Assembly: GCF_029227915.1 (NCBI RefSeq)
Contig: NC_079887.1
Coordinates: 17,173,650 to 17,237,649 of the forward strand
Source: Hydractinia symbiolongicarpus
Taxonomy: Eukaryota > Cnidaria > Hydrozoa > Anthoathecata > Hydractiniidae
DNA: 64,000 bases
Direction of reading: 5' to 3'
Shown: one piece after another, positions 1 to 64,000 of the stretch
How positions within the stretch are numbered: the stretch's first letter is position 1
Layout: the number at the start of each line of letters is the position of its first letter
The notes under the pieces: generated by a model
Seen by the model: the letters and a program-made list of their open reading frames with translations, nothing else
Database searches by the model: none
Told to the model about the DNA's origin: nothing
Program-made: the position numbers and the translations under genes

Positions 1-388
1 TTGGGATTTATGTCTCCAAGAATTAGGTTGTTCTCTCGGTCAAATTTGGGCAGCCAGAGATCCCGATACACAGCTAGGATATTAAAATCGCTGATGTTCA
101 GCACTTCATTACCGTTCAAGCTGATGCGAAGGTTTTGAACCATGCCTTTCCGATGTTGCTGACGATGGTGCGTTTGGTATTGGCACCTGTAAGCTCCAAG
201 TCAAAGAGGAGTTTGAGAGAGCCTGGGAAAATTACATCATTCTGACCCATGTTTGGTATGTCCACGTACAAGTCCTCGTTTTGATTGATCGTGCTGGGGA
301 CACGAGAGACTTTAACATGCTGTTTCTTCTCTTTTAATGCCAGCATTGTCCTTAATTCCTTATGCGGGTTTAAGATTGTTCCGTACAT
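1..388 (-). pseudogene. Fragment of a virus-like capsid-type protein, frameshifted
   Basis: An open frame runs from 388 down to 116 and stops after about 90 residues. From about position 160 downwards the adjacent frame stays open to the window edge and carries the expected continuation, so one small indel separates the two halves. The protein has the feel of the beta-rich proteins of Polinton/adintovirus-type elements that cnidarian genomes carry in many copies (short strands, a 'DLYVDIPN' segment, a conserved Asn-Gly-Asn-Glu turn, then a Tyr-Arg-Asp-Leu-Trp segment). I recall that family from general knowledge and could not search it. The 3' end lies outside the window. It is probably an old, inactive integrated copy. 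An unrelated cnidarian repeat protein is the alternative. Confidence 0.45.
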
Positions 389-417
389 TTATTAGTACGG
401 AATTGTGGGTTGAATAA

Positions 418-784
418 ATGCCTATTAACGCAGTATACGAAGGAGATGACTTTACGCCAGAGGAAGGCATTCCAGATGAGCTCGAGGAGTTCAGTAGCGA
501 GAGTGAGATCCTTCGACCCAAGGATATTTCCGAATCAAGTACTACGCCGGCAACACCTTCGGAAGGTGGCCTCACTGACACCACGACTCTCATGGCAAGG
601 CATGAGCTACTAAGATAGAAAGTAGACGATCTTTATGATCTCCTAAGTAAGGAGCTACAGCAGAAGCCAATCGCGAAAACGTACTACAAATTTGAAGCAG
701 GATAAGAAGGAAGAAGCACGAAAAGCGCACGGTTTACTATCATCCGAAACTCAGAGCCAGCTGCTATATATCAAAGACATTTAG
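418..784 (+). pseudogene. Broken acidic small ORF beside the capsid-like fragment
   Basis: A frame starting at ATG 418 encodes an acidic, Ser/Thr/Pro-rich N-terminus. It meets a TAG at 616-618 and stays open beyond it through a helical-looking stretch (KVDDLYDLLSKEL) to a TAA near 703. The neighbouring frame then continues with charged sequence to a TAG at 782-784. One nonsense codon and one frameshift therefore break what looks like a single gene of about 120 residues. It starts about 30 bp from the start of the capsid-like frame and points away from it, and it ends exactly where a minus-strand gene ends (tail to tail). That is compact packing, as in a viral or Polinton-like element. The family is not recognised. 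Confidence 0.35.
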
Positions 785-1194
785 GTTTGCATGTAATAAT
801 TTGAACCTTGCCTATAGATGCCAGATAGCTTGATGATGGCATTGCACTTGCAGCTTTGTTTTAGTGGTACTTTTTTGGAATGGAAGTCGGTTCTGACTTT
901 ACTCTCCCACTCCTTCACCTTGATAGTGATGTATTTACCTTTTTTCACAGGTGAGGTGGTGAAGCAATGACCTTCCAAGGACTCTACCTTGGTCAGGATA
1001 CTCTCATTCTTCTCTAGCCACTCGGGATGGTTATAGATATCGAATGACATGGTAGGAAGGCAGCCATCATCATAACGCGAGGCACCATTGGAATAGATCC
1101 GTATTTCCGGAATTTGTTGGATTATATCGGAGTTGGGATTTCGGGACTTCGGGATTTCCCTTGTCGTCGTCGTCGACTGCGCTAGAACGAACAT
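781..1194 (-). CDS. Unrecognised 137-residue protein of the same putative element
   Basis: An uninterrupted frame of 137 codons opens at ATG 1194 and ends at TAA/TAG near 781, tail to tail with the broken plus-strand ORF. The protein is mixed alpha/beta in character, with two Cys (SCKCN) near the C-terminus and a basic beta-rich second half (KGKYITIKVKEWESKV). Such composition would suit a small nucleic-acid-binding (OB-like) protein, but no diagnostic motif is present and this is a guess. Its position suggests it belongs to the same integrated element. The frame being intact while both neighbours are broken may be chance, given its short length. Confidence 0.35.
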   Translation of the reverse strand: MFVLAQSTTTTREIPKSRNPNSDIIQQIPEIRIYSNGASRYDDGCLPTMSFDIYNHPEWLEKNESILTKVESLEGHCFTTSPVKKGKYITIKVKEWESKVRTDFHSKKVPLKQSCKCNAIIKLSGIYRQGSNYYMQT

Positions 1195-1392
1195 ATTACC
1201 ATCTCTCCTTCATAGAAACTTAGTCAGAAAACACACCATACATAGAAGGGTAACAACGTAATACATCAACTAATACACTTACCTACTATAATTTTATAAA
1301 TTAATTTACCTTTTAGCGGAACTTTGTCTTTGTTACACTAGCTCGCAGATGCTAGGGTATTCAAATACAGCTGTCCGTCCCAAAATGGAAAT

Positions 1393-1446
1393 TTGTGGCT
1401 CTCTGAGCACCGAACGGGATTTAACGTGAGTTCGAGTCACACCTTC
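1393..1446 (+). repeat. tRNA-like pol III internal promoter, weak copy
   Basis: A box A-like word (TGGCTCTCTGAG, from about 1402) is followed about 30 bp later by a box B-like word (GAGTTCGAGTCAC, about 1430). The flanks do not fold into an acceptor stem, so this is at best a decayed tRNA-derived (SINE-type) head. Confidence 0.25.
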
Positions 1447-1627
1447 GTTACTAACTTAGTGATGTTTCTTTTTTCTTGGTTCAGGTTTTTTATTCCCTAA
1501 TGTCAACAATAATAATATTGTTTTACTATCAAATTGCTTTTTTAGTGGATTATGTATTCTAGTAGAACAATTCGCTGTTATAGCATACAATATTTTTGAG
1601 ATATCTTTGAAAATAGTTTTAACTAGT

Positions 1628-1700
1628 TAGTGTATGTGGCGCATTGGTTGCGTGTTTGTCTTGTGACCATGGTAGTACGAGTTCGAACCCTGGTGAAATC
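1628..1700 (+). repeat. tRNA-derived SINE head or tRNA pseudogene
   Basis: A good box A (TGGCGCATTGG, about 1637-1647) is followed about 40 bp later by box B (AGTTCGAACCC, about 1680). This spacing is right for a type 2 pol III promoter. I could not pair a 7-bp acceptor stem across the ends, and the predicted anticodon arm is poor, so it is not a functional tRNA gene. A tRNA-derived SINE is the likeliest origin. No clear A-rich tail or target duplication was seen. Confidence 0.4.
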
Positions 1701-1849
1701 AGTGGATTTTTTCTTCATTATTATCGTTTTAACTTTCCTTTTTATCTTTCTGTTGAGATGTCTTTTCACGCCATCAATCCTATTTTTTGTACATTATTTG
1801 CATCAACCAATTTCACAACCTTGCTCATTTTGTGAGCAGATCGATTAAT

Positions 1850-2751
1850 TGAAGATCGATAGCAGCGCGGGCGGAATGATTCTAAAATTCAATGGATCTG
1901 GAAAATGTTATACAACTGAATGGGTAAACTTGGAAAAAAATCGAGTTTTCGGTTATAGTGTAAAAATACTGTAAAAATCTATAGGAAAAAAGCCATATCT
2001 CAAGTTGTCGATTTCAAAATATCGGCCCGGAAATATTTCTCCCGTCATTTCATCGGGAAACCCGGATTTCTATGAAATGTGTGCAAAACTCGAATAAAGA
2101 TGAACAAGAAACCGGGGCGGTTTGAACACTCACACGCTTTTGACCCTGACATTCTAGCCTACTCATCGCTCCGGACTTACTGCGTTCCTCTGGGTCTATT
2201 GTCAAATTTTCCTTCTATAGATTCTGAAGATGTTAAGGATCGACGCATGCGCATAAGAACGTATACATATGGGCATGGCTGCTGGCGCTCTCTCAATGTT
2301 TTCATTCCCAGTTCTCTATTCGAAGCGCGGTTCGTACAAGGGTTTCCTATGAGAGTAAGTAGACCACGAGAACGCAGAGAAATGGTTTACGGGTAGACTA
2401 TGACATTCTGGCAGTTGAAAGAGGATTTTTTTTAGATTTTTCTGAGCTTAGTGAGAGTTTTATCGTAAGGGGGCAGCAACAGTGCTTGCATTTAGAGGGC
2501 AATAGACTGAATGGAAATAAAAGACAAAATAAAAAACACCTTCAACATTTTCTTTTGTCTTTCGACAAACTAAAACCATAAATAACAGAATACCCAAATC
2601 GAGTATAATAATACTAATATAAAAACACAGATTGAGCGAAAAAATGGAATACTGAAAAAAAAAATAGTAATAAAAAAAAAACGACACTAAAGTCCATCAT
2701 GTGTTCATTATGCTTGCGAATCTATCAATCAATGAATACTTTTGCTTCGAC
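1850..2751. other. No gene recognised
   Basis: AT-rich sequence with homopolymer runs. A 105-codon open frame at 2079-2396 shows no domain-like composition or splice context and is treated as chance. Confidence 0.5.
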
Positions 2752-3722
2752 TTAAAATTCACGAAGTAAACATGAATGTACACAAATTTTAATGAAAGAA
2801 ACAACAACGAAAATATCACTTATGAAAGGGAAGGATTTACAAAAAGTAGGAACTCGCCTGTTCGAAATTTCTCGAAATCTTGCAATGTGAAATATATAAA
2901 CAACTATGTTGTTTTGTTTTTCTTCCCTATATTTCACGTCGTTTTTCATTATATTGTTCTTTACGCAAAAAGTTTTTTGATATATATTTCTGTTTTCTAG
3001 AACTTGCACGTTGTTTATCGACTGTCTTTTTAATGTCTGCCGTGGCTTCGTCATCAACTTTTGAACATATTGAACTTCAAATGGGCAATTCTCAAAGTCT
3101 GCAAGATTTTGTCGATAATTTTTTTTAATACGGCTTTGCACATCACAAAGCGACTTGAATTTCAGTAATATGGATGAACCATCGGGGCTGAAACTTCCGT
3201 GACTATCTCTACTATGTGGGTCAAATAGATAAATGGACATTTTTTCCCAAATAATCGAAACACTATATCCACCAGCTATAAAAATTAGACCGTTTCCAAC
3301 AGAGGCAGAGTTCATAGCATTGAGCTGCGCAAAATATCTAACATCACCTAAAAAACCTGTGAACTTATCCCCCAACACTACAGCTACACACCGTTGTTCA
3401 ATGTTTACAACAGACGGTAATTCTTCAACACTGAGAGGCCGGTATATTTTAACATTTTAAAGTTATCATCACCACACTCCAAAACATAATCAAGGTCAAA
3501 TGATTTCCAAGAAGATGTTCGCTTAATTGCTGACCAACATATTACCAATAATGAGTTACACATACATTGAATACCTGCAGTGCACCCAAATTTTTGATCA
3601 CCTTGACGAAATGAACCTGATGTAGATTTTATATGGATAGGAGAGGGGTCAGCAGATAGGGAAGTTGCCATAATAGAGCATAAAATATTTTGTTTACAAA
3701 GTTTACCATGGAAGGCTGACAA
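2752..3722 (-). pseudogene. Helitron-type Cys/His protease domain (C76/OTU-like), first copy
   Basis: Two minus-strand frames (3722-3405 and 3378-2752) are the two halves of one protein, shifted near 3440-3450. It parallels the plus-strand protein at 4703-5944 segment by segment. The Gln-Cys nucleophile region (GIQCMCNSL) comes first, then a 'DLDYVLECGD' segment, 'ELPSV' after the shift, a hydrophobic 'GNGLIFIAGGYSVSIIWE' core and the His motif (FDPHSRDSHG). This order is that of papain-like deubiquitinases of the herpes tegument/OTU type found at the N-terminus of many Helitron replicase genes. The C-terminal part has lost similarity through further shifts. No replicase domains follow, so this is a truncated, dead copy lying head to head with the second one. 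Confidence 0.65.
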
Positions 3723-4702
3723 AGTTTATCATAGAAGGCTGAATAAAGCTGAACAGTGCTGAGGGACCAGCTTGAAAAGACAGATGATGTCAATTTTCAA
3801 ACGCTAGCCAAAGTCAAAAATGATGATTTTTGTTGGAAAGCTGATAAAATATGATAAAATGATGTGATCAAAATGTTTTAAGCTCCAAAATGACGTGATA
3901 ATCAATCTGAAACCATAGTTGAAAGACTAATACATACCAAAAATCCACAACAAAGTATATAAAAACCAAACCAACTTCAACAACGTGCAATGAGTTTCAA
4001 AATGGCAGAGCTTACCAGCCAAACTTTAGGCAGATCCAGCATGTGCGGAGGTCTGGACCTGTTGGCGCAATAGAAGCGCGCATTGCGCAAAAATGCAAAA
4101 ACGGCGCGCCATCTAAAAACTTTACGTTCCCGAAGTTGCCTTTGAAACACTCACCAACCTATAGGTGTGAGTGAATTATATCATTGTAAACCCTTATGCC
4201 AAAAAGAATCTACACATTCATCAGAAAAGCAGTCATTTTCTTGAATTTGGGCGAGATGAATGTGGGAAGACGAAGAGCATTTCCAGGGTAGCTTTCGCTC
4301 ATAGGGCGAAAACAAATATCGGATAATAATTGATAAACGGCCCAAAAACACGTGAAATACAGTAGAGACCGCCATATTAGTTTTTTGTGTTTGGCTGTTG
4401 AAGTCGCTTTATTATCATTTTCATCACTTTATTACTTATTATTTTGCCCCTTCTTGGCAATACCAGAAACGTCACTTGCCCCGATTGAGGGAAACGTCGC
4501 TAGAAACGCGACTTGAAATCAAACTCCACTGATACAGTGGCTTAAAATCAAACCACAAATTGTGGTTCTTAATCATTGTCAATCATTGTTTATCGAAATT
4601 TTAATAAATTATTTTATAGAATAACGCTACAGCATCTTATCTACTACAAGCTTCACGCTACACTTAGCGCACATTCTCCCTACCAACACCCTACTACCTA
4701 CT
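3723..4702. other. Spacer between two head-to-head protease genes
   Basis: No gene is seen. The stretch separates two divergently oriented relatives and probably holds both 5' regions. A GC-richer patch at about 4050-4125 contains several GCGC words. No terminal inverted repeat joining the two copies was found. Confidence 0.4.
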
Positions 4703-6790
4703 ATGGCTGCTCTATCTAGGCTAGGTGTACTGTACACAAATATGATATCAATAGAAGCCTACAGATCTGCAATTGGTGCCTTTTATGGTACATGCAAAAA
4801 TGCTAGTCGGATGAAAAAGATTGCGCAACATGCTGGTGAACTTGTGCAAAACTATGGCTTTCGGGACGTGGTAGTACAACTATTAGGCCTTGCAATAATT
4901 TTGATGATTACATTGTGCAAGACCAAACTCCTCTTGCTTGCCCAAGCAGGTGAAGTTGAGAGTAACCCTGGTTCTGGAACATGCAATGTTTTGAAAACTT
5001 TCAAGGCATCTTCTCATCAGGGTGACGTAAAGTTCGGAATTTCTGCTGGTTTGCAGTGCTTATGTAATTGTTTGTTTTCTATAGCTTTAAGTACACATCG
5101 CCGTGTTGCTTTATGGACCGCACATGATTTAGATCTTATTCTAACCAAAGGTAATGAAATATATTGTATACTAAATGTCACAGGACCACTTTCAATTCCT
5201 GAACTCCCTACTGTTATTGATTTTGCTGATAACCACTTCGATGTACAAATGTTGCACAATGAAATAGGTTATATTCAGTCCCCAAATGAAAGATTTTTAA
5301 CAACTTTATTTGGATCCAGAAATGATGATGTAGGTGATGGCTTATTATTATTAATTGGCGGATTTACGGTGGGAGTTTTATGGACTAAAAAGAATTATTT
5401 TTTATTTGATCAACATTGTCGTGATCAAGATGGGTCTATACCAAATAATAATACTGGTACTTCAGTTTTGTTCAAATTCTCCTCATTCCTACAAGTGGAA
5501 AAATACATTTGTTCAACGTATTTGCCTTTAACACAAGGGACACCTTTGCAGTATGAAGTGCAATTTACTAGGATATTGGAAATTGGCTCTGAAACCAGTA
5601 ATACTTTGAAAAGAAAATCTTTCCCAGCCATGACTACACCTGATTCAAAACGGAAAAGATTGTACCGTGAGCAAATAAAAAATTCAACAAAACATGAAAA
5701 GGTAAAAGAATCGAATCGTATAGCTAAGACAGTATATAGAGAAAAAAATAGGATGCAAGATAGAATTGAAGCATTCAAGTGTAAAATTTCTGAAGGGCCA
5801 TTTTACATTTGTGTTTGTTGTGAGAGACTTCATTACAGGGATTCTGTTGTTCTCTATGATGCTAACCGCTATTCAATTGATGTAGAAATCCACGCTTATG
5901 GAAAGTTACGACTCCAACTACTATGTGTGCAAAACATGCCATAAGAAGCTTTCGAAGGGAAAAACACCTTGCCAGGCATCATGGAATAAATTGACTGTGA
6001 ATATCCAACCACTAGAATTGTTGTCACTGAATAAATTAGAGCGAATCTTCATTGCAAAAAGGATGCTTTTTACAAAAGTTATAATCATGCCTAAAGGACA
6101 AATGCCAAAAATCAATGGAGCTGTATGTAATGTACCTATAAATGTTAGTGAGGTAGCTAAAGTATTGCCTAGAGGAGCTGACAGCAATGGAATTATAACG
6201 CTTAAACTCAAACGCAAAATTAGTTATCGTGGACATTCACATTTTCAGGCTGTCCGACCTGACTATATACAAGCTGCATTACAGTTTTTGATATAGAATA
6301 ACCCCCTATATAATGATGTTATTATTTCAATTGACAATATACCTGTAGAACTAAGTCATAGGAAAGATACATGGGAAGAAGATCTTAGTGGTAAAGGATG
6401 ATGTCAATGAAGCTGAGTCTATTGATACTCCAATAGAGGAGCAGGAAAATACCCTAGATGAAATATGCGCAAGTTTATCGGATACCGTGTTGGTGTCCAA
6501 ATACCTCATGTAATTTCTGAGGAAAACGTAGTAATAGCTCCAGGTGAAGGAAATAAGCCTTTGGGCATATTACTTGACAAACAATGTGAGGAATTGGCCT
6601 TTCCATATCTGTTTCCCCATGGACATTTTGGTTACAATGTAGAACGTGATGTACGTTTGAGTGCAAATAAATATTAATATCAGCGAGGCGCTTTGCATCA
6701 GATATAGATTACACATTTTTTGCCTTTCTGTTCTTCAGCAAATGCAGCTTTCCAGTCAAACAAATATAACTGTAAATAAGGTTGGTCACT
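4703..6790 (+). pseudogene. Helitron replicase gene, N-terminal half, broken and truncated
   Basis: The first frame (4703-5944) encodes a hydrophobic leader, a 2A-like motif and then a Cys/His protease domain (nucleophile in AGLQCLCN, His in FDQHCRDQDG). A basic linker follows, then a zinc-ribbon-like start (ICVCCERLHYRDS). Near 5895-5945 the frame shifts and continues with CKTCHKK and the Helitron DUF6570 signature (NKLERIFIAKRM, MPKGQMPKINGAVCNVP, LPRGAD). A TAG at 6294-6296 is followed by more coding sequence. Another frame (6465-6677) starts the Helitron N domain with APGEGNKPLGIL and LAFPYLFPHGHFGY. Further shifts follow, and similarity ends near 6790 at a LQQMQLSSQ-like segment. HUH nuclease and helicase parts are absent. 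The element is immobile. Confidence 0.8.
4918..4978 (+). other. 2A-like ribosome-skipping motif with altered last residue
   Basis: The Helitron leader ends in LLLLAQAGEVESNPGS. Canonical 2A peptides end D-V/I-E-x-N-P-G-P, and skipping occurs before the final Pro. Here E replaces the first Asp and Ser replaces the final Pro. Placed directly before the protease domain, it resembles the N-terminal 2A motifs known from animal retroelements, but it is probably inactive as it stands. Confidence 0.55.
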
Positions 6791-7394
6791 TAAGACAAGA
6801 AAAATAAGAATAAATATGTGGGAACGGCAGGGGGAGGGGCTACAACCTAGTCAGCTCTCTTTTTTACAAAATAGAGCCGTAAAAATGACAGTTAGGAATT
6901 GTTTCATCGAATGTAATCCCCACTGCTCCATCAGACTTTTCTCAAATAGTTATTCATTTTAAATAGCGCGAGCTAGTTTACGTATATTATACGTCTTGTT
7001 GCTTTTTAAATTGGCTTGCGCCATGAATGTAGTAGTGAAGATCCTGACGAAAATTAAAATTAAAGGTGAGTAGAAATGAAGTATTTCATCATGAGCAGGA
7101 CAAAAAATTATACCTTTACCTATTCCTTGCGAGACGTACAGCATCTCTCTGATGCTTTCATTAAAATTCCGCCAATTTTCATCCAGGAATATCCGCCAGG
7201 AGGTGCAGGAAAGCAAAATTACGACGTAATGAAATAAAAAAGTATTATTAAGGGTCGTTAAAATACATTAGTATTTAAAAATAATTAAAAGTGACGATTA
7301 CCACTTTCACCAATTTCGTGAAAAATTAATTTCCGAAAAAAATAAACATGCTAACTAAAGTTTGCAAACACCCCCGTTTTTTTAAATCGAATTT
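6791..7394. other. No gene recognised
   Basis: AT-rich sequence after the Helitron breakpoint. An open minus frame at 6959-7216 has no recognisable features. Confidence 0.4.
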
Positions 7395-7404
7395 TCCATA
7401 TAAA

Positions 7405-7582
7405 AAACAAACGTCTTTTGAAAGACGCATTTTAGACCACTTTTAGAAATAGGACAAGACGTCTTTTAAAAGACGCGTTTTAGATGCATTAAAAAGAGAA
7501 AGACGTCTTTTAAAAGATATATTTTAGATAACTTTTAGATGTCTTTTAAAAGACGTCTTCAAGACGTCTGAAAGACGTCTTG
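7405..7582. repeat. Cluster of AAGACGTCTT palindromes
   Basis: Palindromic words built on GACGTCTTTTAAAAGACG recur in several imperfect copies within about 170 bp, separated by TTTTAGA spacers, and end in GTCTTCAAGACGTCTGAAAGACGTC. Each unit can form a hairpin. This looks like a short palindromic satellite or the end of a foldback element; no coding frame uses it. Confidence 0.55.
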
Positions 7583-7859
7583 TACCGGCTGGGTGTGCTT
7601 TTGATCAGATGTTAATTTTTTTTGTACTTGTATTTGTTATCAAGAAACCTTCTCACGGTTGTGAATTGTTCAAAGATGGTTATGCAATTCGTGATAATAT
7701 TATTCTGAAAGAAGACAGTTATGTGTACCCTTCTTTATGGCAATATAATATGGATAAATGTACATTTAATCGCAAGCGATATTTCTTCAAATTGTTATTG
7801 TTGTTATCTGGGGATATTATTATTATTATTATTATTATGAATGTTTATACAGGATTGAT

Positions 7860-7991
7860 ATAATTCAGTTTTTAAAAAACTGCTCTTAATATATGTCCTG
7901 TGAAAAATAAAATTTTAAAATATTATTATTATATAACAGTTAAAACATGAGTTGAAAATACTAGCTTTACAATAAGGCATAAAATAATTTA
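7860..7991. other. AT-rich flank of the minus-strand LINE
   Basis: Contains an (ATT)n run just upstream (about 7816-7840) and AATAAA-like words. It probably holds the 3' untranslated part of the inverted LINE fragment, whose stop codon is at 7992. Confidence 0.35.
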
Positions 7992-8750
7992 TTACAGGTT
8001 AAAATAGCTTTTAGTTTTTCTTACGAAACTTGGTAAAGTATCCGATTTTCGAATTTCGATTGGCAAGTCATTATAAATCTTTGATCCCATAATTTTAAAA
8101 CCAGATCTATTTACTTCAAGTCTCACTCTAGGTATTGTCCGTAAGTAATTGTTGTTTCGGGTGTTTCTACTGCGCGATCTTATCTCGAAGAAATCTTCAA
8201 AATTGCTACACACTGCTTTTTCCAAGCATTTTCTGACGAGCATGACAGCATGTTTCTTTATTTCATTCATAATTGGTACTTGACGTTTCTCTGTCACCTT
8301 CGCAATTCTTCTATGAAGCGATTGAAGCTTATTTTGCTGGCCGTTGGTAAGATTCAGGTTTGTAGTGCAGCAGTAAAGAAGCGTTGGCAGCAGCATTCCG
8401 ACATATATTTTAGTGATGGCATTGTTCGTTAAGTTGGATTTCAATGAGAGTAGTAAACGAAGCTTGGAAGACATTTTCTTGTAAAGACTTATAAAGGGAT
8501 GGTTCATTGACAAAGTCTGATCGAAATCAGTCCCAAGATACCGATATTCGGTGGTTGCGCTAATTAGCTTTCCGTTGATTTCCAAGTTCAAGGTTGATCC
8601 GTTTTTATTCAAATTTTTGCGAGTGCCGAATATCATCGATTCGGTTTTTCCAGCCTTCAGATTTAATACAAGTTCGTTTTCAATGAAGTACCTGTCTACG
8701 TTTTTCAATTCAGCGTTGAAAGCGATCTCAAGTTGCTGGTTTGTTGTTGG
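7992..8750 (-). pseudogene. LINE reverse transcriptase, C-terminal fragment (inverted)
   Basis: About 250 residues equal the end of a CR1/L2/Jockey-type RT ORF. It begins just after the catalytic YADD block, passes through ELVLNLKAGKTESMIFGT and the thumb segment YRYLGTDFD, then YVGMLLPTLLYCC, and ends with the usual tail (SGFKIMGSKIYNDLPIEIR). No stop interrupts it. It is not a copy of the plus-strand LINE next door: the two align segment by segment but are clearly diverged. It is truncated at the 5' side at about 8750, where the other element begins on the opposite strand. Endonuclease and RT catalytic parts are missing. Confidence 0.85.
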
Positions 8751-10992
8751 AGTCATTTATCGACCCCGGATTCTTCCAGCTTTCTGCCGAAAAACTTCAA
8801 CCAATTTTTATTAGATATTTTAACTAAAACGATTTCGGAATCAAAAGAAGTTATTCTAATAAGAGATGTAAATGTTAACTAATTAGACAAGAAATCGAAT
8901 ATTGAATTCAAAACGATCTTGAATTTACATGGCCTGAAGCATCTCATAACAGCACCCACGAGAATAACGAAAGATACAAGAACATTGATATTATTGCTAC
9001 TACTAATTACTTCTATTCCTTGAAAGACGTAAACTCAGCATGGAATGTTTTCTACGACTACCTTATTAATACGATCAACGTTCATGCTCCTAAAATCCAA
9101 AGGCCTCATGGCGGAGATCGCAGTTTTCGTAAAATCAGGAAGACAAATAAAGAAGCTGATATATCTACGTATAAAAACTTGAGAAATCGTGTCAACATTC
9201 TTGTTCGCAAGGCTATATCAATATATAACAAAAACTTATTAGCCGAAAATAAAAATGACGCTAGTAAATTTTGGTCGGTTATAAAGTCTATTTATGATGT
9301 GAAAGGGAAATCTGAAATTGTTGACCGGAATTTTACTGTCGACGGAGTGGAAACATCTGACAAACGCTCAATTGCAAATGGATTTTGTACATACTTTTGG
9401 TCTCCTCAAAAATATTCCTTTCCCATTAGTAAATCTTACATGGACTTACCGTACCAGACCACCAAGAAGGACTAATGCGACTTTCAAGTTCAAATACGTC
9501 TCCAAAGTTGAAGTGGAGTCTTACCTGAAATCTATCAAGCGAAACAAAGCAACTGGATTGGACGACTAGCCCGCTGGATTTCTTAAGGATACTACAAAAA
9601 TTATATCATCACCACTATCACATTTAATCAATGTCTTGTCTTTAGAATCAGGACTAGTACCAACACCATGGAAAGCTGCCAAAGCAAACCCAGTTTTTAA
9701 ATTAGGATCCAAGAATGACTTCGGAAACTATCGGCCAATTTCGATCTTGCCAATTGTATCGAAAATCATCGAAAAAGCGGTACACAAACAACTTACAGCA
9801 TTTCTGGAGGAAAATAAGTTAGTATCGAAAAATCAATTCGGTTTCAAAAAGATCAACTGAACTAGCTACCACTCTTCTTCTGGACGATATAACAAAATCT
9901 GTTGATAGTGGCCATGTTGTTGGAGCAGTTTTTGTAGATTTCACAAAGGCATTTGACACTTTAAGTCATGCCGAATTCCAATCAAAATTAGCTGCTTACG
10001 GTGTACAGGATAATGAACTATCTTAGTTTTCGGACTACCTTTTTAACCGAAAGCAGTCAGTGGTATACGGTGGTCAAAATTCCAATTCACAATCAGTTAC
10101 ATCCGGTGTTCCTCAAGGATCACTTCTTGGACCACTTCTATTTTTACTGTACTTGAATGGCGTTAGTGATAATATAATACATAGTAATATAATACACTAC
10201 GCAGATGACATCGTCCTTTTCGCTGGAAAAGACTTATATGAAATTGAGTCAAAGCTGTCTACAGATTTCTCAGCCTTATGTAACTGGTGTGCAGATAACG
10301 AGCTCTTAATCGACATGAAAAAGAACAAAACTGAAGTCATGATATTTGCAACAGCCCAAAGATTATCTAAGCTGTCAAGAATAATCGAATTGAAATATCG
10401 GTATGGTATCATTAACGTTACTACCTCATATAAATACCTGGGTATCAAAATTGACAGTACCTTGAACTTAAACAGCCAGTTTGATACTAGTTATAAGAAA
10501 GCAAGTGCACGTCTCAACCTTTTGGCAAGATTACGAAATCGCATGGACATTGACACGGCTAATGCTATCTACACAACTATGGTCCTCCCGATGTTCAGAT
10601 ACTGTAGTCTTATGCAATTGAAACAAACACCAACGCTACTGAAAAAGTATACTACGTTTGAAAGGAGAGCTGCACGTATACTTGGAAACACTGACGATTC
10701 GAAACTACCAACAATTCAAGGCTGCCGGAAGAGAACAGCCTGCGAATTCGTTCAAAAGTGTCTTGATGATATGATATGTGAAAACTTTCACAACTACTTC
10801 GAGAAAGTTAATCATTCCTTCGCGACGAGAAACAACAATGTATCTTTACGTCTTCCCGCCCTGAGAACGGAGTATGGAAAACGGTTCAGTGGGTTTATGG
10901 CTGCAAAAATTTACAATGAACTTCCTATAAATATCAAAAGTGAAATGTCATTTACTAAATTTTCATTATTATTAAAAGAGCACCTCGTATAG
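8740..10992 (+). pseudogene. LINE (CR1/L2/Jockey group), 5'-truncated with several breaks
   Basis: The element begins inside the AP-type endonuclease (VGVIYRPR at about 8748) and continues in pieces with the endonuclease end (NLHGLKHLITAPTRIT near 8930). RT blocks follow in order: KRNKATGLDD (then TAG, about 9568), NYRPISILPIVSKIIEK, QFGFK, FVDFTKAFDTLSH, GVPQGSLLGPLLF, the catalytic YADDIVLFAG near 10200, a thumb YKYLGIKID, and the final tail AAKIYNELPINIKSE before the stop at 10990-10992. At least two nonsense codons and several frameshifts are visible upstream of 10060, whereas 10060-10992 is one intact 310-codon frame. It cannot mobilise itself. Confidence 0.88.
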
Positions 10993-11606
10993 CTAATATC
11001 TAATGTTACCATTCTACTACATATATGTATGCTATATTTTATTTTAGTTTAGTTTTGATGTTTATCCATGATTCTTTATCCATAATTTCATCCTTTCATT
11101 TCCTCGTTTTTTGTTTTGCCATTCTTTAGTTCCCTTCAAATTCGAACTTTCTATTTTCTCATCCTATTTTGTTCAACATTTTAACATTTTAGCTACGCAT
11201 TTCTATAAATTATATATTTTTACATACTGCTATATGATGCAAGAAGACTACCTCAATTTTCTATGTTTTTGGTATGTCTTTTTATATTGTATATTAATTA
11301 ATTATATTTTGAAGTTTATTACTAATAGTTTTTCCCTGTGATTTAGTCGATGATTCACCTCATGAGTTCCTCATTCTAAGGATTTTTACTTCAATTCATT
11401 TCTACATTTTGGTTTTGTCTGTTTTTAGCTATTGTGACAGTTTTAGTTTCAGTTTTCTGTTTTCACAGTTTTAAGCGTTTTCATTCCTCATATTTATATT
11501 TATATTTGCTTTGTTTTTATATTATACAGGACACATATGGAAAACAGCATTATATGTTGATATGTAAATATCCTGTATAAATATTAGTTAAATAAATACG
11601 TCAGCA
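10993..11606 (+). other. Probable 3' untranslated region of the plus-strand LINE
   Basis: T-rich sequence without coding similarity follows the LINE stop. It ends in AT-rich words (GGACACATATGG, then AAATAAATACG near 11592) typical of the short-repeat tails of this LINE group. The exact 3' end is not certain. Confidence 0.5.
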
Positions 11607-11819
11607 ATGACCCGTCAAAACCCAAATTTTTTTAGAAAATTGTATACATGTTGTCTTCATCGCATAGATCTTGAAACGCTGATCAAGAAAATGTATAGGA
11701 TCATGTACTTTTGGCAAACAGTTGCAGAGATATTAGGGTTTAAAGGTTTTTTGATGACGTCATATACAGATTCGGGGACCCAGGTTTGGGAAACTTACCC
11801 AAATTGGCCTCAGGTGGTC

Positions 11820-12180
11820 CTTAGATACCCACGCGTTGGGCCGTGGAAAAATCCACGGTGTCGCCCGTCCTTTAAATTCACCCGTTGCAACAAAGTGGAT
11901 AGAAATATATTGCATTTGAAATTTGTGTCTCCGTAGCGCGTCTTTCTAACTCAGCGGGGGGTCCGCGCAGAGACAGACAAAATATGGCTATTATTAAAGA
12001 GACTAGCCGTTAACCCGTGGAAAAATCCACGGATTCGCCCGTCCTTTAAATTCACCTGTCGCAACAAAGTGGACAAAATATATCGCATTTGGTATTAGTG
12101 CACATTATAAAAATTTCGTGATTCCGTTGCGGGACGCGGCTCTCGCGGACACACAGACAAAATACGGCTATTATTAAAGT
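11820..12180 (+). repeat. Two tandem copies of the 'CCGTGGA-TCCACGG' foldback repeat
   Basis: Copies begin near 11838 and 12012 and each starts with the hairpin word CCGTGGAAAAATCCACGG. They continue CGCCCGTCCTTTAAATTCACC, then GCAACAAAGTGGA, a TATATYGCAT block, a GC-rich patch and the end GACAAAATAYGGCTATTATTAAAG. The unit is about 175 bp. Related copies occur at 41170-41285 (inverted), 44155-44290 (decayed) and 57070-57165, so this is a dispersed family. No coding capacity was seen. Confidence 0.75.
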
Positions 12181-12683
12181 AATGTTTATTCCGGCTGTGT
12201 ATTTTGCGGAATGGAAATGGATATTAAAACAGGATTATTGAAAAAAAGACTGGTGTATGTAACAAGACTGTTGGTTATGAACCCGCACGCTCCGTTATAT
12301 CATAGGTCAGTTGGAAAGGAAGTATGTTCTAAATAAATTCAAGACGTAAGAAATGTGGAACCGGTTTGGTCCAGATGAATTCAAGACCCAAGACACGTAC
12401 AATAAAGCTTTTCTGTGGTATATCTCCGGTCAATTCATGCCCCACTAATGTGTAACAAGGCCAAGATGCATTTTTGTCAACAGCCTTACATTTCTTACAT
12501 TTTGAATTTTTATTGGATGTTTGAATGTTCTTAAATACTTTAGACAATCCTAGAATAAGCTTTTGTTATTCAGGAACACCAAGTAACATCACTGCCAGAC
12601 ATTGCGCATTTGTTGTATGGATCACATGAATTATTTGCGCATGCTTAAATGTTTTTGCTGGTGTCAGCATCGTCATCTATGTA
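12181..12683. other. No gene recognised
   Basis: An open minus frame at 12329-12547 contains a CKKCKAVDK segment but lacks convincing splice sites. Otherwise only AT-rich sequence is seen. Confidence 0.35.
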
Positions 12684-13097
12684 AAGGCTAAAATACACAT
12701 TTAAACGGACCCTTTAAATGTAAGATAAAAAAACTTTGCGTGTAAACAGGAAAGATGTACAACATTTTTCGGTTTTATAAGTTTTTTTAAAAGTTGGACA
12801 TGTTCAACTTTTGCTAAGTTTTTTCTATTGTTTAAACTAAGGATTTGAGCATATTTTTTCAATTTCTAATCAATACCGCTTTTTTTCTTTCACCGTTTAC
12901 CCTGCTGCTGCTACAACAATACCTGGAACGGAAGATTTGCGTGTTTTTTCTTTGGTATTCATTGTGAAAAGAGATTTTTTTAAAAAAACTTATACACTGT
13001 ATCTTAACGTGTAGACAGGTATATTACCTGGATGAAACTTATAAGTTTTTTCTTACAACTAAACGGTCCGTTTAAACTAATCGCGTATTTTAGCCTT
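12684..13097. mobile_element. MITE, 414 bp, with TA duplication
   Basis: Terminal inverted repeats of about 70 bp start AAGGCTAAAATAC on both ends and continue TTTAAACGGACC, then TGTAAGA and AAAAAACTT. The element is flanked by TA on each side (12682-12683 and 13098-13099). No coding frame lies inside. The TA duplication and long inverted repeats suit a non-autonomous Tc1/mariner-like element; other TA-targeting families remain possible. Confidence 0.78.
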
Positions 13098-13099
13098 TA

Positions 13100-14061
13100 A
13101 AGACGTCACCAATTCTGGAGGAGTATCTGTAGATTAAGTCTATAACCGGCTATAATCAGACGTTATACTGCTGGCGCCATTCATAAACTCCTCCCAGACT
13201 ACTAAACAGAATGAACGATTCATTCTGTTAAGATGATGATTGCAAAGATTAAGGAAATTTAAGTAACTTTAAGAAACTGCTAGAATAATTAAAACCTTTG
13301 GGTTCGTTATAAAAATTATATTTTGTAAAGTTTGGTATATATACTTTGGACTAGTCTAAATTCTAATACCGATTGACCCACATTCTTTTAGAGCGTTCCT
13401 AAACTTTAATTTTTTTCCTGGGACTTCCCCATTGGTGCCTGGGTTCTACTATAGTGTCATAGCTCACAGGTTTTTGGTTGCATTCTGTGTCAACATCGGA
13501 ACCCTCTCTTATGTATTTTACGTATAACTTATTAACCTGATATGAGCAAAATTTTAGAAGGTCGGACACTTAAACTGATTTGAAAGTAATTGTTTATAAA
13601 AAAATTGTTAACAAAAACAAGCTGCATCTAACAAATCGTTTGAAAAAATGTTATCAAAAACCTTTAGAATTTAGAAAAACTTTTTCATATGATCGGTAAG
13701 TGGATTATGGAAAGCCAGTTTTGAAGTTCCCGGAAAAAAGTGCTCAGACGTAAAATGTGTAAAATATGGCTATTTATATATAGGCATATATACATACGAA
13801 ATGGCTAAACAACACATATAATAATACAAAGCTACGAACGAACTAATGAATGTTTTACTGTTTCATACAAGGGCTCTCTTCGGTCTTTTTATTTCCTTTT
13901 GGATCTGTACAAGCAATGCGTTTAGCATGTTCGTTTGTAATAATTAGATTCTATATACTTTATTGAGAATATTTGCAATGCTTAGTGGACAGCATCCTTC
14001 TTTAATACACAATTGTTTGCATCACAATCGTTTATTATTCACGAAACACAACATATTATGA
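13100..14061. other. Intergenic, 3' side of the secreted-protein gene
   Basis: No gene is seen. A perfect 11-bp inverted repeat with a 3-base loop (AACAGAATGAA at 13205-13215 and its complement at 13219-13229) is the only marked structure. The region should include the polyadenylation site of the minus-strand gene that ends at 14062. Confidence 0.4.
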
Positions 14062-14100
14062 TTACTTCCTTCTGTGTTTAAGTTGTTCGAATGCTGTTTC
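14062..14100 (-). CDS. Exon 10: terminal exon
   Basis: After acceptor GGTTTTACAG the frame reads ETAFEQLKHRRK and a TAA. The intron (14178-14101) is only 78 bp. The basic end has no GPI or membrane signal. Confidence 0.78.
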   Translation of the reverse strand, partial: ETAFEQLKHRRK

Positions 14101-17100
14101 CTGTAAAACCAACAAATAAATTGCAAAAGAGAAAATGCGAACAGATGTAAATGCAGGAAGAATGGGATATTGACTTACTAGCTCCTGCAATGATTTTTGC
14201 TGGCCGTTGACTATAATCATCGGCGATTGCACGTTTCCTGGAACTATTGATTTCTTCGTGCCATAGTCTAAATGCATGACTGGAATAGTACCACGTCTTT
14301 CGCCTCTTACTAAAACATGGGAGACAAAGTCTGAAAACACGTAGATTGTGCAAATCAATCAGGGAATCGGCTCAACAAAATAAGTAACACGGTTGGGGCA
14401 ATTCATTACCCCTATTTGATGCGGGTTTTTCCGAACATATTATGAACATATTATAAAAGTTTCTGGCAGCCAAATAAAAATTATTTAACATGTTTTCCGG
14501 TTTTTACTTAATTCGCATATATAAACGCCGAAACGATAATCCGAACGAAAGTTTTTTCAATTCCAGTAGTTTGGAGTCATGGTCAATATGTAAGGCTTTG
14601 CAAGGTATGGGACCTAAAATTTTAGCATGTAGGTGTCTAATAGATAAATATAAAACCCAAGAAAGTATAATAACTATGCAGCATAACAAAAAAGAGTTAT
14701 TAAAAGTTAAGCGTTAATGCTAATTATTTCAGTCAGGAAAGCCATAACAATACCAGCAATTAAGAATATATAAAAAGATTTAAGAATCTGATAAAATCAA
14801 GTTTGAAATTACCAGCACAAGGAGCATTGGAACAAGGTGTAAATTTTCTCGGTGAACCAAGCATGGAGCAGTCTTTACCGCCTCGTTTTGGCATGGGATT
14901 ACTACAGTAACGAACTGCAATCTTGACGCCGTCTCCGCAAGACTGACTGCAAGGTGACCAGCCAGTCCAAGATGAGTAACCACCGTTTATTCTATCGTCT
15001 AAATTATGTAAATTTTTAAGTGGAAATGATGTAACTGCTGAGACGTAAAAAAATAAACAGATTTTATTGAATAGTATAAGAAAATTAAATAATCAGAATA
15101 CACATAAAAAGATATGAAAGCAACCATGCTAACGTAATTACCCTGTTTAGACCACAGCGACGATCTTCGATCAGTGTTGTAATCAATAAGTGTCTGATGC
15201 GCTTGTGTTGACTTATGTTGCATCATGGGGCGCAAATGGGCAGGAGTTGGCCATAGGTTGTCCTTTAAGTCCGCTTTAACGATATCATGTTGTTTTCTAA
15301 ATTTTATTGAAGGAGGTGTAGGCCACATATATGGCCCGTCTTCGTCGTTTGAATGGCGTTGCTTTATGAAAGATATGACTGATCCTTTTGGTGGTTCAGT
15401 TGGTTGAACTACTGGAACTGCTGATGCGGATATCATTGGTGACGGTGTCTGGATGATGGATGCAAGAGCTGAAGAAGTTGACACATCGTCTACGTTGTAA
15501 AAAAATATTTTTATAAACTTTTTTGTGCGTTAGACATCCGTGTGACTAATAAACTTAATAAATAAGGTGGAAAAAGTGTTTTATTTATTTCACTAACCTT
15601 TTGACCCACATATCTTTTTCACGTCTTCTTTATCAAAATATCTTTCATATAAGGATATTTCCCCCACTGCCATATGGATAACTTTAAAATGTGGTCCTTT
15701 ATTTGGACGACCAAACATCAATCTTGTAGCTACGTCTGTTTTGTGGCAACCATTTTTGTCGATACATTGGTCACATTCTGACGACGCATGTGGAAGTGAT
15801 TTATCAAATTCATCACAGTTGATGTACAAGAATAGTCCTAATGTCAGAAATTCACATTCATACATTCTCCAGAAGATAATGTAAATCAGCCTACTTTTGT
15901 AGTAAAAGAAATAACCAAATTACGAGGCCGTATTGAGCTTACAGCAATATAAGTTATAAGTATATTTAGTTCTTAAAAGCCAGCACAATCAGTTACATTG
16001 AGGATTAATAATAAAAATATACTGTCTAATATCTGATCAATACATTAAACAGTAAACTATGCAGCAGTTATCCTTGGCTAGTAAATCTTTTTTCATACCT
16101 TTATTTTTTTCCCATGTCACTGTTAAAGTCATCCATTTTTCAATATAAGGTTCCAGTATTTTGTGGAGACACCATGTTTCATCACGAGTAACCACAATTC
16201 CGCCAATGCGTCCATCACTCACATATAAACTTATACCACGTGAATCTTTACTCCACGCTCCAGAATCAATAATAAACATCCTACTTGTGTTGAAAACACT
16301 ATCTCGATAAATTTTCAGCGTCATTTGAACAGTAAAACCGTTTTCGCAAACTTCTGGATCTAAAGAAGAAATTAGATTTTACATTCTCGTAGAGAAATTA
16401 AAATGTTGAGTATTCCGTTAGTAAGTCAAAGTGACATTTGATTTATAGTACATCAAATTACCGATTAATTCTTTGAACAAATTAAATCATTTAGTAACAT
16501 ATTAAACGAAATAGATTGTTATTAAATGCAAGTTAAACATTAAATTAAATAACCATTTAGAAAAAACAAGCAAATTAAATAGACGAATTACCACTAAAAC
16601 ATTCTCCTTGATAATCTCCAGCATCCATATATCCATTGATACCGTCTAGTATCGCGTGTCCATTGTGAAGTCGTACGCCACCAGAAACTCTCAACTTAAC
16701 TCCAGGTTCCCCTTTTATAACACTGTTGCTCGATTTCGATAACTCCCAGTGTGCCAAAGGCGCCTCCTCCATCAAACGCCCTAAACGTAACAACAATTTT
16801 ATTGCTTAGAATCGCTCTTTAATTTGGTACTACTCTACGGTTACATACAAATATATCACCTTGTGCATTCTTTCTTTCTTCCAGTTGAGCGTACATGGAT
16901 GCTGCAACTCTATTTTTAAACTCGTCAGCAGGAGCTCTCTTAGCCGACGTTTGCAACTGGTTTAAAAGGTGTTGAATGTTTTTGTTATCAGCATCAACAA
17001 TTTGTCTTGCTTTTGCCCTATTGCTCGTAAGTTTCTGTTTGCGCACGTCTATGCTGTCATGTTTTGGCGTACTGATTAACTGCATGATGTGGCCTGATTC

Positions 17101-20100
17101 AACCTGATTTGTTAGTATATTTGGTTTTGACTGTGGAAATTCACTTTGTTTCACCTCACTCGCTTCTTCTTGCTTGATGCGGTGTTTTTCTTCTTTATGA
17201 CTTTCTTTTGGTTTTGCAATATTTCTTAAATGATTTTCAATTTCAATCCCATTATTCATTACACTTAAGGATTTTTCAAGCAAATGTTTTTCTTGCTCTT
17301 GACTGTGGTTGTCGTCACTATCGTTTGTCAACGGTGCTAGGTTTGCTATTACTTTAATCGGCTCATCCTGTTGTTGGATTGCAGTTGCGTTGCCTACAGT
17401 GGCAATTGAAGCTTCTTTAGGTGTTGGTTTTGGTAGTACTTCAAGTGTGTACATAATATTAGATCTGTTTTCATCAGTGTGATCTGCTTCCGGAACAAGA
17501 GGACTCGTCAACAGAGTGGACTGAACACCAGTTACTTGTGGAAGGCTGTTCACCGTAATTTTTCCTCCTTTAACAATGCCATCGTGTATTTCAACACCAG
17601 GTCCTATCTCTGCATCTTGAACGATAACACCTTTATCGATAATCCCGCCTTTTATTATCCCTGACTTCACATCACCACCCCTTAAGATCCCTGACAACAT
17701 AACACCACCTTCCAATGTACCACTCTCAATAACACCACCCTTTAGGACTCCACCATTAATGGTACCATTTTTTAATACCCCACCGTCCATTTCACCTGAA
17801 ATAAGATGGCCTCCTATTATTTCACCTCCTTTAAATTCTCCTCCTTCAACAGATCCATCAATTAAATGACCACCATCAATAACACCACCTATAACAATAC
17901 CCCCATCCACCATGCCAGATTTAATATCCCCTCCTTCTATTTTTCCGCCCTTAATACGACCACCTTCTACAATACCATTATCGAGTGTTCCACCTAAAAA
18001 TAAACCGTTCTTGAAGGTACCACCAGTGATTCTTCCACCACGAATTTCTCCTCCAGAAACATCTCCACCAGACACTACCCCACCTAATATATTTCCACCT
18101 CTGACATTACCGCCAAGAACTTTACCCCCGTTTATGCGTAACTGTTGAGAGGGTGTAGGGGCAGTTACTTCTACATCGGTGAATGAGGGTAAAACCGCAT
18201 CCGAGCTTTTCATCGGCTCCTTACTTAAAGCTTGCTCATGGGTTGTCTTTATGAACTTTTCCAGTAAGGGGGTGGTCGGGTGTGGATTAAAATTATTTGC
18301 GAAAGATAGAATTGAATCGAATTTCGAATGCTCTTTTGAGCTACTTAAACCATTAAGGCTATCCAGAGCCTTTCCTGCGTTTTTCACCATGAATTTATTT
18401 TTTTCAACATCCAACATTTTGTTTTCTTTGACTTTAAAGATCTGATTAGAATTATTGTTTTCATAACCATCTGTGCTTTCAGCTGGTGCAAGGTCATGTA
18501 AAGTACCACTTGATTTTAAAATTGCGCTTAAAATGTTTTCACTTGTTTCTTCATCTTTATCATTTTTTATAGACGTGTCTTGTTTTCCTGTCACTTGTGC
18601 TTCTTTCTTTTTGTCTTCAGCAGCTTCCTTTGAAGCTTCTTGCTTAATAAACTCTTCGATTTTTTTTGCTGCTTCTAATGTCTCGTCATTAAAGTTTTCC
18701 TTTTCTTTCTTGATTTTGAGATTTTTTTCAATATCATTTGACAAATCAGTTGACAAGAACGCCTTTGCTTGCTCTTCCAGAGATTTCACTGCTTCTTTCG
18801 TGTTCGTGTTCGTGTTTTGGTCTTTTTCTTTTTGTTTTGAAATTCCTTCTGGGATATGTAGAATAATTTTCACTTTCTGGGGATCTTCCTCATTTGCACT
18901 TTTGATTGACTCATTTTCAACTCCGGCTTCCGCTTCTTTGACTTGTTGCGTTAGTTCTCTCATGTTTGGAGATATGTCCAAGTGGTGAGAAAAAGACTTT
19001 GCCGTGTTTGGTTGATTAAAAAAATCTACTGTATTTTTTTCATCTTGAAGATCTATCTCACTTTTCATTTCACTCAAACCCTTTAAATCAGACTGCTTTA
19101 TCGCATTATTTATTTCCTCACTATTCAAAGCATCTTGTATGTTGACCTCATTACTTTGTTTATCCTCGTTACCTAAAAAAATATATATCGTAACATGATT
19201 AACTTTTAACTTCTTTTTGTCCCAAAGGAAAGAACTTTAAACACAATGCAAATTGAAATATGTAGTGGAAACAACAATGTTTTTTCATCATACTTTAAAG
19301 TTTGGTCTCCACTCGGCGTCAAAGTACGTATGCCCTAATGAGCAAAAACGCACTTTAAAGCCAAAAGGGAATGACAGTAGGTGCTAGCACGTCTTTTTTG
19401 GAGACGCATTTAAACAACCAAAAAAGCTAAATGCGACTAAAACACATGTTTGAAATTGGCGTTTTACCATCAAAGAGACCGACAGTAAACAAAAAATGCG
19501 CTGAAATGTTACTATTGCTGTGAACAGTTATCGATGCTTTTTTAGACTTACAACAACAAAAAAAAGACTTATAATTAGTTAAAAAGGTAGAAAAGTTAAA
19601 ATTGGTACGAATTTATCCTTCTATTTGTTACATGGAAATCACACGCTAGTATTTCTCTAAAAACAATTATTATCCAAAACTTACTATTGGAGACTTTCTT
19701 TTCCTTTTTTGAAAGAAGCATTAAACAATAATAACATATAAAAAATAGGAAAAAGACATAACAAAATATAATCGTATTCTTTAAGCTCATAATCTTCGTC
19801 CAACATTATTCTGGAAGAACGTTGATATATGCACGCCTAGTGAGACCAAGTTTATATAGATCAATGTTTGGATACACAACATATACTAAATCAGGTGTGC
19901 TAAACTACAGTGAGATTGAGCATAATATAAAACCACATAAGACAAGTCTGCCCGGTTAAGCAAGATCAAGGCCAGAAAAAACATCATTCGCCCCCTTTCC
20001 CCTCCCCAATTTTTTACTAGAAACACATTCTCTATTTAACGGTAAACAACAACGAGAACTATAATTGACTATATGGAGAATATTTTCAATGTTGGCGATA

Positions 20101-22743
20101 TCTATTACTTAGATTGTGGAAAAATCTACGGGAATTTTCCCTACGTTGCTCCCAGCTACTATCTTTGGCTCACAAAAATACAAATAGTCGTACAGCGAGC
20201 ATTTCAATGTAGATATCTATATATCTAGACAAAACATTTAGTGTGGTGTTGTAGTCATCGTTTTTTACAAAAAAAGTATGAATTTTTTTGGGAATAAATT
20301 TGTTACATTTTTTGAAAAAAAGAAATATAATAAAAATTTACTTCAGAGTGCACTTCAAAAAATAAACAAAGTTTCCTGACCTTTTCTTGCCTAACCGGGT
20401 CAGCTCGTCTCATGTGTTTGTGTAAAAAATATCATCCTGCTTAACCGTGTTAGTCCGAATAATAGGACTAGCTCGCCTTAAGTAATCAGCTCTTTTGTTT
20501 ACCTTCTACATGATCAGTTTGGATATCATCAATGCTAGTTTTGTCAGATCCAAATTCATTGTCATTTGAATTTACGCTAAACATATCTCTTTCTTGATGA
20601 TTTGCAGCTTCTTTTAACGAAACATCTTCAACATCATTACTAAGACCGGATGTTGTGTCATCCTCGTCACTGTTACTTGCAATAAATCTCTGATTTCCGA
20701 TCACTTGCATGTCGCTTTTAAGGGTATCATGCTTGCGTACGTTAGCTTTCTTTTTAGTTCTTTTTTTCTTATTATTTGTTATATACAAATCAATTTGCAC
20801 ACCTGGTTTTTTGCCAACAGTAATCAGTTTTGAAGGTTTCTTTGACACCTTCCAAACTGACCCAGAACGGTGTCGGTTGTGTCTTTTAAGATCTGTTTTG
20901 TTTAAAGTTTTGTATAAGTTGATATCGTCTTTATCTGGCGTTTTAGGATATTGATTGTGTGAAGACTTATAATCGCTTGATTGACTAGCTCTTTTTGTTT
21001 CGTTTGAAACAAATGGATGAACCTGATTCATATGTTGTAGTGATTCTTCTTCACTTGAGCTGGATAAGTTTCTTCTTTTATTTGCTATATCAATTTGTGA
21101 AGGCTGTATTATGTCTACTAATGAAGCGTTAACAGTGCGAGAAACAAAATCTTCCGTCTTTTTATTCAAACTGGCTAAATCACTTTCATCTGCCATGAAA
21201 AATCCTGTATCTGCGGAACTATCGTCAGATGCAGATTGATATCTGTTTTTTGGCTTTGAAGGAACTAGTTTCTTTACTTCATTTTTATTATCAAAGTGCT
21301 TAAACAGATCGTGCCAGATTTTTTTATTATGTTTTGCTCTACTATGCTTACTGCGATGCTTTTTAGGTCTGCGACTTCTACTACCTCCAACCATTATCTG
21401 CGCATCTTCCTGTGCTGCAAAATCTACAATATTTTTTACTCTTTCTGAGTCATATTCATTTTCGCCAGTGTTGTATTTATCGACGTTTTTGCCTGCAAAT
21501 GTTTTGATTTGTTTGTCTCCAGCGTCTATTCTATCAAGACTTTTTTTGACATCTGATGACCTGATTGTAAAGTCTTTTTTATACATTTCGGGTTGTTCAT
21601 TACTCTCTAATGAACCTTCTTTTGTTTCAGGGTCAACTACCAACGGATTGTTTTTTATAAAATCTTTGTCAGTGTCCTGCACAGCCTTTGCAATGGTGTC
21701 AAGACTTTTTTGCCCAGTTGCTAAGTCAATAGCAGTGCTACGGTGAATGGCCTCGGTCTCAGCATTTATGTTTAAATCTGCTTTTTTGTCATCAGCTTTC
21801 AAATCTTTTTCAATATTATTTATTAAATTCATCTCTTTTGGTTCGACCCCTTCAATGTTGTTGTCAGATGAAAGAATTTTTTCTTGCTGATAGTTGTGTT
21901 GAGCACTAATCGCATCGGAATGGGTCGGTGCATCACTTTCAATAGCTATGGACTGCATTACATTCGCATGACGCTTTCTCGTTTCGTCCATGATATCCTT
22001 GTCTTCTTTATCAAGGTTGCCAATAATAGTTGTCAAAGTTTTTGTAGTGTCTGGCAAACTTTCCTTTATCGTTTTAATTTTTGTTTTCGCAGTCAATTCG
22101 TTATTACTACTGCTACTACCTACTCTAGAATCACTGTTCATAAGAAATACACCATCGCCAATGGCTTGATAGTTATCGGGATCGCCATACGCTTTTCCAA
22201 TACTTGCACCATAACTGTCCACAGGGGAGCCGATAGTCTGACGATTTCGAATATTATTTTCAGTTTTATAGTTGTGAAGTTGAAACACGATGTCTTTTTT
22301 AGTATTTTCATGACGGGAAATATTTGATTTTTTCGAATTATCGCCATCAATCATGCTGTTCTTGTTAACGTCAAATAACTCGTCGCTATTGTTTAGAGCT
22401 TTTAATAAAGTCTTTTCAATAACGTAACGTTTGCTTTTCATTGTGGGTACATCATTATTATCTTTTAGGTACTTTGTGAGGACATTTTTCCACTCCCTGT
22501 TATAAATATCGTCGACAGAAGCAACGTTTCCTGCAAAAGTAATAAGTTATAGCTCATATAATTGATTTAGTCTTACTGAGATAAGCATCTGAATATCTTG
22601 TACTGCATTTAATGCAAAAACATGCTTAACTTTCAATTAAGAGGTTTACCTTTCTTGTTGAAGTTTTTATTATCATTTTGCGCGTACGCAGCCGCTGCTA
22701 CTAACAGTATGTACCAGCCCACACTAAATCCTCCCATCTTCAT
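14062..22743 (-). CDS. Secreted LamG-TSP1 protein with glycine pentapeptide repeats (10 exons)
   Basis: The gene was assembled by eye from GT-AG signals. Exons (coding order) are 22743-22650, 22530-20503, 19172-16860, 16780-16592, 16359-16099, 15837-15598, 15489-15142, 14998-14813, 14330-14179 and 14100-14062. The coding sum is 5,850 bases, or 1,949 residues plus a stop, with no internal stop and matched phases at all nine introns. Eight introns are phase 1 and the last is phase 0. Phase 1-1 exons are the hallmark of shuffled extracellular modules. Protein order: signal peptide (1-21), long disordered polar region (22 to about 1055), glycine five-residue repeats (about 1056-1245), Lys/Glu/Gln-rich linker, LamG-like domain (about 1479-1708), Pro/Ser linker, TSP1 (about 1825-1886) and a short tail. 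It is probably an extracellular-matrix component. I know no named family with this order. Confidence 0.85.
14179..14330 (-). CDS. Exon 9: C-terminal segment
   Basis: Fifty residues (DFVSHVLVRGERRGTIPVMH onward, ending KSLQEL) with no recognised domain. The acceptor GTTTTCAG|AC is phase 1 and the donor GAGCTA|GTAAGT is phase 0, a near-perfect donor. Confidence 0.78.
14813..14998 (-). CDS. Exon 8: thrombospondin type 1 domain
   Basis: Encodes a full TSP1 repeat: GGYSSWTGWSPCSQSCGDG, then VRYCSNPMPKRGGKDC and FTPCSNAPC. It has the W-x-x-W pair (glycosaminoglycan and C-mannosylation site), the CSxxCGxG motif and six Cys. It is a single phase 1-1 exon (AATTTAG|AC and GCTG|GTAATT), the standard shuffling unit. 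It shows that the protein acts outside the cell. Confidence 0.93.
15142..15489 (-). CDS. Exon 7: Pro/Ser linker with two WPTP motifs
   Basis: Encodes a Ser/Pro/Thr-rich start and two related segments, MWPTPPSIKFRKQHD and LWPTPAHLRPMMQHK, spaced about 25 residues apart. The Trp residues might be mannosylated or bind partners, but this is speculative. Phase 1 at both ends (AACGTAG|AC and CAGG|GTAATT). Confidence 0.8.
15598..15837 (-). CDS. Exon 6: LamG-like domain, end
   Basis: Encodes GLFLYINCDEFD, a Cys-rich insert (ECDQCIDKNGCHK), then VIHMAVGEISLYERYFDKED, the usual last strand plus short helix of LamG domains. Phase 1 on both sides (ACATTAG|GA and AAAG|GTTAGT). The three exons 4-6 together make one module of about 230 residues. 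Confidence 0.82.
16099..16359 (-). CDS. Exon 5: LamG-like domain, middle
   Basis: Begins DPEVCENGFTVQMTLKI, which continues the CxxxGFT-type strand of a LamG fold, then SRMFIIDSGA, SRGISLYVSDGRIGGIVVT and WMTLTVTWEKNKG. Together these give the alternating beta-strand rhythm of the domain. Phases are 1 and 1 (TCTTTAG|AT and AAAG|GTATGA). Confidence 0.82.
16592..16780 (-). CDS. Exon 4: start of LamG-like domain
   Basis: Encodes HWELSKSSNS, then VSGGVRLHNGHAILDGINGY, MDAGDYQGECFS. The 'L-x-G-x-x-G-Y-x-D-x-G' stretch before a Cys is typical of LamG/concanavalin-like modules in secreted animal proteins. Both splice sites are phase 1 (GTTTAG|GG and AGTG|GTAATT). Confidence 0.82.
16860..19172 (-). 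CDS. Exon 3: charged linker plus glycine pentapeptide repeats
   Basis: A 2,313-bp exon. The first 350 residues are Lys/Glu-rich and probably partly coiled coil. Then come about 35 back-to-back five-residue units (17557-18129) of the pattern G-G-x-[VIL]-x. A Gln/Glu/Lys-rich segment with several SH and QLQ words closes the exon. Splice sites are TTTTAG|GT and CAAG|GTGATA, both phase 1. The frame is open across the whole exon. Confidence 0.87.
17557..18129 (-). repeat. Protein repeat: about 35 units of GGx[VIL]x (predicted beta-solenoid)
   Basis: Units such as GGKVL, GGNVR, GGNIL, GGVVS, GGDVS and GGEIR follow without gaps. The first Gly is sometimes Asn, Ser or Asp and the fourth position is always hydrophobic. 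A strict period of five with a central hydrophobic residue is what right-handed quadrilateral beta-helices (pentapeptide-repeat proteins, A-[D/N]-L-x-x) show; here Gly holds the small-residue position. The fold is an inference. The DNA is diverged between units, so this is an old, selected protein repeat, not a young satellite. Confidence 0.75.
19905..20480. mobile_element. Possible intronic MITE with CCCGGTTAAGCAAGA inverted repeats
   Basis: CACATAAGACAAGTCTGCCC (from about 19933), followed by GGTTAAGCAAGATCAAGGCC, matches the reverse complement of the sequence around 20370-20420 over about 50 bp. Outer limits are blurred. It lies in intron 2 of the LamG-TSP1 gene and has no coding frame. 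Confidence 0.5.
20503..22530 (-). CDS. Exon 2: long disordered charged region
   Basis: A single 2,028-bp exon encodes about 676 residues rich in Asp, Lys, Ser, Asn and Glu with almost no hydrophobic clusters and no Cys. A basic patch (SRSRRPKKHRSKHSR) near the middle could be a proprotein-convertase or heparin/mineral-binding site. The acceptor TTTTGCAG|GA and donor GAAG|GTAAAC are both phase 1. It resembles in composition, not by homology, acidic matrix proteins. No repeats were detected. Confidence 0.85.
22650..22743 (-). CDS. Exon 1: signal peptide of the LamG-TSP1 protein
   Basis: The ATG at 22743 opens MKMGGFSVGWYILLVAAAAYA followed by QND, a textbook signal peptide with likely cleavage after AYA. 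The second Met (residue 3) is an alternative start. The donor AAG|GTAAAC is phase 1. The sequence just upstream (TTTGTTTTAG before AAAATG) looks like a splice acceptor, so a 5' untranslated exon may exist further up. Confidence 0.85.
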
Positions 22744-24059
22744 TTTCTAAAACAAAGTTTACAAGCCTTTATCCGGATAAAATAATTCATCAGTTCTCTC
22801 ATTTTAACTATTAAATTTTAAAGCAATCCCCCAACTTCCATGTGATATTTAATTTGATCCTAAAAATGCCTAAAGGTTCCTTACTTTTTGCTTATAATAT
22901 AAAAAGTATCATTTTAAATATACATTTGGATAAAAGCAATACCATTCCAAAAAGTTAAGGTGGTAATTTACAAATTTGATGCACTCTGCATTATATATCT
23001 TCTAGATTCCAACCACTACCCTGTAACAAATACTGCTGCTTAATTGACATGTATACCAAAAAATGGTAGATTAAATGGTTTTCAATAAATTTCATGCCTA
23101 ACATCCACCATATTTAAAGAACCAATTTTTTGTGCATAATGTTTAAAGTCGTTCAAGCGTTAAATTAAAGTGCGGTTCCAACTGTTCAGAAGCGTTCACT
23201 TCATTCATTGTTCAAGAATAAACAGCTGTTCAAAAAATTCATTTAAGAGGCATGTTTATATAAATTAATGGAAGAATAGTGTTTCATGAGTTTCTTAGGA
23301 TAACGACAATAATTTTTGAAGCTCATTATAAAAATCAAGATCGTCTAAGTTTTAAGGAATGAGATTTTTGAAAAAAATAATAAACAAGGATCAGCAAATA
23401 CATTGTTTAATTTATTTAAAAGTGCAGAACGAGTTAAGACTGGTTAAAGGGGAATTAAGCCTCAAACTTAAATAGCATTATTTTGGTTAACATTATGTTC
23501 ATTTCTCAAATACTACACCTTTCCCGAATTTCATAAGTTATAATAATTATGACGTCATCCAAAATTTTATAATGGTTCTGTGCTCTTCAAATAAGGATAT
23601 TCAGATAGAATATCAGATTATCATAGCAGAATTGAAGTTTTTAGAGCAATATAATATTCTGGTTAGATTTTATTTAGATTTGAAGAAAATAATTATTTTG
23701 AAAACGAGGCTATTCTTAGTAAGCTCGGCTATATGAAGGGTTTGACCGTAACTTTCACCTCGCAATTGTGGCACTTAACGAACAGACAAATTTACGAAAT
23801 TAGGTAATTTGTTCTACCTTATGTTAAGGAACATAGGGATCAGAATCATTTTTAGGATCGACCTCTTTAATTGAGTTTGCCCTAATTAGGAAATTCGGGA
23901 AAGGTCTATTCTGTTTACAATTTTGAAAAATAAATATTATTTGGATTGATTTTAATATAAAAGTTTCCCCTTCTATGAGCAAACGGTAAGCGCCATTTAA
24001 ATTTTCTTAGGCCACGGCTGATTCTGGAGACTGTTATATCGTAACGTATCTTACGCTGA
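22744..24059. other. Upstream region of the LamG-TSP1 gene
   Basis: It must contain the promoter and perhaps a 5' untranslated exon of the minus-strand gene. I could not fix a TATA box or start site in this AT-rich sequence. No other gene is seen. Confidence 0.4.
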
Positions 24060-24890
24060 AGAAGCATAAGCTTGCGCTGAGTACTCCAAACTGAATACTC
24101 CAAACCAGAACTTGAAAAAGTGGCTTATGAATCTAGTGATAGCGAAGAAAAACACGAATTGAATTCAAGCAGACATGTTGCGTTATTTTCAATTCCTTCA
24201 CTTTTGTGGAATGCAAGTGTTGCCAAGACTTTTCCAATTTATTGAATGACAAGTTGAATAATAACAAGTGCATCACGATGCACAAGGATTTTGAAATTTT
24301 ATGTTTGAACCACACAGTGTTAGAGACAGCCGGTATACGACATCGACGATACCAGAAAAATATAACAAACTCTCCACATATACTAATAAGTAAGTTTTTC
24401 TTCAAAAAATATGTTTCTCGTAAATATTTTTAAAGACCATATTTCTCATAGTCACGCCAAAATAAAACATTCTTTGTATCTTCTATCTTTTCACTTTTCG
24501 CTTTATAATCTGCAGTTCCACGCGCTATGAAAATACACACCATCGCAGATTATTTAATTAAATTAAAAATAATTTCATTCCTTTAATATCAAAAAAAAAA
24601 GGAGAAGAGCCCACGTGCCTCAAATAATAATTTGTTTCAAAGAAGTTTTGATGAATGAATAATTTTAATAATTTTATCCTGGTGTACACTATAACTTAAA
24701 CTTTGATTCCTTATACGGAAATGAGGTAGACCAGTTACTGCAGTACATGGCCTGGGTACATTATTATGAAAGGCTTGGAAAAGGATGTCGCGTGGTGATT
24801 CCAGCTTGTAATAAGGGAAGAATTTCCTGATCCAAATGGATAGTATACCGGTTTCAAAGAATTTGTTGATATATAACGGGACTTAGCATT
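24060..24890 (+). pseudogene. Relic of a P2X7-type intracellular cysteine-rich domain
   Basis: In order, the plus strand shows an acidic lead (YESSDSEEKHEL), then VECKCCQDF with KCITMHKDFEILCLNHTVLE (24200-24330). After about 300 bp comes LGKGCRVVIPACN, which in a neighbouring frame continues IREEFPDPNG, stop, YTGFKE (about 24770-24860). These are successive signatures of the domain that forms the cytoplasmic tail of P2X7 receptors and occurs in many expanded cnidarian proteins. Frameshifts and a stop break it, and the upstream CxCxxC part is lost. The gap may be an intron. No receptor transmembrane part is present. Confidence 0.65.
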
Positions 24891-25114
24891 TTCAAACACA
24901 TAATAACAACAACGAAAAAGCGAAATAAAGTACAACGGACCAGAGTTATTGAATTTCCGCGCCCGAAGTCATAGGAAATTCTTTAAAACCGTCGTTTTTT
25001 TTCTTTCGGAGCATTTTTTGAGAAAAAATTGACCCTGGGATTTCACGTTGCTCCGTCACAGATGTAAACTTCGTACCCAAGCTCCTTAACTACTGGGAAG
25101 TCTCGTATTGACGT

Positions 25115-25745
25115 TTTTAGGCTAAAATTGGTATTTGTTTTCGACAAAATTTGGCACATTTAACAAAAAAAGTATGCTGAACATAATGGTCACATAATAA
25201 TTTTGATTTTTGTCACCTAAATGTCATTTTAGGCCAAAATTGGTCCAAAAATTAGAACTACTTTATTTTCAACAAAATTTGGCACAGTTAACAAATGAAG
25301 TATGCTGAACATGATGGTGACATCAAAATTTTGGTTTTTTGTCACCTTAAATGTCATTTTAGGCCAAAATTGGTCCGAAAATTAAAACTACTTCATTTTC
25401 AACAAAAATTGGCAAAGTTAACAAAAAAAGTATGCTGAACATAATGGTGACATCAAATTTTGATTTTTGTCACCTAAATGCCATTTTAGGCCAAAATTGG
25501 TCCAAAAATTAAAACCACTTTATTTTCGGCTAAATCTGGCACAGTTAACAAATAAAGTATGCTGAAAATGATTATGGTAAAAAAGTTTGATTTTTTGTCA
25601 CCTAAATGTCATTTCAGACCAAAATTTATCCAAAAATTAAAACTGCTTTATTTTCGACAAAAATTGACACTGTTAATAAAAAAATTATGCTGAAAATGAT
25701 GGTCACACCAAAATTTTGATTTTTTGTCAACTAATGCCGTTTAAG
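25115..25745. repeat. Minisatellite, about 128-bp unit, five copies
   Basis: Units start AGGCCAAAATTGGTCC near 25231, 25361, 25488 and 25616, plus a partial copy at 25120. Each contains TTTGGCACAGTTAACAAA and GTATGCTGAACATAATGGTG. Copies are roughly 85-90% alike by eye. No frame is conserved. Confidence 0.85.
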
Positions 25746-26309
25746 ACCATCAACGTTCAATTGCAAGACTTTCAACCATGAATGATAGGCTGTATTTTTT
25801 GTTAGCAATTTCTTTTAAAATGTGAGTTTAATGACACGTTTCGTTTTGTTTGCGTTTGTTGTAAGATATAATGTCACTGGTGTGCTTTATCTTCAGAGGT
25901 TCATGCACCAAACCCCTTTGAATGTTTGGCACAATAACACAACGAATTAGCAGGTTTTCATCAAATATTTTGGTAGCGCGCGGAAATTCTTAGAGCCCCC
26001 AGGGCTTCTTATTTTTTTTTGAATCGTTACGTTTGTTCACATTGTGTAAACAACTTTAAAAAAGACAAGACGAAGAGATCAAAAAATTGAAATGAGCGTA
26101 AAATATGTCGTAGATCTCCATCGCAGATATTGTTTTGATTTAAACATGGTGATTACTGATGTCAACTTTTATGCTAAAAAAGGGATGTAAGTTTAAAGAA
26201 TTTCAATTTTTTTTATATATCATCAAAATATGTAGGGTTTGTAAAATATATTTCCGAAGAAAAAAAATTTAGGCTTAATTCCCCTTTAAAGGAGAACTAA
26301 CGAAAAAAA
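25746..26309. other. No gene recognised
   Basis: AT-rich spacer between the minisatellite and the dispersed repeat. A GC-richer word at 25975-26005 is the only deviation. Confidence 0.4.
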
Positions 26310-26505
26310 CTACATATATGTTACATATAGGTGAATATTTCTCATAGCACATCCGTATTTCATTCTCAACAGAGAATGCTTCACTTCGATCAGACCTCTG
26401 ATCATGACGGGCGAGTATAATGCGTGTAAGTCATATTGAAGAAGAACTACTTTGTTCATCACTAACATACTGCCAAGCAGTGAGCGGGATTCGATCCGCG
26501 ATCCG
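26310..26505 (-). repeat. Dispersed repeat family R33, copy 1
   Basis: The reverse complement shares GAATCCCGCTCACTGC, AGTATGTTAG, AAGTAG and ACTTCAAT, then ACTCGCCCGTCATGATC, with two adjacent plus-strand copies at 33475-33810. The order is conserved over about 150 bp. Non-coding. Confidence 0.65.
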
Positions 26506-26519
26506 ATCCACAATTTATT

Positions 26520-27582
26520 ACGTATCTCAATTCTATTCATCCTAGCATTAAATTTACATACAATTTTTCGCGCCAGGGTATCGAATTTTTAGATGTTTAT
26601 GCTTTTAAGGATGGTGACAGGCTTTCTACAGACTTTTTTGTTAAAAAAAACTGACACTTATTAGTTTCTTCATTTTTCTTCGTGCCATCCGTTTCACACC
26701 AAGAAGAGTATTCCATTTAGTCAAGCTCTTCGTCTTCGTCAGATTTGTTCAAAAGATGAGTTTTATGAAAAAAGAGTTTTTGACTTAGGTAAATGGCTAG
26801 TAAAAAGAGGCTATAAAAAAAGATCTTGTCAACTCACAAGTGCAGCGGGCTAGAGACATTGACAGAGAAACAGCGTTGAGTGGTTCGAATAATAAGAACA
26901 AATCTAATGGCAAGGTGCATATAGTTTTGACATTTCACCCAGCAATTGCCGTAATATTTTTGATATTTTAAGAGAAACTCACAGTATAATATGTTGTTAT
27001 AAAGAACATGCAAAAGTTTTCTGAGATTTGCCTTTGGTTTCGTTTCGCCGTTGTAAAACACTTAGGGATATCCTAGTTCGAGCTAAGCTCCCAGATTGCA
27101 CACCACGAGAAAATATCTGTGTAGGTTGTGGTAAGAAAAATTGTCAAGTTTGTAAGTTTTTAAAAACCGCAAGCACTTTTACTAGTTTTGATGGAAGTAG
27201 AACATATAATTTAAGGAAAGGTAAATTTGATTGTAATTCGAATAACGTGGTCTATAAGCCAACATGTAAGAGTTGTGACAAAATTTATATTGGTAGTACG
27301 ACAACAAATTTTAGATATAGATTTAACAACTATAAGAGCCAATTTAGAAACTTTTTAAAGAAAAAAGAATCAGGTTCCTCAGATACCAAAACAGTTCCAC
27401 AATCCGGTCTTTTCGAACATTTTGTATTGTCAGACCATAATGGTATGAGTGATTGGTCTTTTCAAATAATTGACAGATCTTTCAGCGAGACGCAACTTAG
27501 AAAACGTGAATCTTTTTGGCAACATAATTTAGATACTTTTCTGCCATCAGGCCTCAACGAGCGCTCTGTTACTGTTGTTTGA
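26520..27582 (+). pseudogene. Penelope-like element, 3' part with intact GIY-YIG endonuclease
   Basis: From 26545 broken frames show the end of a Penelope RT: FSRQGIEFLDV, then STDFFVK, FSQALRLRQICS and LVKRGYKK, with several shifts and stops. From 27028 to 27582 one open frame of 184 codons follows. It opens with SFRRCKTLRDILVRAKLP and the Cys-rich linker (CVGCGKKNCQVC), then the GIY-YIG core (VVYKPTC, KIYIGSTTTNFRYRFNNYKS) and the end LRKRESFWQHNLDTFLPSGL. This is the EN domain that joins the RT in Penelope-like elements of animals. The EN frame is intact, but the element is 5'-truncated and the RT is dead. Confidence 0.88.
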
Positions 27583-28838
27583 ATGTTCATTGTGAGCAAT
27601 TAATCTAGCACTTCACATGTTGTGAAATTCTTAGTGTGGATTGCACTTATGGGTTTTCCACGTCTTAGCATCAGCGAGATGACGGAGGGTGTTCCATTAT
27701 ATGCTCTTAGGCTCTCCTTCTTTTTGTAATTTTTAAGTTAATTTAGATTTTGAACTTTGACGGCCTTTTTGAATAAATCAGGCATTTTAAAGTGTTTATT
27801 GTAAATATGTAAGTATATTTTATACGCATTAGATTTTAAGTTTGTAACTTTGTAATTTATTAATTTATTCAAGTGTGACTGTAAATATAAATAATGTCTA
27901 TAAGTAGGTTAGGGTGACATGCTTTACCTTAAACACGCACATTAGGGGGACGTGAAATTAAAGGGGACATATTCGTGTCACCTTTGATTTTCGGGCATAT
28001 TTTAAACAAAGTGAGGACTATTTCGAACTCTTTAAATATGACTAAAATATTCTCCATCTAGCATGCTTTAGGATCCTGCAGTTAGATTATTGATATATTT
28101 TTTTCTAACGGAATCATTGACCTATATATATTTGGAGTATATATTTGTTGAGCGTGGTAAATGAAGTTTAAGGTGACATTTGATTTTTTTAAATAAATGG
28201 AAAATTTCAATGAATTTTGAAAATGTCTTATATATTCTATGAAGCCCTCATGTAAGTTCAGTGTTTCATGTGACATCGATATACCTGCTTTAACTTGGTA
28301 TTCATTTAAATCAATTTACATTTTATACATTAATTTTCAAGGTGATAAAGCTAGAATTCCTTCATTATTTGACTTGGACTATGTCATTTACCGATATATC
28401 GTTATAATATATCGTTATAAATAATAAAAACAGGATCTGACATTGAGATCATTTTTTAAAATTTTTGTCCCCTTTTTATGCATATCTTACATATAAATCG
28501 TGTCCTTAATTGTGAAGAGCATTCATATAACGCAAATATATCCATAAATTGAAATGCCAGAAAATTGATTATTTATAGTGGCATTAAGGTAAAAAATAAC
28601 TTCACACATACAAAAAAGAGCACTACAGAAGTGTTATAAACGCAACTACACATGTTAAACACCAAATCAAATATGCTTATATGTAATTAAGTCAGTCAAC
28701 GGACCAAGAAATGCACCATATATGAATTAGTGAACAACTATGACGATAATGCTGAAAACAAAAACTGGAAGGATGGTCATAATGTAGGTGTTTTAAAAAC
28801 TTTAGACGAAGATTGTAAGTAGTTAACTAGTTACGTGA
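27583..28838. other. Penelope 3' flank and AT-rich spacer
   Basis: The first 250 bp, which include a GAATAAATC word near 27770, are probably the 3' untranslated part of the Penelope-like element. Beyond that only AT-rich DNA is seen, with no recognisable gene. Confidence 0.4.
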
Positions 28839-28839
28839 A

Positions 28840-28975
28840 ATTCTCATATTCATAGATTTCAAAACACTGGTAAAAGATGTTGGTAACGACTTAGCGTCAA
28901 TTTCTCATATTCATAGATTTCAAATACTGGTAAAAGATGTTGGTAACGACTTAGCATCAATTCCGGACTTTAAAA
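28840..28975. repeat. Tandem duplication, about 68-bp unit
   Basis: TTCTCATATTCATAGATTTC through GGTAACGACTTAGC is present twice in direct succession with three or four differences. Confidence 0.85.
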
Positions 28976-30403
28976 ACATATTCGTGAAGCCATAAAGGAC
29001 ACAGGTCGCAAAGAGAAAAATGCATCGTGACTATGTGCAGTCACATTCGAAGTTGGGATTTCTGATAAATGTCGGCGCATGTCAAACAATTTTTAAATAG
29101 TTTTCTTTACACTAGCCGCATATAATTTTTTCTAAATATATGTTTTAGCAACTCCAAACATGAAGAATATGCAGATTATTGCACGGGATTGCGCATGGTG
29201 TTTGTAGCTAACGATGTTGATTTTAAAGTGCGAACAAGAATGACTGTTTTTACTGAAACGACCTGTCATTTGTCAACTTTTGATACTCATATTGATATAA
29301 AAACATTAGAGAGGTCTTTTTTCACCTGGACAAGCGATAACAAAACATCTGTGTTCAGTAGGGGCGTGGTGAACACTGTAAAACGGCCTGCAGGATCGCG
29401 ATCCCCCTTACATGCTCAAAACAGCTTAAAATTAAGTCATATCTAATCTGCTAAGTTGGTACAGGGAAGCACCACCAAAAAGTTAGCAATAAAATTTGTT
29501 TTTTTCTCAACATTTAGCATTTATTTTTTCATGGACAGTGCACGTTTCCATTTTATAATTGTTTTTGACCTGAGTCTCAATTTTCTTAGCAAAATGCCTG
29601 AATATAGGCTGAAATTTTCTTAATCATTTCTTAAATTTTACCACTCTATTTACTTTTTGTTGATACTTTCATTATTAACAGAAGAAAAAAGACTTATTTT
29701 GTTATTTTTAAGATAAAACTTTGTTTAGTATATGTGTATTTATTTACTGATAAAAAGAAACTTGATTCTGTTTTGTTTTTTACAATTATGATGACTGTAA
29801 ATTGGAGTTTAAAACGCTGAGGCTGGCGGTTTTCTCAAAATTTTATAAAGATTTTGAGGTTTTTGGGGATATTTTCTTAGGAAGAAATTTTCTTATAAAA
29901 CACGTGAATATAACTTGTGAAAGCAAATATATCACATCATATTTCAGGTTACGTTTTATTTTAGTTCTTATAATATATACTTATCGTAAAAAAATCTTTC
30001 TCCAGTATTTTGATCGTCGAGTTTCTTCAGTGTCGTCTTTACAAGATATTAATATCCAAATTTTTGTCGTTGCAATGGAGCTAAAAAGTATAAAAATCCT
30101 TTTTGAATATATACTGCAATTGTTGTAGATTTTTCTGAATAGAGGTGTAAAACCAGAGATCAAGCACAGTTTTGTGTTAATTTAGTCACGGTTGATTCCC
30201 ATGGTATTTTTCTTAAATCCACAAGCTTTATTTTTATAGAACTTAAACCAGTAAGGATAGCTTAAAACAAAATTATTTTTAATAGGCATGGGATAGAAAA
30301 ATCAAAAACCCCAGAGCTTGGTGCCTATTTAAAATTGTAACATCCTTTATTGCTAAACAAATGTAAAAGATTTTGCATAAATGATATAGCGCAAGCTTTA
30401 TCA
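28976..30403. other. No gene recognised
   Basis: An 85-codon plus frame at 29189-29446 and a 108-codon one at 29802-30128 have no domain-like features. The sequence is otherwise AT-rich. Confidence 0.35.
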
Positions 30404-30945
30404 TTTATATCACATATTCATAACAGAATTTCATAATGAAAATAACTTGTAACGTTGAAAATAAAATGTATGCACTATTTCTGCAAAATAGAAAAATAGA
30501 TACAGCCCTATTCATAACAGAGTTGCACAGAGATAATAACCAGCAACGTTTTATAAGTCAAAAAATAAATTGTGTGCCCCATTTCTGTTAAGTAGAGAGA
30601 AAACGGTGCAGCCCTATTCATAACAGAGTTGCACAGAGATAATAACCAGCAACGTTTTATAAGTCAAAAAATAAATTGTGTGCCCCATTTCTGTTAAGTA
30701 GAGAAAAAAGGTGCAGCCCTATTCATAACAGAGTTGCACAGAGATAATAACCAGCAACGTTTTATAAGTCAAAAAATAAATTGTGTGCCCCATTTCTGTT
30801 AAGTAGAGAAAAAGAAAGGTGCAGCCCTATTCATAACAGAGTTGCACAGAATTAATGACCAGCAACGTTTTATAAGTCAAAAAATAAATTGTGTGCCCCA
30901 TTTCTGCAAAATAGAAAATTGATGCAGCCTCATTTATAATTATAC
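30404..30945. repeat. Minisatellite, about 106-bp unit, five copies
   Basis: CCCTATTCATAACAGAGTTG recurs at 30506, 30612, 30717 and 30824, with degenerate edge copies at 30410 and 30926. Internal units are almost identical (AACCAGCAACGTTTTATAAG shared), which suggests recent unequal exchange; the two edge copies are older. Confidence 0.9.
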
Positions 30946-31093
30946 AACTATACGATCCTAGACATCATTTTTAATGGTCGTACCACCTCGCCAGGCATGT
31001 CAAAGCGTAAAAAAAACAAAAAAAAACAGTGCTTGGGGTCTTGGCGTGTTTTACACAACCAACGCGTATATAAGTGTTTTAATTTTTAAGGCC

Positions 31094-31355
31094 TCAGGTA
31101 TGACAGAATAGGAATATTTCCGCAATCGCTTCTGCACCGCAAAAAATAAGACTGTTTTCCCCAATGTCAGGGCTCGTCAGCATGCCTATAGGACAAACGG
31201 AAAATAAATTGAAAATATAGCTCGTTAAGCCCAACATGGACAAGCATACTGCCGCTCCAGAAACCAGGTACTGTCGGCTGGAGTCATGCCGAGCCCGGTA
31301 TGCAAGAAAAGAAACATAGACAAGTAAAGAGAGGGGCTCTGTCATCTGCACGAAC
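31094..31355 (-). CDS. Possible exon of a small membrane protein
   Basis: A frame from acceptor-like TTCGTGCAG before ATG (31345) encodes about 84 residues with two hydrophobic stretches (LSLLVYVSFLAY and SGAAVCLSMLGLTSYIFNLF). Its base composition is less AT-rich than the surroundings, which is why it stands out. I do not recognise the family and see no partner exon, so it may be a fragment or chance. Confidence 0.25.
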
Positions 31356-31399
31356 AGGAATTTAATGATAAGACTTAAACGCTAAGGATAAGTGTATTT

Positions 31400-31535
31400 A
31401 TCCTTAAAAAAATATTATTATCATTACAGCTACCTGTTTTGTTACTAACATACAACAGTGTATGGTCAGTGTTTTACAAAAAATCCTTGCGAAAATATTA
31501 TCAATACAGCTACCTGTTTTGTTACAATTTGTATA
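31400..31535. repeat. Direct duplication around CAGCTACCTGTTTTGTTAC
   Basis: ATTATCATTACAGCTACCTG and its continuation TTTTGTTAC recur about 85 bp later (31500) with two changes. Confidence 0.6.
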
Positions 31536-32050
31536 ACTAATGTGTGAAAAATTTAACAAAAGGAAGGTATGGAGTAATCATGTCATCATAGCAATTACAA
31601 TCGCAATCATCAATGGAGAAAAGAAAAAATCTTAGTTGCTCCTGGATCCAGGTACTGTCACCGAAGTTACTGAGCTCGGGGACAATTTTGAAATCAAGCA
31701 GGTTTGTCATCACCAAAAAAAGGGGGGAGTATTTCTTATTATATAATTATTTATGACACTACTACTATTACTTTTTACTACTTATTACCAATATTTTATT
31801 ACAACCTTACTATTTTAGAATTAGTTTACTAAACAAATACCACATTTTAGACATGACTTAGACTTGACTCAAATTGTTTAAGAAACTTATGTTTGCCTGA
31901 GAAAAATGGAAAATATATATATATATATTAGTTCACTTAAATGGAGTTTTAACACTAAATTTTGATGAGAGAGCGCATCTTACTTAAAATCTAATCTCCT
32001 GCTCCAACATTGGAATAGTTGTTCTCCGTGTGAAATATTCTGAAATGTTA

Positions 32051-32770
32051 TCAGCAGGAATGTTGGACCTCTTTCTTTGACGGCCACAAGTCCCAGGTTT
32101 TGCAGGAGTAACACACTTTTTGAGCTAGAAATTCAGCTTTGTCACACCAAATGTCATGGTAAGCATCAACTGCATTTCGGGTAGCTATGGCAGCACTTTT
32201 TAAGGCATCAATCATATGAATTCCTTCAAAGACGTCAATGGACTTGTTCTGAAGCATTCGTGTCACAGGAAGCATAATATCAAATACAGATGTAATTACC
32301 ATTGTCATGATAAACTAAAAACTGGTAATTAATTTATGAAAGGACAAGGCTTTTGAGGATGTGTCAACATTGCATTGTCTTTGAACAAACATCTCCTAAA
32401 GAGTAAAAACAAGAGGAACATAGAATTACTGAAAAATATCCATGTCCATCCTTAAGTTCATTCTTTAATGAATCAGGAGTATACAATTCAATATTTTTTA
32501 TTTATTTTTTACTTGGGAAAAATAAAAAAAATAAGAAATGTCTTTTATACCATCCAGTACATTCCTAATTGTTTGAAACAAGAGGCCAACTGAGTTTGAG
32601 GCGATGACTATGGCAGTGAGTATAAACAGCCTTCCTATTGATTGTCAAAATATGATCAGAAAGACCATTAATTTTACCAGCTACAGAACCAGCTCCATCA
32701 TCACCCTGGCCTCCACAGTCTTGAATGTTTAAAGTAAGGTCATCACTTATAGTTTTAAGATTTAATTTTT
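32051..32770 (-). pseudogene. hAT transposase relic (ZMYM1/DUF4371-like)
   Basis: On the minus strand a first block (about 32745-32570) reads NIQDCGGQGDDGAGSVAGKI and then VYTHCHSHRLKLS. It is the hAT catalytic-core signature (D-x-R-GQ-xYDGAxxMxGK and A-xxxHC-xxHxLNL). A second block (32308-32051) reads DIMLPVTRMLQNKSIDVFEG followed by LKSAAIATRN, the next conserved segment. The blocks are separated by stops and AT-rich sequence. The zinc finger and C-terminal dimerisation parts are missing, so this is inactive. Confidence 0.72.
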
Positions 32771-32917
32771 TATATTTTTTTGTCCAACTAAGGTGAGGCC
32801 ATCACAATACAACATCTTTATCTAATATATACAGGTTACGTATATACATAATCCATATTTTTGGAAATAAATTTTCATAATAACCCTAGCATGCACGTGT
32901 AATGTATGTAGGAATCT

Positions 32918-33142
32918 GTACATACATACATACATACATACATACATACATACATACATACATACATACATACATACATACATACATACATACATACATA
33001 CATACATACATACATACATACATACATACATACATACATACATACATACATACATACATACATACATACATACATACATACATACATACATACATACATA
33101 CATACATACATACATACATACATACATACATACATACACACA
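32918..33142. repeat. (CATA)n microsatellite, about 225 bp
   Basis: Pure tetranucleotide array of more than 50 units with almost no interruptions. It is read in three frames as Tyr/Val/Cys/Met or Ile/His/Thr repeats, so nearby open frames are artefacts. Confidence 0.98.
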
Positions 33143-33339
33143 TACCCACATCTGCGCCTTCTGGGGACCAAAGTTAGAAAGCGCCTTCCCAGCCAAACGC
33201 GAAAGTAAAAAAATAAAAATGAAAAATATCTTTCTACACGAGGTTGTTATATATAATTGGTTTTATAGTTCCTAAACATAAAATCTTACCTACTCAATAA
33301 TAATAAAACGGTTTTTTGGACAAATTTTCGCATGGTTCA

Positions 33340-33420
33340 CAAAAAAGTTGGAAAGCGCCTTGTGGGCCACATGTCAAGGTTGTGAAGTTTCAAAGTGCCT
33401 TGTGGGGACAAATATTGTTT
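33340..33420. repeat. Two isolated units of the CCTTGTGGGGAC minisatellite family
   Basis: GCGCCTTGTGGGCCACATGTCAAG and GTGCCTTGTGGGGACAAAT follow each other. The main array is at 55420-56330. Confidence 0.6.
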
Positions 33421-33474
33421 CCCATGATTATAGCTTTCTTATATCTGTCGCGATGCATCAAGTTTGTTCTGGGG

Positions 33475-33810
33475 ACCATGGATTGAATCCCGTTCACTGA
33501 CAGACAGTATGTTAGCAATACACGAAGTAGCTTTACTTCAATTACATTACACCAATAATACTCGGCCGTCATGATGAATGGTTCGATCGTAGTGAACAAT
33601 TCTCATGAATGCTTGTCTTGGCTGGAATTTCCATGACAAGCATTCATGAGAAACGCCAACGTGGGTGTTGTTAACATATTGACACACGCAGTGTAATTAG
33701 TTTGTCTGCGGCTCTGAGTTCTGGGACGGCTGACCCAATTCCGCTTACTGCCAGTCATTGTGTTGACAATTCTAAAAGTGGCTCTACTTTAATTACGTTA
33801 AAGTTTTTAA
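33475..33810 (+). repeat. Dispersed repeat family R33, copies 2 and 3
   Basis: Copy 2 (about 33475-33600) reads GAATCCCGTTCACTGACAG, AGTATGTTAG, CTTTACTTCAATTACATTAC, CTCGGCCGTCATGATG. Copy 3 (about 33720-33810) reads CAATTCCGCTTACTGCCAG, TGTGTTGAC, GGCTCTACTTTAATTACGTTA. Both match the inverted copy at 26310-26505. Confidence 0.65.
33600..33652. repeat. Perfect 18-bp inverted repeat with 17-base loop
   Basis: TTCTCATGAATGCTTGTC (33600-33617) is followed by its exact complement at 33635-33652. It lies between the two R33 copies and could be the meeting point of two oppositely placed ends. Confidence 0.9.
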
Positions 33811-35328
33811 TTGAACAATGTTTTTTACGGGAACAATAAAAGTTAATCAACCTTTATTTTTTTTCTCCGGGACTCGGAAAGTTGAGGAGTATCCCATTGT
33901 TTTGCCAGGACTTTTGAGCGCTGTCCTTGATACTTTGAGGGAAGAAAGTGTTTGCAGAAGAAACTTTTGCGGTTTTCGCGATTTTTGGAAAATTCGCACA
34001 AGTTTATTAGCGCAAAATGTTCCAATTAGAAATGAACTCTAAGAATAATACTGCTATAAGAAAAAATTAACAAAAACTAGTTTGAATACACGTACGATCT
34101 TTAACTTCATATAAAACGTAAGTATGGTGAGGGTAGAAGCAATTAGCTTTTCCAAAAAATGAAATATAAAATAACACATTAATACACCATTTACAGTTTT
34201 CATTTGGTATTTAATCTTAAAAGAATTTTTTCATTTACAACTATGTTTTTAAAAATAAAAAATAACTTAATACAGTACAGTTTGATCTGGTAATAATATA
34301 TTTAGTAAAACACCCGTTTTAGTTCCCTCTCGAACAACTATTTAATTTAACTTTCTGGGAACAAACGTCCTTTTAATATAACTACTGAGATGCAAATGTT
34401 CTGTGCGTGTAATAAACTTAAACTATCTAAACTTTCCAAATAACTACCGGTCAACACTATAAAATTTATATCAGAAAACAAAGCCTAAAATTAATAGACA
34501 TTTCCTGAAGCTTTTTAGTCACTGGGAGAATGTGATACTTGAATTTCTAAAAACTTGATAGAGAAATTTTTAAGTTCACAAAGCAAACATATATATATAA
34601 ATAACCTGCTAAAACGATGAGCATAAATCATGATTATAAGAACCAACCTAGAAAGTCTTTAAAATATAAAAGTTTATAATAATTTTTGTCGCTTCTAAAG
34701 GGTCAAATACAGTATCATTTGGTGTTGATTTTCCAAATGAGCTACTTTAACCACATTGAAAATGATAAAACGTGTGCAAGTACAGTTTTCATTAAAAGTG
34801 ACGAACCTCATAATTTATCTTCTACAAAATAAATTTTTGGTGTTTTTTTTCTCAAGTTGATTTATACACATAGTTTTCACAAAAGGATCACAGATCTCCT
34901 ATTCCTTAAAAACCTCGAAGAATTTTTACTCATGTCCCGATGTTTATAAATCCCAGATTTGACGTCCCACAACCTTGGCTTTTCTCTCCCAAAAATTAAA
35001 TGTTCTTCATAAAATTTTTTTGCAATCGATTAGTCTTTGGGACTAAACAATGGATTCAATTGAAAACAAAAGAAAAAAAATGATCATTTGAACATGAATT
35101 GAACATGTTGAACTTTTCATTTCCAATAAACATTGGAAATGAAGGAGAGAAAAAATGACATTCTTTGTCGTATACACTATCATTTTTTAATGGTCATTGA
35201 AAATTGATAGTGTATTTAATTCTTATGTAATAAAATTCTGAGTAAAATTTAGTTTGATAATGTTTGGGCCAATAAGATATAATAAATAATTCAAAGTTCA
35301 AATTTTATTTAACTATATATAGTATTTA
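33811..35328. other. No gene recognised; two small hairpins
   Basis: Contains CATTTCCAAT-aaac-ATTGGAAATG near 35110 and a longer imperfect palindrome TACACTATCA...TGATAGTGTA at about 35173-35214. No coding signal is seen. Confidence 0.45.
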
Positions 35329-35745
35329 CAAACTATTTACAAATAACTTTCAAATAAATTAAGAAGTTATATGCTACAAACTATTTATAAATAACTTTCA
35401 AATAAATTAAGAAGTTATATGCTACAAACTATTTATAAATAACTTTCAAATAAATTAAGAAGTTATATGCTACAAACTATTTATAAATAACTTTCAAATA
35501 AATTAAGAAGTTATATGCTACAAACTATTTATAAATAACTTTCAAATAAATTAAGAAGTTATCTGTTACAAACTATTTATAAATAACTTTCATATAAATT
35601 AAGAAGTTATATGCTACAAACTATTTATAAATAACTTTCAAATAAATTAAGATATTATATGTTACAAACTATTTACAAATAACTTTTAAATTAAATAGTA
35701 TTTAAAATTAATTTCACAAATAACTTTTAAATAAATTAGGAACAG
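35329..35745. repeat. Minisatellite, 48-bp unit, about eight copies
   Basis: Unit ACAAACTATTTATAAATAAC followed by TTTCAAATAAATTAAGAAGT and TATATGCT repeats in head-to-tail order. Inner copies are nearly identical; the last two degrade. Confidence 0.93.
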
Positions 35746-36458
35746 ATCCAAACATGATATTTCGTCACTAAAATTATTAAAAAAACAAAGAATGTACCAT
35801 TTCGTTTTATTTCCAAATCGTGACAATTAAAGCTTACTTTTCATTTCAACACAACTTAATCTCAAAACAAATATTTAAAGAAATATATCTCTTTTTGCCT
35901 CAAGGTTAAACAAGCTACTTCAATACAAATCTGCTCGTCATCTTAAATAAAACGTCCGTCCAAATATAAAAAGATCAACAAGTCCCGAGGATGTTTCAAT
36001 AAGAAATCTCCCGAAAAGCAGGAAACATCAAAGTACATTGATGCTGGAAAACTGATCGAAATTTTAATAGGGGACTCATAGAAAAGACTTTTGTATATTA
36101 TATTTCAGGTTTAACGTTAGATTTTTCTCTGTATCCAAAATAAGTTCACTTATAGCACAGTCATTATATATAACTAGCGCACCCCTGAGCAGCGCAATGA
36201 CGTCAAAATTGGATTTAATCTGAGTAAATCAGAAATAAGTTAGAACGAATAATCATGTCGATACGGCGAAGTAGAAAAAACACAATTTTTAAGGTTAATT
36301 TCTAGTTTCTACGAAACAAAAGCTCTTTTGTTTAATACTAATATGTTATGAACGTTGTGAGATTAACTTATATTTGGGAGTGGAAGGTAAGCTTTAATAT
36401 TCATCAATCACAGTGCTACATGAAATACGAATACACCCGGTAACATCAAATTGTTTGC
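35746..36458. other. 3' flank of the SET-recombinase gene
   Basis: Probably holds the last exon or 3' untranslated region of the minus-strand gene. A possible acceptor TTTTGTTTCGTAG before AAACTAGAA lies near 36320, but no reading frame confirms it. Confidence 0.35.
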
Positions 36459-39400
36459 TTATCTACTAAGATGTAAACTATTTATTGTGATTCTTACCTT
36501 TAAAGCTCTTTCTGTTTTTAGTAGGTGATTTCGGATACAATCCTTAATATTGGTCCACTTTCGATTAATAATTTTGTTTTTATCAATAAATTTTTGGCAA
36601 TCTTCTTTCCCAGGCAGCTTTTTTTCTATGATATTTCTATGAAAATGCGTGAAGACTAAATTTAATTCTTCTGCACTCCACGAATTCCAATTCCTCTCTC
36701 TTTTTTTCCCAAGTGTCACTAAAATTATAACAACAACAACAAAAACGGGTTTGCCTACTTTCATTCATAAATCCGCATTCACATCTATGTATTTTCTTAC
36801 ATATGGGTTTATGTAACTTTTTGCATAACATAAGAATGAATAAACACTCAAGTCTTATGCAAAAAAATGGATAGATGTAAATGCGGCTTAAGAACCCAGA
36901 GTTCCGATTTATATTAAAATATCACCTTTCGACTTTGCTCCCTTAGCTTCGGAAGCACGGGTTTCACTCCCCTTCCCTTTTAGGCCTAAAAAGTGAATAA
37001 ATCTAACGTCATGGCTTAATAATGAGCGTTTCTTTTTATTGATTTAGGAACATGTTTTTAACCTGACCTTTGGTACTGGAAACTAAGCTTGTATCCACTT
37101 CTTCAAAATCATCTTCAACTAAAATGTTTATAAAAAAATTAAAAAACATGTCAAAAAACATAGAGATTTAAAGGGCCAGCGTTGTTAATTTCAATACTCA
37201 TTTAAACGCAAATAAGAAAAAAACGCAAAATTTCAAAAAAAAAAAACGATTCTTATATAATGATATATAACGAGAGATTACCATTTTCTGCTTAACATTT
37301 TTCGACCAGAATGTGACGTGGAATGGTTTTTAAATAATTACCTGTGTCCTGTCCTTCTACAGCATCTTCTGGCAATGCAGGAGGCAAAGAATTCTGAATT
37401 TTTTTTTTTTTTAATTTTAATTAATTTTCTATTTTCTAAAAAGCTTTGCATGTCTAGCAAAATAATAAAAAAACATATATATCATATACCATTCAATGTT
37501 ATTTGATCCAAATCTTTGCCAACCAATTCCTTTCCCATCCCTGCATCAATTGCTAACAGAAGCTTGCTGACTTTCGCTAGCTCAATGGTTGACTCATGTA
37601 ACCGATAGTATTCTCGGTGCACTGCGACATCATGCCCCATATGATTGGCCAGCCACTCCAATTCGTTTTCTTTTAACTGCGCAATTTGTGCGACAGTTGC
37701 GACATATTTTCTCAATTTGGTACTACGAATTAACTCTGGTTTCTCTATTGCAGAAATCTTTCTAACTATGTTGTTTATAGACTGGTAGCCTAAATTTTAA
37801 AGCATACAAGAAACCATAAATTTCACCATACAAAAGTATAAGAAAACGACCTAATTAAAATGCGTGTTTAGAATAATTTTACCTCTTAGAGGATTTGTGG
37901 ATTGTCTGGAAGGCGTTGCAAAAACATAAATGTTGTTTTCAGCCACACCAACAATTTTCCTTAAGTCAATTAGGATGTCTATTGCCTTAACATCGTCCTT
38001 AGACAGAAGCACTGGAACTTGCCTTCCTCTTTTCCCACGAACATGAACTAATTCCAGTCTAAAACGAGTTAAGTGAGTTAAAGTTTTTTATATTTTATCC
38101 TAAGTAGATTAAATTCAACAACGACTAATTTTCGTGGTTGACTAGTCTACAGTATATTTCGCTTGGACTAATATTGGCGGGATAAGCGCTTTTTCAATTT
38201 TTCGCAGAGATTTATTTTCGCGAATGCAATATGGTCAAAACTAAAATAAAATAAAATTTAGAAAAAGTAGTAAAACTTTTAAAACGATGTTCATCTCCAA
38301 TTAAACTTGTTTCCAACACCTCTTCGACTTACTATGTCAATGAAAATAGAGGCCATAGGTTGATGTGCAATGTTTATTAAATTTCGCAGACAATGGATGT
38401 ATTGATATTTCGCGTTGATTTAATGTCGCAGATGACAAATATTTCGATATTTTGCGTGGATATAATTTCGCGGATAGGTTTTACTACAAATATTTCGCGA
38501 GGACTTAATTTCTCAAATTCTTTAAAAAACCGCAAAAACCGCGAAATTTAATCTGCGCGAAATATAATCCACTTAAGGTAAGCTTTTTCGCGTTTGCGTT
38601 ATAAAGGTTATAAGCGCCTGATTTAAAAAACGAAACACACAATAACAAAAATATATCTTCAGGACAAATATTAAATTCCTCTTACTTGGAGGTTTGCGCC
38701 CCCTACCCTAAAAAGTTTACCTGTTCATCAGTTTCTTTTCCAAGGTGGACAGTGTTTCCAAAATATCACCATGGACAACGTTCGAACGAGAATTTCTTGA
38801 TGTATATCTAGACAATAATATTGAAGAGGGTTCGTTTCCTCTTCTTTTGTTAAAAACTGTAACTCTAGTCAGAATTATGTCTGCTAGCTCCCTCCACAGA
38901 TCTGTGCTCGGGGTTATTTTAATTTCTTTTAGTACTTCTTGAAGTCTTTTATCGCAGTACGATTTCAAGAGAAGCAAGTCTGATGTTAATGGCAGGATAT
39001 CATCTTTGTTGAATCTATTATCAGCCAAGGAACGCAAGGAAGCAGAAGAAATCCTCACAGACCATTCACTTTGGAAGATTTTCTGAAATTTCTGCGCTTT
39101 GACAACAATTGCGTCATCACCTTTTCTTAGACCTAGCCCTTGCAACAACATGGCACAGTTCTCCAGAGCGTAACCGAGTTTTAATGCTAATGATGGCTTA
39201 TTAAATGCGGGCACTTTTTCACCGTCATTATTGGTGTTTGTGAACCCAGCAAGACGTTTGGTGGCCTCAACAACATCATCAAAGAAAGCTGGACTTAAAC
39301 AGTCCACCAATGAGAAATCTTTCATGTTTGCATTTCTTCTTATTTCCAGAACCAACCTGGCCAATATCCTCATTTTCTGTGATATGTTGGACGATTTTTT

Positions 39401-42400
39401 AACCCCCTTTCCACTGACAATAAACGATCCATATGTAAGGATTAGTTCGTCGCTTTTAATAAGTTCTTTAATATTGTCATTATTCATTGGTTGAACAACA
39501 AATTCTTGCAGTTCTATTGAACCACCAACCGGTTTTTTTTGGGGGTACAGAAGCAGTTCACACTGATTTTGAATGTTAATGTGGTGCTCATCTCCTTCAC
39601 TTTTTCGATGCACGCATCTTTTACAATGTCTGTTTATGTCACCAGCGTAAAAAAAACCCAGACAAAATTTGCATGGTATATAGTCGTCGGGCTTGTGTAA
39701 TCCTTTTGACTGTCGGTAAATAATCATACTACCATGTCCCGCTTTCAAGACCTTTGTGTTATGAAAAAAGTCGCCTTTTTTTCGTAGAGCGTCAATTGCA
39801 TGCTTTCGTTTGACTGACTCATTTTTATCTTTAACGGAAAGGTTTAAGATTGCTTGCACCACTTGCTCTTTATTGTGGTGGCGAAAAAGATGTCGTGACA
39901 ATTTTGAGGTAAGTGTCCCGCAAAAGTAACAAGCATGTACTCTGTCGTAAATCCTGAGTCCACTTTTGGTTTTGTTCGTCGTAGGAATTATAACACCTGA
40001 ATTGGATATTAGAACTTAGGTTTTTTTAATCCATAAAATTTTAGAAGATTAAAGAATGTGTATAGTTACCTACCTTCAATTAATTCTTCTTCTTTCTCTC
40101 TTTCGCTTTCTGCTTCTGCCTCACGGAAATTGAAAACATCTATATCATTTATATCGTCAACTAAAAAAATAGATTTTCGACATAGTTAGTGTGACGTTAG
40201 TTTTATCGCTGACAATTTATTTTCTACGAAGAAATTTGCCTACAACTACGAATGTATTCGGGAAATTTTCTCCGTTTTCTTTTACTAAGAATACGCGGAA
40301 AGTATGTTACAAAATGTTTAAAATCCTTTGTCAATATTTATTCTGTTGGTTATCACTTTTACGACTGTAAATTCGTCACAATCCTAGTACAGTAAACTAC
40401 AATAAACACATAATTAAAACCTTATTCACACGATAAAGTATTCATTGTGTAATGAAATGTTTAATGATATTTGTTAAACGTGTGGTTCAAATGTTAACGT
40501 CGACTTTTTTGAAGTTAATGCTACATAGGGTAAAATACATAAATAATTCTTAATAAATAACAGGAAAATAGTACATTTCTGATGCTACGCAAGTCTGCTT
40601 GCTGTGGAAGGGTCCAAATTTAACCTCACGATTGCACATAAAATGCTAAATCACCTCTGCCAACTAAATATAACCGCTGTGACCAAAAGTTTAAGCATGT
40701 TGTAAAATTATATTTTTTTTATGTTGAATTATGTAGAAGTAATAAAAATTCACTAAGGTCATAACTTAGCCCTATGACATCACATGCACTAAAAATAGGC
40801 TCTTTTTCCAATTCATCAATATTATTTAATTTCTGACGTGTTACTACAGCCTTGATTCCTTGCGCTGGACTAGTGGATTAATTCAAATCAATTAGTTTCA
40901 ACCAAAAAAATTATTTTAAAAAAATTGATCATTTGGATAAAAAATGACGTTATAAAACAAAGTTTCGTATTTTATGGATAAAGATACAAAGATCCGATTT
41001 TCTAGAAATATTAATGTGAATGTCATTAAACTTGGTACATATGTACAATATGGCATTTGAAGATGATCCAGGCAAAAAAAAATTGTTCATAACACCTGTA
41101 AATCTCCTTAAAAAACACTTTGGTCACCACCAGTTACCAAAACAAATCTATATTATAATACCCGTATACGTCTGTCCGTTTGTCTGTCACGCAAAATGGT
41201 AGCTTAGCTGCGCAGGTAGCAATACGCGCGCAATGCGGTGTAAAAAGGACGGGCGAACTCGTGGATTTTTCCACGGGCTAACGACAAATTATATAAAATA
41301 ACCAATATAACATGATGCAACACTCTTACATAGATTTCAGCTGTACTCCTGTCCCATAAATGCAATATTCCCCTAATCGTATTTAAAAATAAATTTTTTC
41401 AAAACATTTTTTTTATCGGAAGTTCCAATAAAAGTTAGGAAAATTTAAAAAATTTCAGCAATAAATCACATGCCTAACACAATATACGACTGTTTAAATA
41501 GGACGCAGGCACTTTGTGCCCCCAGCTCGTTCCTGGTGTTAATAGGGTTAAAGTGAATTCTGCAAGGCAAACAGAAGTTACAGACCAAAAACCCCAGGTT
41601 GGAAATTTTTGTCCCCACAGCCAAGCATGAATCGGGTTAAAAAAATGAAGATCACGTCTTACTTTTCACAGTAACTTTATTTTTATTGCCACCATCGCCG
41701 TGTTCGCTGTCATATTCCTCACTTTCACTTGATTCTGAAGGTTTGTAAGACATTGTCTCCCGTGTATCATCTAATTCAGAATCCTGAAGGCAAGGTGGTA
41801 AAAACAGTTTTTGCAAAAAACTGTAAATGAGCATACACATAAAATAATAACTCACGTTGTCTGATTCTTTTTCATATTCTTCTTCGTATGTCTCATTAAC
41901 ACTGGGCATATCGCCAAACAAGCCGGAATCGTTAATAAAGGATTTCTAAAGTGTGTGCGAAGAAAGAGAAATATAAGAAACATGTGGTCAACCGGAAGAC
42001 AGCCCAACTTGTTAAATTAGGCGTATTGCGTTGATTTAGTATTGATGCTGATTAACATCAATCTAATGAAAAAGCATAAAAACCTGGAAGTCAGAAATAT
42101 TTGGTTGTGCATCTTTCGGCCTAAAGTGAAAAAAAAATCATGATACACGCATTTTCCAAATTTCTTTGATGTACCGCAGCTTTTTTTCAAGCTAATGAAT
42201 GTAATTTTTTGAAATTATCATATATTACTTGACGATCTTAAAAACAAAACGAAACATTAAAACTTTAATATTGCAAAGAACAATCGGGAAATGTGTTTCA
42301 CCACCAAAGTTATCTGACATATACCTGATTGAAGAAAATTAACGAATCAGGATTTAACGCTGTTTGGCCCTCAACCGCGTTAATTTTGCGAAGCATTAAT

Positions 42401-45400
42401 TTCGTATACGCGTTAATTAAGTGATACATTAATTTTGTGACCGTGTTAGTTTCATGAACTTTGTTTTCTGCTAAAATTGTAAAAAAAAATTTTAACCCTG
42501 ATCCATGCCAAATTCATGAAAGAGATTTAGCACAAAGAAGTTGGACGTCAAACAGTATTGAATGGCTGGAAGGTAGAAGATGCTTGGAGTGGTATCGTAG
42601 TTGAATATAGCCCTTTTCTTAAAAAGAAACGGAAAAAAATTTTCAAACAAAATTTGTTTTACTACATTTCCTCCAAACTATGTTAATTTAATGCACACGC
42701 AACGTATTTTCAGGAAAATCGCGTTAATTTTATGCTTCCAAAATTCGGCAAACCGCGTTTATATCATGTACGTTATTTTTCTAAGTTGTTAATTTTCTGA
42801 TTCGTTAATTTTAAGTAATAATGTATATTAAAACTGTAGTAGCTATACGCACACGTTTTACACTCTAAAATAATGGTATTCACCTGAACGGGTGCACAAC
42901 AAACTTTTATAATGTCTTTTAGTGTTGGTTTCTAAAAAAAAAGTAGAAGTCGAATTAAGGACCACATGTTTGCAAAACATTTTTTAAACAAAAAACGTGT
43001 GTTCATGAAATTAAACACTTGCAAAAATTTGTTTTCAAAGAGATCATTGATTCAATCTAATGACTTTAATTTTCAATTTTTACTCTAGAAATCAAAAATC
43101 CACAAAAAATACCTTCCGCAAAATTTCATATTCTTCCTCATCCTCTTCTTCAGTTGAATTCTCGACAGAGTTCTATAATAAATCAATCATTATTAATGTT
43201 ATATGGCTTGTCGTTTATTTAGCAAATACAAGGATTTGTGTGTGTTTACGTTAACATTTGGCGTAGTGACCCGTGTTGCAAAATCTTGACATTTAGCTGG
43301 TTCATTCTGAAAAAAAAATTTATTTGACTTTTTTAAACAAGCACTACAATGATAATTATAATAACCAATTACATAATTGGAAAGCTTTTTCAAAATTATG
43401 CGTTTTTTTTATAAAAAATCAAAAAATGGCCAACTAATAAACGTTTCTTAACAAGTTTCTTAACTTTAACGGAGTAAAATAGAAGAAAAGAATAATTTAT
43501 GCCTATTTTGCCTATCTACAATGGTGTCTGTTCCGTTGATCTGATATTTCTTAGTTTTTTTAAGGCCACCAGGCAGTTTCTTATAAAGTATATTTCTTTT
43601 AAAAAACAAGCGTGTAGATAAGAATTACTTCAGAAAAAGTCTCCAAATTCTCGAAATCTGTTTAAACAATGGCACATTTACCGTACAAAAACGTGAGTAA
43701 ACGTAAAATTTTGTAAAGATTTTTGAACTTTATAAAAAACAAAGTAAGTTTTAGGTAACATCATGCCTCATAAAATCTTAAGACCAACCAAACAAAGTTA
43801 AAAATACAAAAAAAATAAAAAAATATACCTTATATTCAACAAAGCTGGAAACAAGCTGCCTCGTGATGCTCATGTCCACTTCGTCATCACTATCGAAAAA
43901 CTAAAAGAAGAAAGTATATTACGACGTGTTTTTAATGCGATATCAACCAACCTCGTTAATTATTTCTTAAATATGAGTATACATTTTTCACTTCACTTTT
44001 TTCTATTAGAACCAGGAAATTTGTTTTGTACGATAAAGCTTTAGATTTTTAGAATCTCCCGATTCATTAAAAACTCCCAATGTCGGTGTTTATCATAAAA
44101 ATTGTATAAACAGCTAGTTTCTTTTTTATGGACACGAATTGTTATTATATTAAAAATTATTCCGCGAAAAAATCCACGAATTCACCTGAGGAACAAACTT
44201 TTGCCTGTTGTATATATTTCTCGCATCGGTATTCCGAGCATCGTTGCATGAAGTTATGAAATTGGCTACTCTCTGCGGCAGTGAAAGAGAAGTTGTGAAT
44301 AGCTTTAAAAAGCTCAATTTGACAGTTTTCTTATGCTTTTACAGATTTTTCAGTTAAGAAGATAATAAGGATATAAGCTTCAGCCAAAATTGTAAATGGT
44401 GAAGCTCAAACAAACTTCACGAAATAAATTCCGATTTTAGTAACTATAAAAACAGAGCTTGTAATTATATTTTTAGGCTACATTTTTGCATCCCACGGCC
44501 CGGCTCAAATAGGGTTAAAAAAGAGCTTTCCAGCGGTTGAAATAAAAACAGAATAAAGCTATCAGTTTCTAATTCGCGGAATAGGTTCTCATGAAAGTTC
44601 CAAAATGAAATTGTAACTTTGTCATAACAGGTATTATTAAAATAGAGATAAGCCAAATAAAATTTAAGGTATGAATGTATAAACAATTTGTGCTCGTACT
44701 GAAATCTTTAAAACATTGCCTACCAACTTTTCGCTGAATAAATCTCCTTCAACGACCATCTGAGAAAAAAAGTTAAACCAATTATGGGCTAAAAAGGCAT
44801 CCAGATGCGCTAAGATGACATAGATGTTGCCGTGTTGTTCTGGATATTAGCCTTGGGCTTATCATGATAAATTTTAAAAAACAAGTTTGGGTGGACTTAT
44901 ACGCGGGTGGGCTAAGAAAAAACTAGAAATTTTTAATACATTCCAGAACTAAATAAATTACCATTTTCTTATGTCCCATTTCTGAATTAGCCTTCTCTGA
45001 AGCCTGAGAAAAAGAAAACTGATTTCAACTATTCCGCTAATACAAGTGGGTATGATTTAAATAAATTCGATAACTAAAAAAATTACCAGTTTTTCATGTC
45101 CCATCTCTGAATTAAACTTCTCTGAAACCTGAGAAAAAAAATGATATTTCGCTAATTACAAGTGGATATGACTAAAGTACATTCGAGAACCTAATAAATT
45201 ACCAGTTTTTCATGTCCCATCTCTGCATTAAACTTCTCTGAAACCTGAGAAAAAAATGATATTTCGCTAATTACAAGTGGATATGACTAAAGTACATTCG
45301 AGAACCTAATAAATTACCAGTTTTTCATGTCCCATCTCTGCATTAAACTTCTCTGAAACCTGAGGAAAAAATGATATTTCGATAATTACAAGTGGATATG

Positions 45401-48400
45401 ATTAAAGTACATTCGAGAACCTAATAAATTACCAGTTTTTCATGTCCCATCTCTGAATTAAACTTCTCTGAAACCTGAGAAAAAAAAATGATATTTCGCT
45501 AATTACAAGTGGATATGACTAAAGTACATTCGAGAACCTACTAAATTACCAGTTTTTCATGTCCCATCTCTGAATTAAACTTCTCTGAAACCTGAGAAAA
45601 AAAAGGTTTTCGCTAATTACAAGTGGATATAACTAAAGTACATTCGAGAACCTAATAAATTACCAGTTTTTCATGTCCCATCTCTGAATTAAACTTCTCT
45701 GAAACCTGAGAAAAAAAAGGTTTTCGCTAATTACAAGTGGATATAACTAAAGTACATTCGAGAACCTAATAAATTACCAGTTTTTCATGTCCCATCTCTG
45801 CATTAAACTTCTCTGAAACCTGAGAAAAAGAAAAATAATATTTCGCTAATTACAAGTAAATATGATTAAAGTACATTCGAGAACCTAATAAATTACCAGT
45901 TTTTCATGTCCCATCTCTGAATTAAACTTCTCTGAAACCTGAGAAAAAGAAAAATAATATTTCGCTAATTATAAGTGGATACGACTAAAGTACATTCGAG
46001 AACTAAATAAACAGTTGTTTTGGTTTGATGATTTATTTCAAGGCAGCGTTTTTCTTTATTCTAGATTAACCTTAAGGGAGAAAAGAGTTCGCTTTTGTGC
46101 TTCAGTTTACCGCAAAATTTCAGTAGCTTGCGGGAAATAACTTCCACGAATCTACAAAATTAAATTTTTTGTGGGAAAATTTTTGTGATTCTACTAGATT
46201 TTTCGCGGAAATCGAAATGGAAGATATTTTTCGATTGTTTATTTGTACTCTGATAATTACATTTATTTTAGCTATACGTTTTGTACGCAATTACTTGTTC
46301 ATCTAATTTGGACTAGTTTTAATGAAATTCTATAAATTTTGTCTATCCAGCGAAATTGTCACAGACCATTTTAATGAGAAAGTTTTTTGCGGTTCATGAT
46401 TGACCTTGTGGGAATAAACCTTTGGCAATTTTTCAAAAAACGTAACAATTGCAAAAGTTTTTCCGCAAACACTTTCCTCTAAAGTATTTAACTTGTAACT
46501 TTAGTGCAACATAATATGTACTTATACATCTATTTCATGAAAAAACCTTTTTTATTCTGTATCTCCCCTACGTTAAATAGATTATGTATTATAATGAAGT
46601 AAATAGCTCTTCGCAAAAAAATAATTTTGATATTACCTTCTTAAACACAGATGTCTCTTCTAATTCTCTGTGCATTGCTGATCTTGGCTAAAGTTATAGT
46701 TATGATATATTGATTTTTGAGAACGTAAGGGACTGTTAATATGAAAGGCGGGAAGAAAAGATTGCCGGGACGGTACGTTTGGCCAGATCCCGCTCTCAAT
46801 AATAACTAAACTAAAAATCACTTTGTGTTTATGGAAAATTTTTGTCCTACGACAATTTCTTTCTATCACGGCTCACCGGGATCCTGCTTGAGCTAAGCTG
46901 GATCCCACCTTAGTCGGCACTTTTTTTTTCCATACTGACCTAGGATTTTCGGAATCAGACAACAATTCAACAATCATTTTGTACACTGGAATAAGTAAGA
47001 GTTTAAATGTTTAAATTATTGTAAATTTTTATTATAGATAAATAATGATCATGGCCCAAAACGTTCTGATCTTTAGAGTTACAACAAAAATTAACAAATA
47101 AACGAAAGATGTTTGTTATCGTAACTTGCATTGTTCATTATGCTACTTTATAAAATTTCTTTTAATGTAATCTTATAAGTTTTGAGTACATATAATTTAT
47201 TTTGATTTTTTGAATTTGGCGCTTGTTCGTCCCCGGCCCACTCTTTTCCATACACAAGCGGGACAAAATCGACCAGGCAATCGTCCCGTCTCGCCTTTCA
47301 TAGAAACAGCCACTAATTTTCAAAGAATATAAACCAATAAAACGTTAGGTCTTATTTTTCAGAAAGGTAACTGACAGCTGTATGACAGTAAAACGCTTGC
47401 AAGAAATGGAAAACAAAGAAATGAACACTAAAACCCGCAATGGCGTACCGAATAATATATACTTTGCATATCTTGTATAACCTAAATGAAATATACATAT
47501 ACACTGTATTGAATGGTGTATCATACACATTTTCTTTGCGACGTTTATACAGGTTAGAAATTCTTGGCTCAACCACTATACATTAGACTCTTTATTCATT
47601 TGAATTCAGGGCCAACGCACAGCTATTGAAATCAAGAGGGTTACATTAACAAGACGGTGCCAACTCAAAGTCGAACCGAGGCGCAAAGCAAATCTGCCTT
47701 TAAACGCCCTCTTCAAAATTTAAATCAAATTTTTAAGCGCTCAGTAAAGTAGATTTTACAACTTCGTGAATTCGATAACGGAATGTTCCAAATAATCTGC
47801 CATAAAAGTCCTACGAAAAGTCTTTTACATAAAAGGACTTTTCGTAAAAGACTTGTTTTTTATTTTCCCTTCGTTTCTCTGGACCACGCTCCCGACTCAA
47901 CCCTCCCTATTTTCTACTTATAAAGTAATCAATCTCAATATAGTGTGTGACAATGAAAATAATAATAATATTGTACAATATAGTTTTAAAAGTTGCCGAT
48001 GTAGACATAACACCTTTCAAGATGTTTGTAAATTGGCTGCGAAAACTGTGAAACTTTGGCCAAGAAAGGGAACAAATTTCTGTCAGACCGGTAGGAGTAT
48101 GAAACTATAAAACTATACAGCCCGTTTTAAATTTTTGTTTGCTTTAAGACATTTTTTCAGGTACGTTTCAGGTGCTTTGAACGTCAAAACAAGCATATGC
48201 GATGGAGTCTAATAATGGTACATTTATAGTCTTGTTTTTGTTTCTACACTTCCCAGACCTCACACAATATTTTACTACTGTGAAAATCATCACACCAACC
48301 CTTTTATTACACAACAAACAACAATAGAGAACGTACAACAATTGAAGAATTAGAAAAAGAAGTACGCAATATTTTAATTTTCTTTATAAACTTGTTTTGT

Positions 48401-51400
48401 TTGTTTAAAAAAAATCTTTCCTTGACTGTTGCAGATGTAAGTGTACACAAGAAGCACTTCTTTGAAGTAAAAAGAAAGTAAAATTTTCATAGTTTCGGAC
48501 ATTAATGATAACTGTGAAAGAAACTCTTTTAGAAAACTTTATTCAATTGAGGAAGTATATATTACATTGTATGGCCAGGTTCGCGCTAAATAACGCACTT
48601 ACTTACTACATGTACCATGGGCGTATTGTCATGACTTTTTTACGGGGTAAAGAACATACAGGACAAGACTAAAGCATTTTAACTTACCGTAGAGACTTTT
48701 GGTGCAATCGTAATAGGCATCTTGGTGTTTTTATTCTAAGATGAATTTTATAAGAATATTACAAAAATGTTATAATTTGTTGTTTCTTTCTTTATAACTA
48801 ACTAACTAACTAACTGTTCTCCAAGGAAGATTGCTGTCACCATAGGAATATCTTAATTCGGTTCCAGCCACTATTTCGTTAACAAGAACGAACAGACAGA
48901 AATGGACTCTGCCGTTAACTTCTATAGGGCGCATTTTTGAATTACAAAACGCCACTGCGCTGTCGTTGACGTATTTACCTAACCGTTCTGAGAAGGTTCC
49001 GTCAATACTATAATCAAAAAAAATGTGAGAGTAGAAATGAGAGAATGATGTACATCTATTATTCTCGCATGAAAATTTTTCCAAATTCTAGTTTAACGAA
49101 AAAAAAGTCGGCAAAAAGTGACTAAATTTTGTGCAAGTGAACAACATTTTTGCCGACCGAAAAATTCTTACTGACTTTTTTTACCGATAAGGTATATCTG
49201 TCTAATACTTACCAACATTTGTTGAAAAAAAACAAGAATGAACCAAATTTAGCGTTATAGCGTTGCTGCCTTTTTTCTCCTTCCTCGGAGCTAATAAGTT
49301 CCCCAGGATACTCCAATAAGAACTCCCCCTTCGTAAAATTCTTTTCTGCGAAAACTCCGAAACCTAAAAAATTATTTTAACTTAATTAGCTACTTTGTAC
49401 ATTGCGAACTTGCTGCCTGGTAGTAAAGCAAAATACATTTGCTAAACAGAGTGCAATTTGCGATTAATTTTTAGTTAGTAGTTTAAAAAGGCGAACGAAA
49501 TAAAAGAAAACAGGGTAATAAATGTCCTCTGTGCCACGTTAAATCCAGATTTTCTCACATTTTTCATTCGTCACTTAATGCCTTGCCTTAATTTTAGATG
49601 TTTTTAATGGTTCCATTAACCTTGAAGGTTAAATGACTCTGTTCTTGTAGAGAGGAGGGCATCTTTTTAAAACACGTTTTTTTAAAAAGGAACATAAAAA
49701 ATAACTATATTATTTCATAATATCTTTAAAACACACCAATTTTATCTAAGTTTAAAGCATTTTCCGGCAATTAAGAGGTAATGATTTTCAAAATTTCCCT
49801 CGGTCAAAACTATAGGTGGCCCTCGCGCAGACACTGAACTGCTAATAGAATGATTCAAAAGATATGTCTCCACTGGGTGATATTTGCGACGGTTTTTGCG
49901 ACAAAAAGTAGAAACCAATTCAACTTTTTGTCATGACGACAATCGCGACCAAACCAATGAAATTCCAGTATTTATGACGATCGTCATAAAAATTGCCTAG
50001 TGAAGATTTGGCATCAAAATGAAGGAAAAAATTCGCGATTATGATTTGCAAGCAGCACAATAGCCAAAAAAATAAATCAAGTAACCATAGACAATATGTC
50101 TTAACAATAAAAAAGTAAATTTTCACGATTGAAAACATATTAACTCTTTTCTGCTTTGGCGCTTCATAAGAAGCTCAATTTCATAAATTGCACTCTAAAG
50201 GAGTTACGGATTAATTTGCACTTATAAAGGGCGTCGTTTCAATAATATCTCACAATCATTCTATTAAGGACAAAATTTGTATAAACAGTTACAACTGTGC
50301 GCAAACTGCAGTGTTCATGAGGTTGAAGGATATGTTATTAAGCATTGGAGTTGACTTAGAACTATATTTTTCAAATTACGTAATTTTTATTGAACTTGTC
50401 AAATTAAGCACAGCGAAAACACGTGTTGATCATCCACGAAATTAAATGCCCCGAAAACTTTAAAAACCACCGAAACTATGAAATTTTATTGCACTTTTGC
50501 TGTTGCCCCATTTAGGTTTATTTCACTTTGCAATTAAGGACAAAGAGGTCACCTGTTCTAAAAAGGGGAAAATTAATGGGGGGATTATTTTGCAAAATTT
50601 CTTAAAATTGCTGGATAATTTTTCTTCCCTGAATTTTTCGTCCGCTGAGATATTGTATTTCATTGTATTTTGCTTCTGCTAACTTTAAAATACCTCTTCT
50701 ACTAATTCCTTGAAACATTCTATCTCCCAAAAATAACGGTTATATTATTTATACAAGAAATGCGTAGTGATTAATTTTCTTTCGTTGGTAAACTTCCATC
50801 TGCAAAAACTTCTGCACCATTTTTTTTTTAATTTCTTCGTACTTCACAATAATTAATTCCGCAAAAATTAATTCCGCAAAAATATACTCTGCAAAATGAA
50901 GTATTTGGGGACTACTCATCCCCAAAAATATGGTTCGCAAAAATTTATTCCTCAAATAATTTGTACGCATAAGATAATTGTTTTTGGCATTTAGGAATGT
51001 GTTTTTTTGTAATACTTAGCATACCTATTTCTTTATTTATGTAATATTTTCTCAGCCCGTCCTGATCTACACCTTTCGTTACATGAGCCACTGCCACTTC
51101 ATTATGATCGATTTTGGCTCTCTTTCTGCGACCCTACAATATTAAAATACTCATATTAAGACTATGCCCAAAAAGTTTAATCTTATTAATTTTATTTCTT
51201 TGGAGATATAGTGCACAAGACAATCTTAAAGAAGAAAGAACAATGTGTTTTTTAGTTGTTTTAAAAGCAGTAAATTGTGCTTTTTGCTTTATTTTTACAT
51301 TTTTTTTTGTAGCTATCGAGTTATTAAGAGACAAAAAATATAGATTGAGTTAAACTGTATTCGAGTTATCCGGCGTAATTATAAAGAGTTTGATAAGCAA

Positions 51401-52056
51401 AACCCTTAGGAAATCAAAAAAAGTTTAAATAGCCCATATTCGAGTTAAGCAGCAGCTACTGTAAAAAGAAAATTGTTTCTTAGTAGTAAATGTAGATTCG
51501 CTTGATTTTGTTCTTATAATCTTTAAAAAAAATTCTTGGCAAAATGTCAGATTCAACATTCCTATAAACTGGGTTCTGATAAAAAAACGTATATACCGTG
51601 GAGATTTCACTCTGGTTTTACCAAAAACAGCAGTAGTTTAAAATTATGTAAAATGTTTCTAAATAATCAGTGTCTCAAGAGAAGGCTATAGGCCGCATAA
51701 AGGAAAGCAGTAAAAATCTTTCTCAATAAAATATCCCCTAATTTACGATCTTATATCAATCAGAATAAAAATATTAGTAATAGCAATAACATGAATTTGA
51801 TTTGTGAATAATAGTTGGGATTATTTTCGAATTAAGATTTTCACGGTTCTGATAACTTCCTAAAAATCTATTTTTTTTCAATAAATCAAAAAAATATTTT
51901 CATTTTATCGATATTGATAAAATACGTTGAACACACATTTTACATTTTTATAAAACCGGGTAGTGGTATCAGAAAAAATTAAAATCAGTCATATATATAA
52001 TTACAGCATGTACAGCATTTCATTACTGATCTAAGCCTAACCTGTCTACAAGCCAT
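36459..52056 (-). CDS. SET domain - mini-exon linker - zinc finger - tyrosine recombinase gene
   Basis: A minus-strand gene of at least 29 coding exons was assembled by eye with matching phases throughout. SET exons: 51133-51025, 49363-49213, 49007-48815. Linker exons: 48735-48688, 46687-46637, nine 42-bp exons (45938-44962), 44759-44724, 43900-43829, 43306-43250, 43172-43113, 42931-42884, 41945-41856, 41783-41663, 40160-40074. Zinc fingers and recombinase: 39996-38721, 38058-37883, 37789-37490. C-terminal: 37368-37342, 37118-37068, 36985-36926, 36718-36498. A tentative first exon is 52056-52042. This gives about 1,209 codons before the unresolved end. Recombinase genes of this type, with a C2H2 start and a C-terminal Trp domain, are common in cnidarian and fish genomes as host-like Crypton relatives. 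I believe KMT5A-like SET parts are sometimes annotated with them, but that is recollection. Likely a nuclear protein, inferred to be a chromatin factor or a transposase-derived host gene. Confidence 0.72.
36498..36718 (-). CDS. C-terminal Trp-containing domain exon
   Basis: Encodes RNWNSWSAEELNLVFTHFHR, then KKLPGKEDCQKFIDKNKI and RKWTNIKDCIRNHLLK. The W-[S/T]-x-x-E ... LPGKxDC ... R-x-Wxx[IV]K-xxxRN pattern closes many recombinase-like proteins of this family and may be a Myb-like DNA-binding fold. Phase 1 in; donor AAG|GTAAGA is phase 0. If unspliced, the frame stops at 36459. Confidence 0.75.
36926..37368 (-). CDS. Three short linker exons after the recombinase
   Basis: Exons 37368-37342 (DAVEGQDT; acceptor TGCATTGCCAG), 37118-37068 (EDDFEEVDTSLVSSTK) and 36985-36926 (LKGKGSETRASEAKGAKSK). 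All are phase 1-1, so any of them could be skipped without a frameshift. They form an acidic then basic flexible tail. Confidence 0.6.
37490..37789 (-). CDS. Recombinase catalytic exon (Arg II, His, Tyr)
   Basis: Encodes STKLRKYVATVAQ (box II; Arg present, but the His of HxxR is Thr) and then LANHMGHDVAVHREYYRL. The GH His and the nucleophile Tyr nine residues later sit at canonical spacing. Ends LAKVSKLLLAIDAGMGKEL. Phase 1-1. Catalytic set here: R-K-(T)-R-H-Y. Confidence 0.87.
37883..38058 (-). CDS. Recombinase exon with the beta-hairpin Lys
   Basis: Encodes RLELVHVRGKRGRQVPVLLS, the beta-hairpin carrying the conserved Lys of tyrosine recombinases (compare GKGxKxRxVPL), then IDLRKIVGVAENNIYVFATP. 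Phase 2 in (GTTTTAG|A), phase 1 out (AGAG|GTAAAA). Confidence 0.85.
38140..38600. repeat. Degenerate TTCGCG/ATTTAAT word cluster
   Basis: Many copies of ATTTCGCG, TTTCGCGGA and CGCGAAATTTAAT within one intron, with no fixed period. Similar clusters are at 42355-42790, 46100-46450, 50400-50960 and 54835-55260. Confidence 0.5.
38721..39996 (-). CDS. Zinc-finger and recombinase N-terminal exon
   Basis: A 1,276-bp exon of about 425 residues. First comes a C2H2-like finger (CYFCGTLTSKLSRHLFRHH), then a second (CKFCLGFFYAGDINRHCKRC), then an all-alpha core-binding-like region. The end is ILTRVTVFNKRRGNEPS, where the Arg of KRRGNEPS fits catalytic Arg I of tyrosine recombinases (R-x-x-E). Phase 1 in (ATTCAG|GT), phase 2 out (AACAG|GTAAAC). 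No stops or shifts. Proteins with this layout occur widely in cnidarian and fish genomes. Confidence 0.88.
40074..40160 (-). CDS. Linker exon, 87 bp, acidic
   Basis: Encodes DDINDIDVFNFREAEAESER followed by EKEEELIE. Phase 1 on both sides (TTTTTTTAG|TT and GAAG|GTAGGT). Confidence 0.7.
41170..41285 (-). repeat. Foldback repeat copy (inverted) in an intron
   Basis: Reverse complement begins GTTAGCCCGTGGAAAAATCC, ACGAGTTCGCCCGTC and ends ACAGACAAACGGACAGACG. Same family as 57070-57165 and 11820-12180. Confidence 0.7.
41663..41783 (-). CDS. Linker exon, 121 bp, acidic
   Basis: Encodes DSELDDTRETMSYKPSESSE, SEEYDSEHGDGG and NKNKVTVK. Phase 0 in (CTTCAG|GAT), phase 1 out (AAAA|GTAAGA), which then fits the next exon. 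Confidence 0.65.
41856..41945 (-). CDS. Linker exon, 90 bp
   Basis: Phase 0-0 exon encoding KSFINDSGLFGDMPSVNETY followed by EEEYEKESDN, with donor AAC|GTGAGT. Confidence 0.65.
42884..42931 (-). CDS. Linker exon, 48 bp
   Basis: Phase 0-0 exon encoding KPTLKDIIKVCCAPVQ between TTTTTTTTAG and CAG|GTGAAT. Confidence 0.55.
43113..43172 (-). CDS. Linker exon, 60 bp, acidic
   Basis: Phase 0-0 exon encoding NSVENSTEEEDEEEYEILRK between TTATAG and AAG|GTATTT. Confidence 0.6.
43250..43306 (-). CDS. Linker exon, 57 bp
   Basis: Phase 0-0 exon encoding NEPAKCQDFATRVTTPNVN, ending at donor AAC|GTAAAC. A shorter form using CGG|GTCACT is also in frame. Confidence 0.5.
43829..43900 (-). CDS. Linker exon, 72 bp
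   Basis: Phase 0-0 exon encoding FFDSDDEVDMSITRQLVSSF and then VEYK, between CTTTTAG and AAG|GTATAT. Confidence 0.6.
44155..44290 (+). repeat. Decayed foldback repeat copy
   Basis: CGCGAAAAAATCCACGAATT, then TATATATTTCTCGCATCGGTATT and CTCTGCGG parallel the unit at 12012. It lies in an intron between linker exons. Confidence 0.5.
44724..44759 (-). CDS. Linker exon, 36 bp
   Basis: Phase 0-0 exon encoding MVVEGDLFSEKL between TTTCTCAG and TTG|GTAGGC. Its end (SEKL) echoes the array unit, which suggests common origin. Confidence 0.55.
44962..45938 (-). repeat. Tandem array of nine 42-bp mini-exons
   Basis: Copies (high to low): 45938-45897, 45819-45778, 45705-45664, 45591-45550, 45474-45433, 45359-45318, 45244-45203, 45128-45087, 45003-44962. 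Each is preceded by a T-rich CTCAG acceptor and followed by a GTAATTTA donor, is exactly 42 bp, and is phase 0 on both sides. Eight encode VSEKFN[S/A]EMGHEKL; the last encodes ASEKANSEMGHKKM. The repeat unit (exon plus intron) is about 114-121 bp, and introns are as conserved as exons, so duplication is recent. Any number of copies can be included without a frameshift. Confidence 0.85.
46637..46687 (-). CDS. Linker exon
   Basis: Phase 0-0, 51 bp, encoding PRSAMHRELEETSVFKK, from AACTTTAG to AAG|GTAATA. Other nearby AG sites could shorten it. Confidence 0.45.
46727..47315. mobile_element. Non-autonomous DNA transposon, about 590 bp
   Basis: The left end GGGACTGTTAATATGAAAGG, then CGGGA, GATTGCCGGGACGG, matches the reverse complement of the right end GTGGCTGTTTCTATGAAAGG, then CGAGACGGGACGATTGCC. 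Inside are GGGATCC and CCCGC words common in such elements. No coding frame. It sits in an intron of the SET-recombinase gene. The target duplication is unclear. Confidence 0.6.
48688..48735 (-). CDS. Linker exon after SET
   Basis: Phase 0-0 exon encoding NKNTKMPITIAPKVST with a perfect donor ACG|GTAAGT and acceptor CATCTTAG. It begins the run of short in-frame exons. Confidence 0.6.
48815..49007 (-). CDS. SET domain exon B
   Basis: Encodes IDGTFSERLGKYVNDSAVAF, CNSKMRPIEVNGRVHFCLF and IVAGTELRYSYGDSNLPWRT. It aligns with the CIDAT...LGR.xNHS and the GTELxYDYG-x-xxPWR ends of KMT5A-like enzymes. The usual catalytic 'NHS' is 'NDS', and 'YDYG' is 'YSYG'. Phase 2 in (GATTATAG|T), phase 0 out (ACA|GTTAGT). 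Methyltransferase activity is therefore uncertain. Confidence 0.85.
49213..49363 (-). CDS. SET domain exon A
   Basis: Encodes GFGVFAEKNFTKGEFLLEYP followed by GELISSEEGEKRQQRYN. The GxGVFA start and LLEYxGELI (cofactor-binding N-terminal part) are typical of KMT5A/SET8-type SET domains. Phase 1 in (TTTTTAG|GT) and phase 2 out (TGTTG|GTAAGT). Confidence 0.85.
49866..50006. mobile_element. Short MITE with TCTCCACTGGG ends
   Basis: Left TCTCCACTGGGTGATATTTG and CGACGG mirrors right CGTCATAAAAATTGCCTAGTGAAGA. The middle can pair (ACAAAAAGT with ACTTTTTGT). About 140 bp, in the first SET-gene introns. Confidence 0.55.
51025..51133 (-). CDS. Pre-SET exon of the SET-recombinase gene
   Basis: After TATTGTAG the frame reads GRRKRAKIDHNEV and ends GLRKYYINKEIG at phase 1 donor ATAG|GTATGC. 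The next exon continues GFGVFAEKNF, so the junction recreates the N-terminal strand of a SET domain. The basic start could be a nuclear localisation signal. Confidence 0.7.
52042..52056 (-). CDS. Tentative first exon (MACRQ) of the SET-recombinase gene
   Basis: ATG GCT TGT AGA CAG followed by GTTAGG would give a phase 0 donor that fits the phase 0 acceptor at 51133, yielding MACRQ-GRRKRAK. The ATG has G at +4. Only five codons are involved, so chance is a real alternative. Confidence 0.3.
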
Positions 52057-54240
52057 TAAGATTGATAATTGAAAACTGGGATTCTATGAGAAAAAAAGGA
52101 AATAAATTAGGTGTCGTAAACTGTAGCAAGCGTAATTTGGTGTCGGAGTTCAATATTATTTCAGATATTTGAATTTTAATATACATATTAGTAATTTAAA
52201 CAATAACTTTATAACTTTGTTGTCATTTCATTGGTTTCCATACTTTGTTTTGCTAAAAAATAAACTGCCTACCACATTTTTTTCAGCAAATAATTTCTAC
52301 CTCACTAATTATTCGTGGAAGAAAATGTGGTCATCTGCAAAAATTTCTTCCACGATAAATTTGTATCCTTAGGGTGTTCTCTATATATAGAGTTTAGCTT
52401 AAAAAATAGCATTTTTGAAAAAAGTAAAATAAATAAAAAACTGGGACTTTGTGAAGAACAATAAATCGTTTTACATACATCTTTCACATTTCTTTGAATA
52501 GCTTATATAGGTGTTTAAAAATGCTTTTTAGTAATGTATGAATAAAAAAACCTCCATTTACTATTGCCAAAAATATCACGATTTATAAAACCAAGTTCAA
52601 AAGGTATACCTTAAGGTATACTTTAGTTGTTTCAGGATTGGTAAAAATGTTTTATACACATTTTATTCACATTCTCATACAATATTAACAAAAAGCTGAA
52701 CATAACGCCTATTCAGTACTTTAACAGGCAACAATTTTTCTTCCTAAATATATATTGTCTTTGGAGCTCATTAATCAACCTGATATATACAGAGCTTCAG
52801 CTACAAAAAATTACAAATCCTAATCCATAACAATTCTCTGCAATTATTGATGGTGTACAAAGCAGGTATAGGCAAATTAAATTTTAGGTCAGCAGATTTT
52901 TACTGATTTAACGTGAGAAAAATGAATTAGAAAGACTGAGGTAGCTGCTTCTGGGACATATATTTTAATAATATAATACAACAGTCAGGGAAAACTTTCA
53001 AATATGCCATTACTATAAGATGTTAAGTATCAATTAAGCATCTGGTACATCCTATAAGCAGCAAATCACTTATATATTTAAAACATTAAAAACAAAATAC
53101 TTCAAAATTCACGCACTAAGTCTCGTCTTTCTTTTGGTGTGCAGAAGTAAGTATGCGTGCCCACCTCCAATTATTTTAAAGCAATAAAAAAATTTGATGT
53201 AGGGAACACATGCTTAAATAGGTGGCAATATCCATCTTGCTTTCATTTAACCAAAACCACATATACAGGCAATGGTGACAAACTCAGTGTGGTATTAAAA
53301 TTTTCAACAAAAGCCTAAAGTACTTGTGACTTATATATATAAGAACCTTAAAATTATGGCGTCGACAATTTATATTAAATTTTTGCCGTTGTTGTGACGT
53401 TATATAACGGCACTACAACAGCAAAAAAAACAAAAAGTCGAACAGCAATGTTTTAAATCTGTGGTAACCTTATATGTTACTTCTTCTGATAGTCACGACT
53501 TCCATTTCAAAAATATCTCGTTTTCGCAAGAAACAACTTTGAATCAATTATTCCGATACCTTGGCTGAAAGCATGCTATCTTATTAACCGTTTGTTAAAT
53601 AAACATGGTTTTGCGTACAATGCTAAATTTTAAGATACTCCTTCTATTTAAAAAACAAACCAGTCCCTAGGGAACAAAAGCAATATATTAGCATTCAAAG
53701 TTTAACCCAGCATATTTACACTGTAATTTCCTTAAGCTGTACTGGGTTTAATTTAAGGGTATATATACTATTTATACTGCAACAGTATATTTAAAAGTTT
53801 TCCCTGACTGTACAAGGCAAGATCAAACTGCTGCTATTTTTTATTGTGTAAAAAATATGGAGCAACTTTGAAATTAGTACAGAAAAATCTTATTTATATA
53901 TCATATAAAAGCTGCAACTCAGATAGACAAATACACAATATAATCATGTGCACTCTAAAAAATAAAATTTCTATATGCACTTGCTTTTGAAGCTAGCTGG
54001 CAAAATGCCTGGAAAATTAACATAAACTTGAAGATGGATAAATAAGAAATTCTTTTCCTTGTATTATAAGTGCATAGTACCTCAAGAGTAACTGACATGA
54101 CTTAAATAAAATACTTAGCTTGCCAGCTAGCTTGTAGTTAGTTATAGCTATATGTTAAAGGGAAAAAATTCATCTTGAAGTTAATTTTCAGCAGAAAAAA
54201 AGAAGCGTAAAAAAGGCTGCCTAGAGAACCAGTTGGAAAG
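52057..54240. other. No gene recognised
   Basis: AT-rich sequence upstream of the SET-recombinase gene; the promoter should lie here, but I see no decisive signal. Confidence 0.4.
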
Positions 54241-54289
54241 TAAAAATATCATACCTTGAGTTCCTCAATCTTTTAGCCAATCTTTTAGT

Positions 54290-54450
54290 TTTCCGACTGT
54301 CAGAGATGAAAGTGAAGTCGCGAACATGTACTGCAATATGGGGTTCGATTCCTCGTAATTCGAACGGTCCCCACAAGGCAAGTGTGTAAATTTACACATC
54401 AATCCCAACCATGCTACCTATGGTCCCCACAAGACCGTGTGTTAAATTTC
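54290..54450. repeat. Box B-like word and inverted GGTCCCCACAAG units
   Basis: GGGGTTCGATTCCTCG (about 54340) resembles a pol III box B without a matching box A or acceptor stem. Two GGTCCCCACAAG units follow, the reverse complement of the 55.4-kb array motif. Confidence 0.45.
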
Positions 54451-54834
54451 ACAATGGTCACAATCGAAGTTGTGCAAATAACACGGGATATGTGCATATG
54501 TTTTCATGACTTTTAAAGGCTCTGCTTTTTTTCTTCGTTTTTCTTGAACTTCGCCATACTTGTTGTCATTTTGAAAATTTGTTTACCGCAAAAGTGCTGA
54601 CTAAGCGCAATCTGCTGCTTTCGTACTTTACAGAACGTTCGGTTTACGACAGACCCAATCCAAATCCCTGGCCCTTTCTTATTTAATTTTTTGACTTGAG
54701 ATAATATGCCCTAAAGGACCACTAAATATTACTCGTATTAATTTCCGCTATAAATCATTAAAATTGTGAATGGAGCATATTTCTGTGCGTTATTAATTTT
54801 AGAAATTTTTATCTTATTTTATTATCTTAAAGGG

Positions 54835-55260
54835 GACAAGTTTTGGCGTAAAAAAAACTTGGCGGTATTGGCAGATTTAACAAAAAATTCTCTAAATTAA
54901 ATTCCTCCAAAATTAAACTTTATTACAGTCTGTCAAATTAAATTCCTGCCGAAATGATATTTTTTTCGCTATCCGTCGATTTCTTCGTGTTTCTGCAAGA
55001 AATTCTCGTCCCCAAAGCTCTTGCATGAGAAGATTATAATTGACGACGGTATTGGCGACGACGAGCGACTTTCTTTTTTATCTAAGTTATTAATGTAAAA
55101 AGCTAATGTAGTCGATTGATTTATAAAGAAACAAATAAGAATACATACGTTTAATTTTTTTTCGTCACCCGTTCAATTAAATTCCTTCAAAATTATTTTT
55201 TTTTTTTGCTATCCGCCAAATTAAATTTCGCTAATTCCGCCAAATTTTTCTTCGACCAAA
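54835..55260. repeat. Degenerate AAATTAAATTCC/CCGCCAAATT word cluster
   Basis: Repeated CAAATTAAATTCCT, CGCCAAATTAAATTTCGC and TTCCGCCAAA words in AT-rich DNA. Same general type as the 38.1-kb cluster. Confidence 0.5.
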
Positions 55261-55419
55261 TTTTCTTTCCGCCAAAAATTGCTTCCTTGAGAATAAAACG
55301 GAGAAAATATGATTTCTAGAAATTTGTAGCACTACTCAGCGTTATCCCATAGTGACAACCAAACTCTACTGCCTATTGTTATATATCTAACAAAAACATT
55401 TAACATGCACGCTTAGGGC

Positions 55420-56330
55420 CCATTTATGAAAACATCACCTTTAACATACACGCCTTCTAAGGAACATTAATGAAAATCTTACTTTTAACACACAATCTTA
55501 AGGCCCATTCATAATAACGACACACACGCCTGGTGGGGACAATTTATGAAAACGTTATTTTTGACACAAAGGCCTTTTGGGGACCATTTATGAAAATCTT
55601 ACTTTTTACACACAAGCTTTGTGGGGACCATTTATGAGAATGTTATCTTTGTAAAGGTCGCATTTGAATCACACACGCCATCTCGGGACCATTTTAAAAA
55701 TGTCACATTTCATACATGCGCCTTGTGGGGACCATTTTGAAAATGTCACATTTGACACACGCACCTTGTGGGGACCATTGTGGAAACGTCACATTTGATA
55801 CACACGCGTTGTGGAGACCATTTTGAATATGTCACATTTCGCACACACGCCTTCTGGGGATCATTTTGAAAATGTTACATTTGATACACACACTTTGTGG
55901 GGACCAATTTGAATATGTCACATTTGATACACACACCTTGTGGGAACCATTTTGAAAATGTCACATTTGATACACACGCCTTGTGGGGACCATTTTGAAT
56001 ATGTCACATTTCAAACACACGCCTTCCGGGAACCATCTATTAAATGGTCACCATTGATACACACGCCTTGTGGGGACCATTGTGAAAATGTCACATTTGA
56101 CACACACGCCTTGTGGGGACCATTTTTAATATGTCACATTTCAAACACACGCCTTCTGGGGATCATTTTGAAAATGTCACATTTGATACATAAGCCTTGT
56201 GGGGATCATTTTGAATATGTCACATTTCAAACACACGCCTTCTGGGAACCATCTATTAAATGGTCACCATTGATACACACGGCTAGTGGGGACCATTGTG
56301 AAAATGTCACATTTAGTATTCTACTACGTG
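55420..56330. repeat. Minisatellite of CACACGCCTTGTGGGGACCA units, about 48 bp
   Basis: About 18 imperfect units alternate between ...TTTTGAAAATGTCACATTTG and ...TTTTGAATATGTCACATTTC. A higher-order pattern includes GAACCATCTATTAAATGGTC twice (56032 and 56245). Outer units are the most degraded. The open frame at 55940-56455 is only a reading of the repeat. Confidence 0.9.
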
Positions 56331-56455
56331 ATAGCTTAGTAGTGATAGCTTTGACTGGCTGGAGAGACGGATATACGGTAAAAATATACCTTAGGTTGAT
56401 TAACAAATTTTCGCGAAGGGTTTTTGATAAGAGAATCCTGGGATTACGCCTATAG

Positions 56456-57064
56456 TTGTCAGGTAAAAAAGATACACATTTTGTGATATTTTTTAACCAT
56501 TATAGATTTTACTTTTGCGAATCTAACAGTATTTTTACAGTATTTTTATTGAAATAAGGTACTTTTTCAGGGCTGTAGCTGACACCTAAATCTTCATTTA
56601 TTTTTGGGAGAGGACATGGAAAAATTTGAGATTTTAAACTTGATGTTGGGTAAAAACGCTTCCTCTCTGCACAGGTTTCTTTATATGAACTGACGAAAAT
56701 ATTGCTACCGCCTTCCTTTTCAAATACTGATAGAATATTTTAAAATTATAAAATTCAATTTTTAGATTATTATGGTAATATCAAATCAACAACAAAAAAT
56801 TAACTCAACGCATTTTTCACAGAATCAATTACAAAGTTGTAAAATCCTACTGAAGAAGTAAAAAAAATAAGAGCAGTTCAGCCAGAAGCCAAATCTTCTG
56901 GCTTTTAAAGAAAATTGTACTTAACAGCTGAATTAATATAGAATATTTAAGCTACAGATTTTACATATAGTATATTTGTTTTAAAAAATGTTAAAATTTT
57001 TACTCGATTTTTTTAAAATTAATCTGGGAACTTCTGGAAGCCTGAAATAAAACTTAATATATAT
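56456..57064. other. No gene recognised
   Basis: AT-rich sequence between the minisatellite and the next foldback repeat copy. Confidence 0.4.
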
Positions 57065-57069
57065 ATAAT

Positions 57070-57165
57070 AGTCGTTAACCCGTGGAATAATCCACGGGTT
57101 CGCCCGTCGCAGCTACCATTTTGCGTGACAGACAGACGGACGGACAGACATCATAATATAGATAA
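57070..57165 (+). repeat. Foldback repeat copy
   Basis: GTTAACCCGTGGAATAATCC and ACGGGTTCGCCCGTC, then CAGCTACCATTTTGCGTGAC and a run of CAGACGGACGGACAGAC. It is the clearest copy of the short form of this family. Confidence 0.78.
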
Positions 57166-60100
57166 TATATAAAATTGAAGATTCCAATTTTTTTGTATAA
57201 AAACAACTTCCTGCAATTCTCTCTTAAGCAATTGTTTTTGCTTGGGGTCGTTTGTGATAGTTTATAAACATAATTATAAAAGTTGAATTAGCAACAAAAA
57301 AACCCAATTTTTCATTTGGTTTTTCCAAGTAGTTTGACTACTAGAAAGTGTAGTAACCCGAGTGGACACGAGCCTCCAGACTGTTTTTTTTCTTGGGTCT
57401 ATGAAGTTTATACTTTCCCATTGAAAAAGTATGCAGAATTATTAAGTTTTTGAACTATATATTGATTTTACTTCTAAGCTTACAAGACTTTATATGATAA
57501 TAAACCAGGATAAAGGTAAAATAAAACCAGGAGACACTCCTATATATATGTGGAATTTAATTTTAGACGCTAAGTCCTTAGAGGCAACATAACTAATTTC
57601 TGCATAACTAATTTTTTTGAGCCTTTTTTAGCCTGATGTTCGCTTCAAAATAAAGCTTTATTTTTTTTTATTTATGAATTTTTTGTGTTTATAAGAAAAA
57701 CACAAGAGCTCTTTGCTTTGAGATAAACCTCTGGCCCTATCTGGTCACGTGATGCTTCTCATTGGTCTACTTGATTTAACATAAACAAATGGCAGCTTAT
57801 CTTATATTTTTAAGCATAAAATTGGCGATTTAAATCTAGCAAGAATATAACTTGGCTATACTAGGCAGCGTTAAAGCACACTTGGACGACCACCCTTGTG
57901 TAAAATGTTTAATCATATGGTCATATCATGCGTTATCTCGAATATTGTCTCGAACAAATTTAAATCAAAAATAGGAAAGGAAAAAAGGTCAGGCGGCTAT
58001 AAGAATTGCAATGAAAGACAACAAAAGATTATGTCTTTAAGAAAATGTACGCCCAGAATTTATTTAGAAAATTAAAACAAATTTAAGTATTCCAAAATAC
58101 CTTCTTCCTAGGCCATTTTGCCCTTTAAGCGCCCAAAGGACCCTGGGTATGCCAAATTAGCATTACTACGTAGTGAGCTTTAAAACACTATTGTAAGAAG
58201 AGCAACTTAATTTCAAATTTCTTTTCCTACTTTACACTCGCTAGCAAATTTCCAAGTAATAGAAATATATGCCTTTATAAAAAAATTGTTTTGATTAAAT
58301 TCATCAATTAAATTTCTTTCTATAGCAACTTGAAGACGGTGTGACCCGTGATGATGTATAACCGCTACAAAATCACTAACATACTCGTTCATACAAAAAC
58401 GTTAAAAAGTACTGAACAGTGTGGATAATGTACTGTGAAATACAAAGCCCGAGATCAAAAGTACAGACCGAGCTTGCGAGATTTGTACTCTTAACTAAAG
58501 GCATTTTATTTTACAGTGCAACATCAAAACCGCTCAGATATTTTGAAATAATTCATGCGATTTTTGGCCAACCAGAGCGCGCGAACTGTACAATCCGTCG
58601 TTTTTTATTTAGCAAATGATATAAGAAAAAAGAATGGCCCTGTCAACGAGATTGGGTGTAAAGGAAGGTCCTGGAAACTAGGTTCTAAAAACTTCAGATA
58701 TTAAATGAAACCTATGTAATAAAACTTGCAAATAGTCATGGGATTAACTCTTCGCGGGACCTTTTCTGAAGAAAGAAAACTTGCCCGGTCATCATGTTAA
58801 GGAAGGGATAAACTCTGGACACGAAACACAAACAATAGGATGACGAGCTCTTAGACAACATTATATCAAATTGCTGAGAAAACCTTCATGAAAATTACAT
58901 ACAAAATGTAATAAAAACGTCTCGTCTACGTAATTCCGCATCTGTGTTACTTAGAAAACTCCACAACCCTATCGACTGCTGCATATGTCATATCATTAAA
59001 ACACGCTCTTCATACATTGCAGTATCCTTGTCAATTTCCACTATGGCAATTCGATTTCAATTATATCAATAGTCTTTCCTTTATTAACTGTTTTTGCAGA
59101 TTTCGCTTTCTTTAGAATCATAGGCTACTTGTTTCCTTTTGAGACCAGTATAGTCCGATCAGTGGATTCTAGGAGAAAAAATGATATATCAGATATGACA
59201 GATAAAAGATGTGGGTTAAAATTGGTGTACAATTTTAAGTGATTCTAAAAATAGTTTAAAACATTTTTAGCTTGGGTTGTATAGACAACAAAAGACAAGC
59301 TATTTTTATTACAGGACATAAGCAATTTTGTTCATTTGGGTATGTACAATTTAATTACTGGTCTATTAGTGAAGATAATAATTTAAATGTATTCTGCTTT
59401 TCCATGTGTTTTATAGAAACACATAGAAGGTATGGCTTAAGAGTTTCAAGATCAACTTACTACTTAATAAACCGTGCCTCGACTGTTCCATGTCACATAC
59501 CAATTAAAAACAAAGAATTACTGATTTTCCTTGGCAATGAGTCTCTTTGTCCCATACGCTAGACAAAAATTTATTATTATTAATTCTGAAAATAGTGCAA
59601 CAACTAAGATACATCAACAGAGCAGAACACTTGTAACAGTCGGGAAAATAATCGGGAGACTATTGCGGAAGAATGTGTTGGGGTTCAGCTTCACTGCAAA
59701 TATAAAATTAATTAATTGATGAAAAAAATATTTTTTTTTTCATTGTGTATTTTAAAAATATTTACATTTTATTTGATGATGATGAGGTGACAAAACAGCT
59801 AGCTGTAATGATATTTCTTGTCTAATGACAGCTGGTTGTACTATAGTTAGAGGTTGCAACCCTCTAGAGATTTTTCAAAAAAGCAAAATCCCCCTTTTTG
59901 CAAGGATTTCCTAAAAACATTGACCGTAAAAGGCAGAAAAATACAACAGCGACAGAACACAACACTAAACAATAAATATTAAAGCAATTCAAAATGAATT
60001 AAATAGGTACAAATGAGATAAATAAAACTTATCATAACGTGAATATCCTTAAATTGATAAATTTAAAATTATTCTTTAGAGAATGTGTTTAAGAAGCAAA
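57166..60100. other. Gene-poor stretch; one possible exon
   Basis: A frame after acceptor-like CATTTTTAG (59271-59562) encodes about 95 residues (CIDNKRQAIFITGHKQF..., ending NESLCPIR) with six Cys but no recognised domain. GTCACGTGATG plus ATTGGTC near 57745-57765 resemble an E-box and a CCAAT box. Nothing else stands out. Confidence 0.3.
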
Positions 60101-60569
60101 CAACTATCTGCGCGCCAGGACTTGTGACCCTGGCTGTAGCTTTCCACATGTGTTATGGAGCTCCAACACTCAGCCTTACACAGATAATTGTTGCTGTGGA
60201 CCTGCCTAATGACAGTACCAGCCTGTCATAACTGGGGTAATATGCGTGGGCGTAACACCACGAAGACCAGATAAGAAAATCTAACCCCCTTGCAAAGCTT
60301 CTTCTAAAATGACTAAGGGCAGCAGGATTGTCAATCCTGAAAGCAAAGTGAGCAAACTCTGCCTCCCTACTGGACTGGGGTAATAAGTGGGATCGTTAAG
60401 CCCAAAGACAAGATATGATATCAAGCCCCCTTGCTGTGCTTCTATACAAAGAAAGGCGTGAGCAAACTCCGGTTTCACGGTGCACTGACCAACATAAATC
60501 AGCAGGGGTAAATAAAACCGCTAGGGTCATGGATTCCCTCCCCCATTTGTTGTGTGACATACAAATAAG
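60100..60569 (-). other. 3' untranslated part of the RLE-type LINE
   Basis: Two related segments of about 120 bp each contain CTGGGGTAATA, AAGCCC and CCCCCTTGC, and CCCTCCCCCATTTG adjoins the stop codon. The sequence is less AT-rich than its surroundings and has no coding frame in register with the LINE. Confidence 0.5.
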
Positions 60570-61907
60570 TTAACTTCTGGAAAAGAAAAGTATGTATGAC
60601 GAAGAATTATTCAAGTGGAATGTGTCTACTTGAGAAATACAGCGATCGTTGCATTTGAACCAGGTGTTTTGTTGGTCCTTAATGAAGGCCCAGTAATGAC
60701 CTGCTTTTAATGTACCTGAGTGGTTAATGGTAGCAACCAAGTTATACTTGTTGTTGAAAGACACATCGTCAGTTGGGTGAGATGCTACCTTTAAGACATG
60801 ATGTTTTTTAGGCAAGCAATTGACTAACTTGTTGTCTTTAAAAGAAGACCCATTTACTGATGTGTATCTTAACAATTGTACAACAAGGAAGTCGCCGCAA
60901 TTAGAAATCTGAGTTTCAATTGTGGCCTCTTGATGCGATGAACACTGGGGGCAGAACCACTTGTTGTCACCTAGAAGTTCTTGAGGTTGTAAAAATTTGT
61001 TAAAAGAGTCTGCTATTGACTTACACGTTGGTAAAATTAAAATTGAATCCTTTTGTTCCCTGGAAGTGGAGAAACAACAGGAGTTGCATGACGTTGTTGT
61101 GGTCACAGTTACTGACAGTAGATTGTCAACCAAAGGGGAAGATCCAATAATTTCAACAAAAACAACTTGAAGGATCTCGGGCACATCTTGTTGGTGATTG
61201 TGATAAAACGCGTTATTGCTAAGAGCATGCATTCTGTTTTGCAGTGCTCGTAAGAAATTGGAAGGATCAATTGGTGAACGAGAACGATTCAGTAGTGACA
61301 TATTTAGGACTATAGACTTTACTAGAGGAGATGACAAAGAGGACTCTGATGGTAATTGAGACCAAAGTCTTGGAAGAACCGTTAATGCTTGCAAAATGGA
61401 GTTTGCGTAGTATGTGTTCCCCTTGTTTATCAAACCAGCGTGAACGATGCTCACCTTTTGGTTAAGTTCCTGGCTAAGGTTATGGTGTTCCGTGGGTTTT
61501 GGCATGTCAGAGATGGCTGAAGATGGACTTTTAATGGATTTGGTAACAGACGAGGATTTTTCATGAGGTATACTATCCTTTGGTCGTGGCAATGTTGGCG
61601 GACTGCAGTGCGTAAGATCTTGTGACCAATGTGGTGAGTCTCGTGCAATCCAAATGCAAAAGGATGCTTTCATGCTTATATCGCCAAGCTTGCGGGCGGT
61701 TAAAAACGCAGATTTGCTAGTGAAACCGAGGCTTTTTAGACAGCAAGTTAGAGACCTTGAAGAGTAGCCCCTAGCACCCACTTCTACTGCAAAAAGATGC
61801 GGAAACCACCCGTTGCTACGTATTACCTCGACCAAGGGGAAAGTATTTGGAAAGCTTGGTGGAATGCCAGGATCCCATGTTTTCTTCACAAGGACAAGTA
61901 AGTTCAA
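60570..61907 (-). pseudogene. LINE C-terminus fused to a ubiquitin-protease (USP)-like domain
   Basis: One open frame of 445 codons. The first 100 residues finish a restriction-like endonuclease module (PLVEVIRSNGW, AVEVGARGYSSRS, KASFCIWIAR). After a Ser/Pro linker a USP fold follows: GLINKGNTYYANSILQAL (Cys box), a zinc ribbon (CNSC ... CPQC), LVVQLLRYTSV, then KAGHYWAFIKDQQNTWFKCN (His box) and SSSYILFF. In active USPs the Cys box reads GNTCY; here TAC (Tyr) replaces TGC (Cys), a one-base change, while the box His is kept. The USP part is otherwise uninterrupted. A mis-joined host USP copy cannot be excluded, but the continuous frame argues for a real fusion. Confidence 0.8.
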
Positions 61908-62361
61908 TAATGATGATGCGCTTAGAACAATTTGAGTATATTACAATGTCTGGCCTGAGGGATGTGATTGCAATAGGGCCAGGAAACACAAATCCTTCAT
62001 TCAGATCTGCTAACATCACCCAGTCACTAGCATGGTGGAATAGACCAGTTGGTTTTGATCTTTTAGCGGATGAATAGCTACCTGCTTTTACAAATGACAC
62101 TTTAAGGTGCTTTTTCGTTTCCGGGACAACTTCAGATAAAAAACGCTCTAGACTTAACAGGAGCCCGCGAAGCACAGCATCGTGTCGGAAAGTGAACCTT
62201 CCTTGTGATAGAGCAACCTTGCAAGCGCCTAAAACATGCGCTGTTGTACATACTTGTTTGGAACATAAGGCACAAGCAGATTCAATACAAACGTTCCAGC
62301 GCTTTAAATTGCTAATTGAGGGAAGAACATCGTAAGTAGAAGCAAGACAGAAGGAAAGCAT
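61830..62361 (-). pseudogene. LINE zinc finger and restriction-like endonuclease (RLE)
   Basis: The frame starts at 62361 and reads LKRWNVCIESACALCSKQ (zinc finger C-x2-C-x8-H-x4-C, ending THVLGAC-like), GRFTFRHDAVLRGLL, then RPDIVIYSN and IIIIELTCPCEENM. The R-PD-x(13)-E spacing is the RLE active site of R2/NeSL/Utopia-type LINEs. The frame shifts near 61840 into the USP-bearing frame. The reverse transcriptase that should precede the finger is absent: the copy is 5'-truncated at about 62370. Confidence 0.85.
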
Positions 62362-63870
62362 ACTTAATTCGTATTTTGATTAGTTTCACTAATTTCTTAA
62401 GTATGGTTATAAGATCAATATTCTCAGAGACCATTTTCCAAAAACCGTAAAAAAAATTTCCGCGAACACTGTGAAAGTTTAATTAGTTGCATAGTCGCTT
62501 ACTTAGTTTGTGCGTATCATGTAATCGGCCACATGTTTTCCCGAAATAGTAGGCATACCGATGCCAGATACCTGATCGATGTCGGATCCCACGGATACAG
62601 GATATCTTTGCCTTGCATGCCCTTGCCTTGGCTTTTCTTTACCTTTATGTTTGACACAAAAATAAAATATTCGACAAAGGCCCTCACCAAGATTTCCTTA
62701 CACCATAGAAATCACTAATATTTTGCGATTTTTTCACGGTAATTCTTCAATATTTTATTGGCTAACGATTGGCCAATCGTAGACTCAAGAACGTAGGACA
62801 ATTTTGCTAGACGCTTATACAACGGAGCTCGTTGAAATTTTTCCCCTTCATTATCCAGTCACAATATGGCTACTTTTAGTGATCCAAAGTGATCAACGAT
62901 ATGCATGACTTTTTTTGAATTTAAGTCTTGTTGTATGAAATCAGGTAATCTTTTTTCAATACCTTTATAGGCGCTATGCGATTATTTAGAGCGAGAAGAC
63001 GCGCTTCATATGTTCCATCCAGAAGATTTTAATGAGCATAGATAACTGCACTATATGGCTCCATTGATCCATCGGAAATTATTACCAATGTTGGATTTCC
63101 AATAGCGTTATTAGGTTTAATGCGCCGTTTGAATTCAATTCATCCAAAAAGGAATCTCCTAAAAAATGAGTCCCATCCTAGTTTTTTGTCTTGTACCCAA
63201 AGTTTGCGTAGCATTATTTTGTCTCGTACCGTTAGGGTGACAATATGTCCAGCAGATCGTAATATGAATTAACGTATGACAGTAAAATCCGTTTTGTAGT
63301 ATGAGGTGGGAAACCTTTAACCATTGTTTTCGGGTAAAACTGAAACATATCTTTTTCAGGATCACATAGCATCCGGAGTACTCAATCTTTTTTCCCGTCT
63401 TCCCGTCTTTTCTTATTGACCTCTGAACAGGTTCCTTTTTGCTTTTTACTCACGCCCGACTTTACTCACTCTTCTATTTTGAATCCACCACTTTCAAAAA
63501 TCGTTTCAATTTAATTCATCATTGTGTCAATAAATAAAAGATATAAACAAATAAACTTTAGCTACAACGTTCTGCTTCTACTCCTTCGTTCTAACTGATC
63601 TCTATTAAGGGTTCTGAAGCTGTGTTGTCACTAATAAGAACAAAATAAGAACAAATCATGTCAAAAAAGGCTCGAAAAAAATAAAGGACATCCTCAAATC
63701 AGATTTTACTGGTTCTTATAAAAAAAGCGTATAGTTTGTCTAAAAAATTATTTTGTCCGACAATATGGGATTTTCCTGTCTTTTTCTCCTCTCAATTCGA
63801 ATCAAAATCAAAATTAAGAAGACAAAATTAAAATATAATTTTTTCTGATTGCAATATTTCCTACGAGAGG
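62362..63870. other. No gene recognised; promoter-like patch
   Basis: ATTGGCTAACGATTGGCCAAT (62757-62777) gives clustered CCAAT boxes on both strands, about 90 bp before an ATG in CACAATATGGCTAC (62874). The frame from that ATG is only eight codons long, so a first exon is possible but unproven. Confidence 0.3.
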
Positions 63871-63879
63871 GAAATGTGT

Positions 63880-63990
63880 GTGTTTGTCCCCACAAAACAG
63901 ATTTTGGAATGTGACATCATACACACGTGGTCCCCACAAGGCATTAAATTTACATTTACATGCCTTGTGAGAACCCCTGTCCTAATGTTG
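63880..63990. repeat. Isolated GTCCCCACAA units
   Basis: TTGTCCCCACAAAACAG, GTGGTCCCCACAAGGC and TGCCTTGTGAGAACCCC are spaced about 50 bp, matching the period of the 55.4-kb array in reverse orientation. Confidence 0.6.
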
Positions 63991-64000
63991 TTTTTTATCA

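What the first reader, a model, noticed from the sequence alone, without database searches (positions are those of the whole stretch)
44962..45938. Nine tandem 42-bp mini-exons, each with its own splice sites
Nine copies of an in-frame 42-bp exon, encoding a 14-residue unit, sit in a satellite-like array with about 115-bp spacing. Introns and exons are equally conserved. Because each copy is phase 0-0, the linker length can vary in 14-residue steps by splicing or by array expansion. A minisatellite whose unit contains a complete exon is rarely described. It may set the distance between the SET and DNA-binding halves.
Basis: seen in the sequence. Interest (0 to 1): 0.9.

Follow-up and report, generated by a model that had tools for sequence, protein, structure and literature searches.

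The report
Mini-exon array in a mobile gene
In a jellyfish relative, a jumping-DNA gene that joins a histone-methyltransferase-like domain to a recombinase-like half carries nine tandem copies of a tiny exon between the two, and related genes in other animals carry different repeats at the same spot, so this linker looks like a place where protein length can change in whole-exon steps.

Summary
In detail: nine 42-bp units at 44962-45938 (minus strand), each between AG and GT, phase 0-0, spaced 114-125 bp. They lie in a 28-exon open frame: SET, array, acidic linker, zinc-finger-like stretch, recombinase-like region. The gene sits in a mobile element of about 31 kb with imperfect inverted termini. 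The array was found at two loci: C13 (9 exons) and a broken copy on C1 (10). In C13, 1 of 42 exon columns varies against 7 of 41 intron columns; in C1, 5 of 42 against 3 of 42; so "equally conserved" fails here. Support is comparative: of 127 relatives, all 10 with a Pfam SET domain have other repeats in this linker; pipefish isoform models differ by whole 21-residue units; a Hydractinia paralogue has one phase 0-0 exon per unit. No transcript was available, and capped searches found no public protein with the array. Tandemly repeated exons are already known elsewhere.

The parts
44962..45938 (-). array of nine 42-bp mini-exons with eight introns of 72-83 bp between them
45897..45938 (-). mini-exon 1, VSEKFNSEMGHEKL
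45778..45819 (-). mini-exon 2, VSEKFNAEMGHEKL
45664..45705 (-). mini-exon 3, VSEKFNSEMGHEKL
45550..45591 (-). mini-exon 4, VSEKFNSEMGHEKL
45433..45474 (-). mini-exon 5, VSEKFNSEMGHEKL
45318..45359 (-). mini-exon 6, VSEKFNAEMGHEKL
45203..45244 (-). mini-exon 7, VSEKFNAEMGHEKL
45087..45128 (-). mini-exon 8, VSEKFNSEMGHEKL
44962..45003 (-). mini-exon 9, divergent last unit ASEKANSEMGHKKM; its upstream intron type is shared with the last unit on C1 (1 difference in 42 exon and 1 in 78 intron positions)
48688..51133 (-). SET exons 1-4 (51133-51025, 49363-49213, 49007-48815, 48735-48688); KMT5A-like SET domain
   Evidence: (Pfam SET 2.7e-13)
41663..44759 (-). linker exons 14-20 (44759-44724, 43900-43829, 43306-43250, 43172-43113, 42931-42884, 41945-41856, 41783-41663), all starting in phase 0; acidic
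40074..40160 (-). linker exon 21
37490..39996 (-). exons 22-24 (39996-38721, 38058-37883, 37789-37490): zinc-finger-like stretch (by eye) and tyrosine-recombinase-like region (through relatives)
36498..37368 (-). exons 25-28, C-terminal tail (37368-37342, 37118-37068, 36985-36926, 36718-36498); splice sites chosen to keep the frame
33137..64000 (.). part of the mobile element inside the window; left terminus about 33137; right terminus, read in the C9 and C6 copies only, would lie about 136 bp beyond the window end
33137..33188 (+). left terminus; 33147-33188 is the stretch that aligns, inverted, with the right terminus of the C9 copy (position carried over from C9)
32919..33145 (+). (TACA)n microsatellite abutting the left terminus, the apparent insertion site
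34834..47540 (.). segment absent from six derivative copies, which join 34833 to 47541; it holds the array, linker and recombinase-like exons

Best explanation
The feature is a coding array of duplicated symmetric mini-exons in the linker of a SET-recombinase gene carried by a DNA mobile element of about 31 kb in Hydractinia symbiolongicarpus. A 42-bp exon with its short intron was amplified head to tail, probably by unequal exchange; the divergent last unit may be the oldest. Because each exon is phase 0-0 with good splice signals, any number of copies keeps the frame, so each copy adds 14 residues of hydrophilic linker between the SET half and the recombinase-like half. Shown: anatomy, open frame, copies with shared termini at several sites, copy-number difference between two loci, lower exon than intron variation in the C13 copy, and repeats at the same place in relatives. 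Inferred: that the exons are spliced into mRNA here, the amplification route, and that linker length matters.
For: AG/GT and open phase in 9 of 9 units; exons 4 and 14-20 meet the array in phase 0. 28-exon, 1187-residue frame without a stop. Each of the nine introns that follow a mini-exon has an in-frame stop if retained, so the DNA repeat is not simply an open minisatellite. Acceptor pyrimidine content 0.86-0.93 in the array against a mean of 0.70 for the other 19 exons. Lower exon variation in C13 and none in C1, the C1 copy also having a stop in unit 4, a GC donor in unit 8 and a stop in exon 22. Array copies 9 and 10. Relatives: of 127 retrieved, 10 of 10 with Pfam SET have tandem repeats in the SET-to-core linker (9 flagged by the scan, P0082 by reading); 37 of 127 have internal repeats, judged by the best repeat per protein, and 0 of 37 overlap the core by more than 10 residues, though the core holds about 66% of residues. 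Pipefish models P0107, P0084 and P0082 differ in that linker by exactly 21, 42 or 63 residues without mismatch. In the Hydractinia paralogue LOC130614143 on C11 the five linker units are five exons of 123-129 bp, each between AG and GT.
Against: No cDNA or read was available. Searches scored about 8000 candidates each and found no public predicted protein of 653-2077 or 387-1230 residues closely matching the locus (best 47% identity) and none of 174-555 residues with the array at E<=10; repeat masking could explain this but was not tested. All 6 distinct exon changes among the 17 typical units alter or end the protein, none is silent (with 19% of possible changes silent, none in 6 has a chance of about 0.28; the call printed 0.23 for 7), so nothing shows selection on the peptide. 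The exon-intron test rests on few events. Units are not clearly more alike within than between arrays (0.0524 against 0.0566, permutation p=0.055). Linker exons 14-21 show 2 silent and 9 replacement changes between C13 and C1. The frame was built by choosing splice sites by eye; it has no start codon and no final stop, exon 3 was ended before an in-frame stop, and the exon 25 acceptor was chosen to keep the frame.
Confidence: 0.6

Rival explanations
1. The array is an intronic minisatellite in a silent element copy. It captured an old exon and amplified as DNA; the exons are never spliced in.
For: No public protein with the array was found (capped). No silent changes among exon variants. The other array copy is broken. 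Six element copies lack the segment and one more has the array replaced.
Against: 19 of 19 acceptors AG and 18 of 19 donors GT over both arrays, lower exon than intron variation in C13, 28-exon frame without stop in C13, one exon per unit in the paralogue.
Confidence: 0.27
2. The array works as a splicing switch. Retaining an array intron ends the protein soon after SET, so the mini-exons decide between a SET-only product and the full SET-recombinase protein.
For: All nine introns that follow a mini-exon give an early in-frame stop if retained. Donors are a uniform CTG or ATG before GTAATT, off the GTAAGT form.
Against: Acceptors are pyrimidine-rich; no expression data; isoform models of relatives differ in unit number.
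Confidence: 0.1
3. Assembly artefact: a collapsed or expanded repeat.
For: Short tandem units are error-prone in general (general knowledge).
Against: Units are distinct, two loci on contigs of 28 and 43 Mb carry differently composed arrays, no N in the window.
Confidence: 0.03

Closest known systems
Schistosoma micro-exon genes and the 81-base tandem exons of Davis et al. 1988
   Same: Tandem symmetric exons, multiples of three, with exon skipping giving size variants (passages of PMC4015677, and PMC3961193; the Davis paper seen only as a title in reference lists, not held).
   Different: Those micro-exon products are described as largely secreted; here the exons lie between a SET domain and a recombinase-like half in a mobile element, and the DNA unit is a compact 115-bp repeat.
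Human LPA KIV-2 VNTR
   Same: A tandem DNA unit that contains whole exons and changes copy number (passages of PMC4378929).
   Different: 5.5-kb unit with two exons of 160 and 182 bp coding a kringle domain; here 115 bp with one 42-bp exon.
Xenopus caerulein and magainin tandem-repeated exons
   Same: Duplicated exons with near-zero divergence inside one gene (passages of PMC3731216).
   Different: There they are discussed as raising peptide output; here they would lengthen one protein.
Earthworm metallothionein genes
   Same: Short exons with tandem exon duplications in one clone and minisatellite-like repeats (passages of PMC12783039).
   Different: There the repeats discussed lie in an intron; here each repeat unit holds an exon.
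Animal Cryptons
   Same: Mobile elements with a tyrosine recombinase and shorter non-autonomous derivatives (PMC3212892, section 8 and passages).
   Different: Animal Cryptons are reported there without terminal repeats and without a C-terminal domain; this element has inverted termini, a SET domain and a C-terminal tail. 'SET domain' occurs 0 times in that main text.
KMT5A/SETD8 methyltransferases
   Same: Best solved-structure match of the SET part (1zkk, 6.6e-16).
   Different: Fused to array and recombinase-like half; where KMT5A reads NHS the window reads NDS (alignment).

Membership tests
Tandem exon duplication array | Each repeat unit contains a complete exon with both splice sites | tested here: met
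   9 of 9 in C13; 10 of 10 acceptors and 9 of 10 GT donors in C1 (one GC)
Tandem exon duplication array | Exons symmetric, so copies can be added or skipped in frame | tested here: met
   42 bp, phase 0-0
Tandem exon duplication array | Exons included in mature mRNA | not testable with these tools
   no transcript data
Coding VNTR | Copy number varies between individuals | not testable with these tools
   only one assembly; two loci differ, 9 and 10
SET methyltransferase | SET domain recognised by profile | tested here: met
   PF00856 2.7e-13, 50.7 bits against cut-off 22.4
SET methyltransferase | NHS motif of the active site (motif recalled) | tested here: inconclusive
   aligned residues read NDS; relatives read by eye also have ND
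Tyrosine recombinase | Profile match to Phage_integrase PF00589 | tested here: inconclusive
   window protein 0 families; 4 of 40 aligned relatives match, best 1.1e-6; profile search of solved structures gave no recombinase
Tyrosine recombinase | R-H-R-Y catalytic residues | tested here: inconclusive
   FNKRRG.E, STKLRK, H.GH and REYYR in the 40-sequence consensus; assignment to R-H-R-Y by eye
Crypton | No terminal inverted repeats | tested here: not met
   imperfect inverted termini
Crypton | Animal Crypton protein lacks a C-terminal domain | tested here: not met
   exons 25-28 continue past the recombinase-like region; that they form a domain was not tested
TIR DNA transposon | Terminal inverted repeats and separate insertion sites | tested here: met
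   left end in C9, C14 and window, right end in C9 and C6, different flanks
TIR DNA transposon | Target-site duplication | tested here: inconclusive
   ends in C14, C6 and window abut CA or TACA repeats, which would hide it; no systematic search was made

The most novel reading that the evidence does not exclude
In animal SET-recombinase mobile genes the linker between the two halves is an exon accordion: unrelated symmetric mini-exons have been amplified there independently in cnidarians, fish, echinoderms and molluscs, and splicing sets the reach between a chromatin-modifying domain and the recombinase that moves the element.
Probability: 0.3. Interest if true: 0.82.

Novelty: new variant of a known kind. 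Interest (0 to 1): 0.62.

Why it matters
Tandem exon arrays are known, but recurrent, seemingly unrelated arrays at one fixed position of one gene family would point to selection or a mutational hotspot for modular linker length, and would give a natural series for testing how spacing between a histone-modifying domain and a DNA recombinase affects mobility. It also points to a large mobile element with a SET-recombinase gene: my searches joining SET domain or KMT5A with tyrosine recombinase listed no paper on such an element, in an open-licence library only and judged from listings and a few passages.

Tried and rejected
Rejected: a chromosomal host gene reading; copies at separate sites share a precise left terminus (C9, C14, window) and right terminus (C9, C6). 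Set aside: the ATG at about 46675 as a needed exon; it is cut in the C1 array copy though kept in a third copy; it may be an alternative start. Rejected: a single-unit ancestral copy at C1:29.34M; there 46296-43227 is replaced by about 580 bp of other repeat. Rejected: Crypton membership (inverted termini). No use: hits of Pfam MRP-S28, LbR_Ice_bind and DUF3540 to the array, taken as repeat artefacts; solved-structure search with the profile of relatives gave nothing convincing. Searches for papers on exon arrays listed no closer case than those named. Weak points of the family tally: the 10 SET relatives include four Vanacampus and two Hydra models, so six species; the 127 include other isoforms of one gene (zebrafish); only the best repeat per protein was scanned; P0013 (Montipora), with a partial SET seen by eye but not called by Pfam, was not flagged and is a counter-example. 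Fisher p for 10 of 10 against 27 of 117 is 1.7e-6 but ignores all this. Some zebrafish model pairs differ by 7 or 49 residues, not whole 25-residue units, and the pipefish pairs with P0107 also differ by 16 residues inside the core.
Full report
What is there. On the minus strand of the window nine 42-bp units lie at 45938-44962, each preceded by AG and followed by GT and open in one phase. Eight read VSEKFN[S/A]EMGHEKL, the last ASEKANSEMGHKKM. Spacing is 114-125 bp, the eight introns between them 72-83 bp.

Which genome. The window is C13:17173650-17237649 of a 481-Mb assembly. Contig lengths 42,572,105 (C1) and 33,314,500 (C7) equal the maximum and N50 printed for Hydractinia symbiolongicarpus HSymV2.0 (PMC10411563, passages), and the relative P0001 is named as H. 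symbiolongicarpus LOC130614143 on a contig of 31,041,000 bases, the length of C11.

The gene. Joining 28 exons with AG/GT gives an open frame of 1187 residues: SET domain (Pfam 2.7e-13; closest solved structure KMT5A), the array, an acidic linker of mostly phase-0 exons, a long exon with zinc-finger-like cysteines and histidines (by eye), then a recombinase-like region. The model was assembled by eye and script, lacks a start and final stop, and depends on chosen splice sites at exons 3 and 25. The recombinase call rests on relatives: 4 of 40 match Phage_integrase and the consensus keeps FNKRRG.E, STKLRK, H.GH and REYYR; the window protein itself matches no such profile, the solved-structure search gave no recombinase, and no structure could be predicted.

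The element. Copies on C9, C14 (two), C6, C4 and C1:30.03M join window 34833 directly to 47541, 6 of 6 of these; they keep SET exons 1-4, some with gaps, but lack linker, array and recombinase-like exons. The copy list is a lower bound, since 37 of 2329 candidates were scored. Other fragments match only 36885-42161 (C1:30.117M) or parts of 35781-39736 (C10). The left end stops at about 33137 against unrelated flanks in C9 and C14 and a TACA repeat in the window; the right end, about 136 bp past the window, was read in C9 and C6 only. The ends are imperfect inverted repeats with a GGTCCCCACAAGGCG motif that recurs inside. The whole would be about 31 kb. Other loci of the recombinase family in the genome include pairs on different chromosomes: C11 and C3 both match P0001 at 99% over residues 541-970, and C6 and C8, C4 and C7 give near-equal scores, consistent with mobility.

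Two arrays compared. The array DNA was found at two loci, C13 and C1:29.208M (17 of 17 matches fall there). The C1 array has 10 units, a stop in unit 4 and a GC donor in unit 8; its gene has a stop in exon 22 and collinearity ends at window 38640. In C13, exon columns vary less than intron columns; in C1 they do not. This fits constraint in the intact-looking copy and its loss in the broken one, though few events are involved. None of the 6 distinct exon changes is silent, so the peptide sequence may matter less than the exon's being spliceable. Units are only slightly more alike within than between arrays (p=0.055). Between C13 and C1 the SET exons show 5 silent and 3 replacement changes, exon 22 21 and 14, linker exons 14-21 2 and 9. 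A third copy, at C1:29.34M, has lost array and exons 14-16 to another repeat.

The family habit. Of 127 relatives retrieved (8, 119 more from the 120 of 134 hits listed), 37 carry internal repeats by the scan, and the best repeat of each lies outside the core (10 residues of overlap allowed): 21 before it, 16 after it. All 10 with a Pfam SET domain, from six species, have repeats in the SET-to-core linker, with unit sequences that look unrelated by eye: 21 residues in pipefish, 24 in loach and ark clam, 33 in sea cucumber, about 42 in the Hydractinia paralogue, 50 in Hydra. Pipefish isoform models X2, X5 and X6 from one contig have 5, 3 and 2 units and differ there by whole units; zebrafish models P0054 and P0052 differ by one 25-residue unit in the C-terminal linker, while other zebrafish pairs differ by 7 or 49 residues. 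These isoforms are database predictions, not cDNA that I saw. In the Hydractinia paralogue the five units are five exons within C11:22294692-22298012, which shows the exon-per-unit design in the same genome.

Mechanism. Most likely unequal exchange adds or removes whole exon-intron units, and splicing joins them in frame. Each unit lengthens a hydrophilic linker by 14 residues. Retention of any of the nine introns that follow a mini-exon would stop translation within 3 to 13 codons, so accurate splicing is needed or else a SET-only product arises. Which occurs is unknown.

What is new. Tandem symmetric exons are known in schistosomes, LPA and Xenopus (passages), and earthworm metallothionein genes show exon duplications with minisatellites (passages). 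The fixed position in a SET-recombinase mobile gene and its recurrence with different units across phyla is what I did not find described (searches, an open-licence library, mostly listings). Absence of a matching public protein in capped searches and of any transcript is the main weakness.

Noticed in passing
55519-56314: 43-bp minisatellite built from the element's GGTCCCCACAAGGCG motif.
   Followed up: partly
60573-61940: ORF with a ubiquitin carboxyl-terminal hydrolase domain (Pfam UCH 1.4e-30), inside a stretch (about 58911-62359) absent from the C9 copy.
   Followed up: no
L069 (C1:29347001-29348610): Third gene copy in which array and exons 14-16 are replaced by about 580 bp of another repeat; it keeps the ATG exon near 46675.
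   Followed up: yes
L042, L043 (C11 and C3): Two loci on different chromosomes, each 99% identical to P0001 over residues 541-970, suggesting recent mobility.
   Followed up: partly
35327-35696: 48-bp tandem repeat, 7.7 copies, just past the modelled 3' end of the gene.
   Followed up: no
P0052-P0055, P0057, P0058, P0061 (zebrafish models): Many isoform models with 25-residue units in the linker after the recombinase-like core.
   Followed up: partly
PMC11075544 (passages): Four zebrafish chromosome-4 genes with a SET domain are reported in a maternal-to-zygotic gene block; whether they belong to this family was not tested.
   Followed up: no
14763-15092: ORF with a thrombospondin type 1 domain (Pfam 9.8e-9).
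   Followed up: no
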